64,000 nt of DNA from an uncultured Burkholderiales bacterium (GTDB lineage Bacteria > Pseudomonadota > Gammaproteobacteria > Burkholderiales > Burkholderiaceae_C): assembly GCA_945952065.1 (NCBI GenBank), contig CAMFGY010000006.1, forward strand, positions 124,001 through 188,000. Reading direction: 5' to 3'. The notes beneath the pieces are model-generated. The model was not told the origin of the DNA and ran no database searches. It saw only the letters and a list, made by a program, of their open reading frames with translations. Of the stretch, positions 1 through 64,000 are shown piece after piece (the first letter of the stretch is position 1; each line of letters opens with the position of its first letter). The position numbers were made by a program, and so were the translations under genes.

Positions 1-601
1 TTGTGAACTCGGTATTGAAAAGTAAGTCGTCACCGTTAATTCTGTCTCTGGCGATCATGCAGGAAATGGTGTGTATGCCTGCATATCGAAGGACTTGGAA
101 CTCATAAAATTGGCGGGAGCAGATGTAAACATCGGGGCTCAGTTCTTTGAGGTAAGCCTCGGCATCCTTTAAGAAATTTGGCAGATAGCGGGAAATTATT
201 TTTCCGTTCGCGTCGATGTAATCCAAATCATGAAAAGCAGCCACGCATTCAGGATGCGCCTTCAAGAGCGCGACTTGCCGTTCCAATTTTTCTGGCAGAA
301 ATAGATCATCATGATCCAAAAAGGCCACGAAACTGCCTTGAATCAGGGGTATCGCGGTATTTCTTGCAGCACCCGGTTGGCCGCTACGCTCTGTGCGTCG
401 GATATGTTTGATCCTGGAGTCAAGTTGCGCCGCGGCTTCAAGCAATTGCGCTGTTTTGTCAGTCGAACCGTCATTGACAGCAAGAAGCTCCCAATTCCGG
501 TAGGTCTGAGCCCGTACAGAGGCGAGCGTTTCTTCTAAGAAACGCTCACTGTTGAAGCAGGTCAGGACAATAGAAACCAGGGGTTCGTTGCTTGAACTCA
601 T
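1..601 (-). CDS. Family 2 glycosyltransferase (C-terminus beyond window)
   Basis: I translated the minus strand from ATG at 601. It opens MSSSNEPLVSIVLTCFNSE, the nucleotide-sugar-binding beta strand of GT-A family 2 enzymes, followed by VNDGSTD and an acidic FLDHDDLF segment at the place of the DXD-type metal site. About 200 residues are visible and the frame is open to the window edge, so the product is 3'-truncated only by the window. It probably transfers a sugar from a nucleotide donor to a growing surface-polysaccharide lipid intermediate at the cytoplasmic membrane. It lies 44 bases downstream of the flippase gene on the same strand, which fits one polysaccharide operon. Donor and acceptor cannot be predicted. 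Confidence 0.85.
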   Translation of the reverse strand, partial: MSSSNEPLVSIVLTCFNSERFLEETLASVRAQTYRNWELLAVNDGSTDKTAQLLEAAAQLDSRIKHIRRTERSGQPGAARNTAIPLIQGSFVAFLDHDDLFLPEKLERQVALLKAHPECVAAFHDLDYIDANGKIISRYLPNFLKDAEAYLKELSPDVYICSRQFYEFQVLRYAGIHTISCMIARDRINGDDLLFNTEFT

Positions 602-645
602 GCCAGGCGAACAAGGGTGGAATTCAGTGGGTTCAGCATGCGAAC

Positions 646-2085
646 TCATGAGGTCAGCCTCTTGAGCAGGGGCACCCGATTGATTTCATCCCTCAAAGGA
701 TGGCGCCCCAGCACAATCGCTGCGGGCACGGTCAATGCGCTCAAGGCCAAGCAGGCCAGAATGGCGAACCAAGGGTGGCTGGGTTCAAGCCCGGCAAAGG
801 CGACAACGGCGACCGCTGAGCTTGCCGCGCCCAAGGCGACAAGATAGCTGTGCATTGCCGTTTTGAACAGTGTGGACCAACTGAAGCCTACCAGGGCCTT
901 GACGCTGCTAAGCCAAATGAAGGCCGAGAAGAGTGCCTCAAAAGGCACCAACATCACCATTGCTTTCAGGCTGATCGAGGCGCCCACCAAAGTGGCTGCC
1001 GCCCAAACTGCCGCGGTGATGCTTGTCGCTCTGAGGACGATATCTGCGCGCCCCAATCCCGTGCAGGCCGCTGAACAGATGGCGGACGGGGCGCCAAAAG
1101 CGATTCCCAGCGCCAGCCATCGAGTCAAGGAAATGGTTTCGTCCCACTGATTTCCGTAAAGCGCTCTTACGACTGGGTGAGCAAGGAGGATCAGGCCAAG
1201 GGCGAAGGAGCTGCTCAGCATGGAGATGTAGCTGAAGGCTCTTAAAAAACTGGCTGCGACATCTTGATCTTGGCGATGTTGTTGAGCAAACAAGGCCATC
1301 GCCACATTGAAAACGGCATCTGTAATCAAGCGAGAGAACATGGCGACCAAGCCGTTGCAGCGCGAGTAAAGGCCCGCTGCATGCATGCCTTGTAATTTGC
1401 CGAGAACAAAATCCGGGACGCTGCTAGACAAGGTGCCAATCAGGCCTGACCCGGCGATTCGCCCTCCGAACCCCAGGACCTCTGGGACCCCTTTGATATT
1501 GAATCCCCAGGGTAAATTTGCTGGTCTGAAAAACTGTGAGACGAGCGCGTTGACGCAAGTGCCAGTCAAGCTGCCCCATGCCAAGCTGATTGGACCGAAG
1601 TCTTGTGCTGCGAGTCCCACCGACACCAGGGCTGTGCTGGCTGCTGCGGCAAAGCGCATGATGGCGACTCGGCCAAACTGCATTTCGCGCATCAAAAGGG
1701 CGTAGGTAATCGAACCCATTGGGTTGACAACGTAGGCAATGGCCATCAGCCACAGGATCGGTGTGATGCGCGACTCGTTATAGAACAAGCCGGCTGGATA
1801 GGCCAACACTGCAATCAACAAAGCCAGGGCACAGCCAAGGCCGAATTGCAAGGTCCAGGCCGCTCGAACTCGTGCTGCAGTCAACTCTTTGACTTGAACG
1901 ACGTATTGTCCTGCGCCCATGTCTCTGATGGAGCCGGCAAGCATCAGCAAAGCCATGGCTACAGAGAACACTCCCAATTCGTCGGGCTGAATCAGCCGGG
2001 CAATAGCCATCGACGAAAGAATATTGACGATGAGTGTGCTGTATCGATCCGCTAGCGAGAAAAAAAGTGCTCGCCTCGTGCTCAT
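646..2085 (-). CDS. Wzx-like polysaccharide flippase (MATE/MOP superfamily)
   Basis: A 479-residue, very hydrophobic protein with about 12 to 14 predicted membrane spans and the early basic/aromatic segment (RALFFSLADRYSTLIVNI) typical of RfbX/Wzx and WzxC-type polysaccharide exporters. By family it would flip undecaprenyl-linked repeat units across the inner membrane. The ATG at 2085 (MSTRRALFF) is preferred; an in-frame TTG at 2100 would add five residues. The glycosyltransferase gene follows 44 bases downstream. The roughly 300 bases upstream are AT-richer than the surroundings and hold no convincing gene. Family is clear; the exported glycan is unknown. Confidence 0.85.
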   Translation of the reverse strand: MSTRRALFFSLADRYSTLIVNILSSMAIARLIQPDELGVFSVAMALLMLAGSIRDMGAGQYVVQVKELTAARVRAAWTLQFGLGCALALLIAVLAYPAGLFYNESRITPILWLMAIAYVVNPMGSITYALLMREMQFGRVAIMRFAAAASTALVSVGLAAQDFGPISLAWGSLTGTCVNALVSQFFRPANLPWGFNIKGVPEVLGFGGRIAGSGLIGTLSSSVPDFVLGKLQGMHAAGLYSRCNGLVAMFSRLITDAVFNVAMALFAQQHRQDQDVAASFLRAFSYISMLSSSFALGLILLAHPVVRALYGNQWDETISLTRWLALGIAFGAPSAICSAACTGLGRADIVLRATSITAAVWAAATLVGASISLKAMVMLVPFEALFSAFIWLSSVKALVGFSWSTLFKTAMHSYLVALGAASSAVAVVAFAGLEPSHPWFAILACLALSALTVPAAIVLGRHPLRDEINRVPLLKRLTS

Positions 2086-2386
2086 ATTGGGATAACCCAA
2101 AGAGTGGTTTCAATTGTTTTTGTCAAAGTCGCTTCGCCTTTTGTAGGGCGTGGTGGGTGGTGGCTTATGCAGAGGGGTAATATTATGGATAAGTATAGTT
2201 ACTTTATTTAAATCATGTGTGTGCGTTGATTTGGTGTATTGCTTAAGGAATAGGGGTGTGGATTGATCAGGGAAATCTGAAGCGTGGGGCGTGAAAAAAG
2301 CTCAAGCGGGTCTAAAAAAGTAGATTGACGTAGAGCTTGTTGCGTTTTTTCTAATTTCTCAAATATTTTTTCGGATTGTATGGGGC

Positions 2387-3097
2387 TCACTGCCGATGCG
2401 TCGCTTCGGAGTTCGGAGAGAAGTCCTGCCATTTTCCGGCCGCCTTTAACTTCTCACGCAAACTGGTTTGTTGCACCCCCAACTCAATGGCGATGTGGGC
2501 TTGCTCCAATGCGCGCTCATATTCACCGATATCCGCGAGAAGCATTCCGAGATTGTAGTGAGACAAAGGGCTGTCGACCCCATTCTCGATGACTTTATCA
2601 ATCTGCTGCAGCGCTTCAGCTTTTCTGTTTCTTTTTGCCAAGTAGTCCGCAAAAATCATTCGAACCATATTGTCCTCAGGGCTGAATCGAACGCCGCGCT
2701 CCAGCCAGCATTCAACTGAATACCTAGAACCTGAAGGTGTGTCGGTCTTGTGTAGCTCCCCAAGTCGAACCATGGCAATCAGTGCTTTTATATGATTGGG
2801 GCTGGCTCGCAGTGTGTAATCGAGGTCGGAGCCGATCGTGCCTGTCATACCTCGCCGTAAATTGGCCACATCTGAATTGAAGTGAAAGGCTTCGACAACC
2901 TTCAGTTGCTCGAACTGAGTGCGATAGTTATAGGGCCCGTAGGCATTGCTGAGAGAGCCGCAGGTTTGTGCGCTCGCCATCAGTGGCCACATGCAAGCGA
3001 TGAATCCGAGCAATTTTGAAGCGCTGAGCAAAGAGGCCGGAACGGAGGCGGTCGGAGCTAGATCGCTGGGTTTCAGGGAGTGATGTTGCGCATTCAT
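2387..3097 (-). CDS. Secreted tetratricopeptide-repeat protein
   Basis: About 236 residues from ATG 3097 (MNAQHHSLK); an upstream in-frame start at 3169 would add 24 residues and displace the signal sequence from the N-terminus. A hydrophobic segment (LLGFIACMWPL) ending MASAQTCG looks like a signal peptide. The C-terminal half carries helical TPR-like pairs, including LSHYNLGMLLADIGEYERAL. Proteins of this form are common beside betaproteobacterial polysaccharide genes and probably scaffold envelope components. It lies upstream of the flippase on the same strand with a gap of about 300 bases. No Shine-Dalgarno is obvious. The partner is unknown and the C-terminus shows no PEP-CTERM tail. Confidence 0.7.
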   Translation of the reverse strand: MNAQHHSLKPSDLAPTASVPASLLSASKLLGFIACMWPLMASAQTCGSLSNAYGPYNYRTQFEQLKVVEAFHFNSDVANLRRGMTGTIGSDLDYTLRASPNHIKALIAMVRLGELHKTDTPSGSRYSVECWLERGVRFSPEDNMVRMIFADYLAKRNRKAEALQQIDKVIENGVDSPLSHYNLGMLLADIGEYERALEQAHIAIELGVQQTSLREKLKAAGKWQDFSPNSEATHRQ

Positions 3098-3468
3098 GAT
3101 TCTTTGTCGGGAGAGACCGATTGCTTGGGCGGTCGAAACAGTGCGGTCTCGCTGACACCAAGCCCTCACGGGTGCAGCGTATGGCGGTGGCGCCTGACGG
3201 GTAAGTATCGGCGATAGCAGGGCGCCAGCTTAGGGCTTCCGAGCTGCGGGCCCTGTGAATTTTTCATGTTGCGCAAACTTTGTTGCGAATTCAACCCCTG
3301 GAGTCGGTGGTGCGCGGTGTAGGGGGCGCTGTGGGGGTGCGAGAATCTGCCCGGATTTTGCAGCGGATAGTGTCGCGCCAGTTTGAGAAAGTCAGAGCAG
3401 GCTTTTTGATGGCCCCGCTTTTCGCTGCAGTGCTGGGCTTCTCACAATTATCGAATGACGAGATAAAA
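3098..3468. other. Divergent intergenic region between TPR and ACP genes
   Basis: 371 bases separate the minus-strand TPR gene from the plus-strand acyl carrier protein gene. The stretch must hold the promoters for both directions. An 8-base palindrome TTGCGCAA lies at 3269-3276, close to another TTGCGAA. I found no convincing sigma-70 pair and no TGGCAC-N5-TTGC-type sigma-54 site. The open frame running from 3280 into the ACP gene has no matching family character and is treated as non-coding. Confidence 0.4.
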
Positions 3469-3738
3469 ATGACGCTGAATAAAAGTGACATTGTTGCGGC
3501 CATCAAGGCCGAAGTGCTTCGCATTGCTTCGGATTTGGATCTTGACGCCAGCGATCTGCAGTCGGATGAGATCTTGCCGGCTTCAGGCTTGATCGACTCC
3601 GCTGGATTGCTGGAGTTGATTGCATGGTTTGAACAGGCCTATGCCATCCGAATTCCCAGTGAAGACTTCACCATCGACAAGCTGGGCAGCCTGGATCTGA
3701 TGGCTGATTATTTGCTGAGTCGCAAGGCGCAGGGCTGA
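3469..3738 (+). CDS. Acyl carrier protein, exosortase-locus type
   Basis: An 89-residue acidic, helical protein starting MTLNKSDIVAAIK. The motif GLIDSAGLLEL gives the phosphopantetheine serine at residue 44. It would carry an acyl or aminoacyl group as a thioester. The frame is open upstream to 3280, but the ATG at 3469 follows a purine-rich stretch (gacgagataaaa) and gives a normal ACP length. It is three bases upstream of the hydrolase 2 gene, so it is the first gene of the plus-strand operon running to the family 4 glycosyltransferase. A dedicated carrier beside an AMP-forming ligase suggests a specialised acyl group rather than bulk fatty acid synthesis. Confidence 0.85.
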   Translation: MTLNKSDIVAAIKAEVLRIASDLDLDASDLQSDEILPASGLIDSAGLLELIAWFEQAYAIRIPSEDFTIDKLGSLDLMADYLLSRKAQG

Positions 3739-3741
3739 TCA

Positions 3742-4614
3742 ATGGCGGTGCGGCAGCATGTAGGGCCAATCTTGGTCGAGCCGAGTTTTATTGAGGGTGC
3801 ATCGGGGCGGCTGTTTTCGGTCTTGCATCGGCCTGGCGAAGGGGCGCCAGCTTTGCGTGGCGTGGTCTTGTGCTTGCAGGGTTTCAATGAAGAGTTGAAT
3901 CGCTGCCGAAGCATGGTCACGCTTCAGGCACAGGCTTTTGCTGGCCAAGGCTTGGCGACGCTGGTGCTGGACTTGTTTGGCACGGGCGACAGCGAAGGTG
4001 AGCACGACGATGCCCGTTGGGAGCTTTGGCAAGCCGATGTGAAGCGGGCACTGCAGCATTTGCAAGGCAAGCTGCAGGTGCCTGTGGTGGCGCTGTGGGG
4101 CATTCGCTTGGCAGCAATTTTGGCTGCTCAGATGAAGTCCGAATTGCCCGATGCTCAGTTGTTGCTTTGGCAGCCGGTGCTAGACGGAAAAATGCACTTG
4201 ACGCAATTCCTGCGGGTGCGGATGGCGGCGCAGTTGGACAGGCCCGATTTACCGAAAGAGACCACGCAATCGATGCGTGCCCAGCTGGCTCAGGGAGAGT
4301 CTGTTGAAGTTGGCGGTTATGCGCTTCATCCCCAGTTCACGCGGGCCTTGGATGGATTGAAACTGGCGAACCATCCGCCGGCGCCTGGCGCTCGCGTGTT
4401 GTTGCTGGAGCAGGCCAGTGCTGACAAACCCGAGTTGTCATTGCCGAATCAAGGCTTGCTCAGTGCCTGGCAGCAGGCTGGCGTGCGCATTGAAGGGCAG
4501 GCGTTTGTGGGACCCGCTTTCTGGCAGGTGCATGAACGGGCACTGGCCCCCGATCTTATTGAAAAATCCACCGCTTGGTTGAGTGGGGCCGCCCATGAGG
4601 TGGGGCTGGCATGA
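3742..4614 (+). CDS. Exosortase A system-associated hydrolase 2
   Basis: A 290-residue alpha/beta-hydrolase-fold protein that I recognise as the hydrolase 2 family found beside exosortase A loci. It has the core strand GVVLCLQGFNEE and the acidic turn DLFGTGDSEGEHDD. At the nucleophile elbow (residues 120-124) the sequence is GIRLA, with arginine where a serine nucleophile would stand, so ordinary esterase chemistry looks unlikely. It overlaps the next gene by four bases (ATGA), which indicates translational coupling of the pair. The substrate is unknown; a role in processing the exported polysaccharide or its precursor is inferred from context only. Confidence 0.85.
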   Translation: MAVRQHVGPILVEPSFIEGASGRLFSVLHRPGEGAPALRGVVLCLQGFNEELNRCRSMVTLQAQAFAGQGLATLVLDLFGTGDSEGEHDDARWELWQADVKRALQHLQGKLQVPVVALWGIRLAAILAAQMKSELPDAQLLLWQPVLDGKMHLTQFLRVRMAAQLDRPDLPKETTQSMRAQLAQGESVEVGGYALHPQFTRALDGLKLANHPPAPGARVLLLEQASADKPELSLPNQGLLSAWQQAGVRIEGQAFVGPAFWQVHERALAPDLIEKSTAWLSGAAHEVGLA

Positions 4615-5486
4615 GTGAAACCGCGTTTTCTTTTTCTTGTGGTGCAGATCCGCTGGTTGGCATTCTTCACCAGCCTGATGTGGCGCCGAATCGTCGTGGC
4701 GTGCTGTTTGTGGTTGGCGGCGGGCCGCAGTACCGGGCCGGCGGGCACCGGCAACTGACCTTGTGGTCGAGGCGCTTGTGCGCTGAAGGCTATCCGGTGT
4801 TTCGTTTCGATTACCGCGGCATGGGCGATGCGCATGGTCGCTTCCGCGGGTTTGAAGATGTCGGGGACGATATCCGGGCGGCGCTCGACCATTTTTTTGC
4901 GATTTCGCCGGGCTTGCAGGAAGTGGTGCTGTGGGGCGAGTGCGATGCCTCTTCGGCGATTCTGTTTTATGCGCATCGAGACCCGAGGGTGAAGGGCTTG
5001 GTTCTGCTCAATCCTTGGGTGCGTACCGAAGAGGGTGAGGCCAAGGCCATTTTGCGTTTTTACTATCTGCAGCGTTTGCTGGAGCCGAGCTTTTGGCGCA
5101 AGGTGCTGAGCCTGCGCTTCAACCCCTTCGCGTCAATCAAGTCAGCTTTGGGTTTGATGCAAAAAGCCAGGGCAGGTGCGGCGCAGGGCAGCAGTCATGC
5201 GGGCGATGATGGCCAAACGCCGCGGGAAAGTGGCAGTTTGCCGGACCGCTTGTTCTCGGGTTGGAACCGATTTGCTGGGCCGGTGATGTTGGTGCTCAGT
5301 GGACGCGATTTGATTGCGCGGGAGTTTGAGCAATTGATTGAGTCCGAACCGCGTTGGCGCCAGTTGATGGCCACCAAGTCGGTGACGCGACACGATCTGG
5401 CTGATGGTGACCACACCTTCTCTTCGGCCGTGCAACGCAATCAGGTGGTGGCTTGGGGCCTTGAGTGGCTCAAGGCCCGGCCTTGA
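4611..5486 (+). CDS. Exosortase A system-associated hydrolase 1
   Basis: A 291-residue alpha/beta-hydrolase-fold protein, recognised as the hydrolase 1 family that accompanies hydrolase 2 in exosortase A loci. An oxyanion-like GGGPQYRAG loop is followed by FDYRGMGDAHG. The nucleophile elbow is GECDA with cysteine at residue 111, so a Cys-based rather than Ser-based triad is likely. DGDHTF near the C-terminus supplies the expected histidine. It overlaps hydrolase 2 by four bases and is followed 27 bases later by the GNAT-like gene. The reaction is unproven; acyl transfer from a carrier thioester or thioester cleavage would suit a cysteine nucleophile. Confidence 0.85.
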   Translation: MSETAFSFSCGADPLVGILHQPDVAPNRRGVLFVVGGGPQYRAGGHRQLTLWSRRLCAEGYPVFRFDYRGMGDAHGRFRGFEDVGDDIRAALDHFFAISPGLQEVVLWGECDASSAILFYAHRDPRVKGLVLLNPWVRTEEGEAKAILRFYYLQRLLEPSFWRKVLSLRFNPFASIKSALGLMQKARAGAAQGSSHAGDDGQTPRESGSLPDRLFSGWNRFAGPVMLVLSGRDLIAREFEQLIESEPRWRQLMATKSVTRHDLADGDHTFSSAVQRNQVVAWGLEWLKARP

Positions 5487-5513
5487 CGAAAAGACGATAA
5501 ACAACAGGGATAT

Positions 5514-6362
5514 ATGGCCAGACCTCTTATCGAAGCGGTGACGGATGCGAGCTTGCCCGAGTTTGCAGAATTCTTGCACCAGCATTTGCAGTCTTCTAGA
5601 AGTGCCGAGCAATGGGCCCAGGGTTTGCGGGTGCAGTGGTGCGCCGATCAGCCCAATTACGGTTTTGTAGTTCGCAATGAGGGCAAGATCGTCGGAGGTA
5701 TCGGGGCCTATTACGCAGACCGTGTGATTGATGGCAAGCCCGAGCGCTTTTGCAACATCACCAGCTGGTGTGTGCTCGATGCATTTCGCCAGCAAAGCAT
5801 GCGCTTGGCCATGAGCGTAGTAAGTCAGCCGGGCTGGCATTTCACCGACTTTTCGCCGACCAAGGTGGTGGGCAGCACCTTGAAGTTTTTCAAGTTCAAA
5901 GAACTGGATGAGCATGTGGCCGTGATCCTCAATCTGCCTTCCGTGGGTTTTGGCGTTCAAGTGCTCAGCGGTGCGGCCGATATTGAATCGAGTCTGCAGG
6001 GCGAGGCCCTGCGCATTTATCGTGACCACGCGCGCTTTCCTTGGCTGAGGCATGTGCTCTTGAAGAAGGGCTCGCAGTGTTGCCACATCATTTACAAGCG
6101 GCGCAGCTTCAAAGGCCTGCCCGCGGCAGATGTACTGTATTTGAGTGATCGCCAGCTGTTCAGCAAGCATTTCGCGCAACTGGGCGCGCATTTCTTGTGG
6201 CGCGGCATGGTGAGCACCCATGTGGAACGGCGCTTTTTGGATGTCGTGCCGGGTCTGCATAAATTGCGCAGTGGATTCAACCCCAAGGTGTACCTCAGCC
6301 CAAGCCTGGGGGATGCGCAGATTGACTACCTGTACTCCGAAACCATGGCCCTGGATCTTTGA
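5514..6362 (+). CDS. GNAT-like putative N-acyltransferase
   Basis: A 282-residue protein with a GNAT-like core in its first half: FVVRNEGKIVGGIGAYY (strand pair), CNITSWCVLDAFRQQSMRL (motif A region) and DFSPTKVVGSTLKFFKFKE (motif B-like turn, resembling TNxxxxxLYxKxGF). The usual Q/RxxGxG/A pyrophosphate loop is degenerate, reading RQQSMRLA, so acyl-CoA may not be bound in the canonical way. The second half is unfamiliar. It sits between the paired hydrolases and a glycosyltransferase and could attach the ACP- or CoA-borne group to an amino sugar. That role is inference from neighbours. Confidence 0.65.
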   Translation: MARPLIEAVTDASLPEFAEFLHQHLQSSRSAEQWAQGLRVQWCADQPNYGFVVRNEGKIVGGIGAYYADRVIDGKPERFCNITSWCVLDAFRQQSMRLAMSVVSQPGWHFTDFSPTKVVGSTLKFFKFKELDEHVAVILNLPSVGFGVQVLSGAADIESSLQGEALRIYRDHARFPWLRHVLLKKGSQCCHIIYKRRSFKGLPAADVLYLSDRQLFSKHFAQLGAHFLWRGMVSTHVERRFLDVVPGLHKLRSGFNPKVYLSPSLGDAQIDYLYSETMALDL

Positions 6363-6374
6363 AGGCAAACTGCG

Positions 6375-7634
6375 ATGGAATCCAAGAAGAAGATCCTCAT
6401 GGTGGCGTTTCACTATCCTCCGGTGAAAGGCAGCAGTGGGATTCAACGCACGCTGAAGTTTTCCAACTACCTGCGAGATCATGGCTGGGAGCCCTTGATC
6501 TTGACCGTCAAGCCGAGCGTGCACGAGTTGATCAGCGACGATCAAATGGGCGAGATCCCCACAGGCATGGTGGTGGAGCGGGCTTTTGCATTCAACACTG
6601 CGCGTGATCTTTCCTTCAAGGGCCGCTATTTGGGTTGGATGGCGCAGCCGGATCGTTGGGTCACTTGGTGGCCCGCCGGCGTGTGGACGGGCATGCAAAT
6701 GATTCGTCGCCACAAGCCTGCGGCGATTTTTTCCACCTGCCCGATCACCACGGCCCACATGATTGGGCACAGCTTGGCTCGTTTGAGCGGCCTGCCTTGG
6801 GTGGCCGATTGCCGCGATTCCATCACCGAGCCAGGCTACCCAACGGATCCCCAAACCTGGCGCAGCAATCGGCGCTTGGAACAGAAGATGGTGAAGCGGG
6901 CCACCAAGGTGGTGTTTACCACCGAAGGCACCCGCGAGATGTACGCGCAGCGCTACCCAGAGCAAGCGGCCAGCAAGTGGTCCGTCATCGAGAACGGCTA
7001 CGACGAAGAGAACTTTCGTGATGCGGAGCGCGACTTTGACCCTCAGCCCCTGGGTCGCAAAGGGCAGCTAACGCTGATTCACAGCGGTATTCTCTACCCG
7101 CAGGAGCGCGACCCTCGGCCGTTTTTTTCGGCGCTGCGCCGGATGCGCGCGGCCGGGCAGGTGAGTGCCGATCGTTTGCGCATCGTCTTGCGGGCCACGG
7201 GCAGCGACCCCGCGTATCGCGAGATGCTCCGCGAATACGGCATCGAAGACTTGGTGGAGTTGGCGCCGCCCATCGCCTATCGCGACGCTTTGCGTGAAAT
7301 GCTTTGTGCCGATGGCTTGCTGCTGTTCCAAGCCGCCATGTGCAACCATCAGGTGCCGGCCAAGCTTTACGAATACTTCCGCGCAGGCCGCCCCATCTTC
7401 AGTCTGACCGACACCCAAGGCAACACAGCGCAGGCGCTGCGGCGTGGTGGCGCCGATGACATCGTCAACATTGCCGATGAACATGACATCGAGGCCGGCC
7501 TGCTGCGCTTCTTGACGCGTTTGCACGCTGGCGAGGCTTTGGGTGTGCGCCCCGAAGTGGCTTCAGCGAACTCGCGGCGAGCCCGTACCGCTGAGTTGGC
7601 CGCTTTGCTGGAGGGTCTGGGCCATGGCCGTTGA
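6375..7634 (+). CDS. Family 4 glycosyltransferase (GT-B)
   Basis: A 419-residue protein with the N-terminal GT4 signature FHYPPVKGSSGIQRTLKF, a central NGYDEENF turn, and a C-terminal donor-binding domain ending VPAKLYEYFRAGRPIFSL. This is a retaining GT-B enzyme likely to add a hexose during polysaccharide assembly on the cytoplasmic face of the membrane. It starts 12 bases after the GNAT-like gene and is the last gene of this plus-strand operon, running convergently into the minus-strand ACP gene at 7670. Donor and acceptor are not predictable from sequence. Confidence 0.85.
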   Translation: MESKKKILMVAFHYPPVKGSSGIQRTLKFSNYLRDHGWEPLILTVKPSVHELISDDQMGEIPTGMVVERAFAFNTARDLSFKGRYLGWMAQPDRWVTWWPAGVWTGMQMIRRHKPAAIFSTCPITTAHMIGHSLARLSGLPWVADCRDSITEPGYPTDPQTWRSNRRLEQKMVKRATKVVFTTEGTREMYAQRYPEQAASKWSVIENGYDEENFRDAERDFDPQPLGRKGQLTLIHSGILYPQERDPRPFFSALRRMRAAGQVSADRLRIVLRATGSDPAYREMLREYGIEDLVELAPPIAYRDALREMLCADGLLLFQAAMCNHQVPAKLYEYFRAGRPIFSLTDTQGNTAQALRRGGADDIVNIADEHDIEAGLLRFLTRLHAGEALGVRPEVASANSRRARTAELAALLEGLGHGR

Positions 7635-7669
7635 GACCATGGCGCAGGCTTCAAACTGCTGGGGGAGAA

Positions 7670-7921
7670 TTACTGCCCCAATTTGCCTTGCACAAAGCTG
7701 AGCAGCGTGCCGAAGGTCTGGAATACCGAACCATCGATCTCATCATCGTCCACGGAAAAGCCCAGCTTTTCCTCAAACGCAGTCAGCAGTGAGACCACGC
7801 CCATGGAATCCATCTCAGGCAAAGCGCCGAGCAGCGGGGTGGCTTCATTGAAAGCACTGGCTCGACCCTCCAGATTTAACGTTTCATCCAGCAATGAGCG
7901 CAGCACCTGCTTGGTGTCCAT
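7670..7921 (-). CDS. Second acyl carrier protein
   Basis: An 83-residue acidic protein (MDTKQVLRSLLDETLNL) with the prosthetic-group motif PEMDSMGVV; the modified serine is residue 39. It differs clearly from the ACP at 3469, so the locus has two distinct carriers. It is transcribed divergently from the AMP-forming ligase, which begins 110 bases away, and such an ACP is a regular companion of that ligase in exosortase A loci. It likely accepts the ligase's activated substrate. Partner specificity is inferred from position. Confidence 0.85.
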   Translation of the reverse strand: MDTKQVLRSLLDETLNLEGRASAFNEATPLLGALPEMDSMGVVSLLTAFEEKLGFSVDDDEIDGSVFQTFGTLLSFVQGKLGQ

Positions 7922-8030
7922 GAATAATCCTCTGTGTCGGTAGCTAAAAAAACTCCGGCGATTCTAGTGGCGAGCGCAGCCGCGCTGCCGCTAGGCCCGT
8001 CAAAGCCTACTTTTCTGATCCCATCTGCCC

Positions 8031-9635
8031 ATGAATGATTCCTCACTCTTGCATGAATTGATTTCTTTGAGTGCGAAGCGGACACCGGATGCTGCAGCCC
8101 TGAGCTACGGCGGGCAGACGCTCAGCTATGGCCAGTTGCAGGCCCAGGTGGCCCATGCGGCCGCGGCCTTGAACGCCTTGGGCTTGGGGCGCGGCGAGCG
8201 GGTAGCGATCTACCTGGAAAAACGCTTTGAGACCGTGGTGGCCAGCTTTGCCGCGCCTGCCGCCGGCGGCGTGTTTGTGCCGATGAACCCCTTGTTGAAG
8301 GCGGAGCAAGTGGCATTCATTGCGCAAGACTGCGATGTTCAAGTACTGCTCACTTCGCCGGAACGTCTCAACTTGCTGCTGCAGCAGTTGCCTTCTTGCC
8401 CCAGCATCAAGCACATCATCTTGACCTCGCCAGCGGCGCAGCCGCCGGCCTTGCCGGAAGGGGTGCGCTTGCATGACTGGAGCCGCTTGCTTGAGACGCC
8501 TTTGTGTGAGCCGCATCGCGTCATCGATACCGATATCTGCGCCATCTTGTACACCTCCGGCAGCACCGGCCGGCCCAAGGGCGTGGTCCTGTCGCATCGC
8601 AATATGGTGGCCGGCGCCAAGAGCGTGGCCTCGTATCTGGAAAACAAGGCCGACGACACCTTGCTGGCAGCGCTGCCGCTGTCTTTTGATGCCGGTTTCA
8701 GCCAGTTGACGACTGCCTTCCATGTGGGCGCCAGAGTCGTCTTGCTGAACTATCTCTTGCCGCGCGATGTGCTCAAGGCCATGGAGCGCGAGCGTGTGAC
8801 GGGGCTGACCGCGGTGCCGCCGCTGTACATCCAGCTCTCTCAACTGGAGTGGCCCGCCTCCATCACCGAGCATTTGCGCTACTTCGCCAACACTGGTGGC
8901 CGTATGCCTCGGGAGACCCTGGACTTGCTGCGGCAGCGGGCACCTCGCAGCCTGCCTTTCCTGATGTACGGGCTGACGGAGGCCTTCCGCTCGACCTATC
9001 TGCCGCCCAGCGAAGTGGATCGCCGCCCCGACTCGATCGGCAAGGCGATTCCGAATGCGGAAATTCTGGTCTTGCGCGAAGACGGCAGTCCATGCGATGT
9101 GGATGAGCCCGGCGAGTTGGTGCACCGCGGGGCCTTGGTGGGGCAGGGCTATTGGAACGATGCGGAAAAGACCGCAGAACGCTACAAGCTTCTGCCCGCA
9201 GGCACAGCCGGCCGCGCCAGTGGTTTGCAGTTGCCTGAGTACGCGGTGTTCTCCGGGGACACGGTGCGCCGCGATGCCGAAGGCTTTTTGTACTTTATTG
9301 GTCGGCGCGACGAGATGATGAAGACCTCGGGCTACCGGGTCAGCCCGACCGAAGTCGAAGAGATCCTCTATGCAACCAAACGCGTGGGTGAGTGCGTGGC
9401 CTTTGGTGTGGATCACCCCAGCCTGGGGCAGGCCATTCAAGTCATCGTCACGGCTCCCGCAGGGGCTGACGGAGTGGATATCGCGGCCTTGCAGCAGGAT
9501 TGCCGGCAGCGCATGCCTGCGTATATGGTGCCGGCCGGTTTCGAAGTTCAGACTGGGCCCTTGCCACGAAACCCTAACGGCAAAATTGATCGCAAGTTGT
9601 TGTCCACCGCTTGGGTGGAGCGTCAGCAGGGCTGA
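8031..9635 (+). CDS. Acyl ligase (AMP-forming), exosortase A-associated
   Basis: A 534-residue member of the ANL superfamily. The adenylation motifs are in order: ILYTSGSTGRPKGVVLSH (A3) near residue 173, MYGLTEAFRS (A5), GDTVRRDAEGFLYFIGR (A7), SGYRVSPTEVEEIL (A8) and NPNGKIDRKLL with the A10 lysine. It would activate a carboxylic acid as acyl-AMP and pass it to CoA or a phosphopantetheine arm. I recognise it as the ligase family of exosortase A loci. It is divergent from the second ACP gene and 62 bases upstream of the decarboxylase, with which it is probably co-transcribed. The substrate acid is unknown. Confidence 0.9.
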   Translation: MNDSSLLHELISLSAKRTPDAAALSYGGQTLSYGQLQAQVAHAAAALNALGLGRGERVAIYLEKRFETVVASFAAPAAGGVFVPMNPLLKAEQVAFIAQDCDVQVLLTSPERLNLLLQQLPSCPSIKHIILTSPAAQPPALPEGVRLHDWSRLLETPLCEPHRVIDTDICAILYTSGSTGRPKGVVLSHRNMVAGAKSVASYLENKADDTLLAALPLSFDAGFSQLTTAFHVGARVVLLNYLLPRDVLKAMERERVTGLTAVPPLYIQLSQLEWPASITEHLRYFANTGGRMPRETLDLLRQRAPRSLPFLMYGLTEAFRSTYLPPSEVDRRPDSIGKAIPNAEILVLREDGSPCDVDEPGELVHRGALVGQGYWNDAEKTAERYKLLPAGTAGRASGLQLPEYAVFSGDTVRRDAEGFLYFIGRRDEMMKTSGYRVSPTEVEEILYATKRVGECVAFGVDHPSLGQAIQVIVTAPAGADGVDIAALQQDCRQRMPAYMVPAGFEVQTGPLPRNPNGKIDRKLLSTAWVERQQG

Positions 9636-9697
9636 GGCCTGCGGTGCCCCGTAAGCCTTGCAGCGCAACTCACAGAATTCAAGAGGAAATTCAAATC

Positions 9698-10954
9698 ATG
9701 TCGGTTCAAGAACCCAGCCTGCCCAAACGAGCGCCAGAGCATGTCACCATGGAGCAGTTCGCGGTGCGCGAGGGCGAGTTGGTGCTTGGCGGTGAGCGCT
9801 TGTCGGTGCTGGCTGAACGTGTGGGTCAAACGCCGTTTTATGCCTATGACCGGCAACTCTTGAAGGACCGCGTCGCGAGCTTGCGTCAGGCATTGCCCGC
9901 GGGCATTGAGTTGCACTACGCCATGAAGGCGAATCCCATGCCCGCCGTCGTCGCCCTGATGGCGGGCTTGGTGGACGGCATTGATGTGGCTTCCGCAGGC
10001 GAGCTCAAAGTGGCCTTGGACGCAGGTGCTGTGGCTCATGACATCAGCTTTGCCGGCCCCGGCAAGCGTGAGCAGGAGTTGCGCCAGGCAGTGGCCTCGC
10101 GCGTGTTGATCAATGTGGAGTCAATGCGCGAAGTGCATTTGCTCGGTCACATATCAGAGCAGCTTGGGCTGCCGGCGCGGGTGGCGCTGCGCGTCAATCC
10201 GGATTTCGAACTCAAAGGTTCGGGCATGAAGATGGGCGGCGGCCCCAAGCAGTTCGGGGTGGATGTGGAACAGCTTCCTGAACTCATGGCTGAGCTGTCG
10301 CGGCGCCACTTGGTCTTTGAAGGCTTCCATTTGTTTGCGGGCTCACAAAACTTGCGTGCCGAAGCGATTTGCGAGGCTCAGCAGAAGTCTTTTGAACTGG
10401 CCTTGCGTTTGGCCGCGCAGGCGCCGGCTCCGGTGCGTTTTCTGAATTTAGGGGGTGGATTTGGCATCCCCTACTTCCCTGGCGAACAGCGTTTGGACTT
10501 GCAGCCGATTGCGGAGAACCTGGCCGCCTTGCAAGCGAGAGCGCGCCAAGAAATGCCTGAAGCCAAGCTGGTGATTGAGTTGGGTCGCTATTTTGTGGGC
10601 GAGGCCGGCATCTATGTCACTCGAATCTTGGATCGCAAGGTTTCGCGCGGCCATGTGTTCTTGGTCACCGACGGTGGTTTGAATCATCATTTGTCGGCAT
10701 CGGGCAACTTTGGTCAGGTCATCCGCAAAAACTATCCGGTCACGATTGGCAATCGCATGAATGCGGCGCAGCGCGAAGTCGCCTCGGTGGTTGGGCCCCT
10801 GTGTACGCCGCTTGATTTGCTGGCCGATCGCATGGAACTCCCTCAGGCTCAAGTTGGAGATTTGGCCGTGGTCTTCCAGTCAGGGGCTTACGGCGCCAGC
10901 GCCAGTCCCCAGGCCTTTTTGGGTCATGCCTCGGTGGTGGAAGTCCTGGTTTGA
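9698..10954 (+). CDS. PLP-dependent decarboxylase, exosortase A-associated
   Basis: A 418-residue fold-type III (alanine racemase/DAP decarboxylase-like) enzyme. The PLP lysine is K78 in YAMKANP, and a phosphate-binding LNLGGGFGIPYF lies mid-protein. The start at 9698 follows AGAGGA at 9682; the frame is open further upstream, but that part overlaps the ligase gene's end region and lacks family character. By family it decarboxylates a D- or meso-configured amino acid such as diaminopimelate, ornithine or a relative. With the ligase and ACPs it could supply an amine-bearing building block for the polysaccharide. That link is inference. Confidence 0.9.
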   Translation: MSVQEPSLPKRAPEHVTMEQFAVREGELVLGGERLSVLAERVGQTPFYAYDRQLLKDRVASLRQALPAGIELHYAMKANPMPAVVALMAGLVDGIDVASAGELKVALDAGAVAHDISFAGPGKREQELRQAVASRVLINVESMREVHLLGHISEQLGLPARVALRVNPDFELKGSGMKMGGGPKQFGVDVEQLPELMAELSRRHLVFEGFHLFAGSQNLRAEAICEAQQKSFELALRLAAQAPAPVRFLNLGGGFGIPYFPGEQRLDLQPIAENLAALQARARQEMPEAKLVIELGRYFVGEAGIYVTRILDRKVSRGHVFLVTDGGLNHHLSASGNFGQVIRKNYPVTIGNRMNAAQREVASVVGPLCTPLDLLADRMELPQAQVGDLAVVFQSGAYGASASPQAFLGHASVVEVLV

Positions 10955-11112
10955 CGCAGCGCGCGGCGGAGTTTGACACGGGATGATCAGCCGCGTGCAG
11001 GTCCCGTGCGTTGCCAGCATTCTCTTGAAAGAGTTAATTTTTCCCAAGTCGAAGTGCCGATCTTCTGTTGTTTGCATCGGCCTCGTCTTGCTTATGAGGT
11101 CTAATCCCGCGC

Positions 11113-13116
11113 ATGAAAAACGTCCCCACCGCTGAGTTCCCTTTTGAGTTGGATGCGAACGGCAAGCCGAAGATTGCCTTGGACGCCGCAGCCGCTTACA
11201 GCTACGGTCAGTTGCTGCGCCAAACCGAGACCACCTTGCTGGACCTGTTCGGTCGCGGTTTGCTCTCGGGCACGACGCACACCTGTTTGGGGCAGGAGTT
11301 GTGCCAAATGTCGGTGGTGCGTGCCTTGGATCATGCGGACGATGTGGTTTTGTCCAATCACCGCAACCACGGGCATTTTCTGACCTACAGCGGCAATGTC
11401 ACCGGCCTCCTGGCCGAGGTCATGGGGCGAGAGGCGGGCGTTTGCGGTGGTTATGGTGGCAGCCAACACATGGCTTACCGGCATTTCCACAGCAATGGCG
11501 TGCAGGCGGGCATGACCGGCATCGGCGTGGGCCTGGCCATGGCCTTGCAGCAGCGCGGCTCCAAGGGGCTGGTTGCGGTGATGATCGGTGACGGTACGCT
11601 GGGAGAAGGCTTGCTCTACGAGAGCATGAATCTGGCCTCCATTTGGAAGCTGCCGGTGCTGTTTGTGGTTGAAAACAATGGCATTGCGCAAACCACCGAG
11701 ACCTCTTACTCGATGGGCGGCAGCATCTTGGCACGTGGCCAGGCCTTTGGCTTGCGCAGCTGGGAGTTGGACGATGCGGCGCCTGACTTCTTGGCTCAGG
11801 CCGAAGCGGTGGTGAAGGAGATGCGCACCAGCCCAGGGGCGGGATTCCTGTGCATCAATACGCAACGACTTGGCCCGCACAGCAAGGGCGATGATTTGCG
11901 TCCCGAGGAGCTCAAGCAACACATCGCCCGCCGTGATCCCTTGATGGCTTTGCGTCGGCAATTGGATGCGACCCAAGCCGAGCATTTGGACGCCACCATC
12001 AAGGCTCATGTGGGGGCTGCTGAGGCTCGCGCCATGGCGTCGCCGGAAGCGCAGTTTGAGAGTCTGCGTGAACATTGTTTGCGTGAGCCCGTTGTCAGCA
12101 CCGCACCTCATCAACAGGCCAAACAGCCCAATGTGCGGACCGCCATCAACCTGGCCTTGCGAGACTTGCTGCAGCATGACCCGCGTGTCGTGGTCTTGGG
12201 CGAGGATTTGCATGAACCTTATGGCGGCGCCTTCAAGGTGACGGCAGGCCTGTCCTCGGCCTTTGAGGGGCGCGTGCTTTCCACCCCGATCAGCGAGGCC
12301 GGCATCACAGGCGCTGGCATCGGTTTGGCTTTGGCCGGCATGCGGCCCGTTGTGGAAATCATGTTTGCGGATTTCCTGACGCTGACGGTAGATCAGCTCT
12401 ACAACCACGCGGTCAAATTCCCCGGCATGTTCCCCGACACCGAAGTGCCCATCGTGGTGCGCGCTCCCGCGGGCGGACGGCGCGGTTATGGCCCCACCCA
12501 CAGCCAGAGCCCGGAGAACATCCTGGTGTCCATTCCAGGCCTGAGTGTGGTGTACGGCAGCCACCGACACAACGTTGGTCAGTTGCTGGTCAATGCGGTC
12601 ACCGCTTGGCCCAACCCGACCGTCTTCATGGAGCACAAGCTGCTTTATTCCGAGGCGCAAGATCCCAAGGACTATGTGGAGTTGCCAGCGCACGAGGCCG
12701 ATCCGGGCGCTGCGCTGTTCCCCACCTTGCGGCGCGCTGGCGGCAGCGACACCCCGGATGTCACCTTGCTCAGCTTCGGGGGCATGTTGCCGCATGTCGA
12801 ACGCGCGGCGGCCCGCTTGCAGGCCGAAGAAGAGTTGCAGGTGGAGATCATTGCGCCCAGCTTGTTGGCCCCGTGGCCGCGCCACACCTTGTTGCCCCTG
12901 CTGCTGGAGCGCGACTGCATCTTGGTGGTGGAAGAGTCGCACCATGAGTACGGTGTCAGTGCCGAGTTGCTGGCATCGCTGGCGGAGGCCGGCTACAAGG
13001 GGACCGTAGCCCGCCTGGGGCTGCCGCCGGTGCCCATCGCCGCAGCGCGAAGCCTTGAGTTCGCACAAATGATCGACGACGCCACCATTGTGGCCAGTGT
13101 GCTCGACCTGCTTTGA
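11113..13116 (+). CDS. 2-oxoacid dehydrogenase E1, alpha and beta fused
   Basis: A 667-residue thiamine-diphosphate enzyme. Residues about 1-320 match an E1 alpha subunit, with the cofactor motif GDGTLGEG near residue 157 ending in VVENN. Residues about 340-667 match an E1 beta subunit (VVVLGEDL, ISEAGITGAGIG, PAGGRRGYGP). Subunits that are separate in most pyruvate, acetoin and branched-chain complexes are thus one polypeptide. A GAGGT at 11096 serves the ATG. It would decarboxylate a 2-oxoacid and pass the acyl group to the lipoyl arm of the E2 encoded 50 bases downstream. No E3 gene is adjacent. Substrate is unknown; the setting suggests polysaccharide decoration rather than central metabolism. 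Confidence 0.85.
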   Translation: MKNVPTAEFPFELDANGKPKIALDAAAAYSYGQLLRQTETTLLDLFGRGLLSGTTHTCLGQELCQMSVVRALDHADDVVLSNHRNHGHFLTYSGNVTGLLAEVMGREAGVCGGYGGSQHMAYRHFHSNGVQAGMTGIGVGLAMALQQRGSKGLVAVMIGDGTLGEGLLYESMNLASIWKLPVLFVVENNGIAQTTETSYSMGGSILARGQAFGLRSWELDDAAPDFLAQAEAVVKEMRTSPGAGFLCINTQRLGPHSKGDDLRPEELKQHIARRDPLMALRRQLDATQAEHLDATIKAHVGAAEARAMASPEAQFESLREHCLREPVVSTAPHQQAKQPNVRTAINLALRDLLQHDPRVVVLGEDLHEPYGGAFKVTAGLSSAFEGRVLSTPISEAGITGAGIGLALAGMRPVVEIMFADFLTLTVDQLYNHAVKFPGMFPDTEVPIVVRAPAGGRRGYGPTHSQSPENILVSIPGLSVVYGSHRHNVGQLLVNAVTAWPNPTVFMEHKLLYSEAQDPKDYVELPAHEADPGAALFPTLRRAGGSDTPDVTLLSFGGMLPHVERAAARLQAEEELQVEIIAPSLLAPWPRHTLLPLLLERDCILVVEESHHEYGVSAELLASLAEAGYKGTVARLGLPPVPIAAARSLEFAQMIDDATIVASVLDLL

Positions 13117-13166
13117 AGCCCGCCCCATCGAGGCTTTGCTCCCCATTTTTCTAAGAGTTCTTCACC

Positions 13167-14288
13167 ATGGCCATTGCAATCAACGTTCCACGCGTCAATA
13201 ACAACGACGATGAGGTCAAACTGGTATCACTGTCAGCCGTGGTCGGCAGCCGAGTTGCTGCTGGCGATGTGATCGCTGAGGTTGAAACCGACAAAGCGGT
13301 GGTCGAGGTTGAAGCTCACGCAGACGGCTATGTGCTGGCCGTGCTGGGCGAGATTGATACGCAGCTGCGAGTCGGCTCTGTGCTGCTGTGGCTGGGCGAA
13401 ACGGCGGATGAAGAGGTTCCCAAGAGCATCAGCCGTGAGGACCGCGCCGCACAGGCCGGTGGCACAACTGGGGCCGCCGCCCCCACGGCCAAGGCCAATC
13501 TCTTGCTGCGCCAGCATGGCTTGCGTGCCGAACAGGTACCGGCCTCCGGTGAGCGGCTGAGTGCCGCTGATGTGCAGCGTTATCTCGACGCGCAAGGGGG
13601 GCATGGCAGTGCCTCGGCGGCAGTGCCTGCGGTGCGTCGCGAAGTCAGCGCCAGCAGCTTGTCGGTGCCGGGCGAAGTGCAAGCCCTGGCAAGCCATGAA
13701 AAAGGCATGTTGTCCACGGTGACCTGGCATCGTGACCATGCTGTGCCTGGCTATATTGAAATCAGCTACGAACAGGCTGCATGGCTGGAAGCCGCCAAAG
13801 CGCATCAGGCCGAAACTGGCGCCTTGTTCAGCCCATTGTTGCCTTTGATGGGCGCACGTTTGGTAGAGATCGCCAAGGACCATCCCAAGATCAACGCCAC
13901 CATGGTGGAGGGTGGCCGCTACCACTACGCGCAGGTCAATCTCGGCTTCACGGTGCAAGTGGCCGAGGTGCTTTATTTGACCGTGGTTCAAGCGGCTGAA
14001 CAGAAGAGCAAGGGCCAAGTGGTCAGCGAGTTGGTCGAGTTGCAGCGCTTGGCTTCGGGGCACAAGCTCTCGCCGCAACAGTGCACGGGAGCGACACTGA
14101 GTTTTTCCAGCATGGCGCGCTGGAAGGTCGGGCGCCATATTCCGGTGCTTTCACCCTTCACCAGCTTGATGATTGCGCACACTGCGGTCGACGAGCAAAC
14201 CGGCATCTTGGGGGCCACTTATGATCACCGGGTGCTCAGCGGCGCAGATGTGGTCAAGGTGCTCAAGTTGCTGAGCCGCCCGGCCTGA
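13167..14288 (+). CDS. Dihydrolipoyl acyltransferase-like E2
   Basis: A 373-residue E2-like protein. Residues 1-78 are one lipoyl domain with the lipoylated lysine K43 in EVETDKAVVEVEA. Residues about 110-145 resemble a subunit-binding domain (ANLLLRQHGLRAEQVPASG). Residues about 180-373 are the acyltransferase core. Near the C-terminus the usual HRxxDG active site reads HRVLSG: the histidine (H354) stays but the aspartate is serine. It is 50 bases downstream of the fused E1 and probably forms a complex with it. Either it transfers acyl groups with altered chemistry or it serves mainly as a swinging-arm scaffold. Confidence 0.85.
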   Translation: MAIAINVPRVNNNDDEVKLVSLSAVVGSRVAAGDVIAEVETDKAVVEVEAHADGYVLAVLGEIDTQLRVGSVLLWLGETADEEVPKSISREDRAAQAGGTTGAAAPTAKANLLLRQHGLRAEQVPASGERLSAADVQRYLDAQGGHGSASAAVPAVRREVSASSLSVPGEVQALASHEKGMLSTVTWHRDHAVPGYIEISYEQAAWLEAAKAHQAETGALFSPLLPLMGARLVEIAKDHPKINATMVEGGRYHYAQVNLGFTVQVAEVLYLTVVQAAEQKSKGQVVSELVELQRLASGHKLSPQQCTGATLSFSSMARWKVGRHIPVLSPFTSLMIAHTAVDEQTGILGATYDHRVLSGADVVKVLKLLSRPA

Positions 14289-14408
14289 GTTCGGCTACAA
14301 CCGGCTTCGTCTGCAGAGGGCGCAAGGCCCTGGATGGAGTGGGCCTGGCCTGACGCCACTGGCTCATTTCCTTCCTGTACTTTTGCCCCGTTTTGTCGAA
14401 GCCCATTC

Positions 14409-16043
14409 ATGAGTCGACTTCTTTTTTCTTCTGAAGCTGTGGCCCCAAGCCCAGGGCCGAGCGGCCTGCGTTTGGGGGGCGCACGCGAGTTGTTCTTGCT
14501 CGCCCTGTGGCTGCTCAGCACCCTAGGCTTGCGCACGCTGACCGTGCCCGATGAAGGTCGCTATGGCGGTGTGGCGCGGGAAATGCTGCTCAGTGGCGAC
14601 TGGATGTTGCCCACACTCAATGGCATGCCTTACTTCCACAAGCCGGTGCTGCTGTACTGGCTGGATATCTTGGGCATGCACGTGTTCGGTATCAGTGAGT
14701 TTGCTTTGCGATTGGCGCCGGCGTTGATGGCTTGGCTCTTGGGCGCAGCGTTTTTCTATCATTTGCGGCGTTGGCATGGGCTGCTCACGGCCCGTGTCGG
14801 CTTGGCCATGCTGGCGACCACGCCTTTGTTTTTCTATGGTGGGCAGTTCAACAACCACGATATGGGCGTGGCGTCCTGCATTGGGATTGCGGTTCTGTGC
14901 TTGTATGAAGCTTTGGCTCATGACCGCGCACGGCGCGCCCAGGCTGGCGTGGGGCGGCGTCAGGCCTGGGTCTTTTTGGCTTTGGGATGGGCGTTTTGCG
15001 GCCTGGGCGTCTTGGCCAAGGGCTTGATCGGTGTGGTCTTGCCCGCATTGATTCTGGGACCATGGCTGCTCGCGCAAGGCCGTTGGCGCCAAATTTTCTG
15101 GCTGCTTCATCCGCTTGGACTATTGGTTTTTGCCGCCGTGGCCTTGCCTTGGATGCTGGCGATGCAGCATCGCTTTGATGGCTTTTTTGACTACTTCATT
15201 GTGGGCCAGCACTTCCGTCGCTTTGCGGGTGATAGCTTCAACAACGCCCAGCCTTGGTGGTTTTATCTGGCCTTCTTTCCTCTCGTGACCTTGCCGTGGT
15301 CATTGCGGCTTTGGCCCGCGTTGCGGCAGGCTTTGTCGTCCGTGCGCGGCGGGGCCCAGCTGGGGCAGGGCGCTGAGCGCGTCGGCCTGTATGGGTGGTG
15401 GTGTGTTGCCGTCATCGGCTTCTTTTCTTTGCCGAATTCCAAGCTGCCCGGCTATGTGGCGCCAGCGCTTGTGCCCTTTATCGCGCTGATGGCTTTGACC
15501 TGTGTCTCGGGCGAAGGGCGCAACGCCAAGCTCGTGGCCCCTAGGCTCTGGAAAGGTGCGCTTGCTTTCATGGCCTTGGCCTGTGTGGCCGCCATTGTGT
15601 TTGTGGCGCAGCAGCAGCCCAAGTCGACGCGCCCGCTGGGCCTGGTTTTGGCGCAAGAGATGCGCCCTGGTGACCGCATTGCCTATTTGCAGAACTATCC
15701 TTTTGATTTGGCCTTCTATGCCGATCTGCGCAGGCCGGTGATCGTGGTCGAAGACTGGGCCGACACTCAATTGCTCAGCCGCGACAGCTGGCGCAAAGAG
15801 TTGCTGGATGCGGCGAAGTTCAAGCCCGAGCTGGGGCGCGAAGTGCTGTGGCAAAAGGGGCGATCAGGTCTGCTGTGCCACTCTTCGGCGGTTTGGCTGG
15901 TGGGCTCCAAGGCGGCATTGAAGGCCTTACCTGAGATGGAGGCTTCGCCGCGATTGCTGCAGCAAGTGCAAGCGATGCTGCCGGGTGATCGAGAGCCGCA
16001 GTTGTGGCGTATCGCCGGGCAGCCTTGCCCGACTGCGCAGTAA
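14409..16043 (+). CDS. ArnT-like membrane glycosyltransferase
   Basis: About 544 residues from ATG 14409 (MSRLLFSSEA); an upstream frame start at 14334 is less likely. It has many hydrophobic spans and the family signature DEGRYGGVAREMLLSGDWMLP followed by FHKPVLLYW, as in ArnT and other lipid-phosphate-sugar transferases (GT39/GT83-type). Such enzymes take a sugar from a polyprenyl phosphate and add it to a glycolipid or protein at the periplasmic face. It follows the E2 gene by 120 bases on the same strand. It could modify lipid A or the locus polysaccharide; the acceptor is unknown. Confidence 0.85.
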   Translation: MSRLLFSSEAVAPSPGPSGLRLGGARELFLLALWLLSTLGLRTLTVPDEGRYGGVAREMLLSGDWMLPTLNGMPYFHKPVLLYWLDILGMHVFGISEFALRLAPALMAWLLGAAFFYHLRRWHGLLTARVGLAMLATTPLFFYGGQFNNHDMGVASCIGIAVLCLYEALAHDRARRAQAGVGRRQAWVFLALGWAFCGLGVLAKGLIGVVLPALILGPWLLAQGRWRQIFWLLHPLGLLVFAAVALPWMLAMQHRFDGFFDYFIVGQHFRRFAGDSFNNAQPWWFYLAFFPLVTLPWSLRLWPALRQALSSVRGGAQLGQGAERVGLYGWWCVAVIGFFSLPNSKLPGYVAPALVPFIALMALTCVSGEGRNAKLVAPRLWKGALAFMALACVAAIVFVAQQQPKSTRPLGLVLAQEMRPGDRIAYLQNYPFDLAFYADLRRPVIVVEDWADTQLLSRDSWRKELLDAAKFKPELGREVLWQKGRSGLLCHSSAVWLVGSKAALKALPEMEASPRLLQQVQAMLPGDREPQLWRIAGQPCPTAQ

Positions 16044-16149
16044 AGCAAGAGACAAGAAACCCTTGGCAGACCAGCCAGTTTGAGCGCGCTTGCTTCGCTT
16101 GCGATGAAACCTTGGGCTTGCAACCAGCATCAGTGGAGGGCAGGGTGAA

Positions 16150-17022
16150 ATGAACAGACAAAGCTTGGGTTTGAAGCAGTTTCTTTCGGTTGGACCTGGT
16201 CAGGTCTTAGGTCGCCTGGCTGGCAATGCCATGGTGGCGTGGGTGCTGCTGGCGGCCGCTTTTGCAAGCCGTCCCGTGCTTGCCCATACCGAAGAATTGC
16301 AAGGCATCCAAGCGGTGCTCTCCAACACCGATAGCTCTCCTGTTCCTTTTGGGTGGACGCTGGGGGGCGTGGCCTATACCGGCACTGCGCTGTACCAGCA
16401 CGGGCAGAGCAACACGATGTTCATACCTGGTGGCATCTACATTGGCAAAGACTGGATGTACTTGGGTGACCGTTTGGACTACACCCTGGCGCGCCAAGGT
16501 GCGGTGAGCTATTTCGCGCGAGCCCGTGTTCGATTTGGGAATCTGCAGCCCGAAGACCACCCCGAATGGGCGGGCTTGCAAGCGAGAAAAGGGCAACTCG
16601 AGGCGGGCTTGGGTGCAGTGGCAGTGACCGATTACGGCCTATGGAGCGCGCGATTCAGCCGCGATGTGTCGGGCCGCACCGGCGGAAGCGAAGTGCTGCT
16701 GAATTGGGCTGCCCCTTTGATCTTCGATCGTTGGTTGGTGCTGCCAAGCCTTGGGGTGCTGTGGCGCCAAGACAGCTTGGCGAACTATTATTTTGGTGGC
16801 GTGACGGAGGCAGAAGCCGCGACGGGCCGTCCAGCTTATCGAGTGGGGCACGCTTGGTCGTTTGCGCCCAGCTTGGTGGTGTCGTACCGACTCAGTCCGC
16901 AATGGCTGCTGGCAGGTATTGCGGCGGCCGATGTGTTCTCAAGCCCCATCAAAAACAGCCCCCTGGTGCAAAGGCAGGCGCGCTACGACTTTTTGTTTGC
17001 GTTGGGCTATGTGTGGCGTTGA
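16150..17022 (+). CDS. MipA/OmpV family outer membrane protein
   Basis: A 290-residue protein with a hydrophobic N-terminal segment (VAWVLLAAAFASRPVLA), probably a signal peptide ending near residue 46. Alternating amphipathic strands follow, with the typical PGGIYIGKDWMYLGDRLDY stretch and a C-terminal YDFLFALGYVWR that ends in an aromatic/arginine pair like outer membrane barrels. GGAGGGCAGGG just upstream is a strong ribosome-binding site. Relatives act as MltA-interacting scaffolds or stress-related barrels. It is not clearly tied to the polysaccharide genes before it. Confidence 0.75.
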   Translation: MNRQSLGLKQFLSVGPGQVLGRLAGNAMVAWVLLAAAFASRPVLAHTEELQGIQAVLSNTDSSPVPFGWTLGGVAYTGTALYQHGQSNTMFIPGGIYIGKDWMYLGDRLDYTLARQGAVSYFARARVRFGNLQPEDHPEWAGLQARKGQLEAGLGAVAVTDYGLWSARFSRDVSGRTGGSEVLLNWAAPLIFDRWLVLPSLGVLWRQDSLANYYFGGVTEAEAATGRPAYRVGHAWSFAPSLVVSYRLSPQWLLAGIAAADVFSSPIKNSPLVQRQARYDFLFALGYVWR

Positions 17023-17099
17023 CCTTGGGGTGGGCGGCCCGGAGTCCTCGCTTGCTTCAGGGGGGAATCAGGTTTTTCTTGGCTTGCATGCCGAAATCT

Positions 17100-17128
17100 G
17101 GTTTTTGCTGCTGAAACTGCGCTATGAT
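17100..17128 (+). promoter_or_regulatory. Likely tRNA-Ser promoter
   Basis: A -10 box TATGAT lies at 17123-17128, eleven bases before the mature tRNA 5' end. The region 16 to 17 bases upstream is only T-rich, so the -35 box is poor. Placement before a stable RNA gene is the main support. Confidence 0.45.
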
Positions 17129-17138
17129 GGCGGGCTTC

Positions 17139-17229
<91 letters not shown>

Positions 17230-17236
17230 AAAAACA

Positions 17237-17261
17237 AAAACGGACCCTCGGGTCCGTTTTT
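17237..17261. terminator. Bidirectional rho-independent terminator
   Basis: A perfect stem AAAACGGACCC (17237-17247) and GGGTCCGTTTT (17250-17260) with a two-base loop centre has a T run on the plus side and an A-rich stretch at 17228-17240 that gives a T run on the minus side. It ends the tRNA-Ser transcript and, from the other side, the NfeD/paraslipin operon that stops at 17315. Confidence 0.9.
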
Positions 17262-17314
17262 CATTTCTGGGGCCAGGTTTTGCGGTCACCGATTCAGTGA
17301 CCGAGCACCAGTGT

Positions 17315-18232
17315 TCAGCCTTTGCTGGATGGTGAGCCCTTCAGCAGGGCCATGGCGGTGCCAATCAGGCCGGAGACTTCGCTCATATTGCCCGGCACGA
17401 TCATGGTGTTGTTCTTCTGGGCCAGTTGGGCGTAGGCCTCCACCGCTTTTTCAGCCACTTTCAGTTGCACGGCTTGCTCGCCGCCGGGCTCTTGGATGGC
17501 GCTGGCGATCTTGCGGATCGCGTCTGAGGTGGCATCGGCCACGGCGGTGATGGCGGCAGCTTCGCCTTGGGCTTTGTTGATCTCGGCCTGCTTTTCGCCT
17601 TCGGACCGGGCAATGGCGGCCTCACGCTCCCCGGTGGCGATATTGATTTGCTCTTGGCGGCGGCCCTCAGAAGCGGCAATCAAGGCGCGCTTTTCGCGCT
17701 CGGCCGTGATTTGCGCTTGCATGGAATGCAGGATGGCGGGCGGCGGCGTCAGGTCTTTGATCTCGTAGCGCAGCACCTTCACGCCCCAGTTCAGCGCCGC
17801 TTCATCCAGGGCTTGCACCACTGAGCTGTTGATGACGTCGCGTTCTTCAAAAGTGCGATCCAGCTCCATGCGGCCAATCACGCTACGCAAGGTGGTTTGG
17901 GCCAGCTGGGTGATGGCCACGATGTAGTTGCTGGAGCCGTAGCTGGCCCGCATGGCGTCCGTCACTTGAAAGTACAAGATGCCGTCGACGGTCAGCTGGG
18001 TGTTGTCCTTGGTGATGCAAACCTGGCTGGGGACATCGAGCGGTATTTCCTTCAGCGAGTGCTTGTAGGCCAGGCGGTCGATGAAGGGCACCAGAAAGTT
18101 CAGGCCCGGCGTCAAGGTGCCGTGGTACTTGCCCAGGCGCTCAACGATCCACGCGTTTTGCTGCGGGACGACTTTGATCGATTGAATGATGAAGATGGCC
18201 GCCACAAACAGCAGCACCAAGGCGATTTCCAT
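17315..18232 (-). CDS. SPFH/Band 7 paraslipin (QmcA-like)
   Basis: A 305-residue protein from ATG 18232 (MEIALVLLFVAAIF), preceded by GGGAGAAACAC; the frame extends 24 codons further up but without a ribosome-binding site. One N-terminal membrane anchor is followed by the SPFH domain (VVPQQNAWIVERLGKYH, GLNFLVPFIDRLAY, and the ELDRTFEERD-like stretch). A charged coiled-coil follows (AEREKRALIAASEGRRQEQIN). Such proteins form membrane microdomain assemblies that regulate membrane proteases and quality control. It is 58 bases downstream of the NfeD-like gene, its standard partner. Confidence 0.9.
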   Translation of the reverse strand: MEIALVLLFVAAIFIIQSIKVVPQQNAWIVERLGKYHGTLTPGLNFLVPFIDRLAYKHSLKEIPLDVPSQVCITKDNTQLTVDGILYFQVTDAMRASYGSSNYIVAITQLAQTTLRSVIGRMELDRTFEERDVINSSVVQALDEAALNWGVKVLRYEIKDLTPPPAILHSMQAQITAEREKRALIAASEGRRQEQINIATGEREAAIARSEGEKQAEINKAQGEAAAITAVADATSDAIRKIASAIQEPGGEQAVQLKVAEKAVEAYAQLAQKNNTMIVPGNMSEVSGLIGTAMALLKGSPSSKG

Positions 18233-18290
18233 GTGTTTCTCCCTCTGTCGATGGGTTTTTTGATGAATCAGTTTGAAAGCTTGGGTGGAC

Positions 18291-18737
18291 CTAGGCGTGT
18301 TCAAGCACCAAGCAATTGCCTTCGACGGCTCGAATCACATATCGACCCGGCGAGGCTGGCTGGGGTGTTTGCGCAGAGCCGGCTTGCAACCGAGCTTGCC
18401 ACTGGGCGCCGCGGTATTTGACGAGGGCGCTACCCGCCGCGTCCCAAGATTCCACCTGAACGGTTTGTCCAATATCGATATGCACATCGGCATTGGCCTC
18501 GGCAGGCATGGATGGCCCTCGGGTCTTGCGCAGCTTGCGCCCGATGAGCACCGCGGCTCCGCCCAGCACCGCAGCCGTGGCAATTTGCATGGCGCCGCCC
18601 AAGCCGAGATAGGCGGCCAAAGCGCCTGCCGCACAACCCAGGGCCAGCATCAGCAGATAAAAAGTGCCGCTGGCCAGTTCAATGGCGATCAGGACGCCAC
18701 AGGCTATCCACCAAGCGTTGGCTTGAGTCATTTCCAT
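18291..18737 (-). CDS. NfeD-family membrane protein
   Basis: About 148 residues. Two to three N-terminal membrane spans (ACGVLIAIELASGTFYLLML, GGAMQIATAAVLGGAAVLIG) are followed by a small OB-fold-like beta domain (VHIDIGQTVQVESWDAAGSALVKYRGAQW). The start is chosen at 18737; ATG codons at 18749 and 18731 are alternatives, and a GGGGAG sits just upstream. NfeD proteins pair with slipins, and the paraslipin gene follows directly, so the two probably form one membrane complex. Confidence 0.88.
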   Translation of the reverse strand: MEMTQANAWWIACGVLIAIELASGTFYLLMLALGCAAGALAAYLGLGGAMQIATAAVLGGAAVLIGRKLRKTRGPSMPAEANADVHIDIGQTVQVESWDAAGSALVKYRGAQWQARLQAGSAQTPQPASPGRYVIRAVEGNCLVLEHA

Positions 18738-18926
18738 ATTACTCCCCATAGCTCATGATGTTGTCAAATCAGTGTATCGCTGCGCGACACGCCTTGTTCG
18801 GGTGCTTCTGCGGCGGGGGATTTGTCCTGTTTACGCCAAAAGGTGCCGCCAGTGCGCGCCAAGGCTCAACTTGGCCCTACACTTCGCGCCTTTCATTTTT
18901 TCTGTCCCAGCCTCTGGAGGCTCACG

Positions 18927-21185
18927 ATGCTTCGTTTTCGCTTTCCCATCGTCATCATCGACGAGGACTATCGCTCCGAGAACACCTCGGGTTTGGGTAT
19001 TCGTGCCCTGGCCGATGCGATCCAGAAGGAGGGCTTTGAGGTCCTGGGTGCGACCAGTTACGGTGACTTGAGCCAGTTCGCTCAGCAGCAAAGCCGCGCC
19101 AGTGCGTTCATCTTGTCTATCGACGACGAAGAGTTCACCCCGGGGCCAGAGTTGGACCCGGCCGTGCTGAGCTTGCGCAAGTTCATCGAAGAAATCCGTT
19201 TCAAGAACGCCGACATCCCGATTTACATCTACGGTGAAACGCGTACCTCGCAGCATTTGCCCAACGACATCTTGCGCGAGCTGCATGGCTTCATCCATAT
19301 GTTTGAAGACACGCCCGAGTTTGTGGCTCGCCACATCATCCGCGAGGCCAAAAGCTATCTTGACGGTTTGGCGCCCCCTTTCTTCAAGGCACTGATGGAC
19401 TATGCGCAAGACGGCTCTTACAGCTGGCACTGCCCAGGGCATTCGGGCGGCGTTGCCTTTTTGAAGAGTCCCGTCGGCCAGATGTTCCACCAGTTCTTTG
19501 GCGAGAACATGTTGCGCGCGGATGTTTGCAATGCGGTGGAAGAACTCGGCCAACTGCTGGATCACACCGGCCCCGTGGCGGCGTCTGAAAAGAACGCCGC
19601 GCGCATCTTCAATGCCGACCATTGCTTTTTTGTCACCAACGGCACCAGCACCTCCAACAAAATGGTTTGGCACCACACTGTGGCGCCCGGCGATGTGGTG
19701 GTGGTGGACCGCAACTGCCACAAGAGCATCTTGCACAGCATCATCATGACCGGCGCTGTGCCGGTCTTCATGACGCCCACGCGCAATCACTACGGCATCA
19801 TTGGGCCGATTCCGGAAAGCGAGTTCTCGCCAGAGACCATCAAGAAGAAGATCGCCAAGAATCCCTTGCTCAGTGGCGTGGACCCCGAAGCGGTCAAGCC
19901 GCGCATCATGACGCTGACGCAAAGCACTTACGACGGCGTGCTCTACAACACCGAGACCATCAAGCAAAAGCTCGATGGTTGGATCGACACGCTGCACTTT
20001 GACGAAGCGTGGCTGCCGCATGCGGCCTTCCACAATTTCTATGGCTCCTACCACGCCATGGGCAAGAACCGCCCGCGCCCGAAGACGGCCATGGTTTACG
20101 CCACCCAGTCCACCCATAAATTGCTGGCTGGATTGAGTCAGGCCTCTCAGGTGTTGGTGCAAGACTCGCAGGACGTCAAGTTGGACAAGCATTTGTTCAA
20201 CGAGGCCTATTTGATGCACACCTCGACCAGTCCGCAATACTCCATCATCGCCAGCTGCGATGTGGCCGCGGCCATGATGGAGCCTCCGGGTGGCACGGCC
20301 TTGGTGGAAGAGAGCATCTCCGAGGCCTTGGACTTCCGCCGCGCCATGCGCAAGGTGGATGAGGAATACGACCAGGATTGGTGGTTCAAGGTCTGGGGGC
20401 CGGATCAATTGGTGGAAGAGGGCTATGGCAAGCCTGCTGATTGGATGTTGGGGGCCAACGAGTCCTGGCACGGCTTTGGTGAAATCGCGGCCGGCTTCAA
20501 TATGCTGGACCCGATCAAGTCCACCATCATCACGCCCGGCATGGACATGAGCGGTAAGTTTGCCGAGACCGGTATTCCCGCCTCTATCGTCACCAAGTTT
20601 TTGGCTGAGCACGGCGTGGTGGTGGAGAAGACGGGGCTGTACTCCTTCTTCATCTTGTTCACCATCGGCATCACCAAGGGTCGCTGGAACACCTTGCTGA
20701 CCGCCTTGCAGCAATTCAAGGATGACTACGACAAGAACGCGCCGCTGTGGCGCATCTTGCCGGAGTTCTGTGCGGCGCAGCCCCGCTATGAGCGCATGGG
20801 CTTGCGTGATCTTTGCCAGAGCATTCACGAAGCCTATGCCAAGGGCGACATTGCGCGTTTGACGACCGATGTCTATTTGTCTGACCTTGAGCCTGCGATG
20901 AAGCCCAGCGATGCGTTTGCGCATATTGCGCATCGCCGTACCGAGCGAGTCGAGATCGACCAGCTGGAAGGGCGCGTGACCACCTCGCTGCTAACGCCTT
21001 ACCCGCCCGGTATTCCTCTGTTGATTCCTGGTGAGCGCTTCAACAAGAAGATCGTTGATTACCTGAAGTTCACTCGCGACTTCAACGCCAAGTTCCCGGG
21101 TTTTGCGACCGACGTTCATGGCCTGGTTGAAGAAAAAGGGGAAGATGGTCGCTCGCGCTACTTTGTCGATTGCGTGCGCGACTGA
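18927..21185 (+). CDS. Arginine/lysine/ornithine decarboxylase (fold-type I)
   Basis: A 752-residue enzyme of the large biodegradative amino acid decarboxylase family. The start at 18927 follows CTGGAGG at 18914. An N-terminal wing domain (FPIVIIDEDYRSENTSGLG) is followed by the PLP domain with WHCPGHSGGVAFL, DHCFFVTNGTSTSNKMVWH and the Schiff-base lysine in ATQSTHKLLAG. By family it removes CO2 from a basic amino acid to give agmatine, cadaverine or putrescine, consuming a proton, which helps acid resistance and polyamine supply. The length fits AdiA/LdcC-like proteins. Sequence alone does not settle which substrate. The gene stands alone and is closed by a strong terminator. Confidence 0.9.
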   Translation: MLRFRFPIVIIDEDYRSENTSGLGIRALADAIQKEGFEVLGATSYGDLSQFAQQQSRASAFILSIDDEEFTPGPELDPAVLSLRKFIEEIRFKNADIPIYIYGETRTSQHLPNDILRELHGFIHMFEDTPEFVARHIIREAKSYLDGLAPPFFKALMDYAQDGSYSWHCPGHSGGVAFLKSPVGQMFHQFFGENMLRADVCNAVEELGQLLDHTGPVAASEKNAARIFNADHCFFVTNGTSTSNKMVWHHTVAPGDVVVVDRNCHKSILHSIIMTGAVPVFMTPTRNHYGIIGPIPESEFSPETIKKKIAKNPLLSGVDPEAVKPRIMTLTQSTYDGVLYNTETIKQKLDGWIDTLHFDEAWLPHAAFHNFYGSYHAMGKNRPRPKTAMVYATQSTHKLLAGLSQASQVLVQDSQDVKLDKHLFNEAYLMHTSTSPQYSIIASCDVAAAMMEPPGGTALVEESISEALDFRRAMRKVDEEYDQDWWFKVWGPDQLVEEGYGKPADWMLGANESWHGFGEIAAGFNMLDPIKSTIITPGMDMSGKFAETGIPASIVTKFLAEHGVVVEKTGLYSFFILFTIGITKGRWNTLLTALQQFKDDYDKNAPLWRILPEFCAAQPRYERMGLRDLCQSIHEAYAKGDIARLTTDVYLSDLEPAMKPSDAFAHIAHRRTERVEIDQLEGRVTTSLLTPYPPGIPLLIPGERFNKKIVDYLKFTRDFNAKFPGFATDVHGLVEEKGEDGRSRYFVDCVRD

Positions 21186-21215
21186 GATTCGGTGTTTGGG
21201 CTTGGCCCAATAAGG

Positions 21216-21241
21216 AACGGGACCCGTGGGTCCCGTTTTTT
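21216..21241 (+). terminator. Rho-independent terminator after decarboxylase gene
   Basis: The stem AACGGGACCC (21216-21225) and GGGTCCCGTT (21228-21237) encloses GT and is followed by TTTT. It lies 31 bases past the decarboxylase stop codon. The minus side lacks a T run, so it probably does not serve fabI. Confidence 0.88.
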
Positions 21242-21293
21242 CTTGGTCGCGGGCCGCAGCGTTTGCTTTGGCCCTTGGGCTTGCGAGGCTTGC

Positions 21294-22082
21294 TTAACCC
21301 TGCTCTTCGTCTGTCAGTGCGACATGGCTGTAACCGCCGTCGACGTACATGATTTCTGCGCTGACGCCGGCCGCCAAGTCAGACAAGAGGAAGGCGGCAA
21401 CATTGCCTACATCTTCGATCGTGATATTGCGACGGATGGGGGTGTTGGCAGCGAACTGGGTCAGCAGCTTGCCGAAATCCTTGATGCCCGAAGCGGCCAA
21501 GGTTTTGATTGGCCCGGCCGACAGGCCGTTCACGCGCACCGCACGCTTACCCATCGACTGCGCCAAATAGCGCACGCTGGCTTCCAGCGAGGCCTTGGCC
21601 AAACCCATGGTGTTGTAGTTGGGCACATAACGTGCAGCGCCCAAGTAGGACAGGGTCAGCAGCGATGCGCCGGCGCGCAAACGGGGGGCGGCCAACTTGG
21701 CCATGGCCGGGAAGCTGTAGGCCGAAATATCGTGGGCAATGCGGAAGTTCTCGCGGGTGAGGCCGTCCAGAAAATCGCCGGCAATCGCATCGCGGGGTGC
21801 AAAGCCGATTGAATGCACAAAGCCGTCAAACTCTGGCCAAGCTTGGCCCAGGTCGGTGAACAAGGCTTCCAGTTGCTCGTCACTGGAAACATCGCAATCA
21901 AACACCAGCTTTGAATCAAACTCAGCGGCAAATTCAGTGATGCGGTCTTTGAAGCGTTCGCCTTGATAGCTGAACGCCAGTTCCGCGCCCTCGCGGTGGC
22001 AGGCTTTTGCAATGCCGTAAGCGATGGATCGGTTGGACAGTAGGCCGGTGATCAGCAATCGCTTGCCTGCGAGAAATCCCAT
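21294..22082 (-). CDS. fabI: Enoyl-[acyl-carrier-protein] reductase (NADH), FabI
   Basis: A 262-residue short-chain dehydrogenase-like reductase starting [23 protein letters not shown], the FabI NAD-binding pattern. Catalytic Y156 and K163 stand in NYNTMGLAK, with the upstream Y146 in LSYLGAARY. It performs the last step of each fatty acid elongation cycle and is the usual target of triclosan-type inhibitors. ATG 22082 gives the family length; a longer frame to 22241 has no family character. It is divergent from the rimP operon with 423 bases between. Confidence 0.95.
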
Positions 22083-22149
22083 AGTGGCTCCTTTGGTTTG
22101 AATCAACCGGTGATTTTCGCATGGCATTGCAGGCTTGCAAGTCATGAGC

Positions 22150-22178
22150 TTGTCGGCACGGTGCTTGCATAGTACAAT
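22150..22178 (+). promoter_or_regulatory. Sigma-70 promoter of the rimP-nusA-infB operon
   Basis: TTGTCG (22150-22155) and TACAAT (22173-22178) are separated by exactly 17 bases. Transcription would begin near 22185 and run into the leader before rimP. This is among the best -35/-10 pairs seen in the window and points the right way for the translation operon. Confidence 0.65.
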
Positions 22179-22413
22179 CCCGGCTTCGCTAAGGCGGCTC
22201 GGTGCATGTTCGAGGTGATGCAAGTGCTGTAAGGGGTTCAAGCGCTGCGTAGGCGCTGCATCCGCGGCTTGCTAGCAAGAGAGCAAAGAGAAGAGCAGTG
22301 AGAGCCTGAGGCACGGTGAATATGGCTGCTTGGGTCAGGGCAACGCAAAGCGTTGATGCTGGGTCCGGGTGGGCAAGCAGGGGTTGGGCGGATTCATCCA
22401 GCCCATTTTTTTT
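22179..22413 (+). promoter_or_regulatory. Structured untranslated leader of rimP with attenuator
   Basis: The 423 bases between fabI and rimP hold no gene. From the predicted start near 22185 to about 22413 the sequence is GC-rich with several short self-complementary parts (GCGCTGC repeated at about 22231-22260), and it ends in a terminator-like hairpin. I do not recognise a known RNA family. Attenuation ahead of rimP-nusA has been proposed in other proteobacteria, where NusA level can feed back on termination, so a cis-regulatory leader is the favoured reading. A separate small RNA ending at the hairpin is the alternative. Confidence 0.5.
22385..22413 (+). terminator. Terminator-like hairpin (attenuator) upstream of rimP
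   Basis: TGGGCGGAT (22385-22393) pairs with ATCC-A-GCCCA (22396-22405; one bulged A), loop TC, followed directly by eight T residues at 22406-22413. It lies 92 bases before the rimP start and downstream of the only good promoter, so it should end a fraction of the transcripts before rimP. Confidence 0.7.
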
Positions 22414-22505
22414 GCTTGAACGTTATTTGCATAAAATTTGAGTCGCAAATCGGGTTGTTGTCAGCGATTTGAGAATACTTAAGAGAGATCGAAGAAATAC
22501 CACGC

Positions 22506-23138
22506 ATGAATTGGCAAGAAGCTGTTGAAAAAACCGTAACTGGTCTCGGTTACGACTTGGTGGACTGCGAGCGCAGTGCCGCTGGATTGCTGCGTGTGTA
22601 CATCGATAAATTGCCTGAGCAGGCATTGGCGGGCGACTTGATCAGCGTGGATGACTGCGAGCGTGTGACGCGTCAGTTGCAGTATCTGCTCGAGGTTGAG
22701 GCTTGTGCCTATGAGCGGCTGGAGGTTTCCTCGCCCGGGCTCGATCGGCCTTTGAAAAAAGCCGCGGACTATGCGCGGTTTGTTGGTGAAGAAATTGAAT
22801 TGACCTTGCGCATGCCGTTTCAGGGGCGCAAGAAATACCGCGGCGTCCTCAGTGCCCAGCTGAGCTTGGATGCATCAGCGAGTGATGTTGCAGCGGGCGA
22901 AGCCCCGGCGACTTCGGCACCGGTTGTGTTGCCGGCAACAGACGCTTGGCGAGTGGTTTTCAATGATGGCAAGGTCGACCAGGCCTTGGATTTTTCCCTT
23001 GAAGAAGTGCGAGAGGCGCGTCTTGTGCCTGCGATCAGCTTCAAGGGCCGCGGCGTGAAGCCGGCGCCCGGCAAGAAGCCGGCGTGGAGCAAGCCGGCGC
23101 GAAAAGATGACAAAGTAGACGGAGGTCCTGATCAATGA
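22506..23138 (+). CDS. rimP: Ribosome maturation factor RimP
   Basis: A 210-residue protein starting [20 protein letters not shown] with the RimP core [24 protein letters not shown]. It assists 30S subunit maturation. The middle (about residues 115-145) has an alanine-rich insert and the C-terminus a basic tail ([15 protein letters not shown]), making it longer than the roughly 150-residue E. coli protein, as is common in betaproteobacteria. The stop codon overlaps the nusA start (ATGA), so it is the first gene of the coupled rimP-nusA-infB set. Confidence 0.95.
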
Positions 23139-24613
23139 ACCGCGAACTGTTGATGTTGGTGGACGCGATTTCTCGCGAGAAGAGCGTCGAACTCGACGTC
23201 GTGTTTGGTGCTGTTGAGGCAGCGCTGGCTTCGGCCACCAAAAAGCTGTGTGGTGGTGAAGCCGATATTCGCGTCTCGATTGATCGCGAGTCGGGTGCCT
23301 ACGAGACCTTCCGTCGCTGGCATGTGGTGCCAAACGAAGCGGGTTTGCAAAACCCTGACGCTGAAATTCTGCTGTTCGAAGCTCAGGAACAAATTCCTGA
23401 CATCGAGGTGGAAGACCATATCGAAGAACCGATTGAGTCGGTGCCGATCGGTCGCATCGGCGCGCAAGCGGCCAAGCAAGTCATTCTGCAAAAGATTCGC
23501 GATGCCGAGCGCGAGCAACTGCTCAATGATTTCCTGGCACGTGGCGAGCAAATCTTCGTGGGCACCGTCAAGCGTTTGGACAAAGGCGACATCATTGCCG
23601 AGTCGGGCCGTATCGAAGGCCGCCTGAAGCGCACCGAAATGATTCCCAAAGAGAACCTGCGCACCGGGGACCGCGTCCGTGCGGTGATCTTGGGTGTGGA
23701 CCCAACGCAGCGCGGCCCGCAAATCATGTTGTCGCGCAGCGCGCCTCAGTTCATGACCGAGTTGTTTGCGCAGGAAGTGCCGGAGATCGAGCAAGGCTTG
23801 TTGGAAATCAAGAGCTGCGCCCGTGATGCGGGTTCGCGCGCCAAGTTGGCCGTGCTCTCGCATGACAAGCGGGTGGACCCCATCGGCACCTGCGTGGGTG
23901 TACGCGGTTCGCGCGTCAACGGTGTGACCAATGAGTTGGCCGGTGAGCGTGTGGACATCGTGCTGTGGTCGGAAGACCCCGCTCAGTTCGTGATCGGTGC
24001 TTTGGCGCCGGCGAATGTGCAGTCCATCGTGGTGGACGAAGAACGACATGCCATGGATGTGGTGGTTGACGAGGAGAACCTCGCGATTGCCATTGGCCGT
24101 GGTGGCCAGAACGTGCGGCTCGCTTCCGAGCTGACCGGCTGGCGTATCAACATCATGTCGGCCGAGGAATCGGCCGTGAAACATGAGCAGGAATCGGAAT
24201 CGGTGCGCAAGCTCTTCATCGAAAAACTCGATGTCGATGCAGAAGTCGCCGATATCCTGATCGCCGAGGGTTTTACCAGCCTGGAAGAAGTGGCCTATGT
24301 GCCTATGCAGGAAATGCTGGAAGTTGAGGCCTTCGACGAGGACACGGTCAATGAGCTGCGTACCCGCGCAAAAGACGCTCTGCTGACCATGGAAATCGCC
24401 CGCGAAGAGAAGGTTGAGGAAGTGTCCCAAGACCTGCGCGATCTGGAAGGCATGACGCCTGACTTGATCGCCAAACTCTCCGATGGCGACATCCACACTC
24501 GCGACGACCTGGCCGATCTGGCCGTCGACGAACTCGTTGAACTCGCTGGCATGGAAGAGGGCGCTGCCCGCGCCATGATCATGAAGGCCCGCGAACATTG
24601 GTTCACCGCTTGA
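23135..24613 (+). CDS. nusA: Transcription termination/antitermination factor NusA
   Basis: A 492-residue protein in the full domain order: an N-terminal RNA-polymerase-binding domain ([19 protein letters not shown]), S1 ([17 protein letters not shown]), two KH domains ([18 protein letters not shown] and [18 protein letters not shown]), and two C-terminal acidic repeats ([36 protein letters not shown]). It controls pausing, termination and antitermination. It overlaps rimP by four bases and is followed by infB after 67 bases. NusA could act on the hairpin upstream of rimP as feedback; this is inference. Confidence 0.97.
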
Positions 24614-24680
24614 GGCCCTATGGCTTCATTCAGCAACCATCATTCGCCCAGCACCGACCGCATAAGTTAAGGATTTAACA

Positions 24681-27600
24681 ATGGCTGTGACCACCGTCGC
24701 CCAGTTTGCCGCAGAGCTGAACAGGCCTGCGAGCACGCTGCTTGAGCAGCTTCAAGCAGCAGGCGTCAAGACCGCGTCTCCCAATGACGCATTGAACGAA
24801 GCCGACAAGGAGCGTCTGCTTGACTACCTGCGCACCTCGCACGGAACCGCAAGCACCGACCGCAAAAAGATCACGCTGACCCGCAAGTCGACCAGCGAAA
24901 TCAAACAAGCCGACGCCAGCGGCAAAGCGCGCACCATCCAGGTCGAAGTGCGCAAGAAACGCACCTTCGTCAAGATGGACGGCGCAGCCGGTGTGGATGA
25001 AGCGGCAGCAGCAGCGGCGGAAGAGGCCGAACTGCAGCGTCGCGAAGAGGAAGCCAAGGCGCAAGCCGCTTCGCTGCGCAAGCAGGAAGAGGAGCTGGCT
25101 GCGCGGGTGCGTGAGCGTGAGGAAGCTGATCGCTTGGCGCGTGAAGCCGAAGAGCAGCGCCGCCAAGAGAAGGCCGCGGCCGAAGCGCGGGCTGCCGAAG
25201 AGGCTGCCGCGCGTGCCGCCGCTGAGGCAGCCGCAGCTGCTGCGGCTGCCAAGGCCACCAAGGCCCGTCCTACCGCTGAATCTGTAGCCCGCGAAGCGGC
25301 CGCCATCAACAAGGCGGCAGCAGCAGCGCGTGCCGCAGCGGCCGCGCCGACGGCTGCTCCGACACCTGCACCAGCGCCCGCTGTGGCGGCTGCACCGGTG
25401 GAGGCACCCGCTGCGCCAGCCGCTGCTGCGCCGGTGGCTGAGGCGCCGAAGCCGGCCTTGCGCGTGGTCAAGGCGGTAGATGTTGGGGCTGAAGAAAAGC
25501 AAAAAGCGGTGGATCTGGAGCGTCGCCGCAAGGCTGCCGAAGCCGAAGCTGCGGCCATTCGCGCGATGATGAATGCACCGAAGAAGGTGATGGTCGCGAA
25601 GAAGGAAGAACCCAAGCCTGCTGAAGCGCCCAAGGAAGCCATCAAGGGCACCATTCATAAGAAGGCCAGCGCGCCGGGCGTGGCGGCACCTGCGGCCGCA
25701 CCGGCGGGCAAGCCGGGCGACAAAAAGTCCATCAAGTCTGAAAAGCTCTCGTCGAGCTGGTCGGATGAGAAGAAGCGCGGCGGCGCCAAACCCAGCGGCG
25801 CTGCGGCGCCGGGTGGGGCTCGCCCCGCCGCAGGAGGCTGGCGCGCGCCGAGCCGCGGCGCGGCCGGTGGCCGACGCGGTGCAGGCGCAGAGCGTGGTGC
25901 CGATCGCCGTGGTGGCGCTCCCTCCACCTTTGTGGCTCCGGTGGAAATGCAGGTGCAAGAAGTGCACGTGCCCGAGACCATTTCGGTGGCCGACCTGGCT
26001 CACAAGATGTCCATCAAGGCTTCCGAGGTCATCAAGCAATTGATGAAGCTGGGCCAGATGTGCACCATTAACCAGCAGTTGGACCAAGAAACGGCCATGA
26101 TTTTGGTCGAGGAAATGGGTCACAAGGCCTTTGCTGCCAAGCTGGATGATCCCGATGCCTTCCTGGAAGAAGAGGGCGCAGCCGCTGAACAAGCGGAAGC
26201 CTTGCCACGTGCACCGGTGGTGACCGTCATGGGTCACGTCGACCACGGCAAGACCTCGCTGCTGGACTATGTGCGCCGCGCCCGTGTGGCCGCGGGCGAA
26301 GCCGGCGGCATTACGCAGCACATCGGTGCTTACCACGTCGAGACGCCGCGCGGCATGATCACCTTCCTGGACACCCCGGGTCACGCGGCTTTTACCGCCA
26401 TGCGTGCTCGTGGCGCCACGGCCACTGACATCGTCATCTTGGTGGTGGCGGCGGATGACGGCGTGATGCCTCAGACCAAGGAAGCGATTCACCATGCCAA
26501 GGCGGCCGGCGTGCCTTTGGTGGTGGCGATGAACAAGATCGACAAGCCCGGAGTCAATATCGAGCGTCTGAAGGGCGAGTTGGTGGCCGAAGGCGTGGTG
26601 CCTGAAGACTTCGGTGGCGACACCCCGTTTGTGCCGGTCTCGGCCAAGACGGGTGAAGGCATGGATTCCCTGCTGGAACAAGTGCTCTTGCAAGCCGAAG
26701 TGCTGGAATTGACCGCGCCTGTGGCCTCGATGGCCAAGGGTCTGGTGATTGAAGCCCGTCTGGACAAGGGCCGCGGCCCTGTGGCCACCGTGCTGGTGCA
26801 ATCGGGCACCTTGAAACGTGGCGATGTGGTCTTGGCCGGTTCGACCTATGGCCGGGTTCGTGCCATGTTGGACGAAGACGGCAAGGCTGCCACCGAGGCG
26901 GGCCCGTCTATCCCGGTGGAAATCCAGGGTCTGACCGAAGTGCCGCAAGCCGGTGATGAATTCATGGTCTTGGCCGATGAGCGCCGCGCCCGTGAAATCG
27001 CCACCTTCCGCTCGGGCAAGTACCGTGATGTGAAGCTCTCGCGTCAGCAAGCAGCCAAGCTGGAGAATATGTTCTCCGACATGGCGGCAGGCGATGTGCA
27101 AACACTGGGCATCATCATCAAGTCCGATGTGCAGGGTTCGCAAGAAGCTTTGGCTTCGTCCTTGCTCAAGCTGTCGACGGCGGAAGTCAAGGTGCAGATC
27201 GTGCACGCAGCCGTGGGTGGCATCAGCGAGTCGGATGTCAACTTGGCGATCGCCTCCAAGGCCGTCATCATTGGCTTCAACGTTCGTGCCGATGCCGGCG
27301 CGCGCAAGCTGGCCGAAAGCAATGCGGTGGATCTGCGCTACTACAACATCATTTACGACGCAGTCGATGATGTGAAGGCGGCCATGACCGGCATGCTCGC
27401 ACCTGAGCAACGTGAGGAGGTCATCGGCATGGCGGAGATCCGCACCGTCTTCGTGGCGACCAAGATCGGCACGATTGCCGGCTGTATGGTCACCTCGGGT
27501 ACGGTCAACCGCTCGGCCAAGTTCCGCTTGCTGCGCGACAACGTGGTGATCTACACCGGCGAAATCGACACGCTCAAGCGCATGAAGGACGATGTGCGCG

Positions 27601-27710
27601 AAGTTCGCGAAGGCTTCGAGTGCGGTATCAAACTGAAGAACTACAGCGACATTGCCGAGGGCGATCAACTCGAATTCTTCGAGGTCAAGGAAGTGGCCCG
27701 AACGCTTTAA
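24681..27710 (+). CDS. infB: Translation initiation factor IF-2
   Basis: A 1009-residue IF-2. The N-terminal domain ([22 protein letters not shown]) is followed by a long Ala/Glu/Lys-rich linker with helical [13 protein letters not shown]-type repeats and a Gly/Arg/Ala segment near residues 370-410. The GTPase domain has G1 GHVDHGKT at about residue 518, DTPGHAAF and NKID; the C-terminal domains bind fMet-tRNA. It places initiator tRNA on the 30S subunit. Length is at the upper end for the family because of the linker. Start ATG 24681 follows TTAAGGATTTAACA. Confidence 0.97.
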
Positions 27711-27751
27711 ACGGCGTCCCCAGTCGCTTCCCCCGCAGCCCTCCAAGGGAT

Positions 27752-27773
27752 GCCGCCCCTCTCCTGGGGCGGC
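27752..27773 (+). repeat. Perfect hairpin between infB and rbfA
   Basis: GCCGCCCC (27752-27759) and GGGGCGGC (27766-27773) enclose a six-base loop. No T run follows, so it is more likely an RNA-stabilising or processing structure, or a copy of a dispersed intergenic GC-rich repeat, than a terminator. Confidence 0.5.
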
Positions 27774-27801
27774 CCTGCGGCGGGGCGTGGCTAGGCTCAA
27801 G

Positions 27802-27828
27802 CCCCGCCTGGTATTTCAGGCGGGGTTT
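27802..27828 (+). terminator. Hairpin with short T run between infB and rbfA
   Basis: CCCCGCCTG (27802-27810) and CAGGCGGGG (27817-27825) enclose GTATTT and are followed by TTT. The T run is short, so termination would be partial. It could lower rbfA-truB-typA expression relative to infB. Confidence 0.5.
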
Positions 27829-27851
27829 GCCTTTGGAAGTTTGAAAACACT

Positions 27852-28277
27852 ATGCGACATAAACGAGTCATCCCCAATCGCAGCTTTCGAGTGGCCGACC
27901 AGATCCAACGTGACCTGGCCGAACTGATCCGCGAACTGAAAGACCCCCGCATCGGCATGGCCACGGTCAATGCCGTTGAGGTGACGCCTGACTATGCGCA
28001 TGCCAAGGTGTTCTTCTCGGTGCTGGTCGGCGACCCGGTCGAGACCGGCGAGGCCTTGAACGAAGCGGCTGGCTTTTTGCGCAACGGCTTGTTCAAGCGT
28101 TTGCAGATCCACACCGTGCCCAGCCTGCATTTCCATTACGACCGCACCATCGAACGCGCCGCCGAGTTGAGCGCTTTGATCAACAAGGCCAATGCCACGC
28201 GCGCCTTGGACGATGAAACACCGGCCGAAGAAGGCAAGGCGCCATCGGCGCCGGCCCAAGACGGCGCGGCGGAGTAA
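27852..28277 (+). CDS. rbfA: 30S ribosome-binding factor RbfA
   Basis: A 141-residue KH-fold protein starting [22 protein letters not shown], with [31 protein letters not shown] and the C-terminal [21 protein letters not shown] that mark RbfA. It is needed for late 16S processing and cold adaptation. A short Ala/Glu-rich tail follows the domain. It lies 141 bases after infB, with two hairpins in the gap, and nine bases before truB. Confidence 0.95.
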
Positions 28278-28286
28278 TTTCAGCCG

Positions 28287-29255
28287 ATGACGACGACCCA
28301 AGCCCCGCGCGCCAGGATCCAGCGCCGTGCTGTGCACGGTGTGCTGCTGCTGGACAAGCCGCTGGGCCTGTCCAGCAACGATGCGCTGCAAAAAGCCAAA
28401 TGGCTGTTGCGGGCGGAGAAGGCCGGCCATACCGGCACGCTCGACCCCTTGGCCACCGGTTTGCTGCCCTTGTGCTTTGGGGCGGGCACCAAATTCAGCC
28501 AGATCAGCCTGGATGCAGACAAGGCGTACGAGGCCGTACTGAGCCTTGGCGTGACGACGACCACGGGCGACGCCGAAGGTGAAGTCTTGGAACGTCAGGA
28601 GGCCGCAGCGCTGGCTTTGACGCGCGTGCAAATCGAGGCCGCCTGTGCGCAATTCACCGGCGAAATTGATCAGGTGCCGCCGATGTACTCGGCGCTCAAG
28701 CACGAAGGCCGTCCGCTCTACGAATACGCGCGGGCCGGCATACAGATCGAGCGCCCCTCGCGGCGCGTCTCGATTCATTCGATTGACATCTTGGATTGGC
28801 AAGCTGAGCGCCTGACCCTGGCCGTGCGTTGCAGTAAGGGCACGTACATCCGGACTTTGGCGGAAGATCTCGGCCGGGTCTTGGGCTGTGGCGCTTCATT
28901 GGCGGCGCTGCGCCGCACCGGCTCCGGGCCTTTGAATGTGGCTCAAGCCATCAGCTTGGACGCCTTGGCGGCCCTGACCGAAATCGAGCGAGAGGCCCTG
29001 CTGCGTCCGCCCGATGCCTTGTTGGCGGACTGGCCCGAACTGCGCTTGAGCAGCGAGGAAGCGGCCCGATTCCTGACCGGTTTGCGGCGCCGTGTTGCCG
29101 CCCCCGATGCGCCGCAGGTGCGGGTTTATGGCCCGCAACCGCAAGCCTTTTTAGGCAGCGCCCATATCCAGGCCGGTGATTTGATCGCCGACCGACTGTT
29201 GAGTCCCGCCGAGGTGCAAAGTCTTTGCGCTGCAGCGGCGGCGCCAACCGTGTGA
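28287..29255 (+). CDS. truB: tRNA pseudouridine(55) synthase TruB
   Basis: A 322-residue protein. GVLLLDKPLGLSSNDALQKAK and the catalytic motif HTGTLDPLATGLLPLCFG (active aspartate in LDP) identify TruB, with YEAVLSLGVTTTTGDAEGEVL and the C-terminal PUA-like domain. It makes pseudouridine 55 in the T-loop of tRNAs. It is nine bases after rbfA and 26 before typA, within the translation operon. Confidence 0.96.
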   Translation: MTTTQAPRARIQRRAVHGVLLLDKPLGLSSNDALQKAKWLLRAEKAGHTGTLDPLATGLLPLCFGAGTKFSQISLDADKAYEAVLSLGVTTTTGDAEGEVLERQEAAALALTRVQIEAACAQFTGEIDQVPPMYSALKHEGRPLYEYARAGIQIERPSRRVSIHSIDILDWQAERLTLAVRCSKGTYIRTLAEDLGRVLGCGASLAALRRTGSGPLNVAQAISLDALAALTEIEREALLRPPDALLADWPELRLSSEEAARFLTGLRRRVAAPDAPQVRVYGPQPQAFLGSAHIQAGDLIADRLLSPAEVQSLCAAAAAPTV

Positions 29256-29281
29256 AGCCCAGAATTTTTTGAAAGTGTCGT

Positions 29282-31105
<1,824 letters not shown>

Positions 31106-31147
31106 GACGCGCAAAGCTCGCTGCGCGAGTCGCAGTGAGCGCCCTGC

Positions 31148-31173
31148 AGCCTCTCTCCGTGAGGGAGGCTTTG
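31148..31173 (+). terminator. Probable terminator after typA
   Basis: AGCCTCTCTC (31148-31157) pairs with GAGGGAGGCT (31161-31170; one T-G pair) across a three-base loop and is followed by TTTGCT. A second perfect hairpin, GCGGCCCC/GGGGCCGC, follows at 31189-31207. Together they probably end the rimP-typA operon. Confidence 0.6.
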
Positions 31174-31223
31174 CTCAGATGGATGCCCGCGGCCCCCTTG
31201 GGGCCGCTCTCAATTTCTGCTTC

Positions 31224-32228
31224 ATGACGCATCGCAAAGCCGTGGTTCTGATGGTGCTGGTCACCCTGCTGTGGAGCACAGCAGGCGTGGTGTCGCGTCA
31301 TTTGGAAGCTGCCCGGGGTTTTGAACAGACCTTTTGGCGAAGCAGTTTCAATGCCTTGGCTTTGCTGGTTGGATTGAGCTATTTGCGCGGCCCGGCGCTG
31401 CTCTTGCAACTGCGTCATGCGCCGCGTTTGGTCTGGGCTTCGGGCCTGTGTTGGGCCGTCATGTTCACCGCCTTCATGGTGGCATTGACCTTGACCACGG
31501 TGGCCAATGTCTTGGTGACCATGGCGCTTGGGCCCTTGCTGACGGCGGTGTTGTCCTCTTTGCTGCTCAAACATCGCTTGCCGGCTCGCACCTGGGCTGC
31601 GATTGCTTGTGCCAGCTTGGGCATTGCATGGATGTTTGGCCATGAGCTGTGGGCACCCAACAGCGCTGTTGGCGGCACCGCCAGCCCCTCCTTGACGGGC
31701 GCTTTGGGCATTCTTGTCGCCCTGGGCGTTCCCATCGCGGCTGCCTTGAACTGGTGCGTTTTGCAGTATGTGGGGCATGCCGGTCTCACCCAGCCCGAAG
31801 CATTGGCCGGGCAGTCCAGGTTGCGTTCAGCGCTGGACGATATGCCCTTGGCGGTGCTCTTGGGCGCGTTGATTTCTGCGCTGCTGATGCTGCCCCTGGC
31901 CTGGCCTTTGCAGGCCAGTGCGCATGACCTCACTTTGCTGGCCGGCTTGGGCGTGTTTCAGCTCGCCTTGCCCTGTTTGTTGGTGGTGCGCCTGAGTCGT
32001 GTGTTGATCGGCCCCGAATTGGCTTTGTTGAGCCAATTGGAAGTGGTGCTGGGGGTTTTGTGGGCCTGGGTCTGGGCCGGCGAGCAGCCCTCGGTGGCGG
32101 CTTTGTTGGGCGGATCGGTGGTCTTGCTGGCTCTGATCGCCAATGAGCTATTAGGATGGCGAGCTGAGCGCCGAGCTGCGCAGCTCAACACGCCTTCAAA
32201 CTTAACTACTTCTCGGAGAGAGGCATGA
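31224..32228 (+). CDS. EamA/DMT-superfamily transporter
   Basis: About 334 residues and ten hydrophobic spans. The first EamA repeat opens MVLVTLLWSTAGVVSRHLE and the first repeat ends in the typical ALGPLLTAVLSSLLLKHRLPARTWAAIACASLGI; the second ends GPELALLSQLEVVLGVLWAWVWAGEQPS. Start ATG 31224 (MTHRKAVV) is preferred over 31179 because the longer frame would run through a perfect hairpin. It exports or imports an unknown metabolite at the inner membrane. It overlaps the following hydratase-family gene by four bases. Confidence 0.85.
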   Translation: MTHRKAVVLMVLVTLLWSTAGVVSRHLEAARGFEQTFWRSSFNALALLVGLSYLRGPALLLQLRHAPRLVWASGLCWAVMFTAFMVALTLTTVANVLVTMALGPLLTAVLSSLLLKHRLPARTWAAIACASLGIAWMFGHELWAPNSAVGGTASPSLTGALGILVALGVPIAAALNWCVLQYVGHAGLTQPEALAGQSRLRSALDDMPLAVLLGALISALLMLPLAWPLQASAHDLTLLAGLGVFQLALPCLLVVRLSRVLIGPELALLSQLEVVLGVLWAWVWAGEQPSVAALLGGSVVLLALIANELLGWRAERRAAQLNTPSNLTTSRREA

Positions 32229-33343
32229 CGCCCCCCTTGATTCCTGCATTGTGTTCTGGCGGCCAGATCGTGGCCGAGGTCAACGGCTGCTTGGGTTTGA
32301 TCACCCTGAATCGGCCCGAGGCTTTGAACGCCTTGTCTTTGCCCATGATCCGCGATCTGAGCCGATTGCTCTTGCATTGGGCGGCCACTCCTGCGATTGA
32401 AGCGGTGGTCATCATGGGCGCGGGCCGACCGGGCAAACCCGCGGCGTTTTGTGCCGGCGGTGACATCCGTTTCTTCCATCAGGCAGCATTGGCCGGCGAT
32501 GCGGCCCTGGGTGAGTTTTTCACCGAGGAATATGCGCTCAACCACCTGATCCACAACTACACCAAGCCTTATATCGCCTTGATGGATGGTGTGGTCATGG
32601 GCGGCGGCATGGGCATCAGCCAAGGCGCCAAGCTCCGGGTGCTGACCGAGCATTCCAAGCTGGCCATGCCCGAAACCCATATCGGTTTGTTTCCCGATGT
32701 GGGGGGCGGCTACTTCCTCAGCCAATGCCCGGGTCATGTGGGTGAATGGCTGGCCTTGACTGGGCAGCCGATCGGTGCCGGAGACGCGATTGAGTTGAGC
32801 TTGGGCGATGTTTATGTGCAGAGTGCCGCCATGCCCACCTTGATTGAGGCTTTCAAAAAGGGCGCTCAAACCAGCGCAGAACATGTGGTCGCCACGGTCA
32901 TGGAGCATGTGGATCTGGCACCGGCTGCGGACCATGTGAGTTTGCGCAGCCGCATCGATCATCACTTCTCTTTGGCCGATGTACCGGCCATCATGGCCTC
33001 CCTGAGCGAAGCTGATGATGAGTGGGCGCAGCATCAATGGGTGACCCTGAAAAAGCGCTCACCCTTGATGATGGCGGTGACGTTGGAGCAGCTGCGTCGC
33101 GCTCGCAAGCTCAGCTTGGCCGAGGACCTGCGCATGGAGCGCGACATCGTCCATCATTGCTTCCATCTGCGCCCGGCGCAGCAAAGCGAAACCGTGGAAG
33201 GGATTCGCGCCTTGGCGGTTGATAAAGACCATGCGCCGCGCTGGAACCCTGCACGCATTGAAGAGGTGCGGCGCGAGGATGTGCTGGCTTTCTTTGCTTC
33301 CCCGTGGTCTGCAGACACCCATCCGCTGCGCGACTTGAAGTAG
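32225..33343 (+). CDS. Enoyl-CoA hydratase/isomerase family, 3-hydroxyisobutyryl-CoA hydrolase-like
   Basis: A 372-residue crotonase-fold protein. CAGGDIRFFHQAA and ALMDGVVMGGGMGIS form the oxyanion hole, and MPETHIGLFPDVGGGYFLS carries the glutamate pattern of the 3-hydroxyisobutyryl-CoA hydrolase branch; the extra C-terminal region (LRMERDIVHHCF) also fits that branch. It probably hydrolyses a branched beta-hydroxyacyl-CoA in valine breakdown. It overlaps the transporter gene by an ATGA. No other valine-pathway gene is next to it, and a terminator follows 34 bases after the stop. Confidence 0.85.
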   Translation: MTPPLIPALCSGGQIVAEVNGCLGLITLNRPEALNALSLPMIRDLSRLLLHWAATPAIEAVVIMGAGRPGKPAAFCAGGDIRFFHQAALAGDAALGEFFTEEYALNHLIHNYTKPYIALMDGVVMGGGMGISQGAKLRVLTEHSKLAMPETHIGLFPDVGGGYFLSQCPGHVGEWLALTGQPIGAGDAIELSLGDVYVQSAAMPTLIEAFKKGAQTSAEHVVATVMEHVDLAPAADHVSLRSRIDHHFSLADVPAIMASLSEADDEWAQHQWVTLKKRSPLMMAVTLEQLRRARKLSLAEDLRMERDIVHHCFHLRPAQQSETVEGIRALAVDKDHAPRWNPARIEEVRREDVLAFFASPWSADTHPLRDLK

Positions 33344-33376
33344 GGCAAAGACTCAGCGCTTTGGCAGCCCATAATG

Positions 33377-33409
33377 ACGGCAAGGTCTTACCGGACCTTG
33401 CCGTTTTTT
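33377..33409 (+). terminator. Strong rho-independent terminator before fhs
   Basis: ACGGCAAGGTC (33377-33387) pairs with GACCTTGCCGT (33394-33404) and is followed by TTTTT. It ends the transporter/hydratase transcript. Its position also argues that fhs starts at 33440, not at the upstream in-frame codon at 33374. Confidence 0.9.
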
Positions 33410-33439
33410 CATCCGCAACCCTTGCATGAGGATGCCCAG

Positions 33440-35116
33440 ATGCCTACCGACATCGAAATTGCCCAGGCCGCGACCCTGAAGAAAATTCTGCCCTTGGCCA
33501 GCCAAAAACTGGATGTGCAGGAAGAGGCCTTGAGTCCCTACGGACACTTCAAAGCCAAGTTGAGCCTGAGCGAGATCGAGCGCTTGCAGGGGCGAGCGAA
33601 CGGGCATCTGATCTTGGTGACGGCCATCTCACCCACACCGCCCGGTGAGGGCAAGACCACCACCACCGTGGGTTTGGGCGATGGCCTCAACCACATCGGC
33701 AAGCACGCCATGATCTGCTTGCGCGAGCCCTCGCTGGGGCCCTGTTTTGGCATGAAGGGTGGGGCGGCCGGCGGCGGTCGGGCGCAGATCGTCCCGATGG
33801 AAGACATCAATCTGCACTTCACCGGCGACTTTCATGCCATCGCCCTGGCCAATAACTTGTTGGCGGCGCTGATCGACAACCACATCCATCATGGCAATGC
33901 GCTGGGCATCGATGTGCGACGCATCAGCTGGCGCCGGGTGGTCGACATGAATGACCGTGCACTGCGAGACATCACCGTGGCCCTGGGCGGGCCCGGCAAT
34001 GGCTTCCCGCGTCAAGACGGCTTTGACATCGTTGTCGCATCTGAAGTCATGGCCATTCTTTGCCTGGCCACGTCGCTGGAAGACTTGAAGCGGCGGCTGG
34101 GCAATATCGTGATTGGCAGCACCACGGACAAGCGCCCGGTCACTGCGCGTGAGCTCAAGGCCGATGGCGCCATGGCCGCTTTGCTCAAGGATGCGCTGGC
34201 GCCCAATCTGGTGCAGACGCTGGAGGGCAATTTGGCCTTTGTGCACGGTGGGCCGTTTGCCAATATTGCGCATGGCTGTAATTCAGTGATTGCAACGCAA
34301 ACCGCGCTCAAGCTGGCGGACTATGTGGTCACTGAAGCCGGCTTTGGCGCGGACCTCGGGGCTGAGAAGTTCATCGACATCAAATGCCGAAAGGCGGGGC
34401 TGCAGCCCAGCTGTGCGGTGATTGTGGCGACCGTGCGGGCACTGAAGTACCACGGCGGAGCGGACGCTAAAAAACCGGGCAGCGACAGCATCGAGGCCTT
34501 GCAGCTGGGCTTGGCCAATCTGGGGCGTCATTTGGAGAATGTGCAGCAGCACTACGGATTGCCGGCCATCGTCTCCATCAACCGCTTTGATGCCGACACG
34601 GCGCAGGAAATCGCGCTGATCCAGCGCTATTGCGAAGAACGCGACGTGCGCTGCGTGCTGGCCACCCACTGGGCGGAAGGCGGGGCGGGCGCGGCCGATT
34701 TGGCGCGCGCGGTGGTGGCGCAGTGTGAAGCGGGCGGGGCGCGTGCCGCCAAGCTCTATGCCGATGAGCTTCCCCTGGCCGACAAGATTCGCGCCATCGC
34801 CAGCCAGGTCTACCGCGCGGGCGAGGTGGTGTTGGAGTCCAAAGCAGCTGCGCAGTTGCAAGAGTGGCAAAGCGCCGGATGGGGGCATTTGCCGGTGTGC
34901 ATCGCCAAAACACAGTACTCCTTCAGCAACGACCCTGGCCTGCGTGGTGCGCCTGAGGGGCATGTCTTGCGTGTGCGCGAAGTTCGATTGGCGGCGGGGG
35001 CGGAGTTTGTGGTGGCCATTTGCGGAGACATCATGACCATGCCCGGCTTGCCCAAAGTGCCTTCCGCCGAGCGCATCGATGTGGACGCCCAAGGCCGTAT
35101 TGCTGGGCTGTTTTGA
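33440..35116 (+). CDS. fhs: Formate-tetrahydrofolate ligase
   Basis: A 558-residue enzyme, the normal family length, starting [20 protein letters not shown]. The ATP-binding loop [18 protein letters not shown] and the family blocks [27 protein letters not shown] and [17 protein letters not shown] are all present. It joins formate, ATP and tetrahydrofolate into 10-formyl-tetrahydrofolate for one-carbon metabolism. ATG 33440 is preceded by GAGGA. It stands between a terminator and the signalling gene. Confidence 0.96.
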
Positions 35117-35205
35117 GGCGGCTTTTGGTGCTTTTGCGGGGCTAGGCTTCCGGTCTATGATGATTGCGTGCTTGCTCTTCGCTCCACCCTTTAGCCCGCC
35201 CCGCG

Positions 35206-38200
35206 ATGCCAGCCATCCTTCACCCCGACATCAGCGAGCCCGCCTCTGCTTCGGTGTTTCGGGGCTATGGCTTTCACGTGGCGCTTCGCATCGGGGCCGT
35301 GTTGGTGCTGGCCCTGTTTGCGGTGTTTGCGGCCTATGTGCTGTCTGAAAAACAGGTCGACCGCGCCAATGAGCAACGCTTTCGTACGGTGCAAGTTGGG
35401 GAAGAGTTGCGCCAGTCGTCCGACGATCTCACGCGCATGGTGCGCACCTTCGTGGTCACCGGCGATCCGGTATTTCGACAGCGCTATCTTGATATTTTGG
35501 CCATCCGCGACGGGCGCATGCCCCGGCCCGCGCCGATAGGCAGCATTTACTGGGATTTGCTGGACCTGGCTTCAGGTCCCCCCCTTGCTGCGGAGTTGCC
35601 CGCCAAGCCCTTGCTGGACATGATTCGCGAGCAAGGCGTCAGCCCCGAGGAATTGACCCATCTGATCCAAGCCAAACAGCGCTCCGATGAGCTGGCCAAG
35701 ATCGAGTTGCATGCCATCGGTATGGTGGAAGGGCTGCACGACGATGCATTGGAGCGGCGCCAGCGAGCCAGCCTGATGCTCCATGACAGCAGCTACTTGC
35801 AGGCCAAGGCCGAAATCATGGGGCATATCCAGGCCTACTACCACTTGATTGATCAGCGCACCTTGCAGCAGGTCGTGGTGGCCGAGCAGCGTGCGCGGCT
35901 GCTGTGGGTGTTGCTCAGTGTGATCACCCTGAGTTTGTTGAGCGTCTTGTGGTGGGTGTATCGGGCCTTGTCGCGCACCCTGGGGGGCAGCCCTTTGGAG
36001 ATTCAAGCGCAGATGATGCGTATCGGCCAGGGGGATTTTTCTCAGCCCATTGAGGTGCCCCAGCGTTTGCGCCAAAGCATCTTGGGATGGTTGGCGCAGA
36101 TGCAGGCGCAGCTGCACAAGGCCGAACAGTATCAGGCCGAGGCGCAGGCCCAGCGCGACCAAGTACTGGCCTTGGATGCGCTACGCGCATTCATGATGGA
36201 GCAATTGACCAGCGCTGCGGCCTTGGAAGAAGTGTTGGAAGCCTTCATCCACCGCATTGAAGGCATGCTGCCCGGAACCATGTGCAGCATCTTGCTTTTG
36301 GACGCCGAAGGCCTGCATTTGCGCATGGGCGCCGCGCCCAGCCTGCCCGAGTTCTACAACAAAGCCATTGATGGCGTGGGTATTGGCCCTGCGGTCGGTT
36401 CCTGCGGTACGGCGGCCCATACCGGCCAGCGGGTCATCGTGGAAGACATTTCCCGTCACCCCTTCTGGCGAGACTTTGCTGCGCTGGCGAACAAAGCGGG
36501 TTTGGCCGCTTGCTGGTCCGAGCCTATCCGTACGGGTGAAGGGCCCTTGCTGGGGACTTTTGCAATGTACCGGCAGCGGCCCAGCGCACCCGGCCTGTAC
36601 GAGATCAAAGTCATCGAAAGTGCAGCCCGGCTCACAGCTTTGGCCATCGAGCGCAAGCGTGCAGAAATGCAATTGCAGCTCCTGGCCAATGTGTTTGAAC
36701 ATGGCAACGAGGTGATCATGATCACCGATCGGAGTGGGCGTTTGGTGCGGGTCAACAAGGCCTTCAGCACCGTGACGGGCTATACAGAAGCCGAGGCTTT
36801 GGGGCGCAATCCCCGCATGCTGGCCTCGGGCCGCCAGGACAAAGGTTTTTACCGGCAAATGTGGGAGGCCATTGAGCGCGAGGGGCAGTGGTCGGGTGAG
36901 GTGGTGAATCGACGCAAGGGCGGCGCGACTTATCCGCAATGGCTGTCGATCAGCGTGTTGCGCGATGCGCAGGGCGAGGTCAGCCATTACATGGCGATTG
37001 CCACCGACATCAGTCAGCGCAAAGAGGCCGAGGAGCGCATCCGTTTGCTGGCCGAGTTTGATCCCTTGACTCAGTTGCCCAACCGCCGCTTGTTGCAGGA
37101 TCGGGTGCAAAACGCGATTCAGCATGCGCGCCGCCATCATGAACCGCTGGGCCTGATCTATCTGGATTTGGACCGCTTCAAAAACGTCAACGACTCGCTG
37201 GGTCACCATATCGGAGATGCCTTGCTGGTCGCAGCGGCCAGCCGTTTCAGTGCAGCGCTGCGCGAAGAGGACACCGTCAGTCGCGTTGGAGGGGATGAGT
37301 TTGTGGTGCTGTGTCCCAATACCGATGCGCCCGGCGTCGCCCATGTGGCGGGTAAGCTATTGGCTGCCTGCCAGCCGCGCTATCAACTGGGCAGCCATGA
37401 TTTGGCGGTCAGTTGCTCCTTGGGGATCGCCATGTACCCTGGCGATGGGGACAGCTACGCCAGCCTGGCCATGTGTGCCGACACCGCCATGTACCGAGCC
37501 AAGGAAGCCGGTCGCAACACCTTCCGCTTTTTCACCCCCGAGATGCAGTCCCAGTCGGCGCGCATGCTCTTGCTGGAAAACGAGTTGCGCCAGGCCATGG
37601 AGTTGGGGCAACTGCATTTGGTGTATCAACCTCAGCTGGATCTCGCCCAGGGCCAGGTCTGCGGAGCCGAAGTGCTGCTGCGTTGGACGCACCCCAGCCT
37701 GGGCGTGATCAGCCCGGCTGAATTCATTCCGATCGCCGAAGAGAGCGGCCTGATTGTGGGCATCGGCAGTTGGGTGATGCGCAGTGCGTGTGAGCAGCTG
37801 TGTGCTTGGCAGGCGGCGGGGCTGGCCTTGCCGCAAGTGGCGGTGAATTTGTCGGTGCTGCAATTCCGCGAGCCGGGCCTGCCCGACTTGGTGCGCCGCA
37901 TCTTGGCCGAGACCGGGCTGCGGCCGGCATGCCTGGAATTGGAGTTGACCGAAGGCATTGCCATGGACCATCCGGACGATGTGGTGGCGGCAATGAACCA
38001 GTTGCATGCGCTCGGCGTTTGCATCGCCATCGACGACTTCGGAACCGGTTATTCCTCGCTGAGCTATCTGAAACGCTTTCGCATGGACAGACTCAAGATT
38101 GACCAGTCCTTTGTGCGCGACATTCACAGCGACGCCGATGACCGCGCCATCGTCGCCACCATCATTGGGCTGGCTCGCAGCCTGGGCTGTCAGACCATTG

Positions 38201-38355
38201 CCGAAGGCGTTGAAACCGAGCAGCAAATGAGTTTTTTGCGCGAGCAGGGTTGCGCTCAGGCTCAGGGTTATTTGATCAGCCGCCCCCTGGCTGCGCCCGA
38301 GTTCGAGCGCTGGCTGCGTGAGCGCGCCGCAGCGAACAAGGCAGGCTTGGCCTGA
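35206..38355 (+). CDS. GAF-PAS-GGDEF-EAL cyclic-di-GMP protein
   Basis: About 1049 residues from ATG 35206 (an in-frame start at 35164 is possible). Order: membrane span near residues 30-47, a roughly 190-residue periplasmic region, a second span (LLWVLLSVITLSLLSVLWWVY), GAF (about 330-490), PAS (about 495-610), GGDEF and EAL. GGDEF is intact at about 695-699 and the inhibitory RxxD (REED) lies five residues before it. In the EAL domain the signature reads EVL at about 822, and DDFGTGYSS, the LELELTEG glutamate and the LKIDQSF lysine remain. Both synthesis and breakdown of c-di-GMP are plausible. The periplasmic part presumably senses an unknown cue. Confidence 0.93.
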   Translation: MPAILHPDISEPASASVFRGYGFHVALRIGAVLVLALFAVFAAYVLSEKQVDRANEQRFRTVQVGEELRQSSDDLTRMVRTFVVTGDPVFRQRYLDILAIRDGRMPRPAPIGSIYWDLLDLASGPPLAAELPAKPLLDMIREQGVSPEELTHLIQAKQRSDELAKIELHAIGMVEGLHDDALERRQRASLMLHDSSYLQAKAEIMGHIQAYYHLIDQRTLQQVVVAEQRARLLWVLLSVITLSLLSVLWWVYRALSRTLGGSPLEIQAQMMRIGQGDFSQPIEVPQRLRQSILGWLAQMQAQLHKAEQYQAEAQAQRDQVLALDALRAFMMEQLTSAAALEEVLEAFIHRIEGMLPGTMCSILLLDAEGLHLRMGAAPSLPEFYNKAIDGVGIGPAVGSCGTAAHTGQRVIVEDISRHPFWRDFAALANKAGLAACWSEPIRTGEGPLLGTFAMYRQRPSAPGLYEIKVIESAARLTALAIERKRAEMQLQLLANVFEHGNEVIMITDRSGRLVRVNKAFSTVTGYTEAEALGRNPRMLASGRQDKGFYRQMWEAIEREGQWSGEVVNRRKGGATYPQWLSISVLRDAQGEVSHYMAIATDISQRKEAEERIRLLAEFDPLTQLPNRRLLQDRVQNAIQHARRHHEPLGLIYLDLDRFKNVNDSLGHHIGDALLVAAASRFSAALREEDTVSRVGGDEFVVLCPNTDAPGVAHVAGKLLAACQPRYQLGSHDLAVSCSLGIAMYPGDGDSYASLAMCADTAMYRAKEAGRNTFRFFTPEMQSQSARMLLLENELRQAMELGQLHLVYQPQLDLAQGQVCGAEVLLRWTHPSLGVISPAEFIPIAEESGLIVGIGSWVMRSACEQLCAWQAAGLALPQVAVNLSVLQFREPGLPDLVRRILAETGLRPACLELELTEGIAMDHPDDVVAAMNQLHALGVCIAIDDFGTGYSSLSYLKRFRMDRLKIDQSFVRDIHSDADDRAIVATIIGLARSLGCQTIAEGVETEQQMSFLREQGCAQAQGYLISRPLAAPEFERWLRERAAANKAGLA

Positions 38356-38373
38356 GGCTGGGATAATGAGGGG

Positions 38374-39444
38374 GTGCAAGACAACCTCATCAATCCCTGG
38401 CGCCTTTCGGTGGCGCCCATGCTCGACTGGACCGATAAACACTGTCGGTTCTTCCATCGCCTGTTGACCCAAAAGACCCGGCTCTACACCGAGATGGTGA
38501 CCACCGGCGCTTTGCTGCATGGCGATCAGGGGCGCCATTTGGACTTCGATGCCGTGGAGCATCCGCTAGCGCTGCAATTGGGCGGCTCTGAACCCGCGGA
38601 TCTGGCTGCTTGCGCCAAGCTGGCCGAGCGCTGGGGTTATGACGAAGTCAATCTGAATTGTGGCTGCCCCAGTGAGCGGGTGCAGCGCGGGGCTTTTGGC
38701 GCCTGCTTGATGGCCGAACCCGGCTTGGTGGCAGACGGCGTCAAGGCCATGCGCGATGCGGTCAGCATCCCGGTCACGGTCAAGCATCGCATCGGCATCG
38801 ACAAAATCGAGAGCTATGACTTTGTGCGCGATTTTGTGGGTCAGATCGCCCATGCTGGCTGCGAGGTCTTCATCGTGCATGCGCGCAATGCCTGGTTGCA
38901 AGGCTTGTCGCCCAAGGAAAACCGCGAGATTCCACCTTTGCGCTATGAGTTGGTGCACCAGCTCAAGCGCGACTTCCCGACATTGACCATTGTGCTCAAT
39001 GGCGGCATCAAGACCGATGATGAAATTGCCGAGCAGCTCCGCCATGTGGATGGCGTGATGGTGGGGCGTCAGGCCTACCATGAGCCTTGGCAGATGGTTG
39101 ACTGGGATCGGCGCTTTTTCGCGGCCGCAAATCCGGCCCAGTCGCGCGAGCAAGTGGAATCGGCCTGGCTGGCCTATCTAGAGCGCCATGTGGCCTTGGG
39201 TGCCTATCATCATTGGACCCAAGCGATGCGTCATGCGCTGGGGCTTTGGAACGGCCAAGCGGGCTCGCGCCGCTGGCGGCAAATTTGGTCGGACCATCAA
39301 TACAAGTCTTTGGCGCCGCGCGAAGTCGCGGCCTTGGCCACGCAGGCCCGCCAAGGAATTGCAGCCCATGTGGCCGAGCATCAGGCTCAGACATTGGCGC
39401 AGCGCAACATGCCCGAAGGCGAACCCGCGGCGGGTCATGCTTGA
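38374..39444 (+). CDS. dusA: tRNA-dihydrouridine(20/20a) synthase DusA
   Basis: A 356-residue flavoprotein: VAPMLDWTDKHCRFFHRLL at the start, LNCGCPSERVQRGAFGACLM with the catalytic cysteine, VKHRIGID and NGGIKTDDEI mark the DusA branch. It reduces uridine 20/20a in the D-loop of tRNAs using FMN and NADPH. The start is GTG at 38374, only 18 bases after the preceding stop codon; no better ATG is in frame before the FMN-binding strand. Confidence 0.94.
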   Translation: MQDNLINPWRLSVAPMLDWTDKHCRFFHRLLTQKTRLYTEMVTTGALLHGDQGRHLDFDAVEHPLALQLGGSEPADLAACAKLAERWGYDEVNLNCGCPSERVQRGAFGACLMAEPGLVADGVKAMRDAVSIPVTVKHRIGIDKIESYDFVRDFVGQIAHAGCEVFIVHARNAWLQGLSPKENREIPPLRYELVHQLKRDFPTLTIVLNGGIKTDDEIAEQLRHVDGVMVGRQAYHEPWQMVDWDRRFFAAANPAQSREQVESAWLAYLERHVALGAYHHWTQAMRHALGLWNGQAGSRRWRQIWSDHQYKSLAPREVAALATQARQGIAAHVAEHQAQTLAQRNMPEGEPAAGHA

Positions 39445-39501
39445 GCGGGCTTTCATCGGCTTGCTTGGCTTGCGGCGCCTTGCCCCGTCGACTTGAGTTC
39501 G

Positions 39502-40065
39502 ATGGCCCTGCAACTGTACTTCCATTGCTATCTGACCGCGCTGGGTCCTTGCGGCATCGTATGGAATGAGCGGGGCATCTTGGGCTCACAACTGCCCGAG
39601 GCCAATGCGGCCCTGACCCGCGACCGCATTCGGGCGCGTTTTCCAAGTGCCCTTGAGGCGCCACCCGGGCCCTTGGCCTTGCATGCAATCCAAGGAGTTC
39701 AACGACTTTTGGCGGGACACAGCTGCGATGCGGCGGAGTTGCTGGCGGTGCCCTTGGATGAAGCCGGGCTGCCAGACTTCAAACGGCAGGTGTATGCCAT
39801 CACCCGACGAATTCCGGTGGGGCAGACCCTAAGGTATGGCGATATCGCGCTGCAACTGGGCTTGCCGGGCGCGGCGCGTGCGGTAGGCCAAGCGCAGGCG
39901 TGCAATCCTTTTGCACCCATCGTGCCTTGTCACCGGGTGATGGGCAGCTCTGGCAAGGCGGTGGGCTTTTCAGCCCATGGCGGTGCCGATACCAAGCTGA
40001 GATTGCTGGCCATCGAAGCCCGTGCAAGTGGCCAGTCGGCTGCCGAGCAGGGCGATTTGTTCTGA
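39502..40065 (+). CDS. ogt: Methylated-DNA-[protein]-cysteine S-methyltransferase
   Basis: About 187 residues from ATG 39502; an in-frame TTG at 39493 would add three. The C-terminal domain has the acceptor motif VPCHRVM, with FKRQVYAITRRIPVGQTLRYGDIA and ARAVGQA before it, the standard Ogt/Ada-C arrangement. It repairs O6-alkylguanine by taking the alkyl group onto the cysteine irreversibly. The N-terminal half is weakly conserved. It stands between dusA and a helicase gene with no overlap. Confidence 0.92.
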   Translation: MALQLYFHCYLTALGPCGIVWNERGILGSQLPEANAALTRDRIRARFPSALEAPPGPLALHAIQGVQRLLAGHSCDAAELLAVPLDEAGLPDFKRQVYAITRRIPVGQTLRYGDIALQLGLPGAARAVGQAQACNPFAPIVPCHRVMGSSGKAVGFSAHGGADTKLRLLAIEARASGQSAAEQGDLF

Positions 40066-40130
40066 TGCCCTGGCGTTCGCTTTGAGGCTCGGCCTTAAAA
40101 TTCTCTTTCTTCTTCGCCCAAGGCCCTGTC

Positions 40131-41405
40131 ATGTCTTTTGCCACTCTGGGCCTTTTGCCCGCTCTGATTCGCGCCGTGCGAGAGCAGGGCTACCACGCAC
40201 CCACAGCCATTCAATCGGCGGCCATTCCCGCGGTTTTGCGTGGTGCCGATGTCTTGGCTTTGGCTCAAACGGGCACCGGCAAGACGGCTGCGTTTGCCTT
40301 GCCGGTCTTGCAAAACGTGCTGCAGCAGCGCGGCGAGGGCCTGCGCCAAACCCGCGCTTTGGTGCTGGTGCCGACGCGAGAGTTGGCGGTGCAGGTGGGC
40401 GAGGTTTTGCGGTCCATTACGCGAGAACTGCCGGGGCGCATCAAGGTCGTCACCGTCTTCGGTGGCGTATCGATCAATCCGCAGATGATGGACTTGCGGG
40501 GCGGGGCCGATGTGCTGGTGGCCACCCCCGGACGATTGCTGGACTTGCTGGACCACAATGCGCTGCGCCTGACCGCACTCAGCACCCTGGTCTTGGACGA
40601 GGCGGATCGCTTGCTCGATATGGGCTTTGCCGATGAATTGCAGCGTGTCTTGGCCTTGTGCCCGAAAAAACGCCAGAACCTGTTTTTCTCGGCCACCTTC
40701 GCGCCTGCGGTTCAGGCCTTGGCCGAGACCTTGCTGGATTCACCTGAGCGCATCGAAATCGCTGCCCCAGCGCAGCGCAGTGCCGCTATTGAACAACGGG
40801 CCATCCAGGTGGACGAGATTGCACGCACGCCATTGCTCAGGCATTTGCTGGAGACTGAGGCGTGGCCCCGTGTATTGGTGTTTGTGGCCACCAAATACGC
40901 CACCGAGCATGTGTCCGACAAACTCTGGAAGCAAGGCATCAAGGCCGCAGCCTTGCATGGTGAGTTGAGCCAAGGCGGGCGAAGCAAGGTGCTGGCGGCC
41001 TTGAAGGACTCTGGCATTCAAGTGCTGGTGGCGACCGATATCGCGGCCCGCGGTTTGGACATCCCGGATTTGCCGGTGGTGCTGAACTACGACTTGCCAC
41101 GCTCCACGGCGGACTACACCCACCGCATTGGTCGCACCGGGCGTGCTGGTCAAACGGGGGTGGCCATCAGCTTCATCAGCGGACAAAGCAGCAATGGCGA
41201 GGCTCACTTCCGCTTGATTGAAAAGCGCCAAGGTCAGCGGGTGCCGCGCGAGCAAATTGCGGGTTTTGAGCCCAAACAGGTGCTCAGCCCCGCAGCAGCG
41301 ACGGGGGGCGTGAAGGGCAAACGCCCGAACAAAAAGGACAAGCTGCGTGCCGCGGCAGCCGCAGCGGCGATGGCAGGGCCTGGTGGGGAATCAACGGTAG
41401 CGTGA
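40131..41405 (+). CDS. rhlE: DEAD-box RNA helicase (RhlE-like)
   Basis: A 424-residue helicase with Q motif (HAPTAIQSAAI), motif I AQTGTGKT, Ia PTREL, motif II LDEADRLLDMG, III SAT, motif V TDIAARGLD and VI HRIGRTGRAG. The C-terminal tail is basic and Ala/Gly-rich (GKRPNKKDKLRAAAA). RhlE-type enzymes act in ribosome assembly and RNA decay. The 3' end overlaps the convergent pilX-like gene by 15 bases. Confidence 0.93.
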   Translation: MSFATLGLLPALIRAVREQGYHAPTAIQSAAIPAVLRGADVLALAQTGTGKTAAFALPVLQNVLQQRGEGLRQTRALVLVPTRELAVQVGEVLRSITRELPGRIKVVTVFGGVSINPQMMDLRGGADVLVATPGRLLDLLDHNALRLTALSTLVLDEADRLLDMGFADELQRVLALCPKKRQNLFFSATFAPAVQALAETLLDSPERIEIAAPAQRSAAIEQRAIQVDEIARTPLLRHLLETEAWPRVLVFVATKYATEHVSDKLWKQGIKAAALHGELSQGGRSKVLAALKDSGIQVLVATDIAARGLDIPDLPVVLNYDLPRSTADYTHRIGRTGRAGQTGVAISFISGQSSNGEAHFRLIEKRQGQRVPREQIAGFEPKQVLSPAAATGGVKGKRPNKKDKLRAAAAAAAMAGPGGESTVA

Positions 41406-43256
41406 CCACAGCAAGGTAGCGGACAGCGGCTCGGCTGCGACGGGGTCGGTGCTGCCGGGGTCAAAGCCGGAGGGCAGGTTGCGCAGATCAATCTTGGTGC
41501 TGGCGCCCAAGGTGCTGTTGCCGGTGTTGCTGCCCAGACGTCCGGCGGACACATAGCCGTGCACGGTGGTGCTGCCCCCGGTGGTCAAGATGTCGCCGGC
41601 CAAGACCGAACCATAAATGTCGTTGGATGCGCTCAAGTCGATCTTGCCGCCGCTGTAGACCGAGCCCACATAGCCGCCCGAGCCAAAAGCGATATTGCCG
41701 CTGGGGACGGATTGCAGCTTGCTGTCACCGGCTTTGCAGAAATTGCTCGGTGCTAGGCTTGGGAAACGGCTGTTGGTACAGACATTGGCATAGCCCGCGT
41801 AGTTGACGGCCCAGGTCACATTGTTGCCACCGGTGTTGATATTGCCGGTGGCGATCCAGCTGTTGTAGTAAGTGCCGCTGGCGGTTTCGAGATCACCTTT
41901 GAACCAGGCCACACCTGGCGCCATGGTGGTTCCGGCCACGGTCCACTTGCCATTGCTGTAGCTGAAGCAGCTGTTGTAGTCAGAATAGCCAGCGCAGATC
42001 TTGGCCGGGCAGGAGGCGGCGCTGAAGGAGTTGCTGGTGCACAGATAGTCTTGGTTGCCGCCATTGCCGACCAAGAAATAGGTCCCGTTGGAGATGCTAT
42101 TCACATTGTTGACGGTGACCTTGGTGTCACTCCCGACCCGTTCAAACACATAGTTGGCAATGGACTTGTAGGCATAAGCGTCAAACTTGGGGGAGCTGAC
42201 CGTCCCCGCCGTCAGCGGCGTCACGTTCAGGGTCAGCCCGGCTTGGCGGCTCATATTGATCTGAGTGTTCCAAGCAGGCGAGATCAGGCTGCCGCCGTAT
42301 TTGCCGCTGGCCACGCTGCCATTGCTGCGCTCTTCGTAGTTGCCGACAACCAAGGCCTGGCCGCTGATTTGCGAGTTATTGCCCAGCACATTGCCGCCAC
42401 TTTTCAGGTTGACGACCTTGGCCGCGCTGTTCATGGTCACATTGCCCAGAGCGGTCAGATCGGTGACCGTGTTGCTCTCGATGGTGACGGTGCCATTCGC
42501 CGTCAAGCTGCCCACGCCAACGCCGCCGCTGAGGGTGACGTTCTTCATCGCTTGCACGCTGCTGTAAATGCCGCTGCCACTCAAGTTGATGCTGCCCTCG
42601 GAGAACAGCACGTCCAGATTGTTGCCCCCGCCCAAGGTGATGTCGCCGGTCGCATAGAGGTTGTTGATGCCACTGAGGCTGCCGCTGCCGGTGACCTTGC
42701 CATCCACGACCACCTTGGTGTTGGGGTCGCCCAGCACATCCAGCTTGCCTCCCAGATCGAGATTGCCCTTGATATTGACTGCAGCAGGCTTGCCGCCGCC
42801 ACTGGGCGCGCCGCCATTGCCCTTGGCGCAAAAGGTCGCGGCCAGCAAGGCATTGGCTCCGCCGCTGCTGCCGGTGATATTGAAGCCTACGCGGGTGCCA
42901 CCGCCGCAGTTGCTGCTGTCGGCAGCGACGACGTCCACCACACTGGCGCTGATGCCGCTCAGCCCGGCAAAGGTGACGGCTTGGTTGGGACTCAGCTTGG
43001 CCGCGTCGGCCGCGCCCAGCTGGAATAAATACTGGCGCACAGCCTCTACGCCATTCCAGGCCTTCAGCTGCGCCTGCGTCAGTGCATGCACGGTCACCGA
43101 CTGGGATTGCAAACCGCGCACATAGTAGATGGCACCAAACACCATGGCGCCCAGCGACAAGCCGCTCAACAGCATGAAGAGAACAGAGGAGATGCCGCGT
43201 TGCAGACCACGTGGGGCCATCTTGTTGCGCAGGGTGGAGCTCATGCTGGGGCTCAT
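41391..43256 (-). CDS. PilX-like large minor pilin with repetitive beta-rich body
   Basis: A 621-residue protein from ATG 43256, which overlaps the pilW stop codon (ATGA). The N-terminus RGLQRG|ISSVLFMLLSGLSLGAMVFG is prepilin-like but lacks Glu at +5. The rest, about residues 150-620, is Gly/Ser/Asn-rich with short repeated strands such as VNIKGNLDLGGKLDVLG, LTANGTVTIESN and SASNDIYGSVLAGDILTTGG, suggesting a right-handed beta-helix or polymer-forming (bactofilin-like) stack. Several cysteine pairs lie near the middle. Ordinary PilX is about 200 residues, so this looks like a minor pilin whose head became an adhesin. No separate pilY1 gene is present in the operon. Function is inferred. Confidence 0.7.
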   Translation of the reverse strand: MSPSMSSTLRNKMAPRGLQRGISSVLFMLLSGLSLGAMVFGAIYYVRGLQSQSVTVHALTQAQLKAWNGVEAVRQYLFQLGAADAAKLSPNQAVTFAGLSGISASVVDVVAADSSNCGGGTRVGFNITGSSGGANALLAATFCAKGNGGAPSGGGKPAAVNIKGNLDLGGKLDVLGDPNTKVVVDGKVTGSGSLSGINNLYATGDITLGGGNNLDVLFSEGSINLSGSGIYSSVQAMKNVTLSGGVGVGSLTANGTVTIESNTVTDLTALGNVTMNSAAKVVNLKSGGNVLGNNSQISGQALVVGNYEERSNGSVASGKYGGSLISPAWNTQINMSRQAGLTLNVTPLTAGTVSSPKFDAYAYKSIANYVFERVGSDTKVTVNNVNSISNGTYFLVGNGGNQDYLCTSNSFSAASCPAKICAGYSDYNSCFSYSNGKWTVAGTTMAPGVAWFKGDLETASGTYYNSWIATGNINTGGNNVTWAVNYAGYANVCTNSRFPSLAPSNFCKAGDSKLQSVPSGNIAFGSGGYVGSVYSGGKIDLSASNDIYGSVLAGDILTTGGSTTVHGYVSAGRLGSNTGNSTLGASTKIDLRNLPSGFDPGSTDPVAAEPLSATLLWSRYR

Positions 43257-43972
43257 GAAGTGAGATTGGCCACGCAACTGGTGTAGGTGTTGCTGCTGCC
43301 GGTCACGCTGGAGCCATAGCCCAGCCTGACGGTCACCGAGGCGCTGGGGGCCGCCACCTTGCTGATGGTTTGAGGCACGGCACCGAAGGGCCAACAAGCG
43401 CTGTCTTTTTGCACAGACAAAGTGACCGCCTGCGCCAGCACGCCGCTTTCGATCAAGGTGCGGCGGACCCAGGTGATCTTGTTCCACTGTGTGTTCAATG
43501 GATTGCAAGCGCCGCTGGACTGCAGCAAGTAAAGCGCGCGGGTTGAAGGGTCGGAGACCAGCCCTCCGCAGCGATAGTCCGCGCTATTGGCGGACTGATT
43601 GGGGTTGCTGATCCAGACGATGGCATTGCCGCTTTGGGCGGCGGCCGTGATGTTCACAACGGTGGCACTGAGGGTCAAGGGGTCGGGGTTCAGCAGTGCA
43701 TTGCTCAGCAGCAAAAAATGCGTGCCGGTGCTGGGCGTGGTCAAACCGTAGCCGGCCCCTTGCAGCGCAATTTGAGCGCTCAGCAAACCCGAGGCGAGTT
43801 GGCCGTCTTGCACGGAACTGCGCACCAGTCCGCCGTCACCGAAGACGGTTTGAGTGGTGCTGCGGTACAGGGCAAGAGCGCCCAGCACCGCCATCATGGA
43901 TATCACCATGCCCACCATCAGGCTGATCAGGCTCAAGCCCAGTTGCTTTCGGCGGGGCAATAGCTCTTGCAT
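43253..43972 (-). CDS. pilW: PilW-like minor pilin
   Basis: A 239-residue prepilin-like protein: MQELLPRRKQLG|LSLISLMVGMVISMMAVLGAL. The hydrophobic N-terminal helix fits PilW, but the +5 position after the cleavage glycine is serine rather than glutamate. The C-terminal domain contains cysteines (YRCGG, GACNP, DSACWP, TSCVAN). PilW-type subunits prime type IV pilus assembly and carry the tip components. It lies one base after pilV and overlaps the pilX-like start by four bases. Confidence 0.8.
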   Translation of the reverse strand: MQELLPRRKQLGLSLISLMVGMVISMMAVLGALALYRSTTQTVFGDGGLVRSSVQDGQLASGLLSAQIALQGAGYGLTTPSTGTHFLLLSNALLNPDPLTLSATVVNITAAAQSGNAIVWISNPNQSANSADYRCGGLVSDPSTRALYLLQSSGACNPLNTQWNKITWVRRTLIESGVLAQAVTLSVQKDSACWPFGAVPQTISKVAAPSASVTVRLGYGSSVTGSSNTYTSCVANLTS

Positions 43973-43973
43973 C

Positions 43974-44432
43974 TCAGTTTTCGACGGTCAAAGTGCCTGA
44001 ACCGAACAAGGTATCGGCGGCCACCGCGTATTGCACGATGGGCAGAGTTGCTGCTTTGGAAACGCCATTGACGGTGATGGTGACGGGGGTCACCGTGCAG
44101 GTCTTTTGCAAGCCCTGCAATTGCAGATCGGCACCCAGGGTCAGCACACTGCTGACGGTGGCATTGCCGCTGGCTGGGCAGCCATTCGCCACACCGTTGC
44201 CCTGCAAGTCTGCACGAATGCCTTGCACGGCCAAGCTCTGCCCTTTTTGGTACTTTTGCGCGACCATGGCCCGGCCTACGGCATAGACCTGCCCCAGGCC
44301 AATCACCCCAAGCAGGATCGTGGCGACCAAGGCTTCGATGAGCGCATCGCCGCGCTGTCGGTGGCGCCTCGCCCTGAGTTTGATTTGGGCCTGCGAATTG
44401 GCGTTTGCTGCCACTTCAGTAGAGCGTGCCAT
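43974..44432 (-). CDS. pilV: PilV-like minor pilin
   Basis: A 152-residue prepilin-like protein with a long basic leader (about 28 residues) ending QRG|DALIEALVATILLGVIGLG. Glu+5 is conserved, but +1 is aspartate instead of the usual Phe or Leu. The globular part has a single pair of cysteines (NGCPA, QKTCTV). It is the third gene of the pilin operon and overlaps the fimT-like gene by 17 bases. Confidence 0.8.
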   Translation of the reverse strand: MARSTEVAANANSQAQIKLRARRHRQRGDALIEALVATILLGVIGLGQVYAVGRAMVAQKYQKGQSLAVQGIRADLQGNGVANGCPASGNATVSSVLTLGADLQLQGLQKTCTVTPVTITVNGVSKAATLPIVQYAVAADTLFGSGTLTVEN

Positions 44433-44889
44433 CGCTGCTCTCCGTGCCCTTGCTGATGCTGAAGCTCATGGCTGTGCCGCAATTGACGCCGCCCACACTG
44501 GCTGCCACCGGCATGCCCGCGCTGTCCAGCGCCACACATTGGCTCAAGGCCCCATTGAGCTTGACACTGGCCGGGGGTTGCGCCGCCCAGTTGTTTTGCG
44601 CGGGCTGGCTGCAGTCCAAACTATTGGGCACGCCATGGCGTACGCAGAGTTGCCCAGGCACGCTGACCAATACCGCAGCGGCAGAAGCGCTCACGCCATT
44701 GGGGTTGCGCAGTGCACTGGCTTTGAGCTGGCTCATGGCTTGTTGCAGCATGTGTTGGCTCTGCCGAACCGCCGCTTGGCTGCCCCAGGAAGCCGCAAAA
44801 GGGGCGACCGCAAGCGCGAGCAACATCATGATGGCAATACTGACCATCATTTCAATCAAGCTCAGCCCCGATTGCCCTTGACTCACCAT
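44416..44889 (-). CDS. FimT/GspH-like minor pilin
   Basis: A 157-residue prepilin: MVSQGQSG|LSLIEMMVSIAIMMLLALAVAPF with canonical Glu+5 and a short leader. QAAVRQSQHMLQQAMSQLKASAL and a beta-rich C-terminus resemble FimT/GspH pseudopilins, which initiate the pilus or bind DNA during uptake. It overlaps the pilE-like gene's end (stop at 44883) and is followed by pilV. Confidence 0.83.
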   Translation of the reverse strand: MVSQGQSGLSLIEMMVSIAIMMLLALAVAPFAASWGSQAAVRQSQHMLQQAMSQLKASALRNPNGVSASAAAVLVSVPGQLCVRHGVPNSLDCSQPAQNNWAAQPPASVKLNGALSQCVALDSAGMPVAASVGGVNCGTAMSFSISKGTESSDGTLY

Positions 44890-45320
44890 GTTGTGAAACC
44901 GCAGCTGCTGCTGGCCGTGCGCGTGTTCAGATTGTCCAAACTAAGATTGCAACCGCTGAGCTTGTCCTTGCCGGTCGCGGTCAGTGTGTAGGTGCTGGCA
45001 GTGCTCACCACGGTGTAGTTGAAATAAGCCGATTGCGCGGGCGTCCAGGCTTTGAAATTGCTGTTGCTGGCAACCGTGCCGGCGGCATACACCGGGTACT
45101 TGAGCTGCAACTGGAAGTTGTTTTCCATGTTCAAAGCCAAGGCTGCCAAATCGGCACCAGCGCCTTTGGCCCGGCTTTTATTGATGTAGCTGGTGTAGGC
45201 GGGCAGGGCCACAGCGGCCAGGATTGCAGCCACCACCAAGGTGATCATCAGTTCGATCAGGGTGAAGCCTCGCACGGGGCGCATGGTGCTGATCGGGCAA
45301 ATGTCTTGAGCTGGTCTCAA
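44883..45320 (-). CDS. pilE: Type IV pilin (PilE-like)
   Basis: A typical small pilin: the leader ends RPVRG|FTLIELMITLVVAAILAAVALPAY with Phe+1 and Glu+5, and the C-terminus carries a disulfide pair (LSGCNLSLDN...SSSCGFTTW). I chose the TTG start at 45320 because AAGGAG stands at the right distance (plus-strand CTCCTT at 45326-45331), which gives an 18-residue leader and 145 residues in all. The ATG at 45284 would give only a six-residue leader with no ribosome-binding site. It heads the five-gene minor-pilin operon and may be a minor PilE-type subunit rather than the major pilin. Confidence 0.82.
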   Translation of the reverse strand: MRPAQDICPISTMRPVRGFTLIELMITLVVAAILAAVALPAYTSYINKSRAKGAGADLAALALNMENNFQLQLKYPVYAAGTVASNSNFKAWTPAQSAYFNYTVVSTASTYTLTATGKDKLSGCNLSLDNLNTRTASSSCGFTTW

Positions 45321-45446
45321 TTTGGCTCCTTGTTTGGAATTGAGTGCAATCCACTTTGATACCAATTGTAGGCGCGCGGCTAGAAATGCGACGTGGACGA
45401 AGTCACGTTCTGTGGGGGCTTGGACGTCCTTTTTGTGAAGCTTTGC

Positions 45447-47060
45447 TCATGGGCCTTTGGCCAGTCTGCGCAAGCTGGGGGCGTCAGGCAAGTGGTCTAG
45501 GCGGTCATTTCGGTCCAATCTGAAAATTTGTACCGAAGCTTGCACCTCTTGTACTTGTTGCAACAGGGTCGCTGCCGACTTGGCCAGTTCGTCCACCATG
45601 GTCGCGTTTTGTTGGGTGATGGCCTCCATTTGATTGAGGGCCTGATTGACCTGAGAGATGCCGCTGAGCTGCTCATCGGCACTGTGGTGGATGCCGGCAA
45701 TCAGACGCCCGAAGTCTTGGACCGACTTCAGCGTCTCGTCGATGCTTTCTTGGGCCTTGAGGGTTTGGCGTTCACCGGCCGAAACGCTCTCGGCAGATTC
45801 AAGAATCAGTTGCTTGATCTCGCGTGCGGCGCTGGAACTGCGCTGCGCCAAGGCCCGCACCTCGCTGGCCACGACTGCAAAGCCCCGGCCATGTTCGCCG
45901 GCGCGGGCCGATTCCACCGCGGCGTTCAAGGCCAAGATATTGGTCTGAAACGCAATGCCATCAATCACCTGAATGATCTCGCCGATGCGATGCGAGGACT
46001 GAGAGATGGCCGACATGGTGTCGGTCACATGATGAACCACCTCGGCGCTGCGACCGCTGACTGCGCCCAATTCATGGGCTACTGACGAGGCCTGATGGGC
46101 TGTGTCCGTGCTGCTGCGCACCGTGCCGGTGATCTCCTCCATGGCGGCTGCGGTTTGTTCCAGGCTGGCGGCTTGTTCGCCGGTGCGCTGGGCCAAGTGC
46201 TGGTTGCCCTTGGCAATTTCTGCGGTGACCGCACGCATCTGCGCCAGTTCTCTGCGGGTGTCTTGAACAATGGCGCAGACGTTCACCGACAGCTGATTCA
46301 AGGCCGTCTCCAAGGCGGCGGTTTGCTGCCGGCCACTGGGTGTGAGGCGGCGGCTCAGATCACCGGCAGCCAATTGATTGGCAAAGGATTGCACGCCGAG
46401 CAGGGTCGATTGCGCTTGACGCTGGGCCTGCCAGGCCAAGGCCGCTGCGGCCAAACCCAGTGCCGAAGCGCCCAGCCATGCCGCCTCGGGCCAAAGGCGG
46501 GCCCAGGTCCAAGCCAAGGCCGCCATCAGTGCGAAGGCCAACCATTCTTTGAACCATGGCAACAGCCGAGTCCACTGCAACAGGCAGCCACGCCAGTCGG
46601 TATGCAAGACCTGACCTCGATGCAACTGATGAAGGGGTTTCCCTGCTTGCTGCTCCGCACGCATTTGGGCGTACAGCGCTTCAGCGGCCTCGATTTGCGT
46701 GCGGCTGGGTTCGGTGCGTACCGACAGGTAGGCAATCGGCGCGCCGTTCTCCGTGAGCGGCGTGACATTGGCGTAGACCCAGTAATGGTCGCCGTCTTTG
46801 CGGCGGTTTTTGACCACGCCCGACCAGGGTTGCCCAGACCCAATGGTGGCCCACATATCGCGGAACGCCTCTTCGGGCATGTCGGGGTGGCGGATCAGGT
46901 TATGGGCTTGGCCCAGCAACTCCTCCCGCGCATAGCCGCTGAGCGCAATGAAGGCGGCGTTGCAGTGCAGGATGCGCCCCTTCAAGTCGGTCGTGGAGAC
47001 CAGGGTTTGTCCATGCGGAAACGCATGCTCTCGCTGACTGACCGGCAAGTTCAAACGCAT
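45447..47060 (-). CDS. PAS-containing methyl-accepting chemotaxis protein (Aer-like)
   Basis: A 537-residue receptor. ATG 47060 follows AAGGGG; a longer frame to 47114 lacks support. Residues about 25-130 are a PAS domain ([36 protein letters not shown]), followed by two adjacent hydrophobic segments with no periplasmic domain (about 165-220), a HAMP-like region, and the signalling hairpin tip with [20 protein letters not shown]. The layout matches Aer-type aerotaxis/energy receptors that bind FAD, so redox sensing is likely. It lies 126 bases upstream of the pilin operon on the same strand. Confidence 0.9.
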
Positions 47061-47440
47061 GGCAACCCCTTCGCAAGAACAAACAAGGCAATCGCCCTGT
47101 GCCGCTGCAGGCACCTCTGGCGGGCCAGAAATTTCAGGCGCTGCGCCTCGAACCCATGGTGTTGTGAGGCCTGAGTTCGCAGCTTATGGCCGGGGCGCAA
47201 GAATCGGACTCCCCTGACTGCAGGGCCCTGAAAAGTATGGTCATGGGCACAACACCGCAATCCCGCAATAAGCCGGCGGCTTGGGGGGCATATCGGCCCT
47301 GTGCACCTTGTTTGGGCGCTCTTCGGCGGGGCCGCGCGGCATGGTCGCCGCGGAGGGCGGGTTTTGGAGTTCTAATGCGGCTTCCTTGCGCTCGGCCAGA
47401 TGGCCGGCATGGCAAAGAGCACTTCGACGGAGAAACGCAT
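47061..47440. other. Divergent intergenic region between receptor and sorA
   Basis: This 380-base stretch must hold promoters for the receptor (minus) and sorA (plus). A 9-base inverted repeat GGTGTTGTG (47158-47166) and CACAACACC (47248-47256) has arms about 80 bases apart. The open frames through the region have no family character. No sigma-70 pair stood out. Confidence 0.35.
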
Positions 47441-48661
47441 ATGTCCCACAAGTCAGAGGGCCCGGTCTTGGGCCGACGTCAATGGTTGTCTAGCAGTGCC
47501 GGTGCTGTGGCTGCTTTGGGCCTGGGAGCTTCGGCGCCTGCGCTCAGGGCGCAAACGCCGCCAGCCAGCACGGCCAAGACCTTGCCTGCTTATGCCGCAT
47601 GGAAGGACAGCCAGGCGATGCTGATTCACAGCAGCGCCACGATTGAGACCAAGCGCCAAGCCTTTGGTGCGGGCTTGATCACCCCGGCTGAGCAGCTCTA
47701 TGTGCGCAACAATTTGGGCGCCCCTTCGGCCAGCATTTTGGATGACCGTGACGCCTGGGAAGTCAGCATCGAAGGGGTGAAAAACCCGCGCCGCATCAGC
47801 TTGCGCGAATTGAAGACCATGGGGCTTGAGACCACGCCCATGGTGCTGCAATGCTCGGGCAATGGCCGAGGCTTCTTCCCCAACAAGCCCAGTGGTACGC
47901 CATGGCTGGTGGGGGCTGCGGGCTGTGTGGTCTGGACCGGTGTGCCGGTGCGCGTGGTGGTGGAGGCTTTGGGCGGCGTTTTGCGCGGCCATGAGTTCAT
48001 GACGGGCACCGGCGGTGAGGTCTTGCCCGAAGGCCTGGATCCCAAGAGCATCGTGGTGGAGCGGTCGGTGCCGCTCAAGGCCATGGCTGATGCCTTGCTG
48101 GCCTGGGAAATGAACGGCGTGCCGATTCCCCTGGCCCACGGCGGTCCGCTGCGTTTGGTCGTGCCCGGCTATCAGGGCGTCAACCAGATCAAGTATGTGA
48201 AGCGCTTGGCCTTCACGGAGCAGGAGTCGGATGCCAAGATCATGGCGCATGGCTACCGGATTTCTCCTCCCGGCAGCAAGGCCGATCCGAGCCAGCCTTC
48301 GGTGCTCGAAATGAATGTGAAGAGTTGGATCAACTCCCCCTTGCCGGAAAAGCCCGGCGCTGCCGGCCAGGTGCAAATCCAAGGGGTGGCCTTCAGCGGC
48401 TTGCATGCGATCAAGCGGGTGGAGGTCTCCATTGATGGCGGCAAGAGTTGGAAGGACGCCCGCTTGGTGGGCCCGGAGCTGGGCAAATACGCTTGGCGTC
48501 AGTTTGTTCTGGCCGCCAAATTGCCTGCAGGCACGCATACCCTGGTCAGTCGGGCCACCGATATGGCGGGCAATGTGCAGCCCGAGCAACGTCTGGAAAA
48601 CGTGGGCGGCTACAACAACAACAGCTGGGCCGACCATGCAGTGACGGTGACCCTGGCATGA
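47441..48661 (+). CDS. sorA: Sulfite dehydrogenase, molybdopterin subunit
   Basis: A 406-residue protein of the sulfite oxidase fold. It starts with a twin-arginine signal (GRRQWLSSSAGAVAAL), so it is exported folded with its cofactor. The molybdenum-ligating cysteine is C138 in VLQCSGNGRG. The C-terminal dimerisation domain has VEVSIDGGKSW and AGTHTLVSRATDMAGNVQP. It oxidises sulfite to sulfate in the periplasm and passes electrons to the cytochrome encoded by the next gene, whose start overlaps its stop (ATGA). GGAG precedes the ATG at 47441. The closest known arrangement is SorAB of Starkeya. Confidence 0.9.
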   Translation: MSHKSEGPVLGRRQWLSSSAGAVAALGLGASAPALRAQTPPASTAKTLPAYAAWKDSQAMLIHSSATIETKRQAFGAGLITPAEQLYVRNNLGAPSASILDDRDAWEVSIEGVKNPRRISLRELKTMGLETTPMVLQCSGNGRGFFPNKPSGTPWLVGAAGCVVWTGVPVRVVVEALGGVLRGHEFMTGTGGEVLPEGLDPKSIVVERSVPLKAMADALLAWEMNGVPIPLAHGGPLRLVVPGYQGVNQIKYVKRLAFTEQESDAKIMAHGYRISPPGSKADPSQPSVLEMNVKSWINSPLPEKPGAAGQVQIQGVAFSGLHAIKRVEVSIDGGKSWKDARLVGPELGKYAWRQFVLAAKLPAGTHTLVSRATDMAGNVQPEQRLENVGGYNNNSWADHAVTVTLA

Positions 48662-49005
48662 GTGCATTCAGCCCGACGCGCTTTGCGCCGCTGGCCTTGA
48701 TGGCCGGTTTGTTGGCGGCCCAAACCGCCTTCGCCGCCGAGACCGAGCTGGAGCGGGGCAAACGCTTGTTCATCCAAGGGGCAGTGCCAGCTTGTGCGCT
48801 CTGCCATACCTTGCGCGATGCGGGCTCAGAGGGCAGTGTTGGGCCGGTGCTGGATGAGATCAAGCCGGATGCGGAAAGGGTGCGCAAAGCCTTGCGAAAT
48901 GGCTTGGGGGCCATGCCTTCGTTCGCCAAGTCCCTCAGCGAAGCCGACATCCAGGCCTTGGCCCGCTATGTGTCGCAGGCCAGTGGGGGAGCGCCGGCCA
49001 GGTGA
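48658..49005 (+). CDS. sorB: Sulfite dehydrogenase cytochrome c subunit
   Basis: A 115-residue cytochrome c with a Sec signal peptide (LALMAGLLAAQTAFA), the haem motif CALCH (C46, C49, H50) and the distal ligand M86 in GAMPSF. It accepts electrons from SorA and hands them to the respiratory chain. It is translationally coupled to sorA by a four-base overlap. A C-terminal SEADIQALARYVSQASGG is typical of class I cytochromes c. Confidence 0.9.
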   Translation: MSAFSPTRFAPLALMAGLLAAQTAFAAETELERGKRLFIQGAVPACALCHTLRDAGSEGSVGPVLDEIKPDAERVRKALRNGLGAMPSFAKSLSEADIQALARYVSQASGGAPAR

Positions 49006-49035
49006 GCGGCCTGGACTGGCCTGAGCTCAATGCGC

Positions 49036-49800
49036 TCAGGTCAGTTCGACGATCACTGGCGCATGGTCGCTGGGCCTTTCGTTCTTGCGGGGCAGCTTAT
49101 CGATGCTGCAGGCCTGGACCGCGTCTTTCAGTGCGTGGCTGACGAGGATGTGATCGATGCGCAAGCCCTGGTTTTTTCGGAAGGCCAGATTGCGGTAGTC
49201 CCACCAACTCCAACTCTTGGGGGCTTGTTCGAACAGGCGAAACGCATCCACCAGCCCCAAGTCCAGCAGCGCTTGAAAATGCGCGCGCTCTTGTGGTGTG
49301 CAGTGGATTTGGCCGGCCCATGCCACGGGGTCGTAAACATCCGCATCGGTCGGGGCGATATTGAAGTCGCCCATCAAAACCAGTTTGGCATGGGCCTTGA
49401 GCTCTTGCGCCAACCAGTGTTGCAAGCCTTGCAGCCAAGCCATTTTGTAGGCGAACTTCTCGCTGTCGGGGGCTTGGCCATTCGGAAAATAGGCGCCGAT
49501 GCAGCGCACACCGTCCACCGTGGCGGCAATCACCCGCGCTTGTTCATCCGCAAAACCGGGAATGTTTTTCACCACATCCAAGGCTGGCTGGCGACTGAGC
49601 AAAGCCACGCCGTTGTAGGTCTTTTGCCCAAACCAGTGCACGTGGTAGCCGGCCGCTTCAATTTCAGCGACGGGGAATTTGTCATCGGTCAGTTTGGTTT
49701 CTTGCAGCACCAGCGCATCGACTGGATTGGCCGTCAACCAGTCCAGCATTTGCGGCAGGCGAACATTGAGAGAGTTGACGTTCCAGGTGGCTAACCTCAT
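49036..49800 (-). CDS. xthA: Exodeoxyribonuclease III
   Basis: A 254-residue nuclease of the exonuclease-endonuclease-phosphatase family: MRLATWNVNSLNVRLPQML (Asn metal/phosphate region), QETKLTD (catalytic Glu), GDFNIAP and the C-terminal RIDHILVSHAL and SDHAPV histidine. It cleaves at abasic sites and removes 3' blocks in base excision repair. It is convergent with sorB and divergent from a transporter gene across 241 bases, which contain only an 11-base tandem repeat. Confidence 0.95.
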   Translation of the reverse strand: MRLATWNVNSLNVRLPQMLDWLTANPVDALVLQETKLTDDKFPVAEIEAAGYHVHWFGQKTYNGVALLSRQPALDVVKNIPGFADEQARVIAATVDGVRCIGAYFPNGQAPDSEKFAYKMAWLQGLQHWLAQELKAHAKLVLMGDFNIAPTDADVYDPVAWAGQIHCTPQERAHFQALLDLGLVDAFRLFEQAPKSWSWWDYRNLAFRKNQGLRIDHILVSHALKDAVQACSIDKLPRKNERPSDHAPVIVELT

Positions 49801-49889
49801 GGGGGACTCGCTAAGTGGGTGTTGGTGGCTGGCAAATGAGCGTCAGCCGGGCAGGGCGAGTGATTGTGCCTGCGCTGGCGGCATGTCTT

Positions 49890-49915
49890 CGAGTTGTCCT
49901 CGAGTTGTCCTCGAG
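49890..49915. repeat. Short 11-base tandem repeat
   Basis: CGAGTTGTCCT occurs twice in direct succession (49890-49911) and a third partial copy CGAG follows. It lies in the xthA/transporter intergenic region. It may be a copy-number variable site; no function can be assigned. Confidence 0.6.
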
Positions 49916-50041
49916 CTTGGGGCGGCTTGCTGCGTGGCGGGGCTTGCCAACGTAGCATGCGCGGCGCGGTTCGATTTGTCGTTATGCTCTGGCGATTTGC
50001 GGCTGCCGCAAGCGCAGCCCGCAGCTAGGTGAATCGACGGC

Positions 50042-50950
50042 ATGAAACCATTGGATCTGGGCGAGCTGGTCTTGTTGGCCGCCATTTGGGGCGCTTCGTT
50101 TTTATTCATGCGCTTGGGGGCGCATGAGTTCGGCCCCGTGGCGATGGCCGCGGTTCGCGTGACGGGCGCCAGCTTGATGCTCTTGCCCTTGCTGGCTGCG
50201 CGTCAGGGCCTGAGTCAGCTCAAAAGCGAGTGGCGGGCTTTGGCGGTGATCGGGCTGCTCAACAGCGCCATTCCCTTTGCATTGTTCGCCTTTGCCGCCC
50301 TGTCCATCACCGCGGGTTTGTCCAGCATCATGAATGCCAGCACGCCGCTGTGGGGCGCGTTGATTGCCTGGCTTTGGTTGGGGCAAAGACTGACGCCGCT
50401 GCGCTCATTCGGCCTGGGTTTGGGTTTTGTGGGCGTGGTCTTTTTGGCCTGGGACAAGGCCGGGTTCAAACCCGGCGCGGACCATGCCGCTGAATGGCGC
50501 GCTGTCTGGGCGGTGCTGGCCTGTCTGGGGGCGACGTTTTGCTACGGTCTGGCCGCCAATTTCAGCAAGCGCTACACCGCGCATTTGCCTGCCCTGACGG
50601 TTGCTACCGGCAGCCAGTGCTACGGCGCCTTGATGCTTGCCTTGCCGGCCTGCTGGGCTTGGCCCGAGGTGGCGCCGAGCGGACAAGCTTGGGTGGCAGT
50701 GATCGCTTTGTCTTTGCTGTGCTCGGCCCTGGCCTACATCTTGTACTTCCGCTTGATGAGCCGCATTGGCCCCACCAACACCATCGCGGTGACGTTTTTG
50801 ATTCCAGTCTTCGCGGTCCTTTGGGGCTACTTGTTCTTGGGCGAACTGTTCAGCTGGAAGATGGCCGGCGGCTGCGCTGTGGTGTTGCTGGGCACGGCCA
50901 TGGCCTTGGGCCTGCTCAGTCCCCGCCCGTCAGTTCAGCCGCGCCCTTGA
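50042..50950 (+). CDS. EamA/DMT-superfamily transporter
   Basis: A 302-residue protein with ten hydrophobic spans in two EamA repeats: LVLLAAIWGASFLFMRLGAHEFGP at the start and FLIPVFAVLWGYLFLGELFSWKMAGG near the end. It is not closely similar to the transporter at 31224. The substrate is unknown. Its 3' end overlaps the convergent regulator gene by 35 bases. Confidence 0.85.
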   Translation: MKPLDLGELVLLAAIWGASFLFMRLGAHEFGPVAMAAVRVTGASLMLLPLLAARQGLSQLKSEWRALAVIGLLNSAIPFALFAFAALSITAGLSSIMNASTPLWGALIAWLWLGQRLTPLRSFGLGLGFVGVVFLAWDKAGFKPGADHAAEWRAVWAVLACLGATFCYGLAANFSKRYTAHLPALTVATGSQCYGALMLALPACWAWPEVAPSGQAWVAVIALSLLCSALAYILYFRLMSRIGPTNTIAVTFLIPVFAVLWGYLFLGELFSWKMAGGCAVVLLGTAMALGLLSPRPSVQPRP

Positions 50951-52232
50951 GCTTGCGATACAGCGTGCTTCGGCCAATGCCGAGCTGGCGAGCCGCCAAG
51001 GCCAGATTGCCTCGGCAGCCGCGAACAGCCGCTTGAATGGCTTGCAACTCGGTCTGCCGCAAGCTCAGCAATTTGGCCGTGTCGGCGCAAAGATTTTGTG
51101 CCAGGGGCGACAGGCCCGCGCCAATGGGGGCCGCCTCGATCGCGGTCGCATCGCTTTGGGCTAGGGGCTGAAGTGCCATGCCTTTGGGGCGAGCCGCTTC
51201 GCCCGCAGGGTGGGCCGCCGCCTGCATGGCTTGCTGCGCTTGCTGGGCAACGCGCAGCAGGTTTTGGCCATCTGCGTGGCTGCTCTCAGCCTGCTCGCTG
51301 CATGCCGGTGAAATTGCCAATTGGCCTTGTCCCAAGCTCAAGCTGGCATGCATCAGAACGGCATCTTTGCAAGTGCTCAGTTGCAACGCCTGGTGAGGCT
51401 GACGGCGGCTTTGCGTCAAGAGTTGACTCAAGTCCGCGCCAAACAAGGATTGCAGGCCGCCTCTGCGCAGCTGCGCAGCGGTCTCGCCCAGCAGCTCTAT
51501 GGCGCAGCGGTTTGCGCCCGTGACCCTTCCGGCTTCATCCAGGGCCAAGATGCCTTCTTGGATGGTTCCCAAGCTTTGCGCTTGGGGATGGAGGTGCAAA
51601 CGCAAGCTTTGCCGGAACTGTTCATTGAACCAGTGGCTCTCGATCATGCGAGCCGACAGGGTGACCAGGGCCAAGGTATGCGGGTGATAACTGCGGCGAT
51701 CACCGGAGACATTGATGACACCCAGCAAGCCGCCTTTGTGGTCGAAGATGGGGGCGGCCGAACAGGTCAGGAAGTGGAACTCACGCAAATAGTGGTCTTG
51801 TCCGTTGACCAAGGTCGGGGCCTCATTCATCAAGGCCGTACCGACGGCGTTGGTGCCCTTGGCCGCTTCAGACCAGACGGCCCCCGGGGCCAAGGCCACT
51901 TGTTTGGCGCGCTCCAAAAAGCCCGGGTCGCCCAAAGCATGCAAGACCACGCCGCTGGCATCGCTCAACAGCACCATGCTGTGAGAGTGGATCAGCTGCT
52001 GATAAAGCATCTCCATGACAGGCAAGGCCTGGGCGCACAAACGGGCATTGCGGCTCTGCAGTTCTTGCAGGCTGGCGGGGCTGAGGCGGCTCAGGTCCGC
52101 TTTGTGGTGCGGCGAAAGACCGAACACTTGGCAGCGTTCGTGAGAGTTGATGGTGGAGCGTTGTTGCTCAGCAGTCCCGTGCAATGCGGCCAGCGCCGGG
52201 CCGCTATGGGCTTGGTAGCTTGCAGTGATCAT
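50916..52232 (-). CDS. AcoR-like GAF/Fis-HTH regulator lacking AAA+ domain
   Basis: A 438-residue protein from ATG 52232 (MITASYQAHS), preceded by AAGGGGAAGAAG. The first half matches the AcoR sensor: RLSPASLQELQSRNARLCAQA, a GAF domain with EAAKGTNAVGTAL and HYLREFHFLTCSAAPIFDHKGGLLGVINVSG. A PAS-like part follows (about 215-290). The C-terminus is a Fis-type helix-turn-helix (LALAARQLGIGRSTLYRKLKG). There is no Walker A, no GAFTGA loop and no room for the 240-residue sigma-54 activation domain; an Ala/Gln-rich linker stands there. It therefore cannot activate sigma-54 polymerase in the usual way. Its target is unknown. Confidence 0.8.
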   Translation of the reverse strand: MITASYQAHSGPALAALHGTAEQQRSTINSHERCQVFGLSPHHKADLSRLSPASLQELQSRNARLCAQALPVMEMLYQQLIHSHSMVLLSDASGVVLHALGDPGFLERAKQVALAPGAVWSEAAKGTNAVGTALMNEAPTLVNGQDHYLREFHFLTCSAAPIFDHKGGLLGVINVSGDRRSYHPHTLALVTLSARMIESHWFNEQFRQSLRLHLHPQAQSLGTIQEGILALDEAGRVTGANRCAIELLGETAAQLRRGGLQSLFGADLSQLLTQSRRQPHQALQLSTCKDAVLMHASLSLGQGQLAISPACSEQAESSHADGQNLLRVAQQAQQAMQAAAHPAGEAARPKGMALQPLAQSDATAIEAAPIGAGLSPLAQNLCADTAKLLSLRQTELQAIQAAVRGCRGNLALAARQLGIGRSTLYRKLKGAAELTGGD

Positions 52233-52471
52233 TTTCTTCTTCCCCTTAAAGATCCAGCCTATCACCAGACCTGAAGGGGCTGCAGCGGGGATTTAGGGGG
52301 GCAAGCCCTGGGATTTGCCCTAGTGCCAGAACTGTGCGTTGCGCTCTAGGGCCTGTTCTCGGCTTGCCCATGGCTTGCCAGGCGTCGTCTTGACGCGCCA
52401 GCTTGGTGGCTTTGCCCGCAGCCTGGCTGAGGATGCGAGCGCTTGCGCTCCTGTGGCCAGGCCCCGTGCGG

Positions 52472-55018
52472 CTAGGCGTTGCTGGTGGCGCGCACTTCGC
52501 TCATGGTGGTGATGCCTTGCAGCACTTTGACGATGCCGTCTTGGCGCAAGGAGCGCATGCCTTCGAGCAAAGCGGTTTGCAGCAACTCTTCCGCGCGCGC
52601 GCCGGTTTGGATTTGACGCCGGATGTCTCTGGACACCATCAGGAGTTCATGCAAACCGGCACGGCCTTTGAAGCCGCTGTGATCGCAGGCCTCGCAGCCC
52701 GGACTGTGGAAATGCATCAAGCGCCCGTTTTCACCATAGTTGCCCAGCCACTCTTGCAGCACGCTTTCACGCGACGGCGCCTGATCGCCGGTGAAGACAT
52801 GCAAGTAGTCGTCCAGCCATTCGGTTTGCTCGGCTTCGCTCAAGGGGCTGCTGGTACGGCAGTTGGGGCACAAGCGCCGCACCAGACGCTGTGCCAGCAC
52901 GGCCAGCAAGGAGTCCGCAAAGTTGAAGGGGTCCATGCCCATGTCCAGCAGACGGGTGACCGTCTCGGCCGCGCTATTGGTGTGCAGCGTGCTCATCACC
53001 AAGTGGCCGGTGAGCGAGGCCTCCACGGCGATCTCGGCGGTCTCTTCATCGCGGATTTCGCCCACCATGATGACATCAGGGTCAGCTCGCAAAAACGCGC
53101 GCAAAGCCTTGGCAAACGTCCACTCAATGCGTGGGTTGACCTGCACTTGGCGCAGGCCGTTTTGGGTGATTTCGATGGGGTCTTCGGCAGTCCAGATCTT
53201 GCGTTCGGGCGTGTTGATCTGCGCCAGTGCCGAATGCAAGGTGGTGGTCTTGCCCGAGCCTGTGGGGCCCACGCACAGCACCATGCCATAGGGGCGGTTG
53301 ATGGCGTATTTGAGCTGCTTGAGGTTGTAGGGCGACAGGCCGAGCTTTTCCAGTGCAATCGGTTTGCTGGAGGACAGCAAGCGCATCACCACGTCTTCCA
53401 GACCGTTGTTGGTGGGAATGGTGGCCACCCGCAACTCCAGGCGGTGCTGAGGTGAGAAGCGCGCAAAGTTGATCTTGCCGTCTTGCGGTTTGCGACGCTC
53501 GGAAATGTCCAAATCGCACATGATTTTGATCCGTGCAATCATGGCGTTACGGTAGGTATTGGGCAGCTCCAGATAGGGCTTCAGAACACCGTCGCGCCGG
53601 AAACGGATCTTGAGTTTCTCGGCGCCGGGATGGGTTTCGATGTGAATGTCAGAAACGCCCTGGCTGCTGGCATCGATAATCATGGTGTTGATCAAACGCA
53701 CCAGCGAGTTGTCGCTTTGCTCAATCGGTGTTTCATCCTCGCGCAGGCTCAGTTCTTGGCCTTCTCGCTCCAGCGTCTCCATCAGCTTGTCGGCCTTGTC
53801 GAGCGCAAATTCCGACTGGAAATTGGGCTGCTGCAAATCGCGCCCGACTGCTTCATTGCCATAGCGCTCATAGGCGTTGGGAATGACAAACTGCAAGGTG
53901 CCGATCTTGGTCAGGGTCGGGGTGACTTTGAGCTGCGAGATGAATTCAATCTCGTCCAGCGCATCGCGTCGCGTTGGGTCTTCCATGGCGACGATGAGGC
54001 GTCCATCGCGCACCAGCAAGGGCAGCACTTCCAAGCGCTTGGCCACGGCATGGGGCAGCTTGGCAATGGCGTCGGGCTCGATCGCAAAATGCTCCACGTC
54101 CACCAAGGGGTAGCCCATTTTGCGTGCCAGCGCGGATTGCAAGGCTTGCCGTGTCACCACGCCTTTGCGCACCAGCAATTCCCCCAGCGGCACCGAGCGG
54201 TCGCTGCGCTGCATTTCCAGCGCTTGATCGAGTTGGGCTTGAGTGATCAAGTCCAGAGCCAGCAGGGCTTCGCCAATGCGGACCATGGGCATGCGGGCTT
54301 GCTGCTCAATCGCCAAGACCAGCTGTTCGGCACTGACGATTTGCTGGGCCACCAAAATGTCCCCGACACGCCGCGATCGCAAGCCTTGTTGCTCATGAGC
54401 CGCTTCATTGACTTGCTCGGGCGTGGCGAGCTTTTCTTTGACCAAAAGCTCACCAATGCGTTCACCGATTTCGAAGTGCGCCAGGGCTTCGCGAGGCACA
54501 AAAATACGCAGCACCGAGTCGTCGGTGTCACTCAAGGGCGGGAACAGGAACAGCCCCAATTCATCTTGGCAATGACCGATGGTGATGCCCTTGAGTTCAC
54601 CTCCGCCGACGAAATGCAGCTTGTACTCATTGCGCGGGCGGTGGTCCAGTTGCAGGTCCATGCCGCCGGTGTCCGGCTCGCGTGCGGGCACCATCACAGG
54701 GCGCAAAAGTTTCAAGGCTCGGAACTGGCTGAACTTCAGCGGCATGGCGCTGCGGGCCGGCGGCACCAAAACCTGCGCACAGCGTTCATTCGTCAGCACC
54801 TGGGTGATCTGGCCGGCGCTTCGGCTGTTGTTCAGGCCCAGCACCTCGGCCGGTTCTGGTTCGGTTTGGGCGATCGGCCTGGGGTAGGCGGCATAGGGGG
54901 GCATGGGCCAGCAAAAACCTGCAGGCAGACCCGAGCCATCCCTGGGGGCATACATGCCTGAGGACGGACTGTTGTTCTCATCAAAAGGCCAACTGAGTGG
55001 GACGGACAGATCGGGCAT
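52472..55018 (-). CDS. GspE/PilB-family secretion or pilus ATPase with MshEN-like N-terminus
   Basis: An 848-residue protein starting at 55018 after GGAGAATTCA. After a proline-rich start and an unfamiliar N-terminal block come MshEN-like repeats (GDILVAQQIVSAEQLVLAIEQQ, LGELLVRKGVVTRQALQSAL), which bind c-di-GMP in relatives. The ATPase core has Walker A GPTGSGKTT at about 584-592, the Asp box TAEDPIE, Walker B VIMVGEIRDEETA and a His box STLHTNS. A four-cysteine zinc site (CPNC and CEAC) is present, with an unusually long insertion between the pairs. No secretin, platform or pilin gene adjoins it, so it is an orphan. It may serve pili encoded elsewhere, including the minor-pilin operon at 41-45 kb. 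Confidence 0.88.
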   Translation of the reverse strand: MPDLSVPLSWPFDENNSPSSGMYAPRDGSGLPAGFCWPMPPYAAYPRPIAQTEPEPAEVLGLNNSRSAGQITQVLTNERCAQVLVPPARSAMPLKFSQFRALKLLRPVMVPAREPDTGGMDLQLDHRPRNEYKLHFVGGGELKGITIGHCQDELGLFLFPPLSDTDDSVLRIFVPREALAHFEIGERIGELLVKEKLATPEQVNEAAHEQQGLRSRRVGDILVAQQIVSAEQLVLAIEQQARMPMVRIGEALLALDLITQAQLDQALEMQRSDRSVPLGELLVRKGVVTRQALQSALARKMGYPLVDVEHFAIEPDAIAKLPHAVAKRLEVLPLLVRDGRLIVAMEDPTRRDALDEIEFISQLKVTPTLTKIGTLQFVIPNAYERYGNEAVGRDLQQPNFQSEFALDKADKLMETLEREGQELSLREDETPIEQSDNSLVRLINTMIIDASSQGVSDIHIETHPGAEKLKIRFRRDGVLKPYLELPNTYRNAMIARIKIMCDLDISERRKPQDGKINFARFSPQHRLELRVATIPTNNGLEDVVMRLLSSSKPIALEKLGLSPYNLKQLKYAINRPYGMVLCVGPTGSGKTTTLHSALAQINTPERKIWTAEDPIEITQNGLRQVQVNPRIEWTFAKALRAFLRADPDVIMVGEIRDEETAEIAVEASLTGHLVMSTLHTNSAAETVTRLLDMGMDPFNFADSLLAVLAQRLVRRLCPNCRTSSPLSEAEQTEWLDDYLHVFTGDQAPSRESVLQEWLGNYGENGRLMHFHSPGCEACDHSGFKGRAGLHELLMVSRDIRRQIQTGARAEELLQTALLEGMRSLRQDGIVKVLQGITTMSEVRATSNA

Positions 55019-55211
55019 TGAATTCTCCGGATTCTCTGGAGCCAAGCGCGGCCGCCGCGGCTCCAACTCCTCGTTCTGTGCATGCTAACGTTCGCCCCGC
55101 TGCTCATTGCCTTGAATTGGGCGGGGCAGACCGTTCAAATGTTCTGGCTTGACTCCAAAGTTGTTGGGGTGCGAGCCTCATTCTTCTTCCATCCTGAGGC
55201 CATTGAATCCC

Positions 55212-55862
55212 GTGAAGCACCCCGAAAAGATTTTGTTGACTGGGTTTGAGCCCTTCGGGGGCGAGACCCTCAATCCGGCGTGGGAGATTGCCAAAGCCTT
55301 GCAGGGTCAGACCATTGCGGGGGCTCAAGTCGTGGCGCATTGCTTGCCTTGTGTCTTTGGCTCGTCCTTGCAAAGCCTGCAAGAGGCCTTGGCCTTGCAT
55401 CAACCGCAGTTGGTCTTGGCCTTGGGGCAAGCCAGTGGGCGCGCTGGCTTGTCTTTGGAACGTGTGGCCATCAATATCGACGATGCACGCATTGCCGACA
55501 ATGCCGGTCAACAACCGATCGATGTGCCGGTGCTGGCCGAGGGGCCGGCGGCGTATTTCACCCGTTTGCCGATCAAGGCCATGGTGGCGGGGCTGCGTGC
55601 CGCGGGGTATCCGGCCGAGGTCTCGCAAAGTGCAGGGACCTTTGTTTGCAACCATGTGTTCTATGGCCTGCAACATCAGCTGCGGGGGCAGACGGTGCGC
55701 AGCGGCTTTATGCATGTGCCCTTGTTGCCCGAGCAAGCCTGCCGCGCAACGCCGCAGCCGAGCATGAGTTTGGACGCCATGGTGTCAGGGGTGCGCCTGG
55801 CCCTCGAGCTCGCGATGCAAACCGGCGAGGATCTACGGCAGAGCGGCGGCGCCCTGAATTGA
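55212..55862 (+). CDS. pcp: Pyroglutamyl-peptidase I
   Basis: A 216-residue cysteine peptidase. The GTG at 55212 gives KILLTGFEPFGGETLNPAWE at the N-terminus and the normal family length; GAGG lies 12 bases upstream. The triad is E83 (SLERVAIN), C146 (AGTFVCNHVFYG) and H168 (GFMHVPLLP). It removes N-terminal pyroglutamate from peptides in the cytoplasm. It is divergent from the ATPase gene and stands alone. Confidence 0.93.
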   Translation: MKHPEKILLTGFEPFGGETLNPAWEIAKALQGQTIAGAQVVAHCLPCVFGSSLQSLQEALALHQPQLVLALGQASGRAGLSLERVAINIDDARIADNAGQQPIDVPVLAEGPAAYFTRLPIKAMVAGLRAAGYPAEVSQSAGTFVCNHVFYGLQHQLRGQTVRSGFMHVPLLPEQACRATPQPSMSLDAMVSGVRLALELAMQTGEDLRQSGGALN

Positions 55863-55894
55863 CGCGGCAACAAAGGCGGGCCTGGCCCCGCTCA

Positions 55895-56131
55895 TCAGAC
55901 CTTGGGCCCCGGGTCTGATTCCGGGTTGTCCGCCGTCTCGGCGTAGTGCCGCCAGCGTTGGCTGGCTTTGCGCATCAAGGCCACTTGCTTTGCAAAGATC
56001 GGGCAAGCTTTGCAAATCATCAGGTGCATGCGAATCTTCACACGCTCGCCCATGCGCAGTTGGCGGTCTTCGCCTTGTAGCACCAAGTGGGTGACTTCTT
56101 TGCAAGTTGATAAGCCGAACTTGCCGCTCAT
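55895..56131 (-). CDS. Zinc-finger anti-sigma factor
   Basis: A 78-residue soluble protein. C10, H36, C40 and C43 form the HxxxCxxC arrangement of the zf-HC2/ZAS anti-sigma domain (HLMICKACPIF). There is no membrane span, so it is a cytoplasmic regulator, possibly redox or metal sensing through the zinc site. Its start overlaps the sigma factor stop by four bases (ATGA), the classic paired arrangement. It would hold the sigma factor inactive until a metal or oxidant signal arrives. Confidence 0.85.
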   Translation of the reverse strand: MSGKFGLSTCKEVTHLVLQGEDRQLRMGERVKIRMHLMICKACPIFAKQVALMRKASQRWRHYAETADNPESDPGPKV

Positions 56132-56715
56132 GCTCGGTCTCCGGTGGCCATGGATGGACGGCTGTTGTTGTCAAACCAATGTAGTTGCAGACATTCGCGC
56201 AGCCGCAATCGAGCCCGATGCAACATGACCCACAGATTGGTCGGGCTCAAGTTCAACTCCTTACAGATCTCGTCGGTCTCCAGTTCCAGCCATTCACGCA
56301 TCATGAACAAGCGACCTTGTTGGCCGGGCAGGTGCTCGACGCAGGCTTCCAAGACCCGCATGAAGTCCACTTGGTCCAGGCAATGCTCGGGGTCGCCCCA
56401 GTGCTTGGGTTGGTCTCGCCAATGACCGTCGGGGCTGAACAAGTCCTCGTCCAAGTCTTCGGCGTCTTCCCGTGTTGCCGACATCTCTTTGCAATTGCGG
56501 CGGATCTGGTCGATCAGCTTGTGTTTGAGTATGCCAATGAGCCAGGTCTTCAGTTGGGAGTTGCCGCTGAAGCTTTGAGGCCTTTCAAGCGCAGCCAACA
56601 AAGTTTCTGACACCGCATCTTCCGCCCAGCTGCTATTGCGCAACTGCATCTGCGCGTACTTCAGCAACTGCGGGCGCAGCGTGTTCAGGGCTTTCGCAAA
56701 TTCGGGCATGGGCAT
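56128..56715 (-). CDS. ECF RNA polymerase sigma factor
   Basis: About 195 residues from ATG 56715 (an ATG at 56709 is also possible; neither has a good ribosome-binding site). Region 2 is QLLKYAQMQLRNSSWAEDAVSETLLAAL with the -10-binding KTWLIGILKHKLIDQIRR; region 4 is LPGQQGRLFMMREWLELETDEICKELNLSPTNLWVMLHRARLRLRECL. An acidic linker with EDAEDLDEDLF joins them. It is co-transcribed with the anti-sigma factor and divergent from bufA, 176 bases away. Comparable ECF pairs control bufferin genes in other proteobacteria, so it probably drives the operon at 56892. Confidence 0.92.
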   Translation of the reverse strand: MPMPEFAKALNTLRPQLLKYAQMQLRNSSWAEDAVSETLLAALERPQSFSGNSQLKTWLIGILKHKLIDQIRRNCKEMSATREDAEDLDEDLFSPDGHWRDQPKHWGDPEHCLDQVDFMRVLEACVEHLPGQQGRLFMMREWLELETDEICKELNLSPTNLWVMLHRARLRLRECLQLHWFDNNSRPSMATGDRA

Positions 56716-56739
56716 CAAGGAAAATTTTTCTGCACGCAG

Positions 56740-56767
56740 TGTAAGGATAGACCCTGTGCTTGCGACA
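56740..56767 (+). promoter_or_regulatory. Candidate ECF promoter of the bufferin operon
   Basis: TGTAAGG (56740-56746) and GCGACA (56762-56767), 15 bases apart, resemble the two-part ECF promoter form with an AA in the -35 and a CG-containing -10. It points towards bufA with a leader of about 115 bases. Support is spacing and context only. Confidence 0.4.
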
Positions 56768-56773
56768 CAGGGT
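56751..56773. promoter_or_regulatory. Perfect dyad between sigma factor gene and bufA
   Basis: ACCCTGTG (56751-56758) and CACAGGGT (56766-56773) form a perfect 8-base inverted repeat around a seven-base centre. It overlaps the candidate -10 element. No T run follows in either direction, so it is more likely an operator or an RNA leader hairpin than a terminator. Confidence 0.55.
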
Positions 56774-56891
56774 GGTCGGCGGCATGATCCGTCGGCCCTG
56801 GGCTTACAGACCGCGCGTTTGCGCTGCGATGAAATCCAGGGTTTTGGGTTCTCACCCATTCTTTTCAACTTGATTGCACAGGAGCATTCTC

Positions 56892-57170
56892 ATGAGTTCA
56901 AAAGTCATTGTCAGTTCCGCCGTCGCTGCCGCTTTGTCTATGGGCCTGCTGGGTCAGGCCGCAGCCAAGGATGCAGACGCCAAAGAAAAGTGCTACGGCA
57001 TCGCCAAGGCGGGCCAAAACGACTGTGCCAATCTGACCGGCACTCATTCTTGCGCGGGCCAAGCCAAAGAAGACATGGCCCCGGCTGAATGGAAGTACGT
57101 CAGCAAGGGCAGCTGCAAAGGCATGAACGGCATGAGCGCCGAAGAAGCCAAAGCCAAATTGAAGAAGTAA
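56892..57170 (+). CDS. bufA: Bufferin precursor peptide (DUF2282)
   Basis: A 92-residue protein. Residues 1-25 are a signal peptide ([19 protein letters not shown]) and the rest is the DUF2282 core with four cysteines, C34, C45, C54 and C75, in [27 protein letters not shown] and SKGSCKG. Members are now described as bufferins, RiPP metallophores in which an MNIO enzyme converts cysteines to thiooxazoles that chelate copper in the periplasm. CAGGAG precedes the ATG. The modifying enzyme bufB follows 44 bases on. The function is taken from the family; which cysteines are modified cannot be read from sequence. Confidence 0.9.
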
Positions 57171-57214
57171 GCCGGGCCACTCGCCAGGTTTGCCAAGCCG
57201 CCAGAACTCAGGAC

Positions 57215-58183
57215 ATGAACGCATTGATTGACACCGCGACGACCCTTCCGTGTGAGGGCATGCAGACAAGCTCGCATTCATGCCTGCCTGGGGGGGAAGT
57301 GCTGCCGGGCGAGGCCGGCTGGCGCCATTTCTTGGGCATCGGGTGGCGCCAGCCTCATTACCAAGCCTTGCTGCAAACCTTGCCCAAACTCGGCTTTTTG
57401 GAAGTTCATTCTGAGAATTTTTTTGCCCAGGGTGGCGCGAGCCTGGCGGTGTTGCTGGCGGCGCGCGAGCACTACCCCATCAGCCTGCATGGTGTGGGTT
57501 TGTCCCTGGGGTCGGCATGCGGTCTTGATGCTTGGCACCTGGATCGTCTGGCCGAATTGGTCGAGCGGGTGGAGCCTGTGCGGGTATCGGATCACGCCAG
57601 CTTCGCGCGGGCAAGTGTTGGGGCACAGATGCAACACGCCAATGATCTTTTGCCCATCCCCTTCACCGAGGCCAGCTTGCGTTTGATGCTTGGCCATGTC
57701 CAACAGGTGCAAGATCGTTTGCGCCGCCCCTTGCTGATCGAAAACCTCAGCGCCTATGTGGGCTGGCAGGGCAACACCTTGTCAGAGCCTGAATTCTTCA
57801 ACCAGCTTTGCCAACAAAGCGGCTGCGGTTTGCTGCTCGATGTGAACAATCTTTTTGTCAACGCTCGGAATATGGGTGCGAGCAAGACGCAAGCCGTGGG
57901 GGACTGCTGTGCTTGGATCGACGCCCTGCGGCCCGGGCTGGTGGGCGAAATTCATTTGGCCGGTCATGCCGAACTACCGGGCATCGTCATTGATGACCAT
58001 GGCAGCCGCGTTCCACCCGAGGTCTGGCAGGTCTATGCCCATGCGCTCAGGCGATTCGGCCGCATTCCAAGTTTGATGGAGTGGGACAGCGCGCTTCCTG
58101 AGTTGTCCGTGCTCTTGGAAGAAGTCGACAAAGCTCAGGCCCTCATGGCCGCGTTGGAATGCACACAAGCCGGAGCGCGATGA
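57215..58183 (+). CDS. bufB: MNIO-family bufferin maturase (DUF692)
   Basis: A 322-residue TIM-barrel enzyme of the multinuclear non-haem iron oxidase family. Metal-ligand candidates appear in order: [20 protein letters not shown] (H92), [51 protein letters not shown] and LMEWDSALP. In relatives the iron cluster oxidises cysteines of the precursor. The ATG at 57215 follows CAGGA. It overlaps the next gene (bufC) by about four bases. Confidence 0.93.
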
Positions 58184-59055
58184 TGAGTTTGCAGTCACAG
58201 CAAGAGGCCTTTGTGGCGGCATTGACGGCGCCGCAGGCCAGTGTCGCGCTTGCCGTCGAGTCCTTGCCGGGCTTGCAGGCCTTGCCGGGGCTGCGCAGAG
58301 TTATGGAGCCCAGTGCTGTGCTCGAGCTGGGCGACGTGGCTCCACAGCCCGCAGCGCACGCCGGCTTGCAACGAGGCTTGGCGGCCTACCGCGTGAATGC
58401 TCAAGCGCTGGCTGACAAGGCTTTGGCCTCTGTGTTCCCCTGTGTTCAGTCGCAGTTGGGGGGCGAAGCATTTGCTGCCATGGCTTGGCAGTTTTGGCGC
58501 CAGTTCCCGCCCAGTCAAGGGGACTTGGCCATGTGGGGAGCGCAACTCGCGCTCTTTTTCAGCCAGCAAGAAGACATGGACGACTGGCTTGTTGATCTTG
58601 CGCGGCTGGAGTGGTTGACGCATCAACTCGAGCGCGCGGCAGACAGGGCCGTGGATGCGGCATCCCTGCAAGGTTTGATCGAGCTTGAGCCTGCCCGTCT
58701 GGGCTTGCGCTTGGCGCCCGAGTTGCAACTGCTGCATGTCCAATGCCAAGCCTGGCAGCTTTGGTCGCAGCAGCAGTTGCAAACGAGCAGCGTCAGCGCC
58801 GCCGCCTCAGCCCCCGCAACCCTGAAGCCAAGCGTCTGCGTGTTGTTGTGGCGCAAGTCGTGGCAGGTTCAAGGGCGGTTTGTGGGCAGCGAGGAAGAAG
58901 CCTTTATTCAAGCTTTGCAAGCTGGCCTCAGTCTTGACGCCGCTTTGGCGGCAGCGGGCCCGGCTTTTGATTTTTCGATGTTTTTGCAAGGGGCCTTGCG
59001 AGGCGAGCTTTTGCAAGGTGCTTTTGATTTGACGCCAGCATCGGCCTCGGCCTGA
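58180..59055 (+). CDS. bufC: Bufferin partner protein (DUF2063)
   Basis: A 291-residue protein starting [18 protein letters not shown]. The N-terminal DUF2063 part ([40 protein letters not shown]) resembles the recognition partner that brings MNIO enzymes to their precursors; databases often label it a putative DNA-binding protein. The C-terminal half (about 185-291) is less conserved and ends FMFLQGAL-like. It is translationally coupled to bufB. Confidence 0.88.
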
Positions 59056-59117
59056 AGGCCTGAACGCCTTTGCACCGTTCCATGGCCCTGAGCGATGAGC
59101 TCAATGAAAGTTGAACC

Positions 59118-59615
59118 ATGAAAGACATTGCCCTTTATTTTGTGAGACTGTTCTCCGATCCCGGTGTCAGCGATGGCGCGATAGCCCGAAAGCCTTTGCC
59201 GCAAGGGCTGCTGCAGTGTTTGGCGCTGACTCAGTCGCTGAGCCTGCTGTTGGCGCGACTGTATGTGGCCCAGGTCTTCTTGCTCTCGGGTCTGACAAAA
59301 GTTCGTGACTGGCCCACAACCTTGGCATTGTTTCGGGATGAGTACCAAGTGCCATTGCTGCCACCAGAACTGGCGGCGTGGGCCGGCACTGCTGGGGAAT
59401 TGGGCTTGCCCGTGCTGTTGGCCTTGGGCTTGGGCGGGCGTTTTGCTGCGCTGGGCCTGTCGGTGGTCAATGCGGTGGCGGTGCTGAGTCTGAGCGATAT
59501 TGCGCCCGCAGCCTTGGCCGGCCACCAACTCTGGGCTGTCTTGCTCTTGCTTGTCGCGTTTTGGGGCGCCGGGCGCTTTTCCTTGGACGCCTGGCTTCGT
59601 CAGCGTTCAGCCTAA
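59118..59615 (+). CDS. DoxX-family membrane protein
   Basis: A 165-residue protein with four hydrophobic spans and the DoxX signature LARLYVAQVFLLSGLTKVRDW followed by GTAGELGLPVLLALGLGGRFAALGL. DoxX proteins often end bufferin operons and may handle redox equivalents or quinones at the membrane. It is 62 bases after bufC and on the same strand, and converges on tolA. Confidence 0.88.
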   Translation: MKDIALYFVRLFSDPGVSDGAIARKPLPQGLLQCLALTQSLSLLLARLYVAQVFLLSGLTKVRDWPTTLALFRDEYQVPLLPPELAAWAGTAGELGLPVLLALGLGGRFAALGLSVVNAVAVLSLSDIAPAALAGHQLWAVLLLLVAFWGAGRFSLDAWLRQRSA

Positions 59616-59661
59616 AGCTGCGTGACTCATAGCCCAGGCTTCAACCCGGCGCTTTTGATCA

Positions 59662-60588
59662 TCACAACGATTGCTCGCGTGGATCGAAGCTGAACACCAT
59701 CAGCGGCGGTACCCGGCCATCGGTATCACGCGGCAAGGTTTCGGTCTTGTCGATGGCGCGCAGCACGGCCTTGTCCCACTCGGCATCGCCGCTGCTTTTG
59801 AGCAGCTTGCGCGCAATGATGGCGCCGTCTGGGGCCACGCGAACCTCCACCTCGGCCACGGGGTTGCCCGTTGGCGTGCCGTTGTAGATGATGTTAGGAC
59901 GAATGCGCGCCATGATGCGGCCCGCATAACTGGCCGAAGGCCCAGAGCTCTTCAAGGCAGTTCCGGTGGCATTGGCACCACCGCTGGCGCCTGCCATGCC
60001 TTGGATGCGCTTGAGGTTTTCCTGCCGTTGTGCCTCGAGCTTGGCTTCGCGTCGGGCTTCGGCTTCCTTGGCTTCGCGTGCTTGCTTGAGCTTGTCCTGC
60101 TTTTCTTTCTCAAGCTTTTGCTGTTGTTCTAACTTGGCTTGCTTGAGCTTTTCTTCTTTTTCGCGCTCGAGTTTTTCCTTGGCGGCGATTTGCTTTTTGC
60201 GCTCGGCTTCTTCGGCCAAACGCTTGGCCTCTTGCTCGCGTTTGATTTTCTGTTCGCGGGCTTTGGCGATGGCGATTTCGGCATCGCGCTCGGCCTGCGC
60301 TTCCTCGGGTGGGGGCGCAGGTTTGAGCTGAGGCTTGACAGGCTCTGCTTCGGGTTCGGGCTCAGGTTCCGGAGGAATGAGCTCTTTGGGCGCAGCCGCC
60401 TGCGGTACGGCCGACCACAGCTCGGCTTCAAAGGCCGGTGGCGTTTTGGTGCGCCATTGCACACCGGCACTCAAGGCAGCCAACAAGGCGGCATGCGCAA
60501 TGACGGCGAACAGCAGCCCACGTCCCAGACCTTGGGTTTCTGGGGGCCGCAGAGGATCAGCGTTACGAAGGAAAAGCGTGGCTGCCAT
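59662..60588 (-). CDS. tolA: Envelope protein TolA
   Basis: A 308-residue protein. One N-terminal membrane span (GLLFAVIAHAALLAALSAGV) is followed by a Pro/Glu-rich stretch, a long Lys/Glu/Ala coiled coil (about 90-200) and a small C-terminal TonB-like domain (IMARIRPNIIYNGTPTGNPVAEVEVRVAPDGAI). It spans the periplasm to link TolQR energy to Pal and outer membrane constriction. It is shorter than E. coli TolA (421 residues). It is the last gene of the operon here; tolB and pal do not follow. Confidence 0.93.
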   Translation of the reverse strand: MAATLFLRNADPLRPPETQGLGRGLLFAVIAHAALLAALSAGVQWRTKTPPAFEAELWSAVPQAAAPKELIPPEPEPEPEAEPVKPQLKPAPPPEEAQAERDAEIAIAKAREQKIKREQEAKRLAEEAERKKQIAAKEKLEREKEEKLKQAKLEQQQKLEKEKQDKLKQAREAKEAEARREAKLEAQRQENLKRIQGMAGASGGANATGTALKSSGPSASYAGRIMARIRPNIIYNGTPTGNPVAEVEVRVAPDGAIIARKLLKSSGDAEWDKAVLRAIDKTETLPRDTDGRVPPLMVFSFDPREQSL

Positions 60589-60596
60589 CGAGTCGA

Positions 60597-61025
60597 TCAG
60601 CCACCACTGTTGCGAACGGCCAGACCCACGCGTTGCACGCCCGAGCTTTGCAAGATGTCCATCACCTTGACCACGGCCTCGTACTTGACGGCCTTGTCGG
60701 CCGAAATCACTACCGGCGTATTGGCCTGTCCGTCTTGGGCTTGTTTGACACGTTCCGCCAGTCGATTCAAGGCGACCGATTGAGGCTCGTCTTTGTCCAG
60801 TTTGAGCTTCAGCTTTTCATCGGCGCCCACGATGACATGGATCACGTGATCGGGCTGGGCGCGGCTCTTGCCCACGCTGGGCAGATCGACCAGACCGGTG
60901 GTGATCATGGGGGCGCTGACCATGAAGATGATCAACAGCACCAACATCACATCGATGAAGGGCACCATATTGATTTCATTGATGGTACGGCGGCGACGCG
61001 AGCCGCGAGCGCTGATGGCTGCCAT
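60597..61025 (-). CDS. tolR: TolR (ExbD-type) proton-channel subunit
   Basis: A 142-residue protein: a short basic start, one membrane span (INMVPFIDVMLVLLIIFMVSAPMI) carrying the conserved aspartate used in proton transfer, and a periplasmic domain ending with KAVKYEAVVKVMDILQSSGVQRVGL. With TolQ it uses the proton motive force to energise TolA. It starts 15 bases after tolQ and ends eight bases before tolA. Confidence 0.95.
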   Translation of the reverse strand: MAAISARGSRRRRTINEINMVPFIDVMLVLLIIFMVSAPMITTGLVDLPSVGKSRAQPDHVIHVIVGADEKLKLKLDKDEPQSVALNRLAERVKQAQDGQANTPVVISADKAVKYEAVVKVMDILQSSGVQRVGLAVRNSGG

Positions 61026-61040
61026 CTGCGAATCCCGAAA

Positions 61041-61742
61041 TCAGCGCACCGAGCCTGCAGCTTGGGCAGGCGGCTGGCTGGCATTGCGTTGCAAGATATT
61101 GGAGAACTCTTCGATGAAAGACTCCAAGGTGATGGCGCTGCGGTCGATTTGGCGAGCAAAGCGGTTGTAGGCCAGCACTGCCGGGATGGCGGCAAACAAG
61201 CCAATGGCGGTAGCGACCAAGGCTTCGGCAATGCCGGGGGCCACCGTGGCCAGGGTCACTTGCTGCACATTCGACAGGCCCACAAACGCATGCATGATGC
61301 CCCAGATGGTGCCGAACAGCCCCACATAGGGCGAGACCGAGCCCACCGAAGCCAAGAAGGACAGATTGCTTTCCATTGCATCGAGCTCGCGCTGGAAGCT
61401 GGCCCGCATGGCGCGACGCGCGCCGTCCAGCAATGCGCCAGCTTCGGTGACCCGTCGTTCACGCAGCTTCAAGAACTCACGCATGCCGGAGGCAAAAATG
61501 CGCTCCAGCGGTGCGCCGTTGGTCTTGGTCGCGACGCCGTTGTAGAGGTCGTTCAGGTTCTTGCCCGACCAGAACTCTTGCTCAAAGGCGTCGTTGCCGG
61601 TCTTGATGCGTGACAGCGCAATCAGCTTGCCAAAAATAACGCTCCAACTGGCCAGCGACACGGTCAGCAGGGCGCCAATCACCAACTGCACTGCCAGGCT
61701 GGCATGAGCGATCAAGGAAACAATGGATAAGTCTTGATTCAT
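61041..61742 (-). CDS. tolQ: TolQ (ExbB-type) proton-channel subunit
   Basis: A 233-residue protein with three membrane spans: near the N-terminus (LAVQLVIGALLTVSLASWSVIFG), and two after a cytoplasmic loop (SNLSFLASVGSVSPYVGLFGTIWGIMHAF and ALVATAIGLFAAIPAVLAYN). It forms the pentameric channel with TolR. The ATG at 61742 overlaps the ybgC stop by four bases; the frame is open upstream but that part is ybgC. Confidence 0.95.
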   Translation of the reverse strand: MNQDLSIVSLIAHASLAVQLVIGALLTVSLASWSVIFGKLIALSRIKTGNDAFEQEFWSGKNLNDLYNGVATKTNGAPLERIFASGMREFLKLRERRVTEAGALLDGARRAMRASFQRELDAMESNLSFLASVGSVSPYVGLFGTIWGIMHAFVGLSNVQQVTLATVAPGIAEALVATAIGLFAAIPAVLAYNRFARQIDRSAITLESFIEEFSNILQRNASQPPAQAAGSVR

Positions 61743-62191
61743 GAATCCGAACAGTCCTGGTTGATGGCTTCGATCAAAGCCGCGGGGATACGAGTGGGTT
61801 TGAGGTCGGCAGCAGGGGTTGACCCCAGGCTCGCCGAGCTGCTGACGCAGCCAATACGGATCTCGCCTTCGGCCAGCAGGCGCTGACCACAAAAAGCGCG
61901 TTGAAACAAAAGCATGCTGGCGCGTCCGAGCTCGCGGATTTCGACGCTGACGCGCAGCAAATCATCGAGCCGAGCGGGGCTCAGATAGCGCACCTGGGTG
62001 TGACTGACGACGAACATCACCCCTGTGTGCAAACGCATCGTCTCCTGGGAGAAACCCAGCGCCCGGAGCCATTCGGTGCGTGCGCGCTCGAAAAACTTCA
62101 GGTAATTGGCAAAGAACACCACGCCGCCAGCATCGGTGTCTTCCCAATAAACGCGCATCTCGCGCTCGAACGGAGCAGGCAGGCGGGTCAT
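61739..62191 (-). CDS. ybgC: Tol-Pal-associated acyl-CoA thioesterase YbgC
   Basis: A 150-residue hotdog-fold protein. YWEDTDAGGVVFFANYLKFFERARTEWL is the 4-hydroxybenzoyl-CoA-thioesterase-like signature with the catalytic Asp. It hydrolyses short acyl-CoAs and associates with the Tol system. Its start overlaps the aminotransferase stop and its stop overlaps the tolQ start, so it is translationally coupled on both sides. Confidence 0.93.
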   Translation of the reverse strand: MTRLPAPFEREMRVYWEDTDAGGVVFFANYLKFFERARTEWLRALGFSQETMRLHTGVMFVVSHTQVRYLSPARLDDLLRVSVEIRELGRASMLLFQRAFCGQRLLAEGEIRIGCVSSSASLGSTPAADLKPTRIPAALIEAINQDCSDS

Positions 62192-63375
62192 GCTTGGCGC
62201 AGGAACTGGCTCAGACGGGCGATGGTTTCTTCAAGATCGTCCATGCTGGAGGCAAAAGACAAACGCATCCAGCGTGGCGCGTCGGCCCGACCGAAGTCGC
62301 GTCCGGGCGTCAAAGCGAGCTGCGCCTTGTGCATCAACTCGAAGGCGAAATCCCAGCTGTTGTCTGAAAAGCGGGAGACATCCATCCAGGCATAGAAAGC
62401 ACCGTCGGGAACCACCGGCACATGCAGCCCCAGGGCTTGCAGTGCCGGGACCACATAGTCGCGGCGTTCGCGCAAGGCCTGACGGCGGCGTTCGTACTCT
62501 TGCAAGGACGCGGGCTCAAAACAGGCCAGGGCTGCGTGCTGCGCAAGGCTGGAGGGGCAAATGAAAAGGTTTTGGCTCAGCTTCTCTATGGGTGCCACCA
62601 AGTCCGGTGGCAAGACCATCCAGCCCAAACGCCAACCGGTCATGCCGAAGTATTTGGAAAAGCTATTGACTGAAATGACATCGGGCCCGAGCGCCAAGGC
62701 GCCGTGTTCGAAGCGTGGGTCGTAGCTCAGCCCCAGATAGATTTCATCGACCAGGGTGACGCCGCCTTTGGCGCGTACCGCTTCAACGATTGCACGCAGT
62801 ACTTCAGGCTCGATCGAGGTGCCGGTGGGGTTGCTGGGCGAGGCCAGCAAGACGCCGCGGGTCTTCGCCGTCCAGGCGGCTGTCACCTGGGCCGCGCTGG
62901 GCTGAAAACGTTGCTCCGGCCCACAAGGCAGCAAAACCGCAGTGGCGTCGGCCGCCGCGACAAAGTGGCGATTGCAGGGGTAGCAGGGGTCTGGCATCAG
63001 GACTTCGTCACCCCGCTCGAACAGGGCCAAACAGGCCAGTTGCAAAGCAGCGGAGGCACCGGCTGTGATGACGATGCGTTCTGGGCTGATGTCCAGCCCA
63101 AAGCGCTCGTCATACCAGGCCGACAGGGACTGGCGCAAGGCCAACAGCCCGAGGGCCGGGGTGTATTGGGTCAGGCCAGCATCGATGCAGGCTTTGGCGG
63201 CGGCCTGCACCGCTGGGGGCGCCCCCAAATCGGGTTCGCCGATGTTCAGGTAAATCATGCGCCGTCCACCTTGTGCGGGATCACACAAGGGGCCGCGGGC
63301 GATATCGGCCGCCGTTTTGGCGCACTCCATCACATAGAAAGGCTCGATATGCTCGAGCCGGCCCGCCAATTTCAT
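62188..63375 (-). CDS. Class I/II PLP-dependent aminotransferase
   Basis: A 395-residue fold-type I aminotransferase. [60 protein letters not shown] and the PLP lysine in [18 protein letters not shown] give the usual motif order. It resembles aspartate/alanine-type or AlaC/MalY-like enzymes; substrate cannot be fixed. It overlaps both nusB and ybgC by ATGA, in an order that recurs in betaproteobacteria. Confidence 0.9.
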
Positions 63376-63896
63376 GGAGCTTTGCTGCTGCGCGCCGCTG
63401 CGATCTCGGTGGGGCGCAGATCATTGGCGGCGCGGTCCAGAACGCCATTGACATACTTGTGGCCGTCGGTGCCACCAAAAGCCTTGGCCAGTTCCACCGC
63501 TTCATTGATGGCCACGCGATAGGGAATGTCAATGCAATGCTTGAGCTCGTAGGCCCCAATCATCAGCACCGCATGTTCGATGGGTGACAGGTCGGTGGTC
63601 TTGCGGTCGACATGGCGAGCCAGCACCGCATCGAGGTCGGCGGCCTCCAGGATGCAGCCATTCAGCAAGGCGTCGAAATGGGCTTGATCGACCTTGCTGA
63701 AGTCGTCTTGCTCACGCATATGGCTGTCGATGGTGGCGACATCGTCACCGGTGATCAGCCATTGATAGAGGCCTTGCAATGCGGCTTCGCGGGAGCGACG
63801 GCGCGCCGACTTGGCCTGGCTGCGTTTGGCTGCGGGCTTGCCATTGGCCGTGGCTTTGGTCTTCGGGGTGGCCGGGGCGTTCTCGTTCGTGCTCAC
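63372..63896 (-). CDS. nusB: Transcription antitermination factor NusB
   Basis: A 174-residue protein with a basic N-terminal extension (about residues 1-30, Lys/Ala-rich) and the NusB core [61 protein letters not shown]. It acts with NusE in rRNA antitermination. It starts with GTG at 63896, overlapping the ribH stop codon (GTGA). Confidence 0.94.
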
Positions 63897-64000
63897 TGCA
63901 GTTCTTCCATCAAATTGGCCATCTCGACCGCCACACGCGCCGCATCACGGCCTTTTTCCTCGGCACGCGCCCAGGCTTGTTCTTCGTTTTCCACCGTCAA
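63893..64000 (-). CDS. ribH: 6,7-dimethyl-8-ribityllumazine synthase, C-terminal end
   Basis: I translated the last 108 bases of the minus strand: the last 35 residues read [22 protein letters not shown] and MANLMEELQ before TGA. This is the conserved C-terminus of RibH (TVENxEQA, KGxDAAxxAxEM). The rest lies beyond the window. It joins two pyrimidine/butanone precursors in riboflavin synthesis. It precedes nusB, as is usual in proteobacteria. Confidence 0.88.

Follow-up and report, generated by a model that had tools for sequence, protein, structure and literature searches.

The gene cluster described here comes from a Paucibacter-like genome and was found in a stretch of 64,000 nucleotides, referred to below as the window. 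It consists of two separate modules, each with its own carrier protein: module A comprises ACP2, an adenylating ligase and a PLP decarboxylase, while module B comprises a fused E1, an E2 and ACP1, usually accompanied by a GNAT-fold protein. We give even chances to the whole explanation that the two modules are two carrier-protein loading routes serving one exosortase A-associated polysaccharide of the cell surface. The proposal that E1-E2-ACP1 is a new acyl-loading machine, in which a dedicated ACP would receive acyl groups straight from the lipoyl of E2 and which would be exchanged as a unit with or without exosortase A, is put forward tentatively, its chance being slightly below even.

The cluster has as its neighbour a complete exosortase A (XrtA) locus, located on the same contig upstream of the window (C6, ~96.8-117.4 kb) and containing exosortase A, FemAB, deacetylase, amidotransferase, stp1-3 and O-ligase genes. 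The XrtA gene is thus found together with members of the exosortase A-associated families TIGR03098, TIGR03099, TIGR03100 and TIGR03101, all four of which exceed the curated NCBIfam cut-offs (Table 1). The NCBIfam names for the ligase, the decarboxylase and the two 'hydrolases' are placeholders only, and E1, E2, ACP1 and GNAT matched none of the exosortase-labelled NCBIfam models. All the genes named in a preliminary description of this DNA were present as open frames where it had placed them; its two ACPs were correct, the second (ACP2) lying on the opposite strand. Among the papers listed in our searches of the open-licence literature, we found none linking exosortase loci with these ACPs, the decarboxylase or E1/E2, and no description of transfer from an E2 to an ACP.

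Table 1. Genes of the cluster and neighbouring genes, with their positions in the window.
Gene	Description	Position	Strand	Supporting data
Flippase	MOP-type flippase, neighbour	646..2100	-	PRK10459 129 bits, below cut-off
TPR	TPR protein, neighbour	2387..3169	-	
ACP1	89-aa carrier protein tied to E1/E2	3469..3738	+	DSA phosphopantetheine motif; PF00550 28.4 bits, passes Pfam
hydr2	alpha/beta-hydrolase-like	3742..4614	+	TIGR03101 244 bits, cut-off 203; Arg replaces nucleophile
hydr1	alpha/beta-hydrolase-like	4611..5486	+	TIGR03100 311 bits, cut-off 168; Cys nucleophile elbow G-E-C-D
GNAT	tandem GNAT-fold putative N-acyltransferase	5514..6362	+	
GT	family-4-type glycosyltransferase	6375..7634	+	PF13579, PF13439
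ACP2	83-aa carrier protein, ligase/decarboxylase module	7670..7921	-	DSM motif; PF00550 19.1 bits, cut-off 20.8
Ligase (LIG)	VinN-like adenylating enzyme (D220, R320)	8031..9635	+	TIGR03098 775 bits
Decarboxylase (DEC)	PLP decarboxylase, BtrK-like	9698..10954	+	TIGR03099 630 bits; ATG 9698 taken as start from a comparison with L071
E1	fused alpha-beta thiamine-diphosphate 2-oxoacid dehydrogenase E1	11113..13116	+	PF00676, PF02779, PF02780
E2	lipoyl domain, subunit-binding-like segment (by eye), 2-oxoacid_dh acyltransferase domain	13167..14288	+	
PMT	PMT_2/ArnT-type membrane glycosyltransferase, neighbour	14334..16043	+	PF13231; PRK13279 203 bits, below cut-off

The linkage of E1, E2 and ACP1 is firm. 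Comparison loci were sought with E2 alone, ignoring the neighbouring genes, which yielded 20 other loci (21 with the window); as one step of the search used six peptide patterns from a single E2, distant E2 members were missed. E1 is directly upstream of E2 in 21/21 loci (in L141, E1 is cut by the contig end), and ACP1 is directly downstream of E2 in 19, the exceptions being the two Paucibacter loci (the window and L071), where ACP1 is found elsewhere in the cluster, separated from E2 by 9.4 kb in the window. The E2-ACP1 gap ranges from -4 to 52 bp in 16/16 loci, and adjacency was seen in three further loci. The lipoyl Lys, the catalytic His of the E2 DHR motif and the Ser motif of ACP1 were each kept in 18/18 cases, with the lipoylatable Lys in the context ETDKA (ESEKA in L086). 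Within its alignment, E1 shares 57-95% identity with the other 16 rows; E1 relatives at 30-36% identity occur in other genomes, and the mapped locus of one of these (L022) contained zero companion genes. No other close E2 was found across the class (369 genomes).

Within the DNA flanks examined, GNAT was present in 19 of the 21 E2-anchored loci and hydr1/2 in 17, while the ligase was present in at least 12 and the decarboxylase in at least 10, these being minimum numbers, since contigs or flanks run out. E1/E2 with ACP1 and GNAT was found in Comamonadaceae, Rhodocyclus, Azonexus, Accumulibacter and a Nitrosomonas MAG, and the hydrolase subtype is the same across these lineages except for the Nitrosomonas MAG, whose contig ends first. 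The tie of E1/E2 to the locus, proposed in the preliminary description, is therefore upheld by distant Betaproteobacteria, whose E2-anchored loci carry this ACP1 and, in most cases, this hydrolase pair and GNAT, but the partners are ACP1 and GNAT rather than the ligase and decarboxylase. A PMT/ArnT-type gene beside E2 was also present in L071 (79% match) and was absent from the 16 other E2 loci compared.

The decarboxylase was found in 17/17 congeners (two of them less than 80% complete) and the fused E1 in only one. Read literally, the refuting observation named in the preliminary description, a lack of conserved E1/E2 next to these genes in relatives, was thus made within the genus but not outside it. 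Because E1 is missing from 16/17 congeners, route B does not appear to be required for the polysaccharide in general. From 25 genomes with a decarboxylase match, leaving out the genome under study, G012, G001, G002 and G017, 20 decarboxylase-anchored loci without E1/E2 (L051-L070) were obtained; ACP2 was present in all 20 and the ligase in 19, and ACP1 and GNAT were present in none. The co-segregation of GNAT and of the hydr1/2 subtype with E1/E2 is likewise firm: in both the hydr1 and the hydr2 tree, the E1/E2 loci are one side of a single branch (SH-aLRT 99 and 98). In the best trees for the ligase and the decarboxylase, five and three label changes were counted, of which well-supported branches force only two and one; the contrast with hydr1/2 is therefore firm only in part for the ligase and not firm for the decarboxylase. 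It should be noted that these are quick LG+G4 trees built on the best match pieces covering ≥60% of the query, with long-branch warnings for L058, L066, L067 and L068. The TPR gene recurs near both kinds of locus (9/20 and 5/16 comparison loci).

XrtA was above its cut-off in 18 of the 20 other E2 genomes, the exceptions being Hoeflea (L086) and G656 (L141). In both of these, E1-E2-ACP1 is present, and no relatives of the ligase, the decarboxylase, the hydrolases or the window GNAT were detected in the 21 kb of L086 or the 7.5 kb of L141; this is why we regard the cluster as two modules, and it leaves ACP1 with no ligase-family neighbour in this DNA that could load it. A methyltransferase accompanies the triad in the two loci, 46% identical between them. 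Near the Hoeflea triad there is also a different GNAT-like gene (L086 5908-6960; PF13527 23.1 bits, cut-off 25); GNAT partners may therefore extend beyond XrtA loci.

As for module A, the ligase has equivalents of VinN Asp230 and Arg331 in D220 and R320, with a gap-free match at both sites (by our own numbering count), and its pocket fragment is closest to VinN (3WV4). VinN F231 is replaced by Ala, which leaves the substrate size unsure, and S299 by Thr. The ligase motifs PLSFDAGF and YGLTEAFR were each found in 30/30 sequences, and the DSM serine motif of ACP2 is conserved among the relatives compared (the L085 row comprising the first residues only). The nearest PDB entry to the decarboxylase is BtrK (E 2.6e-79, with 3.8e-54 for the best diaminopimelate decarboxylase), with which it shares the GPLCTP motif, kept in 29/29. 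Because the two VinN recognition residues are kept and BtrK is the nearest solved relative, module A is VinN/BtrK-like, with beta-alanyl- or GABA-ACP as its likely product. The ligase would take an amino-dicarboxylic acid (Asp, methyl-Asp or Glu), activate it at the side-chain carboxyl and load it on ACP2, after which the decarboxylase would remove the alpha-carboxyl, yielding a beta-alanyl or GABA thioester on ACP2. The chemistry of these exosortase A companions, described earlier as unknown, can thus be narrowed for the ligase and the decarboxylase.

BtrK belongs to the butirosin system BtrI-BtrJ-BtrK, in which BtrJ is an ATP-grasp ligase, whereas the ligase described here belongs to the AMP-forming enzymes. 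VinN-VinL-VinO (vicenistatin) and BolO-BolC-BolN (bolagladin) are described as sets like module A, with an adenylating enzyme and an ACP, both stand-alone, and a PLP decarboxylase (PMC11284099, PMC7756342, PMC11253843). However, vicenistatin and bolagladin are made by PKS/NRPS clusters, while module A lies beside an exosortase A polysaccharide locus.

Module B resembles the pyruvate and other 2-oxoacid dehydrogenase complexes in its ThDP-type E1, its lipoyl domain, its DHR motif and its E2 fold, and differs from them in the fusion of E1 alpha and beta, in the carrier gene that follows E2, and in the weak PF00198 score of E2 (55.6 bits, where the other three E2s encoded by the genome reach 270-279 bits). 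The closest match of the E1 alpha part is to pyruvate dehydrogenase E1, a hint that the substrate is pyruvate or a different small 2-oxoacid. The most likely function of module B would be acyl transfer from lipoyl to ACP1: E1 would decarboxylate the 2-oxoacid, the lipoyl arm of E2 would receive the acyl group, and the acyltransferase domain of E2 would then transfer it to the phosphopantetheine of ACP1, not to CoA. The E3 would be borrowed from housekeeping complexes; no E3 gene was matched near the triad in the 21 loci by an E3 redox-motif pattern used without a positive control.

Two features of E2 were considered as signs of altered chemistry. The missing catalytic Asp (DHRVLSG) was rejected because Azotobacter E2p has Asn at that position (PMC8421416) and the relatives vary, having N, S, G, H or D. 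The E2 C-terminus is shorter than in two other E2s of the same genome, but the idea that this opens the CoA side is weak, only a few tail residues being missing in the structural alignment. In that alignment E2 keeps the ordinary E2 fold and, as loss of the CoA site was not seen in these tests, E2 may still form acyl-CoA.

The preliminary description had also reported two alpha/beta-hydrolase-like proteins. The family assignments were borne out, but the TIGR03100/03101 'hydrolases' look misnamed and are probably not ordinary hydrolases, considering the residues at the nucleophile site: Cys in 33/33 rows for hydr1, whose D267-H268 is kept in ≥95% of rows, and Arg in 34/34 aligned rows for hydr2 (rows with less than half coverage left out). 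hydr2 would thus have no elbow nucleophile, and the Cys form of hydr1 is compatible with acyl transfer. In the two-route explanation, hydr1 would serve as an ACP-to-glycan acyltransferase and hydr2 would be its non-catalytic partner.

The Pfam match of GNAT is marginal (20.8 bits, cut-off 20.7), no NCBIfam model matched it, and its profile gave no match at E 0.1 against the PDB sequences. Its AlphaFold model (mean pLDDT 91.2) has a tandem GNAT fold, and the fold matches listed are near ties, many being acetyl-CoA users by title. Across 59 genomes, the GNAT profile matched in the genome under study, in the one congener with E1/E2 and in G049, where its neighbours encode a different carrier protein and an FkbH protein. 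GNAT would take the acyl group off ACP1 and place it on an amine, in the simplest case a glycan amino sugar freed by the deacetylases of the locus. We infer each of the chemical steps given above, with their substrates and acceptors, and likewise that the polysaccharide carries the product.

The fold and catalytic residues of E2, which match those of CoA-using E2s, and the acetyl-CoA users among the fold relatives of GNAT would also suit an ordinary complex forming acyl-CoA as a dedicated pool for GNAT, with ACP1 acting in another step (e.g. as carrier of the ligase/decarboxylase or hydr1 product). This appears unlikely, since ACP1 adjoins E2 in L086 and L141, where none of the other companions was detected in the 21 and 7.5 kb covered, and is missing from all 20 decarboxylase loci with ACP2 and without E1/E2.

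A less probable alternative is that the two routes converge, GNAT using acyl-ACP1 to acylate the omega-amine of beta-alanyl- or GABA-ACP2 and the resulting N-acyl unit then being placed on the glycan. The L143 locus, with all ten genes on one strand (ACP2-E1-E2-ACP1-hydr2-hydr1-GNAT-GT-LIG-DEC), is in agreement with this, as is the presence of TIGR03099 above cut-off in 15/17 E2 genomes tested; moreover, N-acylation is described as the step that follows formation of the decarboxylated aminoacyl-ACP in the vicenistatin pathway, and the same has been proposed for bolagladin (PMC11284099, PMC7756342). However, G432 (L077), a perhaps incomplete genome, has no TIGR03099 match above cut-off, and the account of vicenistatin assigns its N-acylation to the adenylating enzyme VinM, not to a GNAT (PMC11284099). 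Finally, although the fused E1 occurs in only 2/18 genomes of the genus (its own included), the view of E1/E2 as a recently acquired metabolic operon and a chance neighbour of polysaccharide genes is strongly disfavoured and very improbable, given that ACP1 and GNAT accompany E1/E2 in distant lineages, mostly with the same hydrolase subtype, and that nearly all the other E2 genomes have XrtA.

The two-route reading supplies testable reactions for the exosortase A companions and points to acyl transfer from lipoyl to ACP. Related PEP-CTERM systems have been linked, in a published account, to floc formation. If the reading is true, exosortase-associated glycans should bear predictable beta-alanyl or GABA and acyl groups, and E1/E2 complexes would be more than makers of acyl-CoA, so that a very ancient enzyme family would have been put to a new use.

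All of the genes named in the preliminary description are present in the window, and its four members of TIGR03098 to TIGR03101 (the ligase, the PLP decarboxylase and exosortase-associated hydrolases 1 and 2) score over cut-off. The exosortase A (XrtA) locus lies upstream of the window on the same contig, C6, of which the window covers 124001-188000 (chain-length determinant, tyrosine kinase, ATPase, deacetylase, FemAB, stp1, XrtA, stp2, amidotransferase, stp3, O-ligase). Some 12 kb downstream of O-ligase begins the gene for ACP1, the carrier protein linked with E1/E2; the interval holds a second amidotransferase-like gene, glycosyltransferases, the flippase gene and the TPR gene. Among named relatives that share the cluster, the nearest is Paucibacter sp. 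Y2R2-4, whose E2 is 89% identical.

Coordinates of features in the window and in comparison loci
Feature	Location	Coordinates	Remark
Hydrolases 1 and 2	window	3742-5486	both families bear 'hydrolase' names despite Cys (1) or Arg (2)
Plus-strand ORF	window	7683-7943	overlies ACP2 (opposite strand); looks like no gene
Large ornithine/lysine/arginine decarboxylase-type gene	window, downstream of cluster	18822-21185	654 bits to the profile of lysine decarboxylase LdcC, below cut-off
PaaK-like AMP-forming ligase	L008, upstream of window	715-2067	adjoins O-ligase gene; relatives adjoin O-ligase relatives in L021 and L085
1542-aa open frame	L080, Azonexaceae locus version	14313-18941	joins VanZ, O-antigen ligase and acyltransferase-3 domains
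GNAT-like gene	L086, Hoeflea	5908-6960	next to methyltransferase; PF13527 23.1 bits, below cut-off of 25
Methyltransferase	L086, Hoeflea	7017-8009	adjoins E1-E2-ACP1; N-terminal extension
Methyltransferase	L141, genome G656	2343-3275	adjoins E1-E2-ACP1; N-terminal extension
ACP-FkbH-MaoC/SDR-GNAT row	L095, genome G049	9485-14003	GNAT relative 37% identical

Inside the genus, the proposal that E1 and E2 belong to this pathway looked unsupported at first: the fused E1 occurs in 1 of 17 congeners and the decarboxylase in all 17. For this reason, genome contigs were searched with E2 alone, yielding 17 loci whose hosts include Comamonadaceae, Rhodocyclus, Azonexus, Dechloromonas, Accumulibacter, a Nitrosomonas MAG and the alphaproteobacterium Hoeflea poritis. 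Leaving out the Paucibacter locus, E1 lies 7-32 bp upstream and ACP1 -4 to 52 bp downstream of E2 in 16/16 loci, accompanied by the GNAT in 15 and by both hydrolases in 14. E2 profile searches gave matches in 4 of 199 genomes in the family of Rhodocyclus (two already known) and in 2 of 398 across the phylum (the window's own included); the three loci thus added all contain E1-E2-ACP1, the E1 of L141 being cut by the contig end. Over the 21 E2-anchored loci, E1 and ACP1 are found in 21, the GNAT in 19 and each hydrolase in 17; in L143, ten genes run on one strand as ACP2-E1-E2-ACP1-hydrolase 2-hydrolase 1-GNAT-glycosyltransferase-ligase-decarboxylase. Outside the genus the proposal is supported, and the linkage of E1/E2 with the cluster is real and conserved. 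No published description of it was found in the literature searched.

Twenty decarboxylase-anchored loci devoid of E1/E2 contained ACP2 (20), the ligase (19) and hydrolases 1 and 2 (18 each), but neither ACP1 nor the GNAT (0/20 for both). In the trees of both hydrolases, a single branch separates the sequences from E1/E2 loci from all others (SH-aLRT 99 and 98). The E1/E2 label changes 5 times in the best ligase tree and 3 times in the best decarboxylase tree, though well-supported branches require only 2 and 1 of these changes. These counts and trees tie the hydrolase subtype, ACP1 and GNAT to E1/E2; the ligase, decarboxylase and ACP2 look like the general XrtA module. Among 17 E2 genomes, XrtA was over cut-off in 16 and TIGR03099 in 15, Hoeflea having neither and G432 lacking TIGR03099; in the three genomes added afterwards, XrtA is present in G497 and G630 and absent from G656 (99% complete).

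Of the 20 other E2 genomes, all have XrtA except Hoeflea and G656, the latter belonging to another class. These two carry E1-E2-ACP1, and no relative of the ligase, decarboxylase, hydrolases or window GNAT was detected on their available locus DNA. The methyltransferases adjoining the two triads are related (46% identity), and the GNAT-like gene of Hoeflea is of a different type. Nothing points more strongly to ACP1 as the partner of E2 than this occurrence of the triad alone in XrtA-less genomes.

The window GNAT family also occurs in G049, a genome with no E1 match, in what is perhaps another carrier-based acyl route. FkbH proteins load carriers; since the G049 row holds both an ACP and an FkbH, the GNAT is accompanied in either setting by a carrier and a loader. 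The structure model of the window GNAT matches tandem GNATs, with tied top rows that include glucosamine N-acetyltransferases (4zm6, 5kga) and AAC(2'); an amino-sugar acceptor would be a fair guess from this model, a common fold by itself showing no function.

As regards the so-called hydrolases, the nucleophile-elbow residue of hydrolase 1 is Cys in 33/33 aligned rows, which would fit acyl transfer. Hydrolase 2 has Arg at the nucleophile site (34/34) and, judging from these residues, should not act as a normal hydrolase.

The best solved relative of the decarboxylase is BtrK, for which glutamyl-ACP is given as substrate in PMC7857480. The ligase pocket fragment is closest to 3WV4 (82 bits), identified as VinN in PMC11253843. 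VinN D230 and R331, proposed in PMC7756342 as the residues that recognise the amino and alpha-carboxyl groups, correspond to D220 and R320 of the ligase (our count along the alignment) and are kept in 30/30 relatives, whereas F231 and S299 are replaced by Ala and Thr in the window ligase. This module probably yields ACP2-bound beta-alanyl or GABA thioesters.

The best reading is that one polysaccharide is served by two carrier-based acyl routes, one of which would be a variant, of E1-E2-ACP type, within the 2-oxoacid dehydrogenase family.
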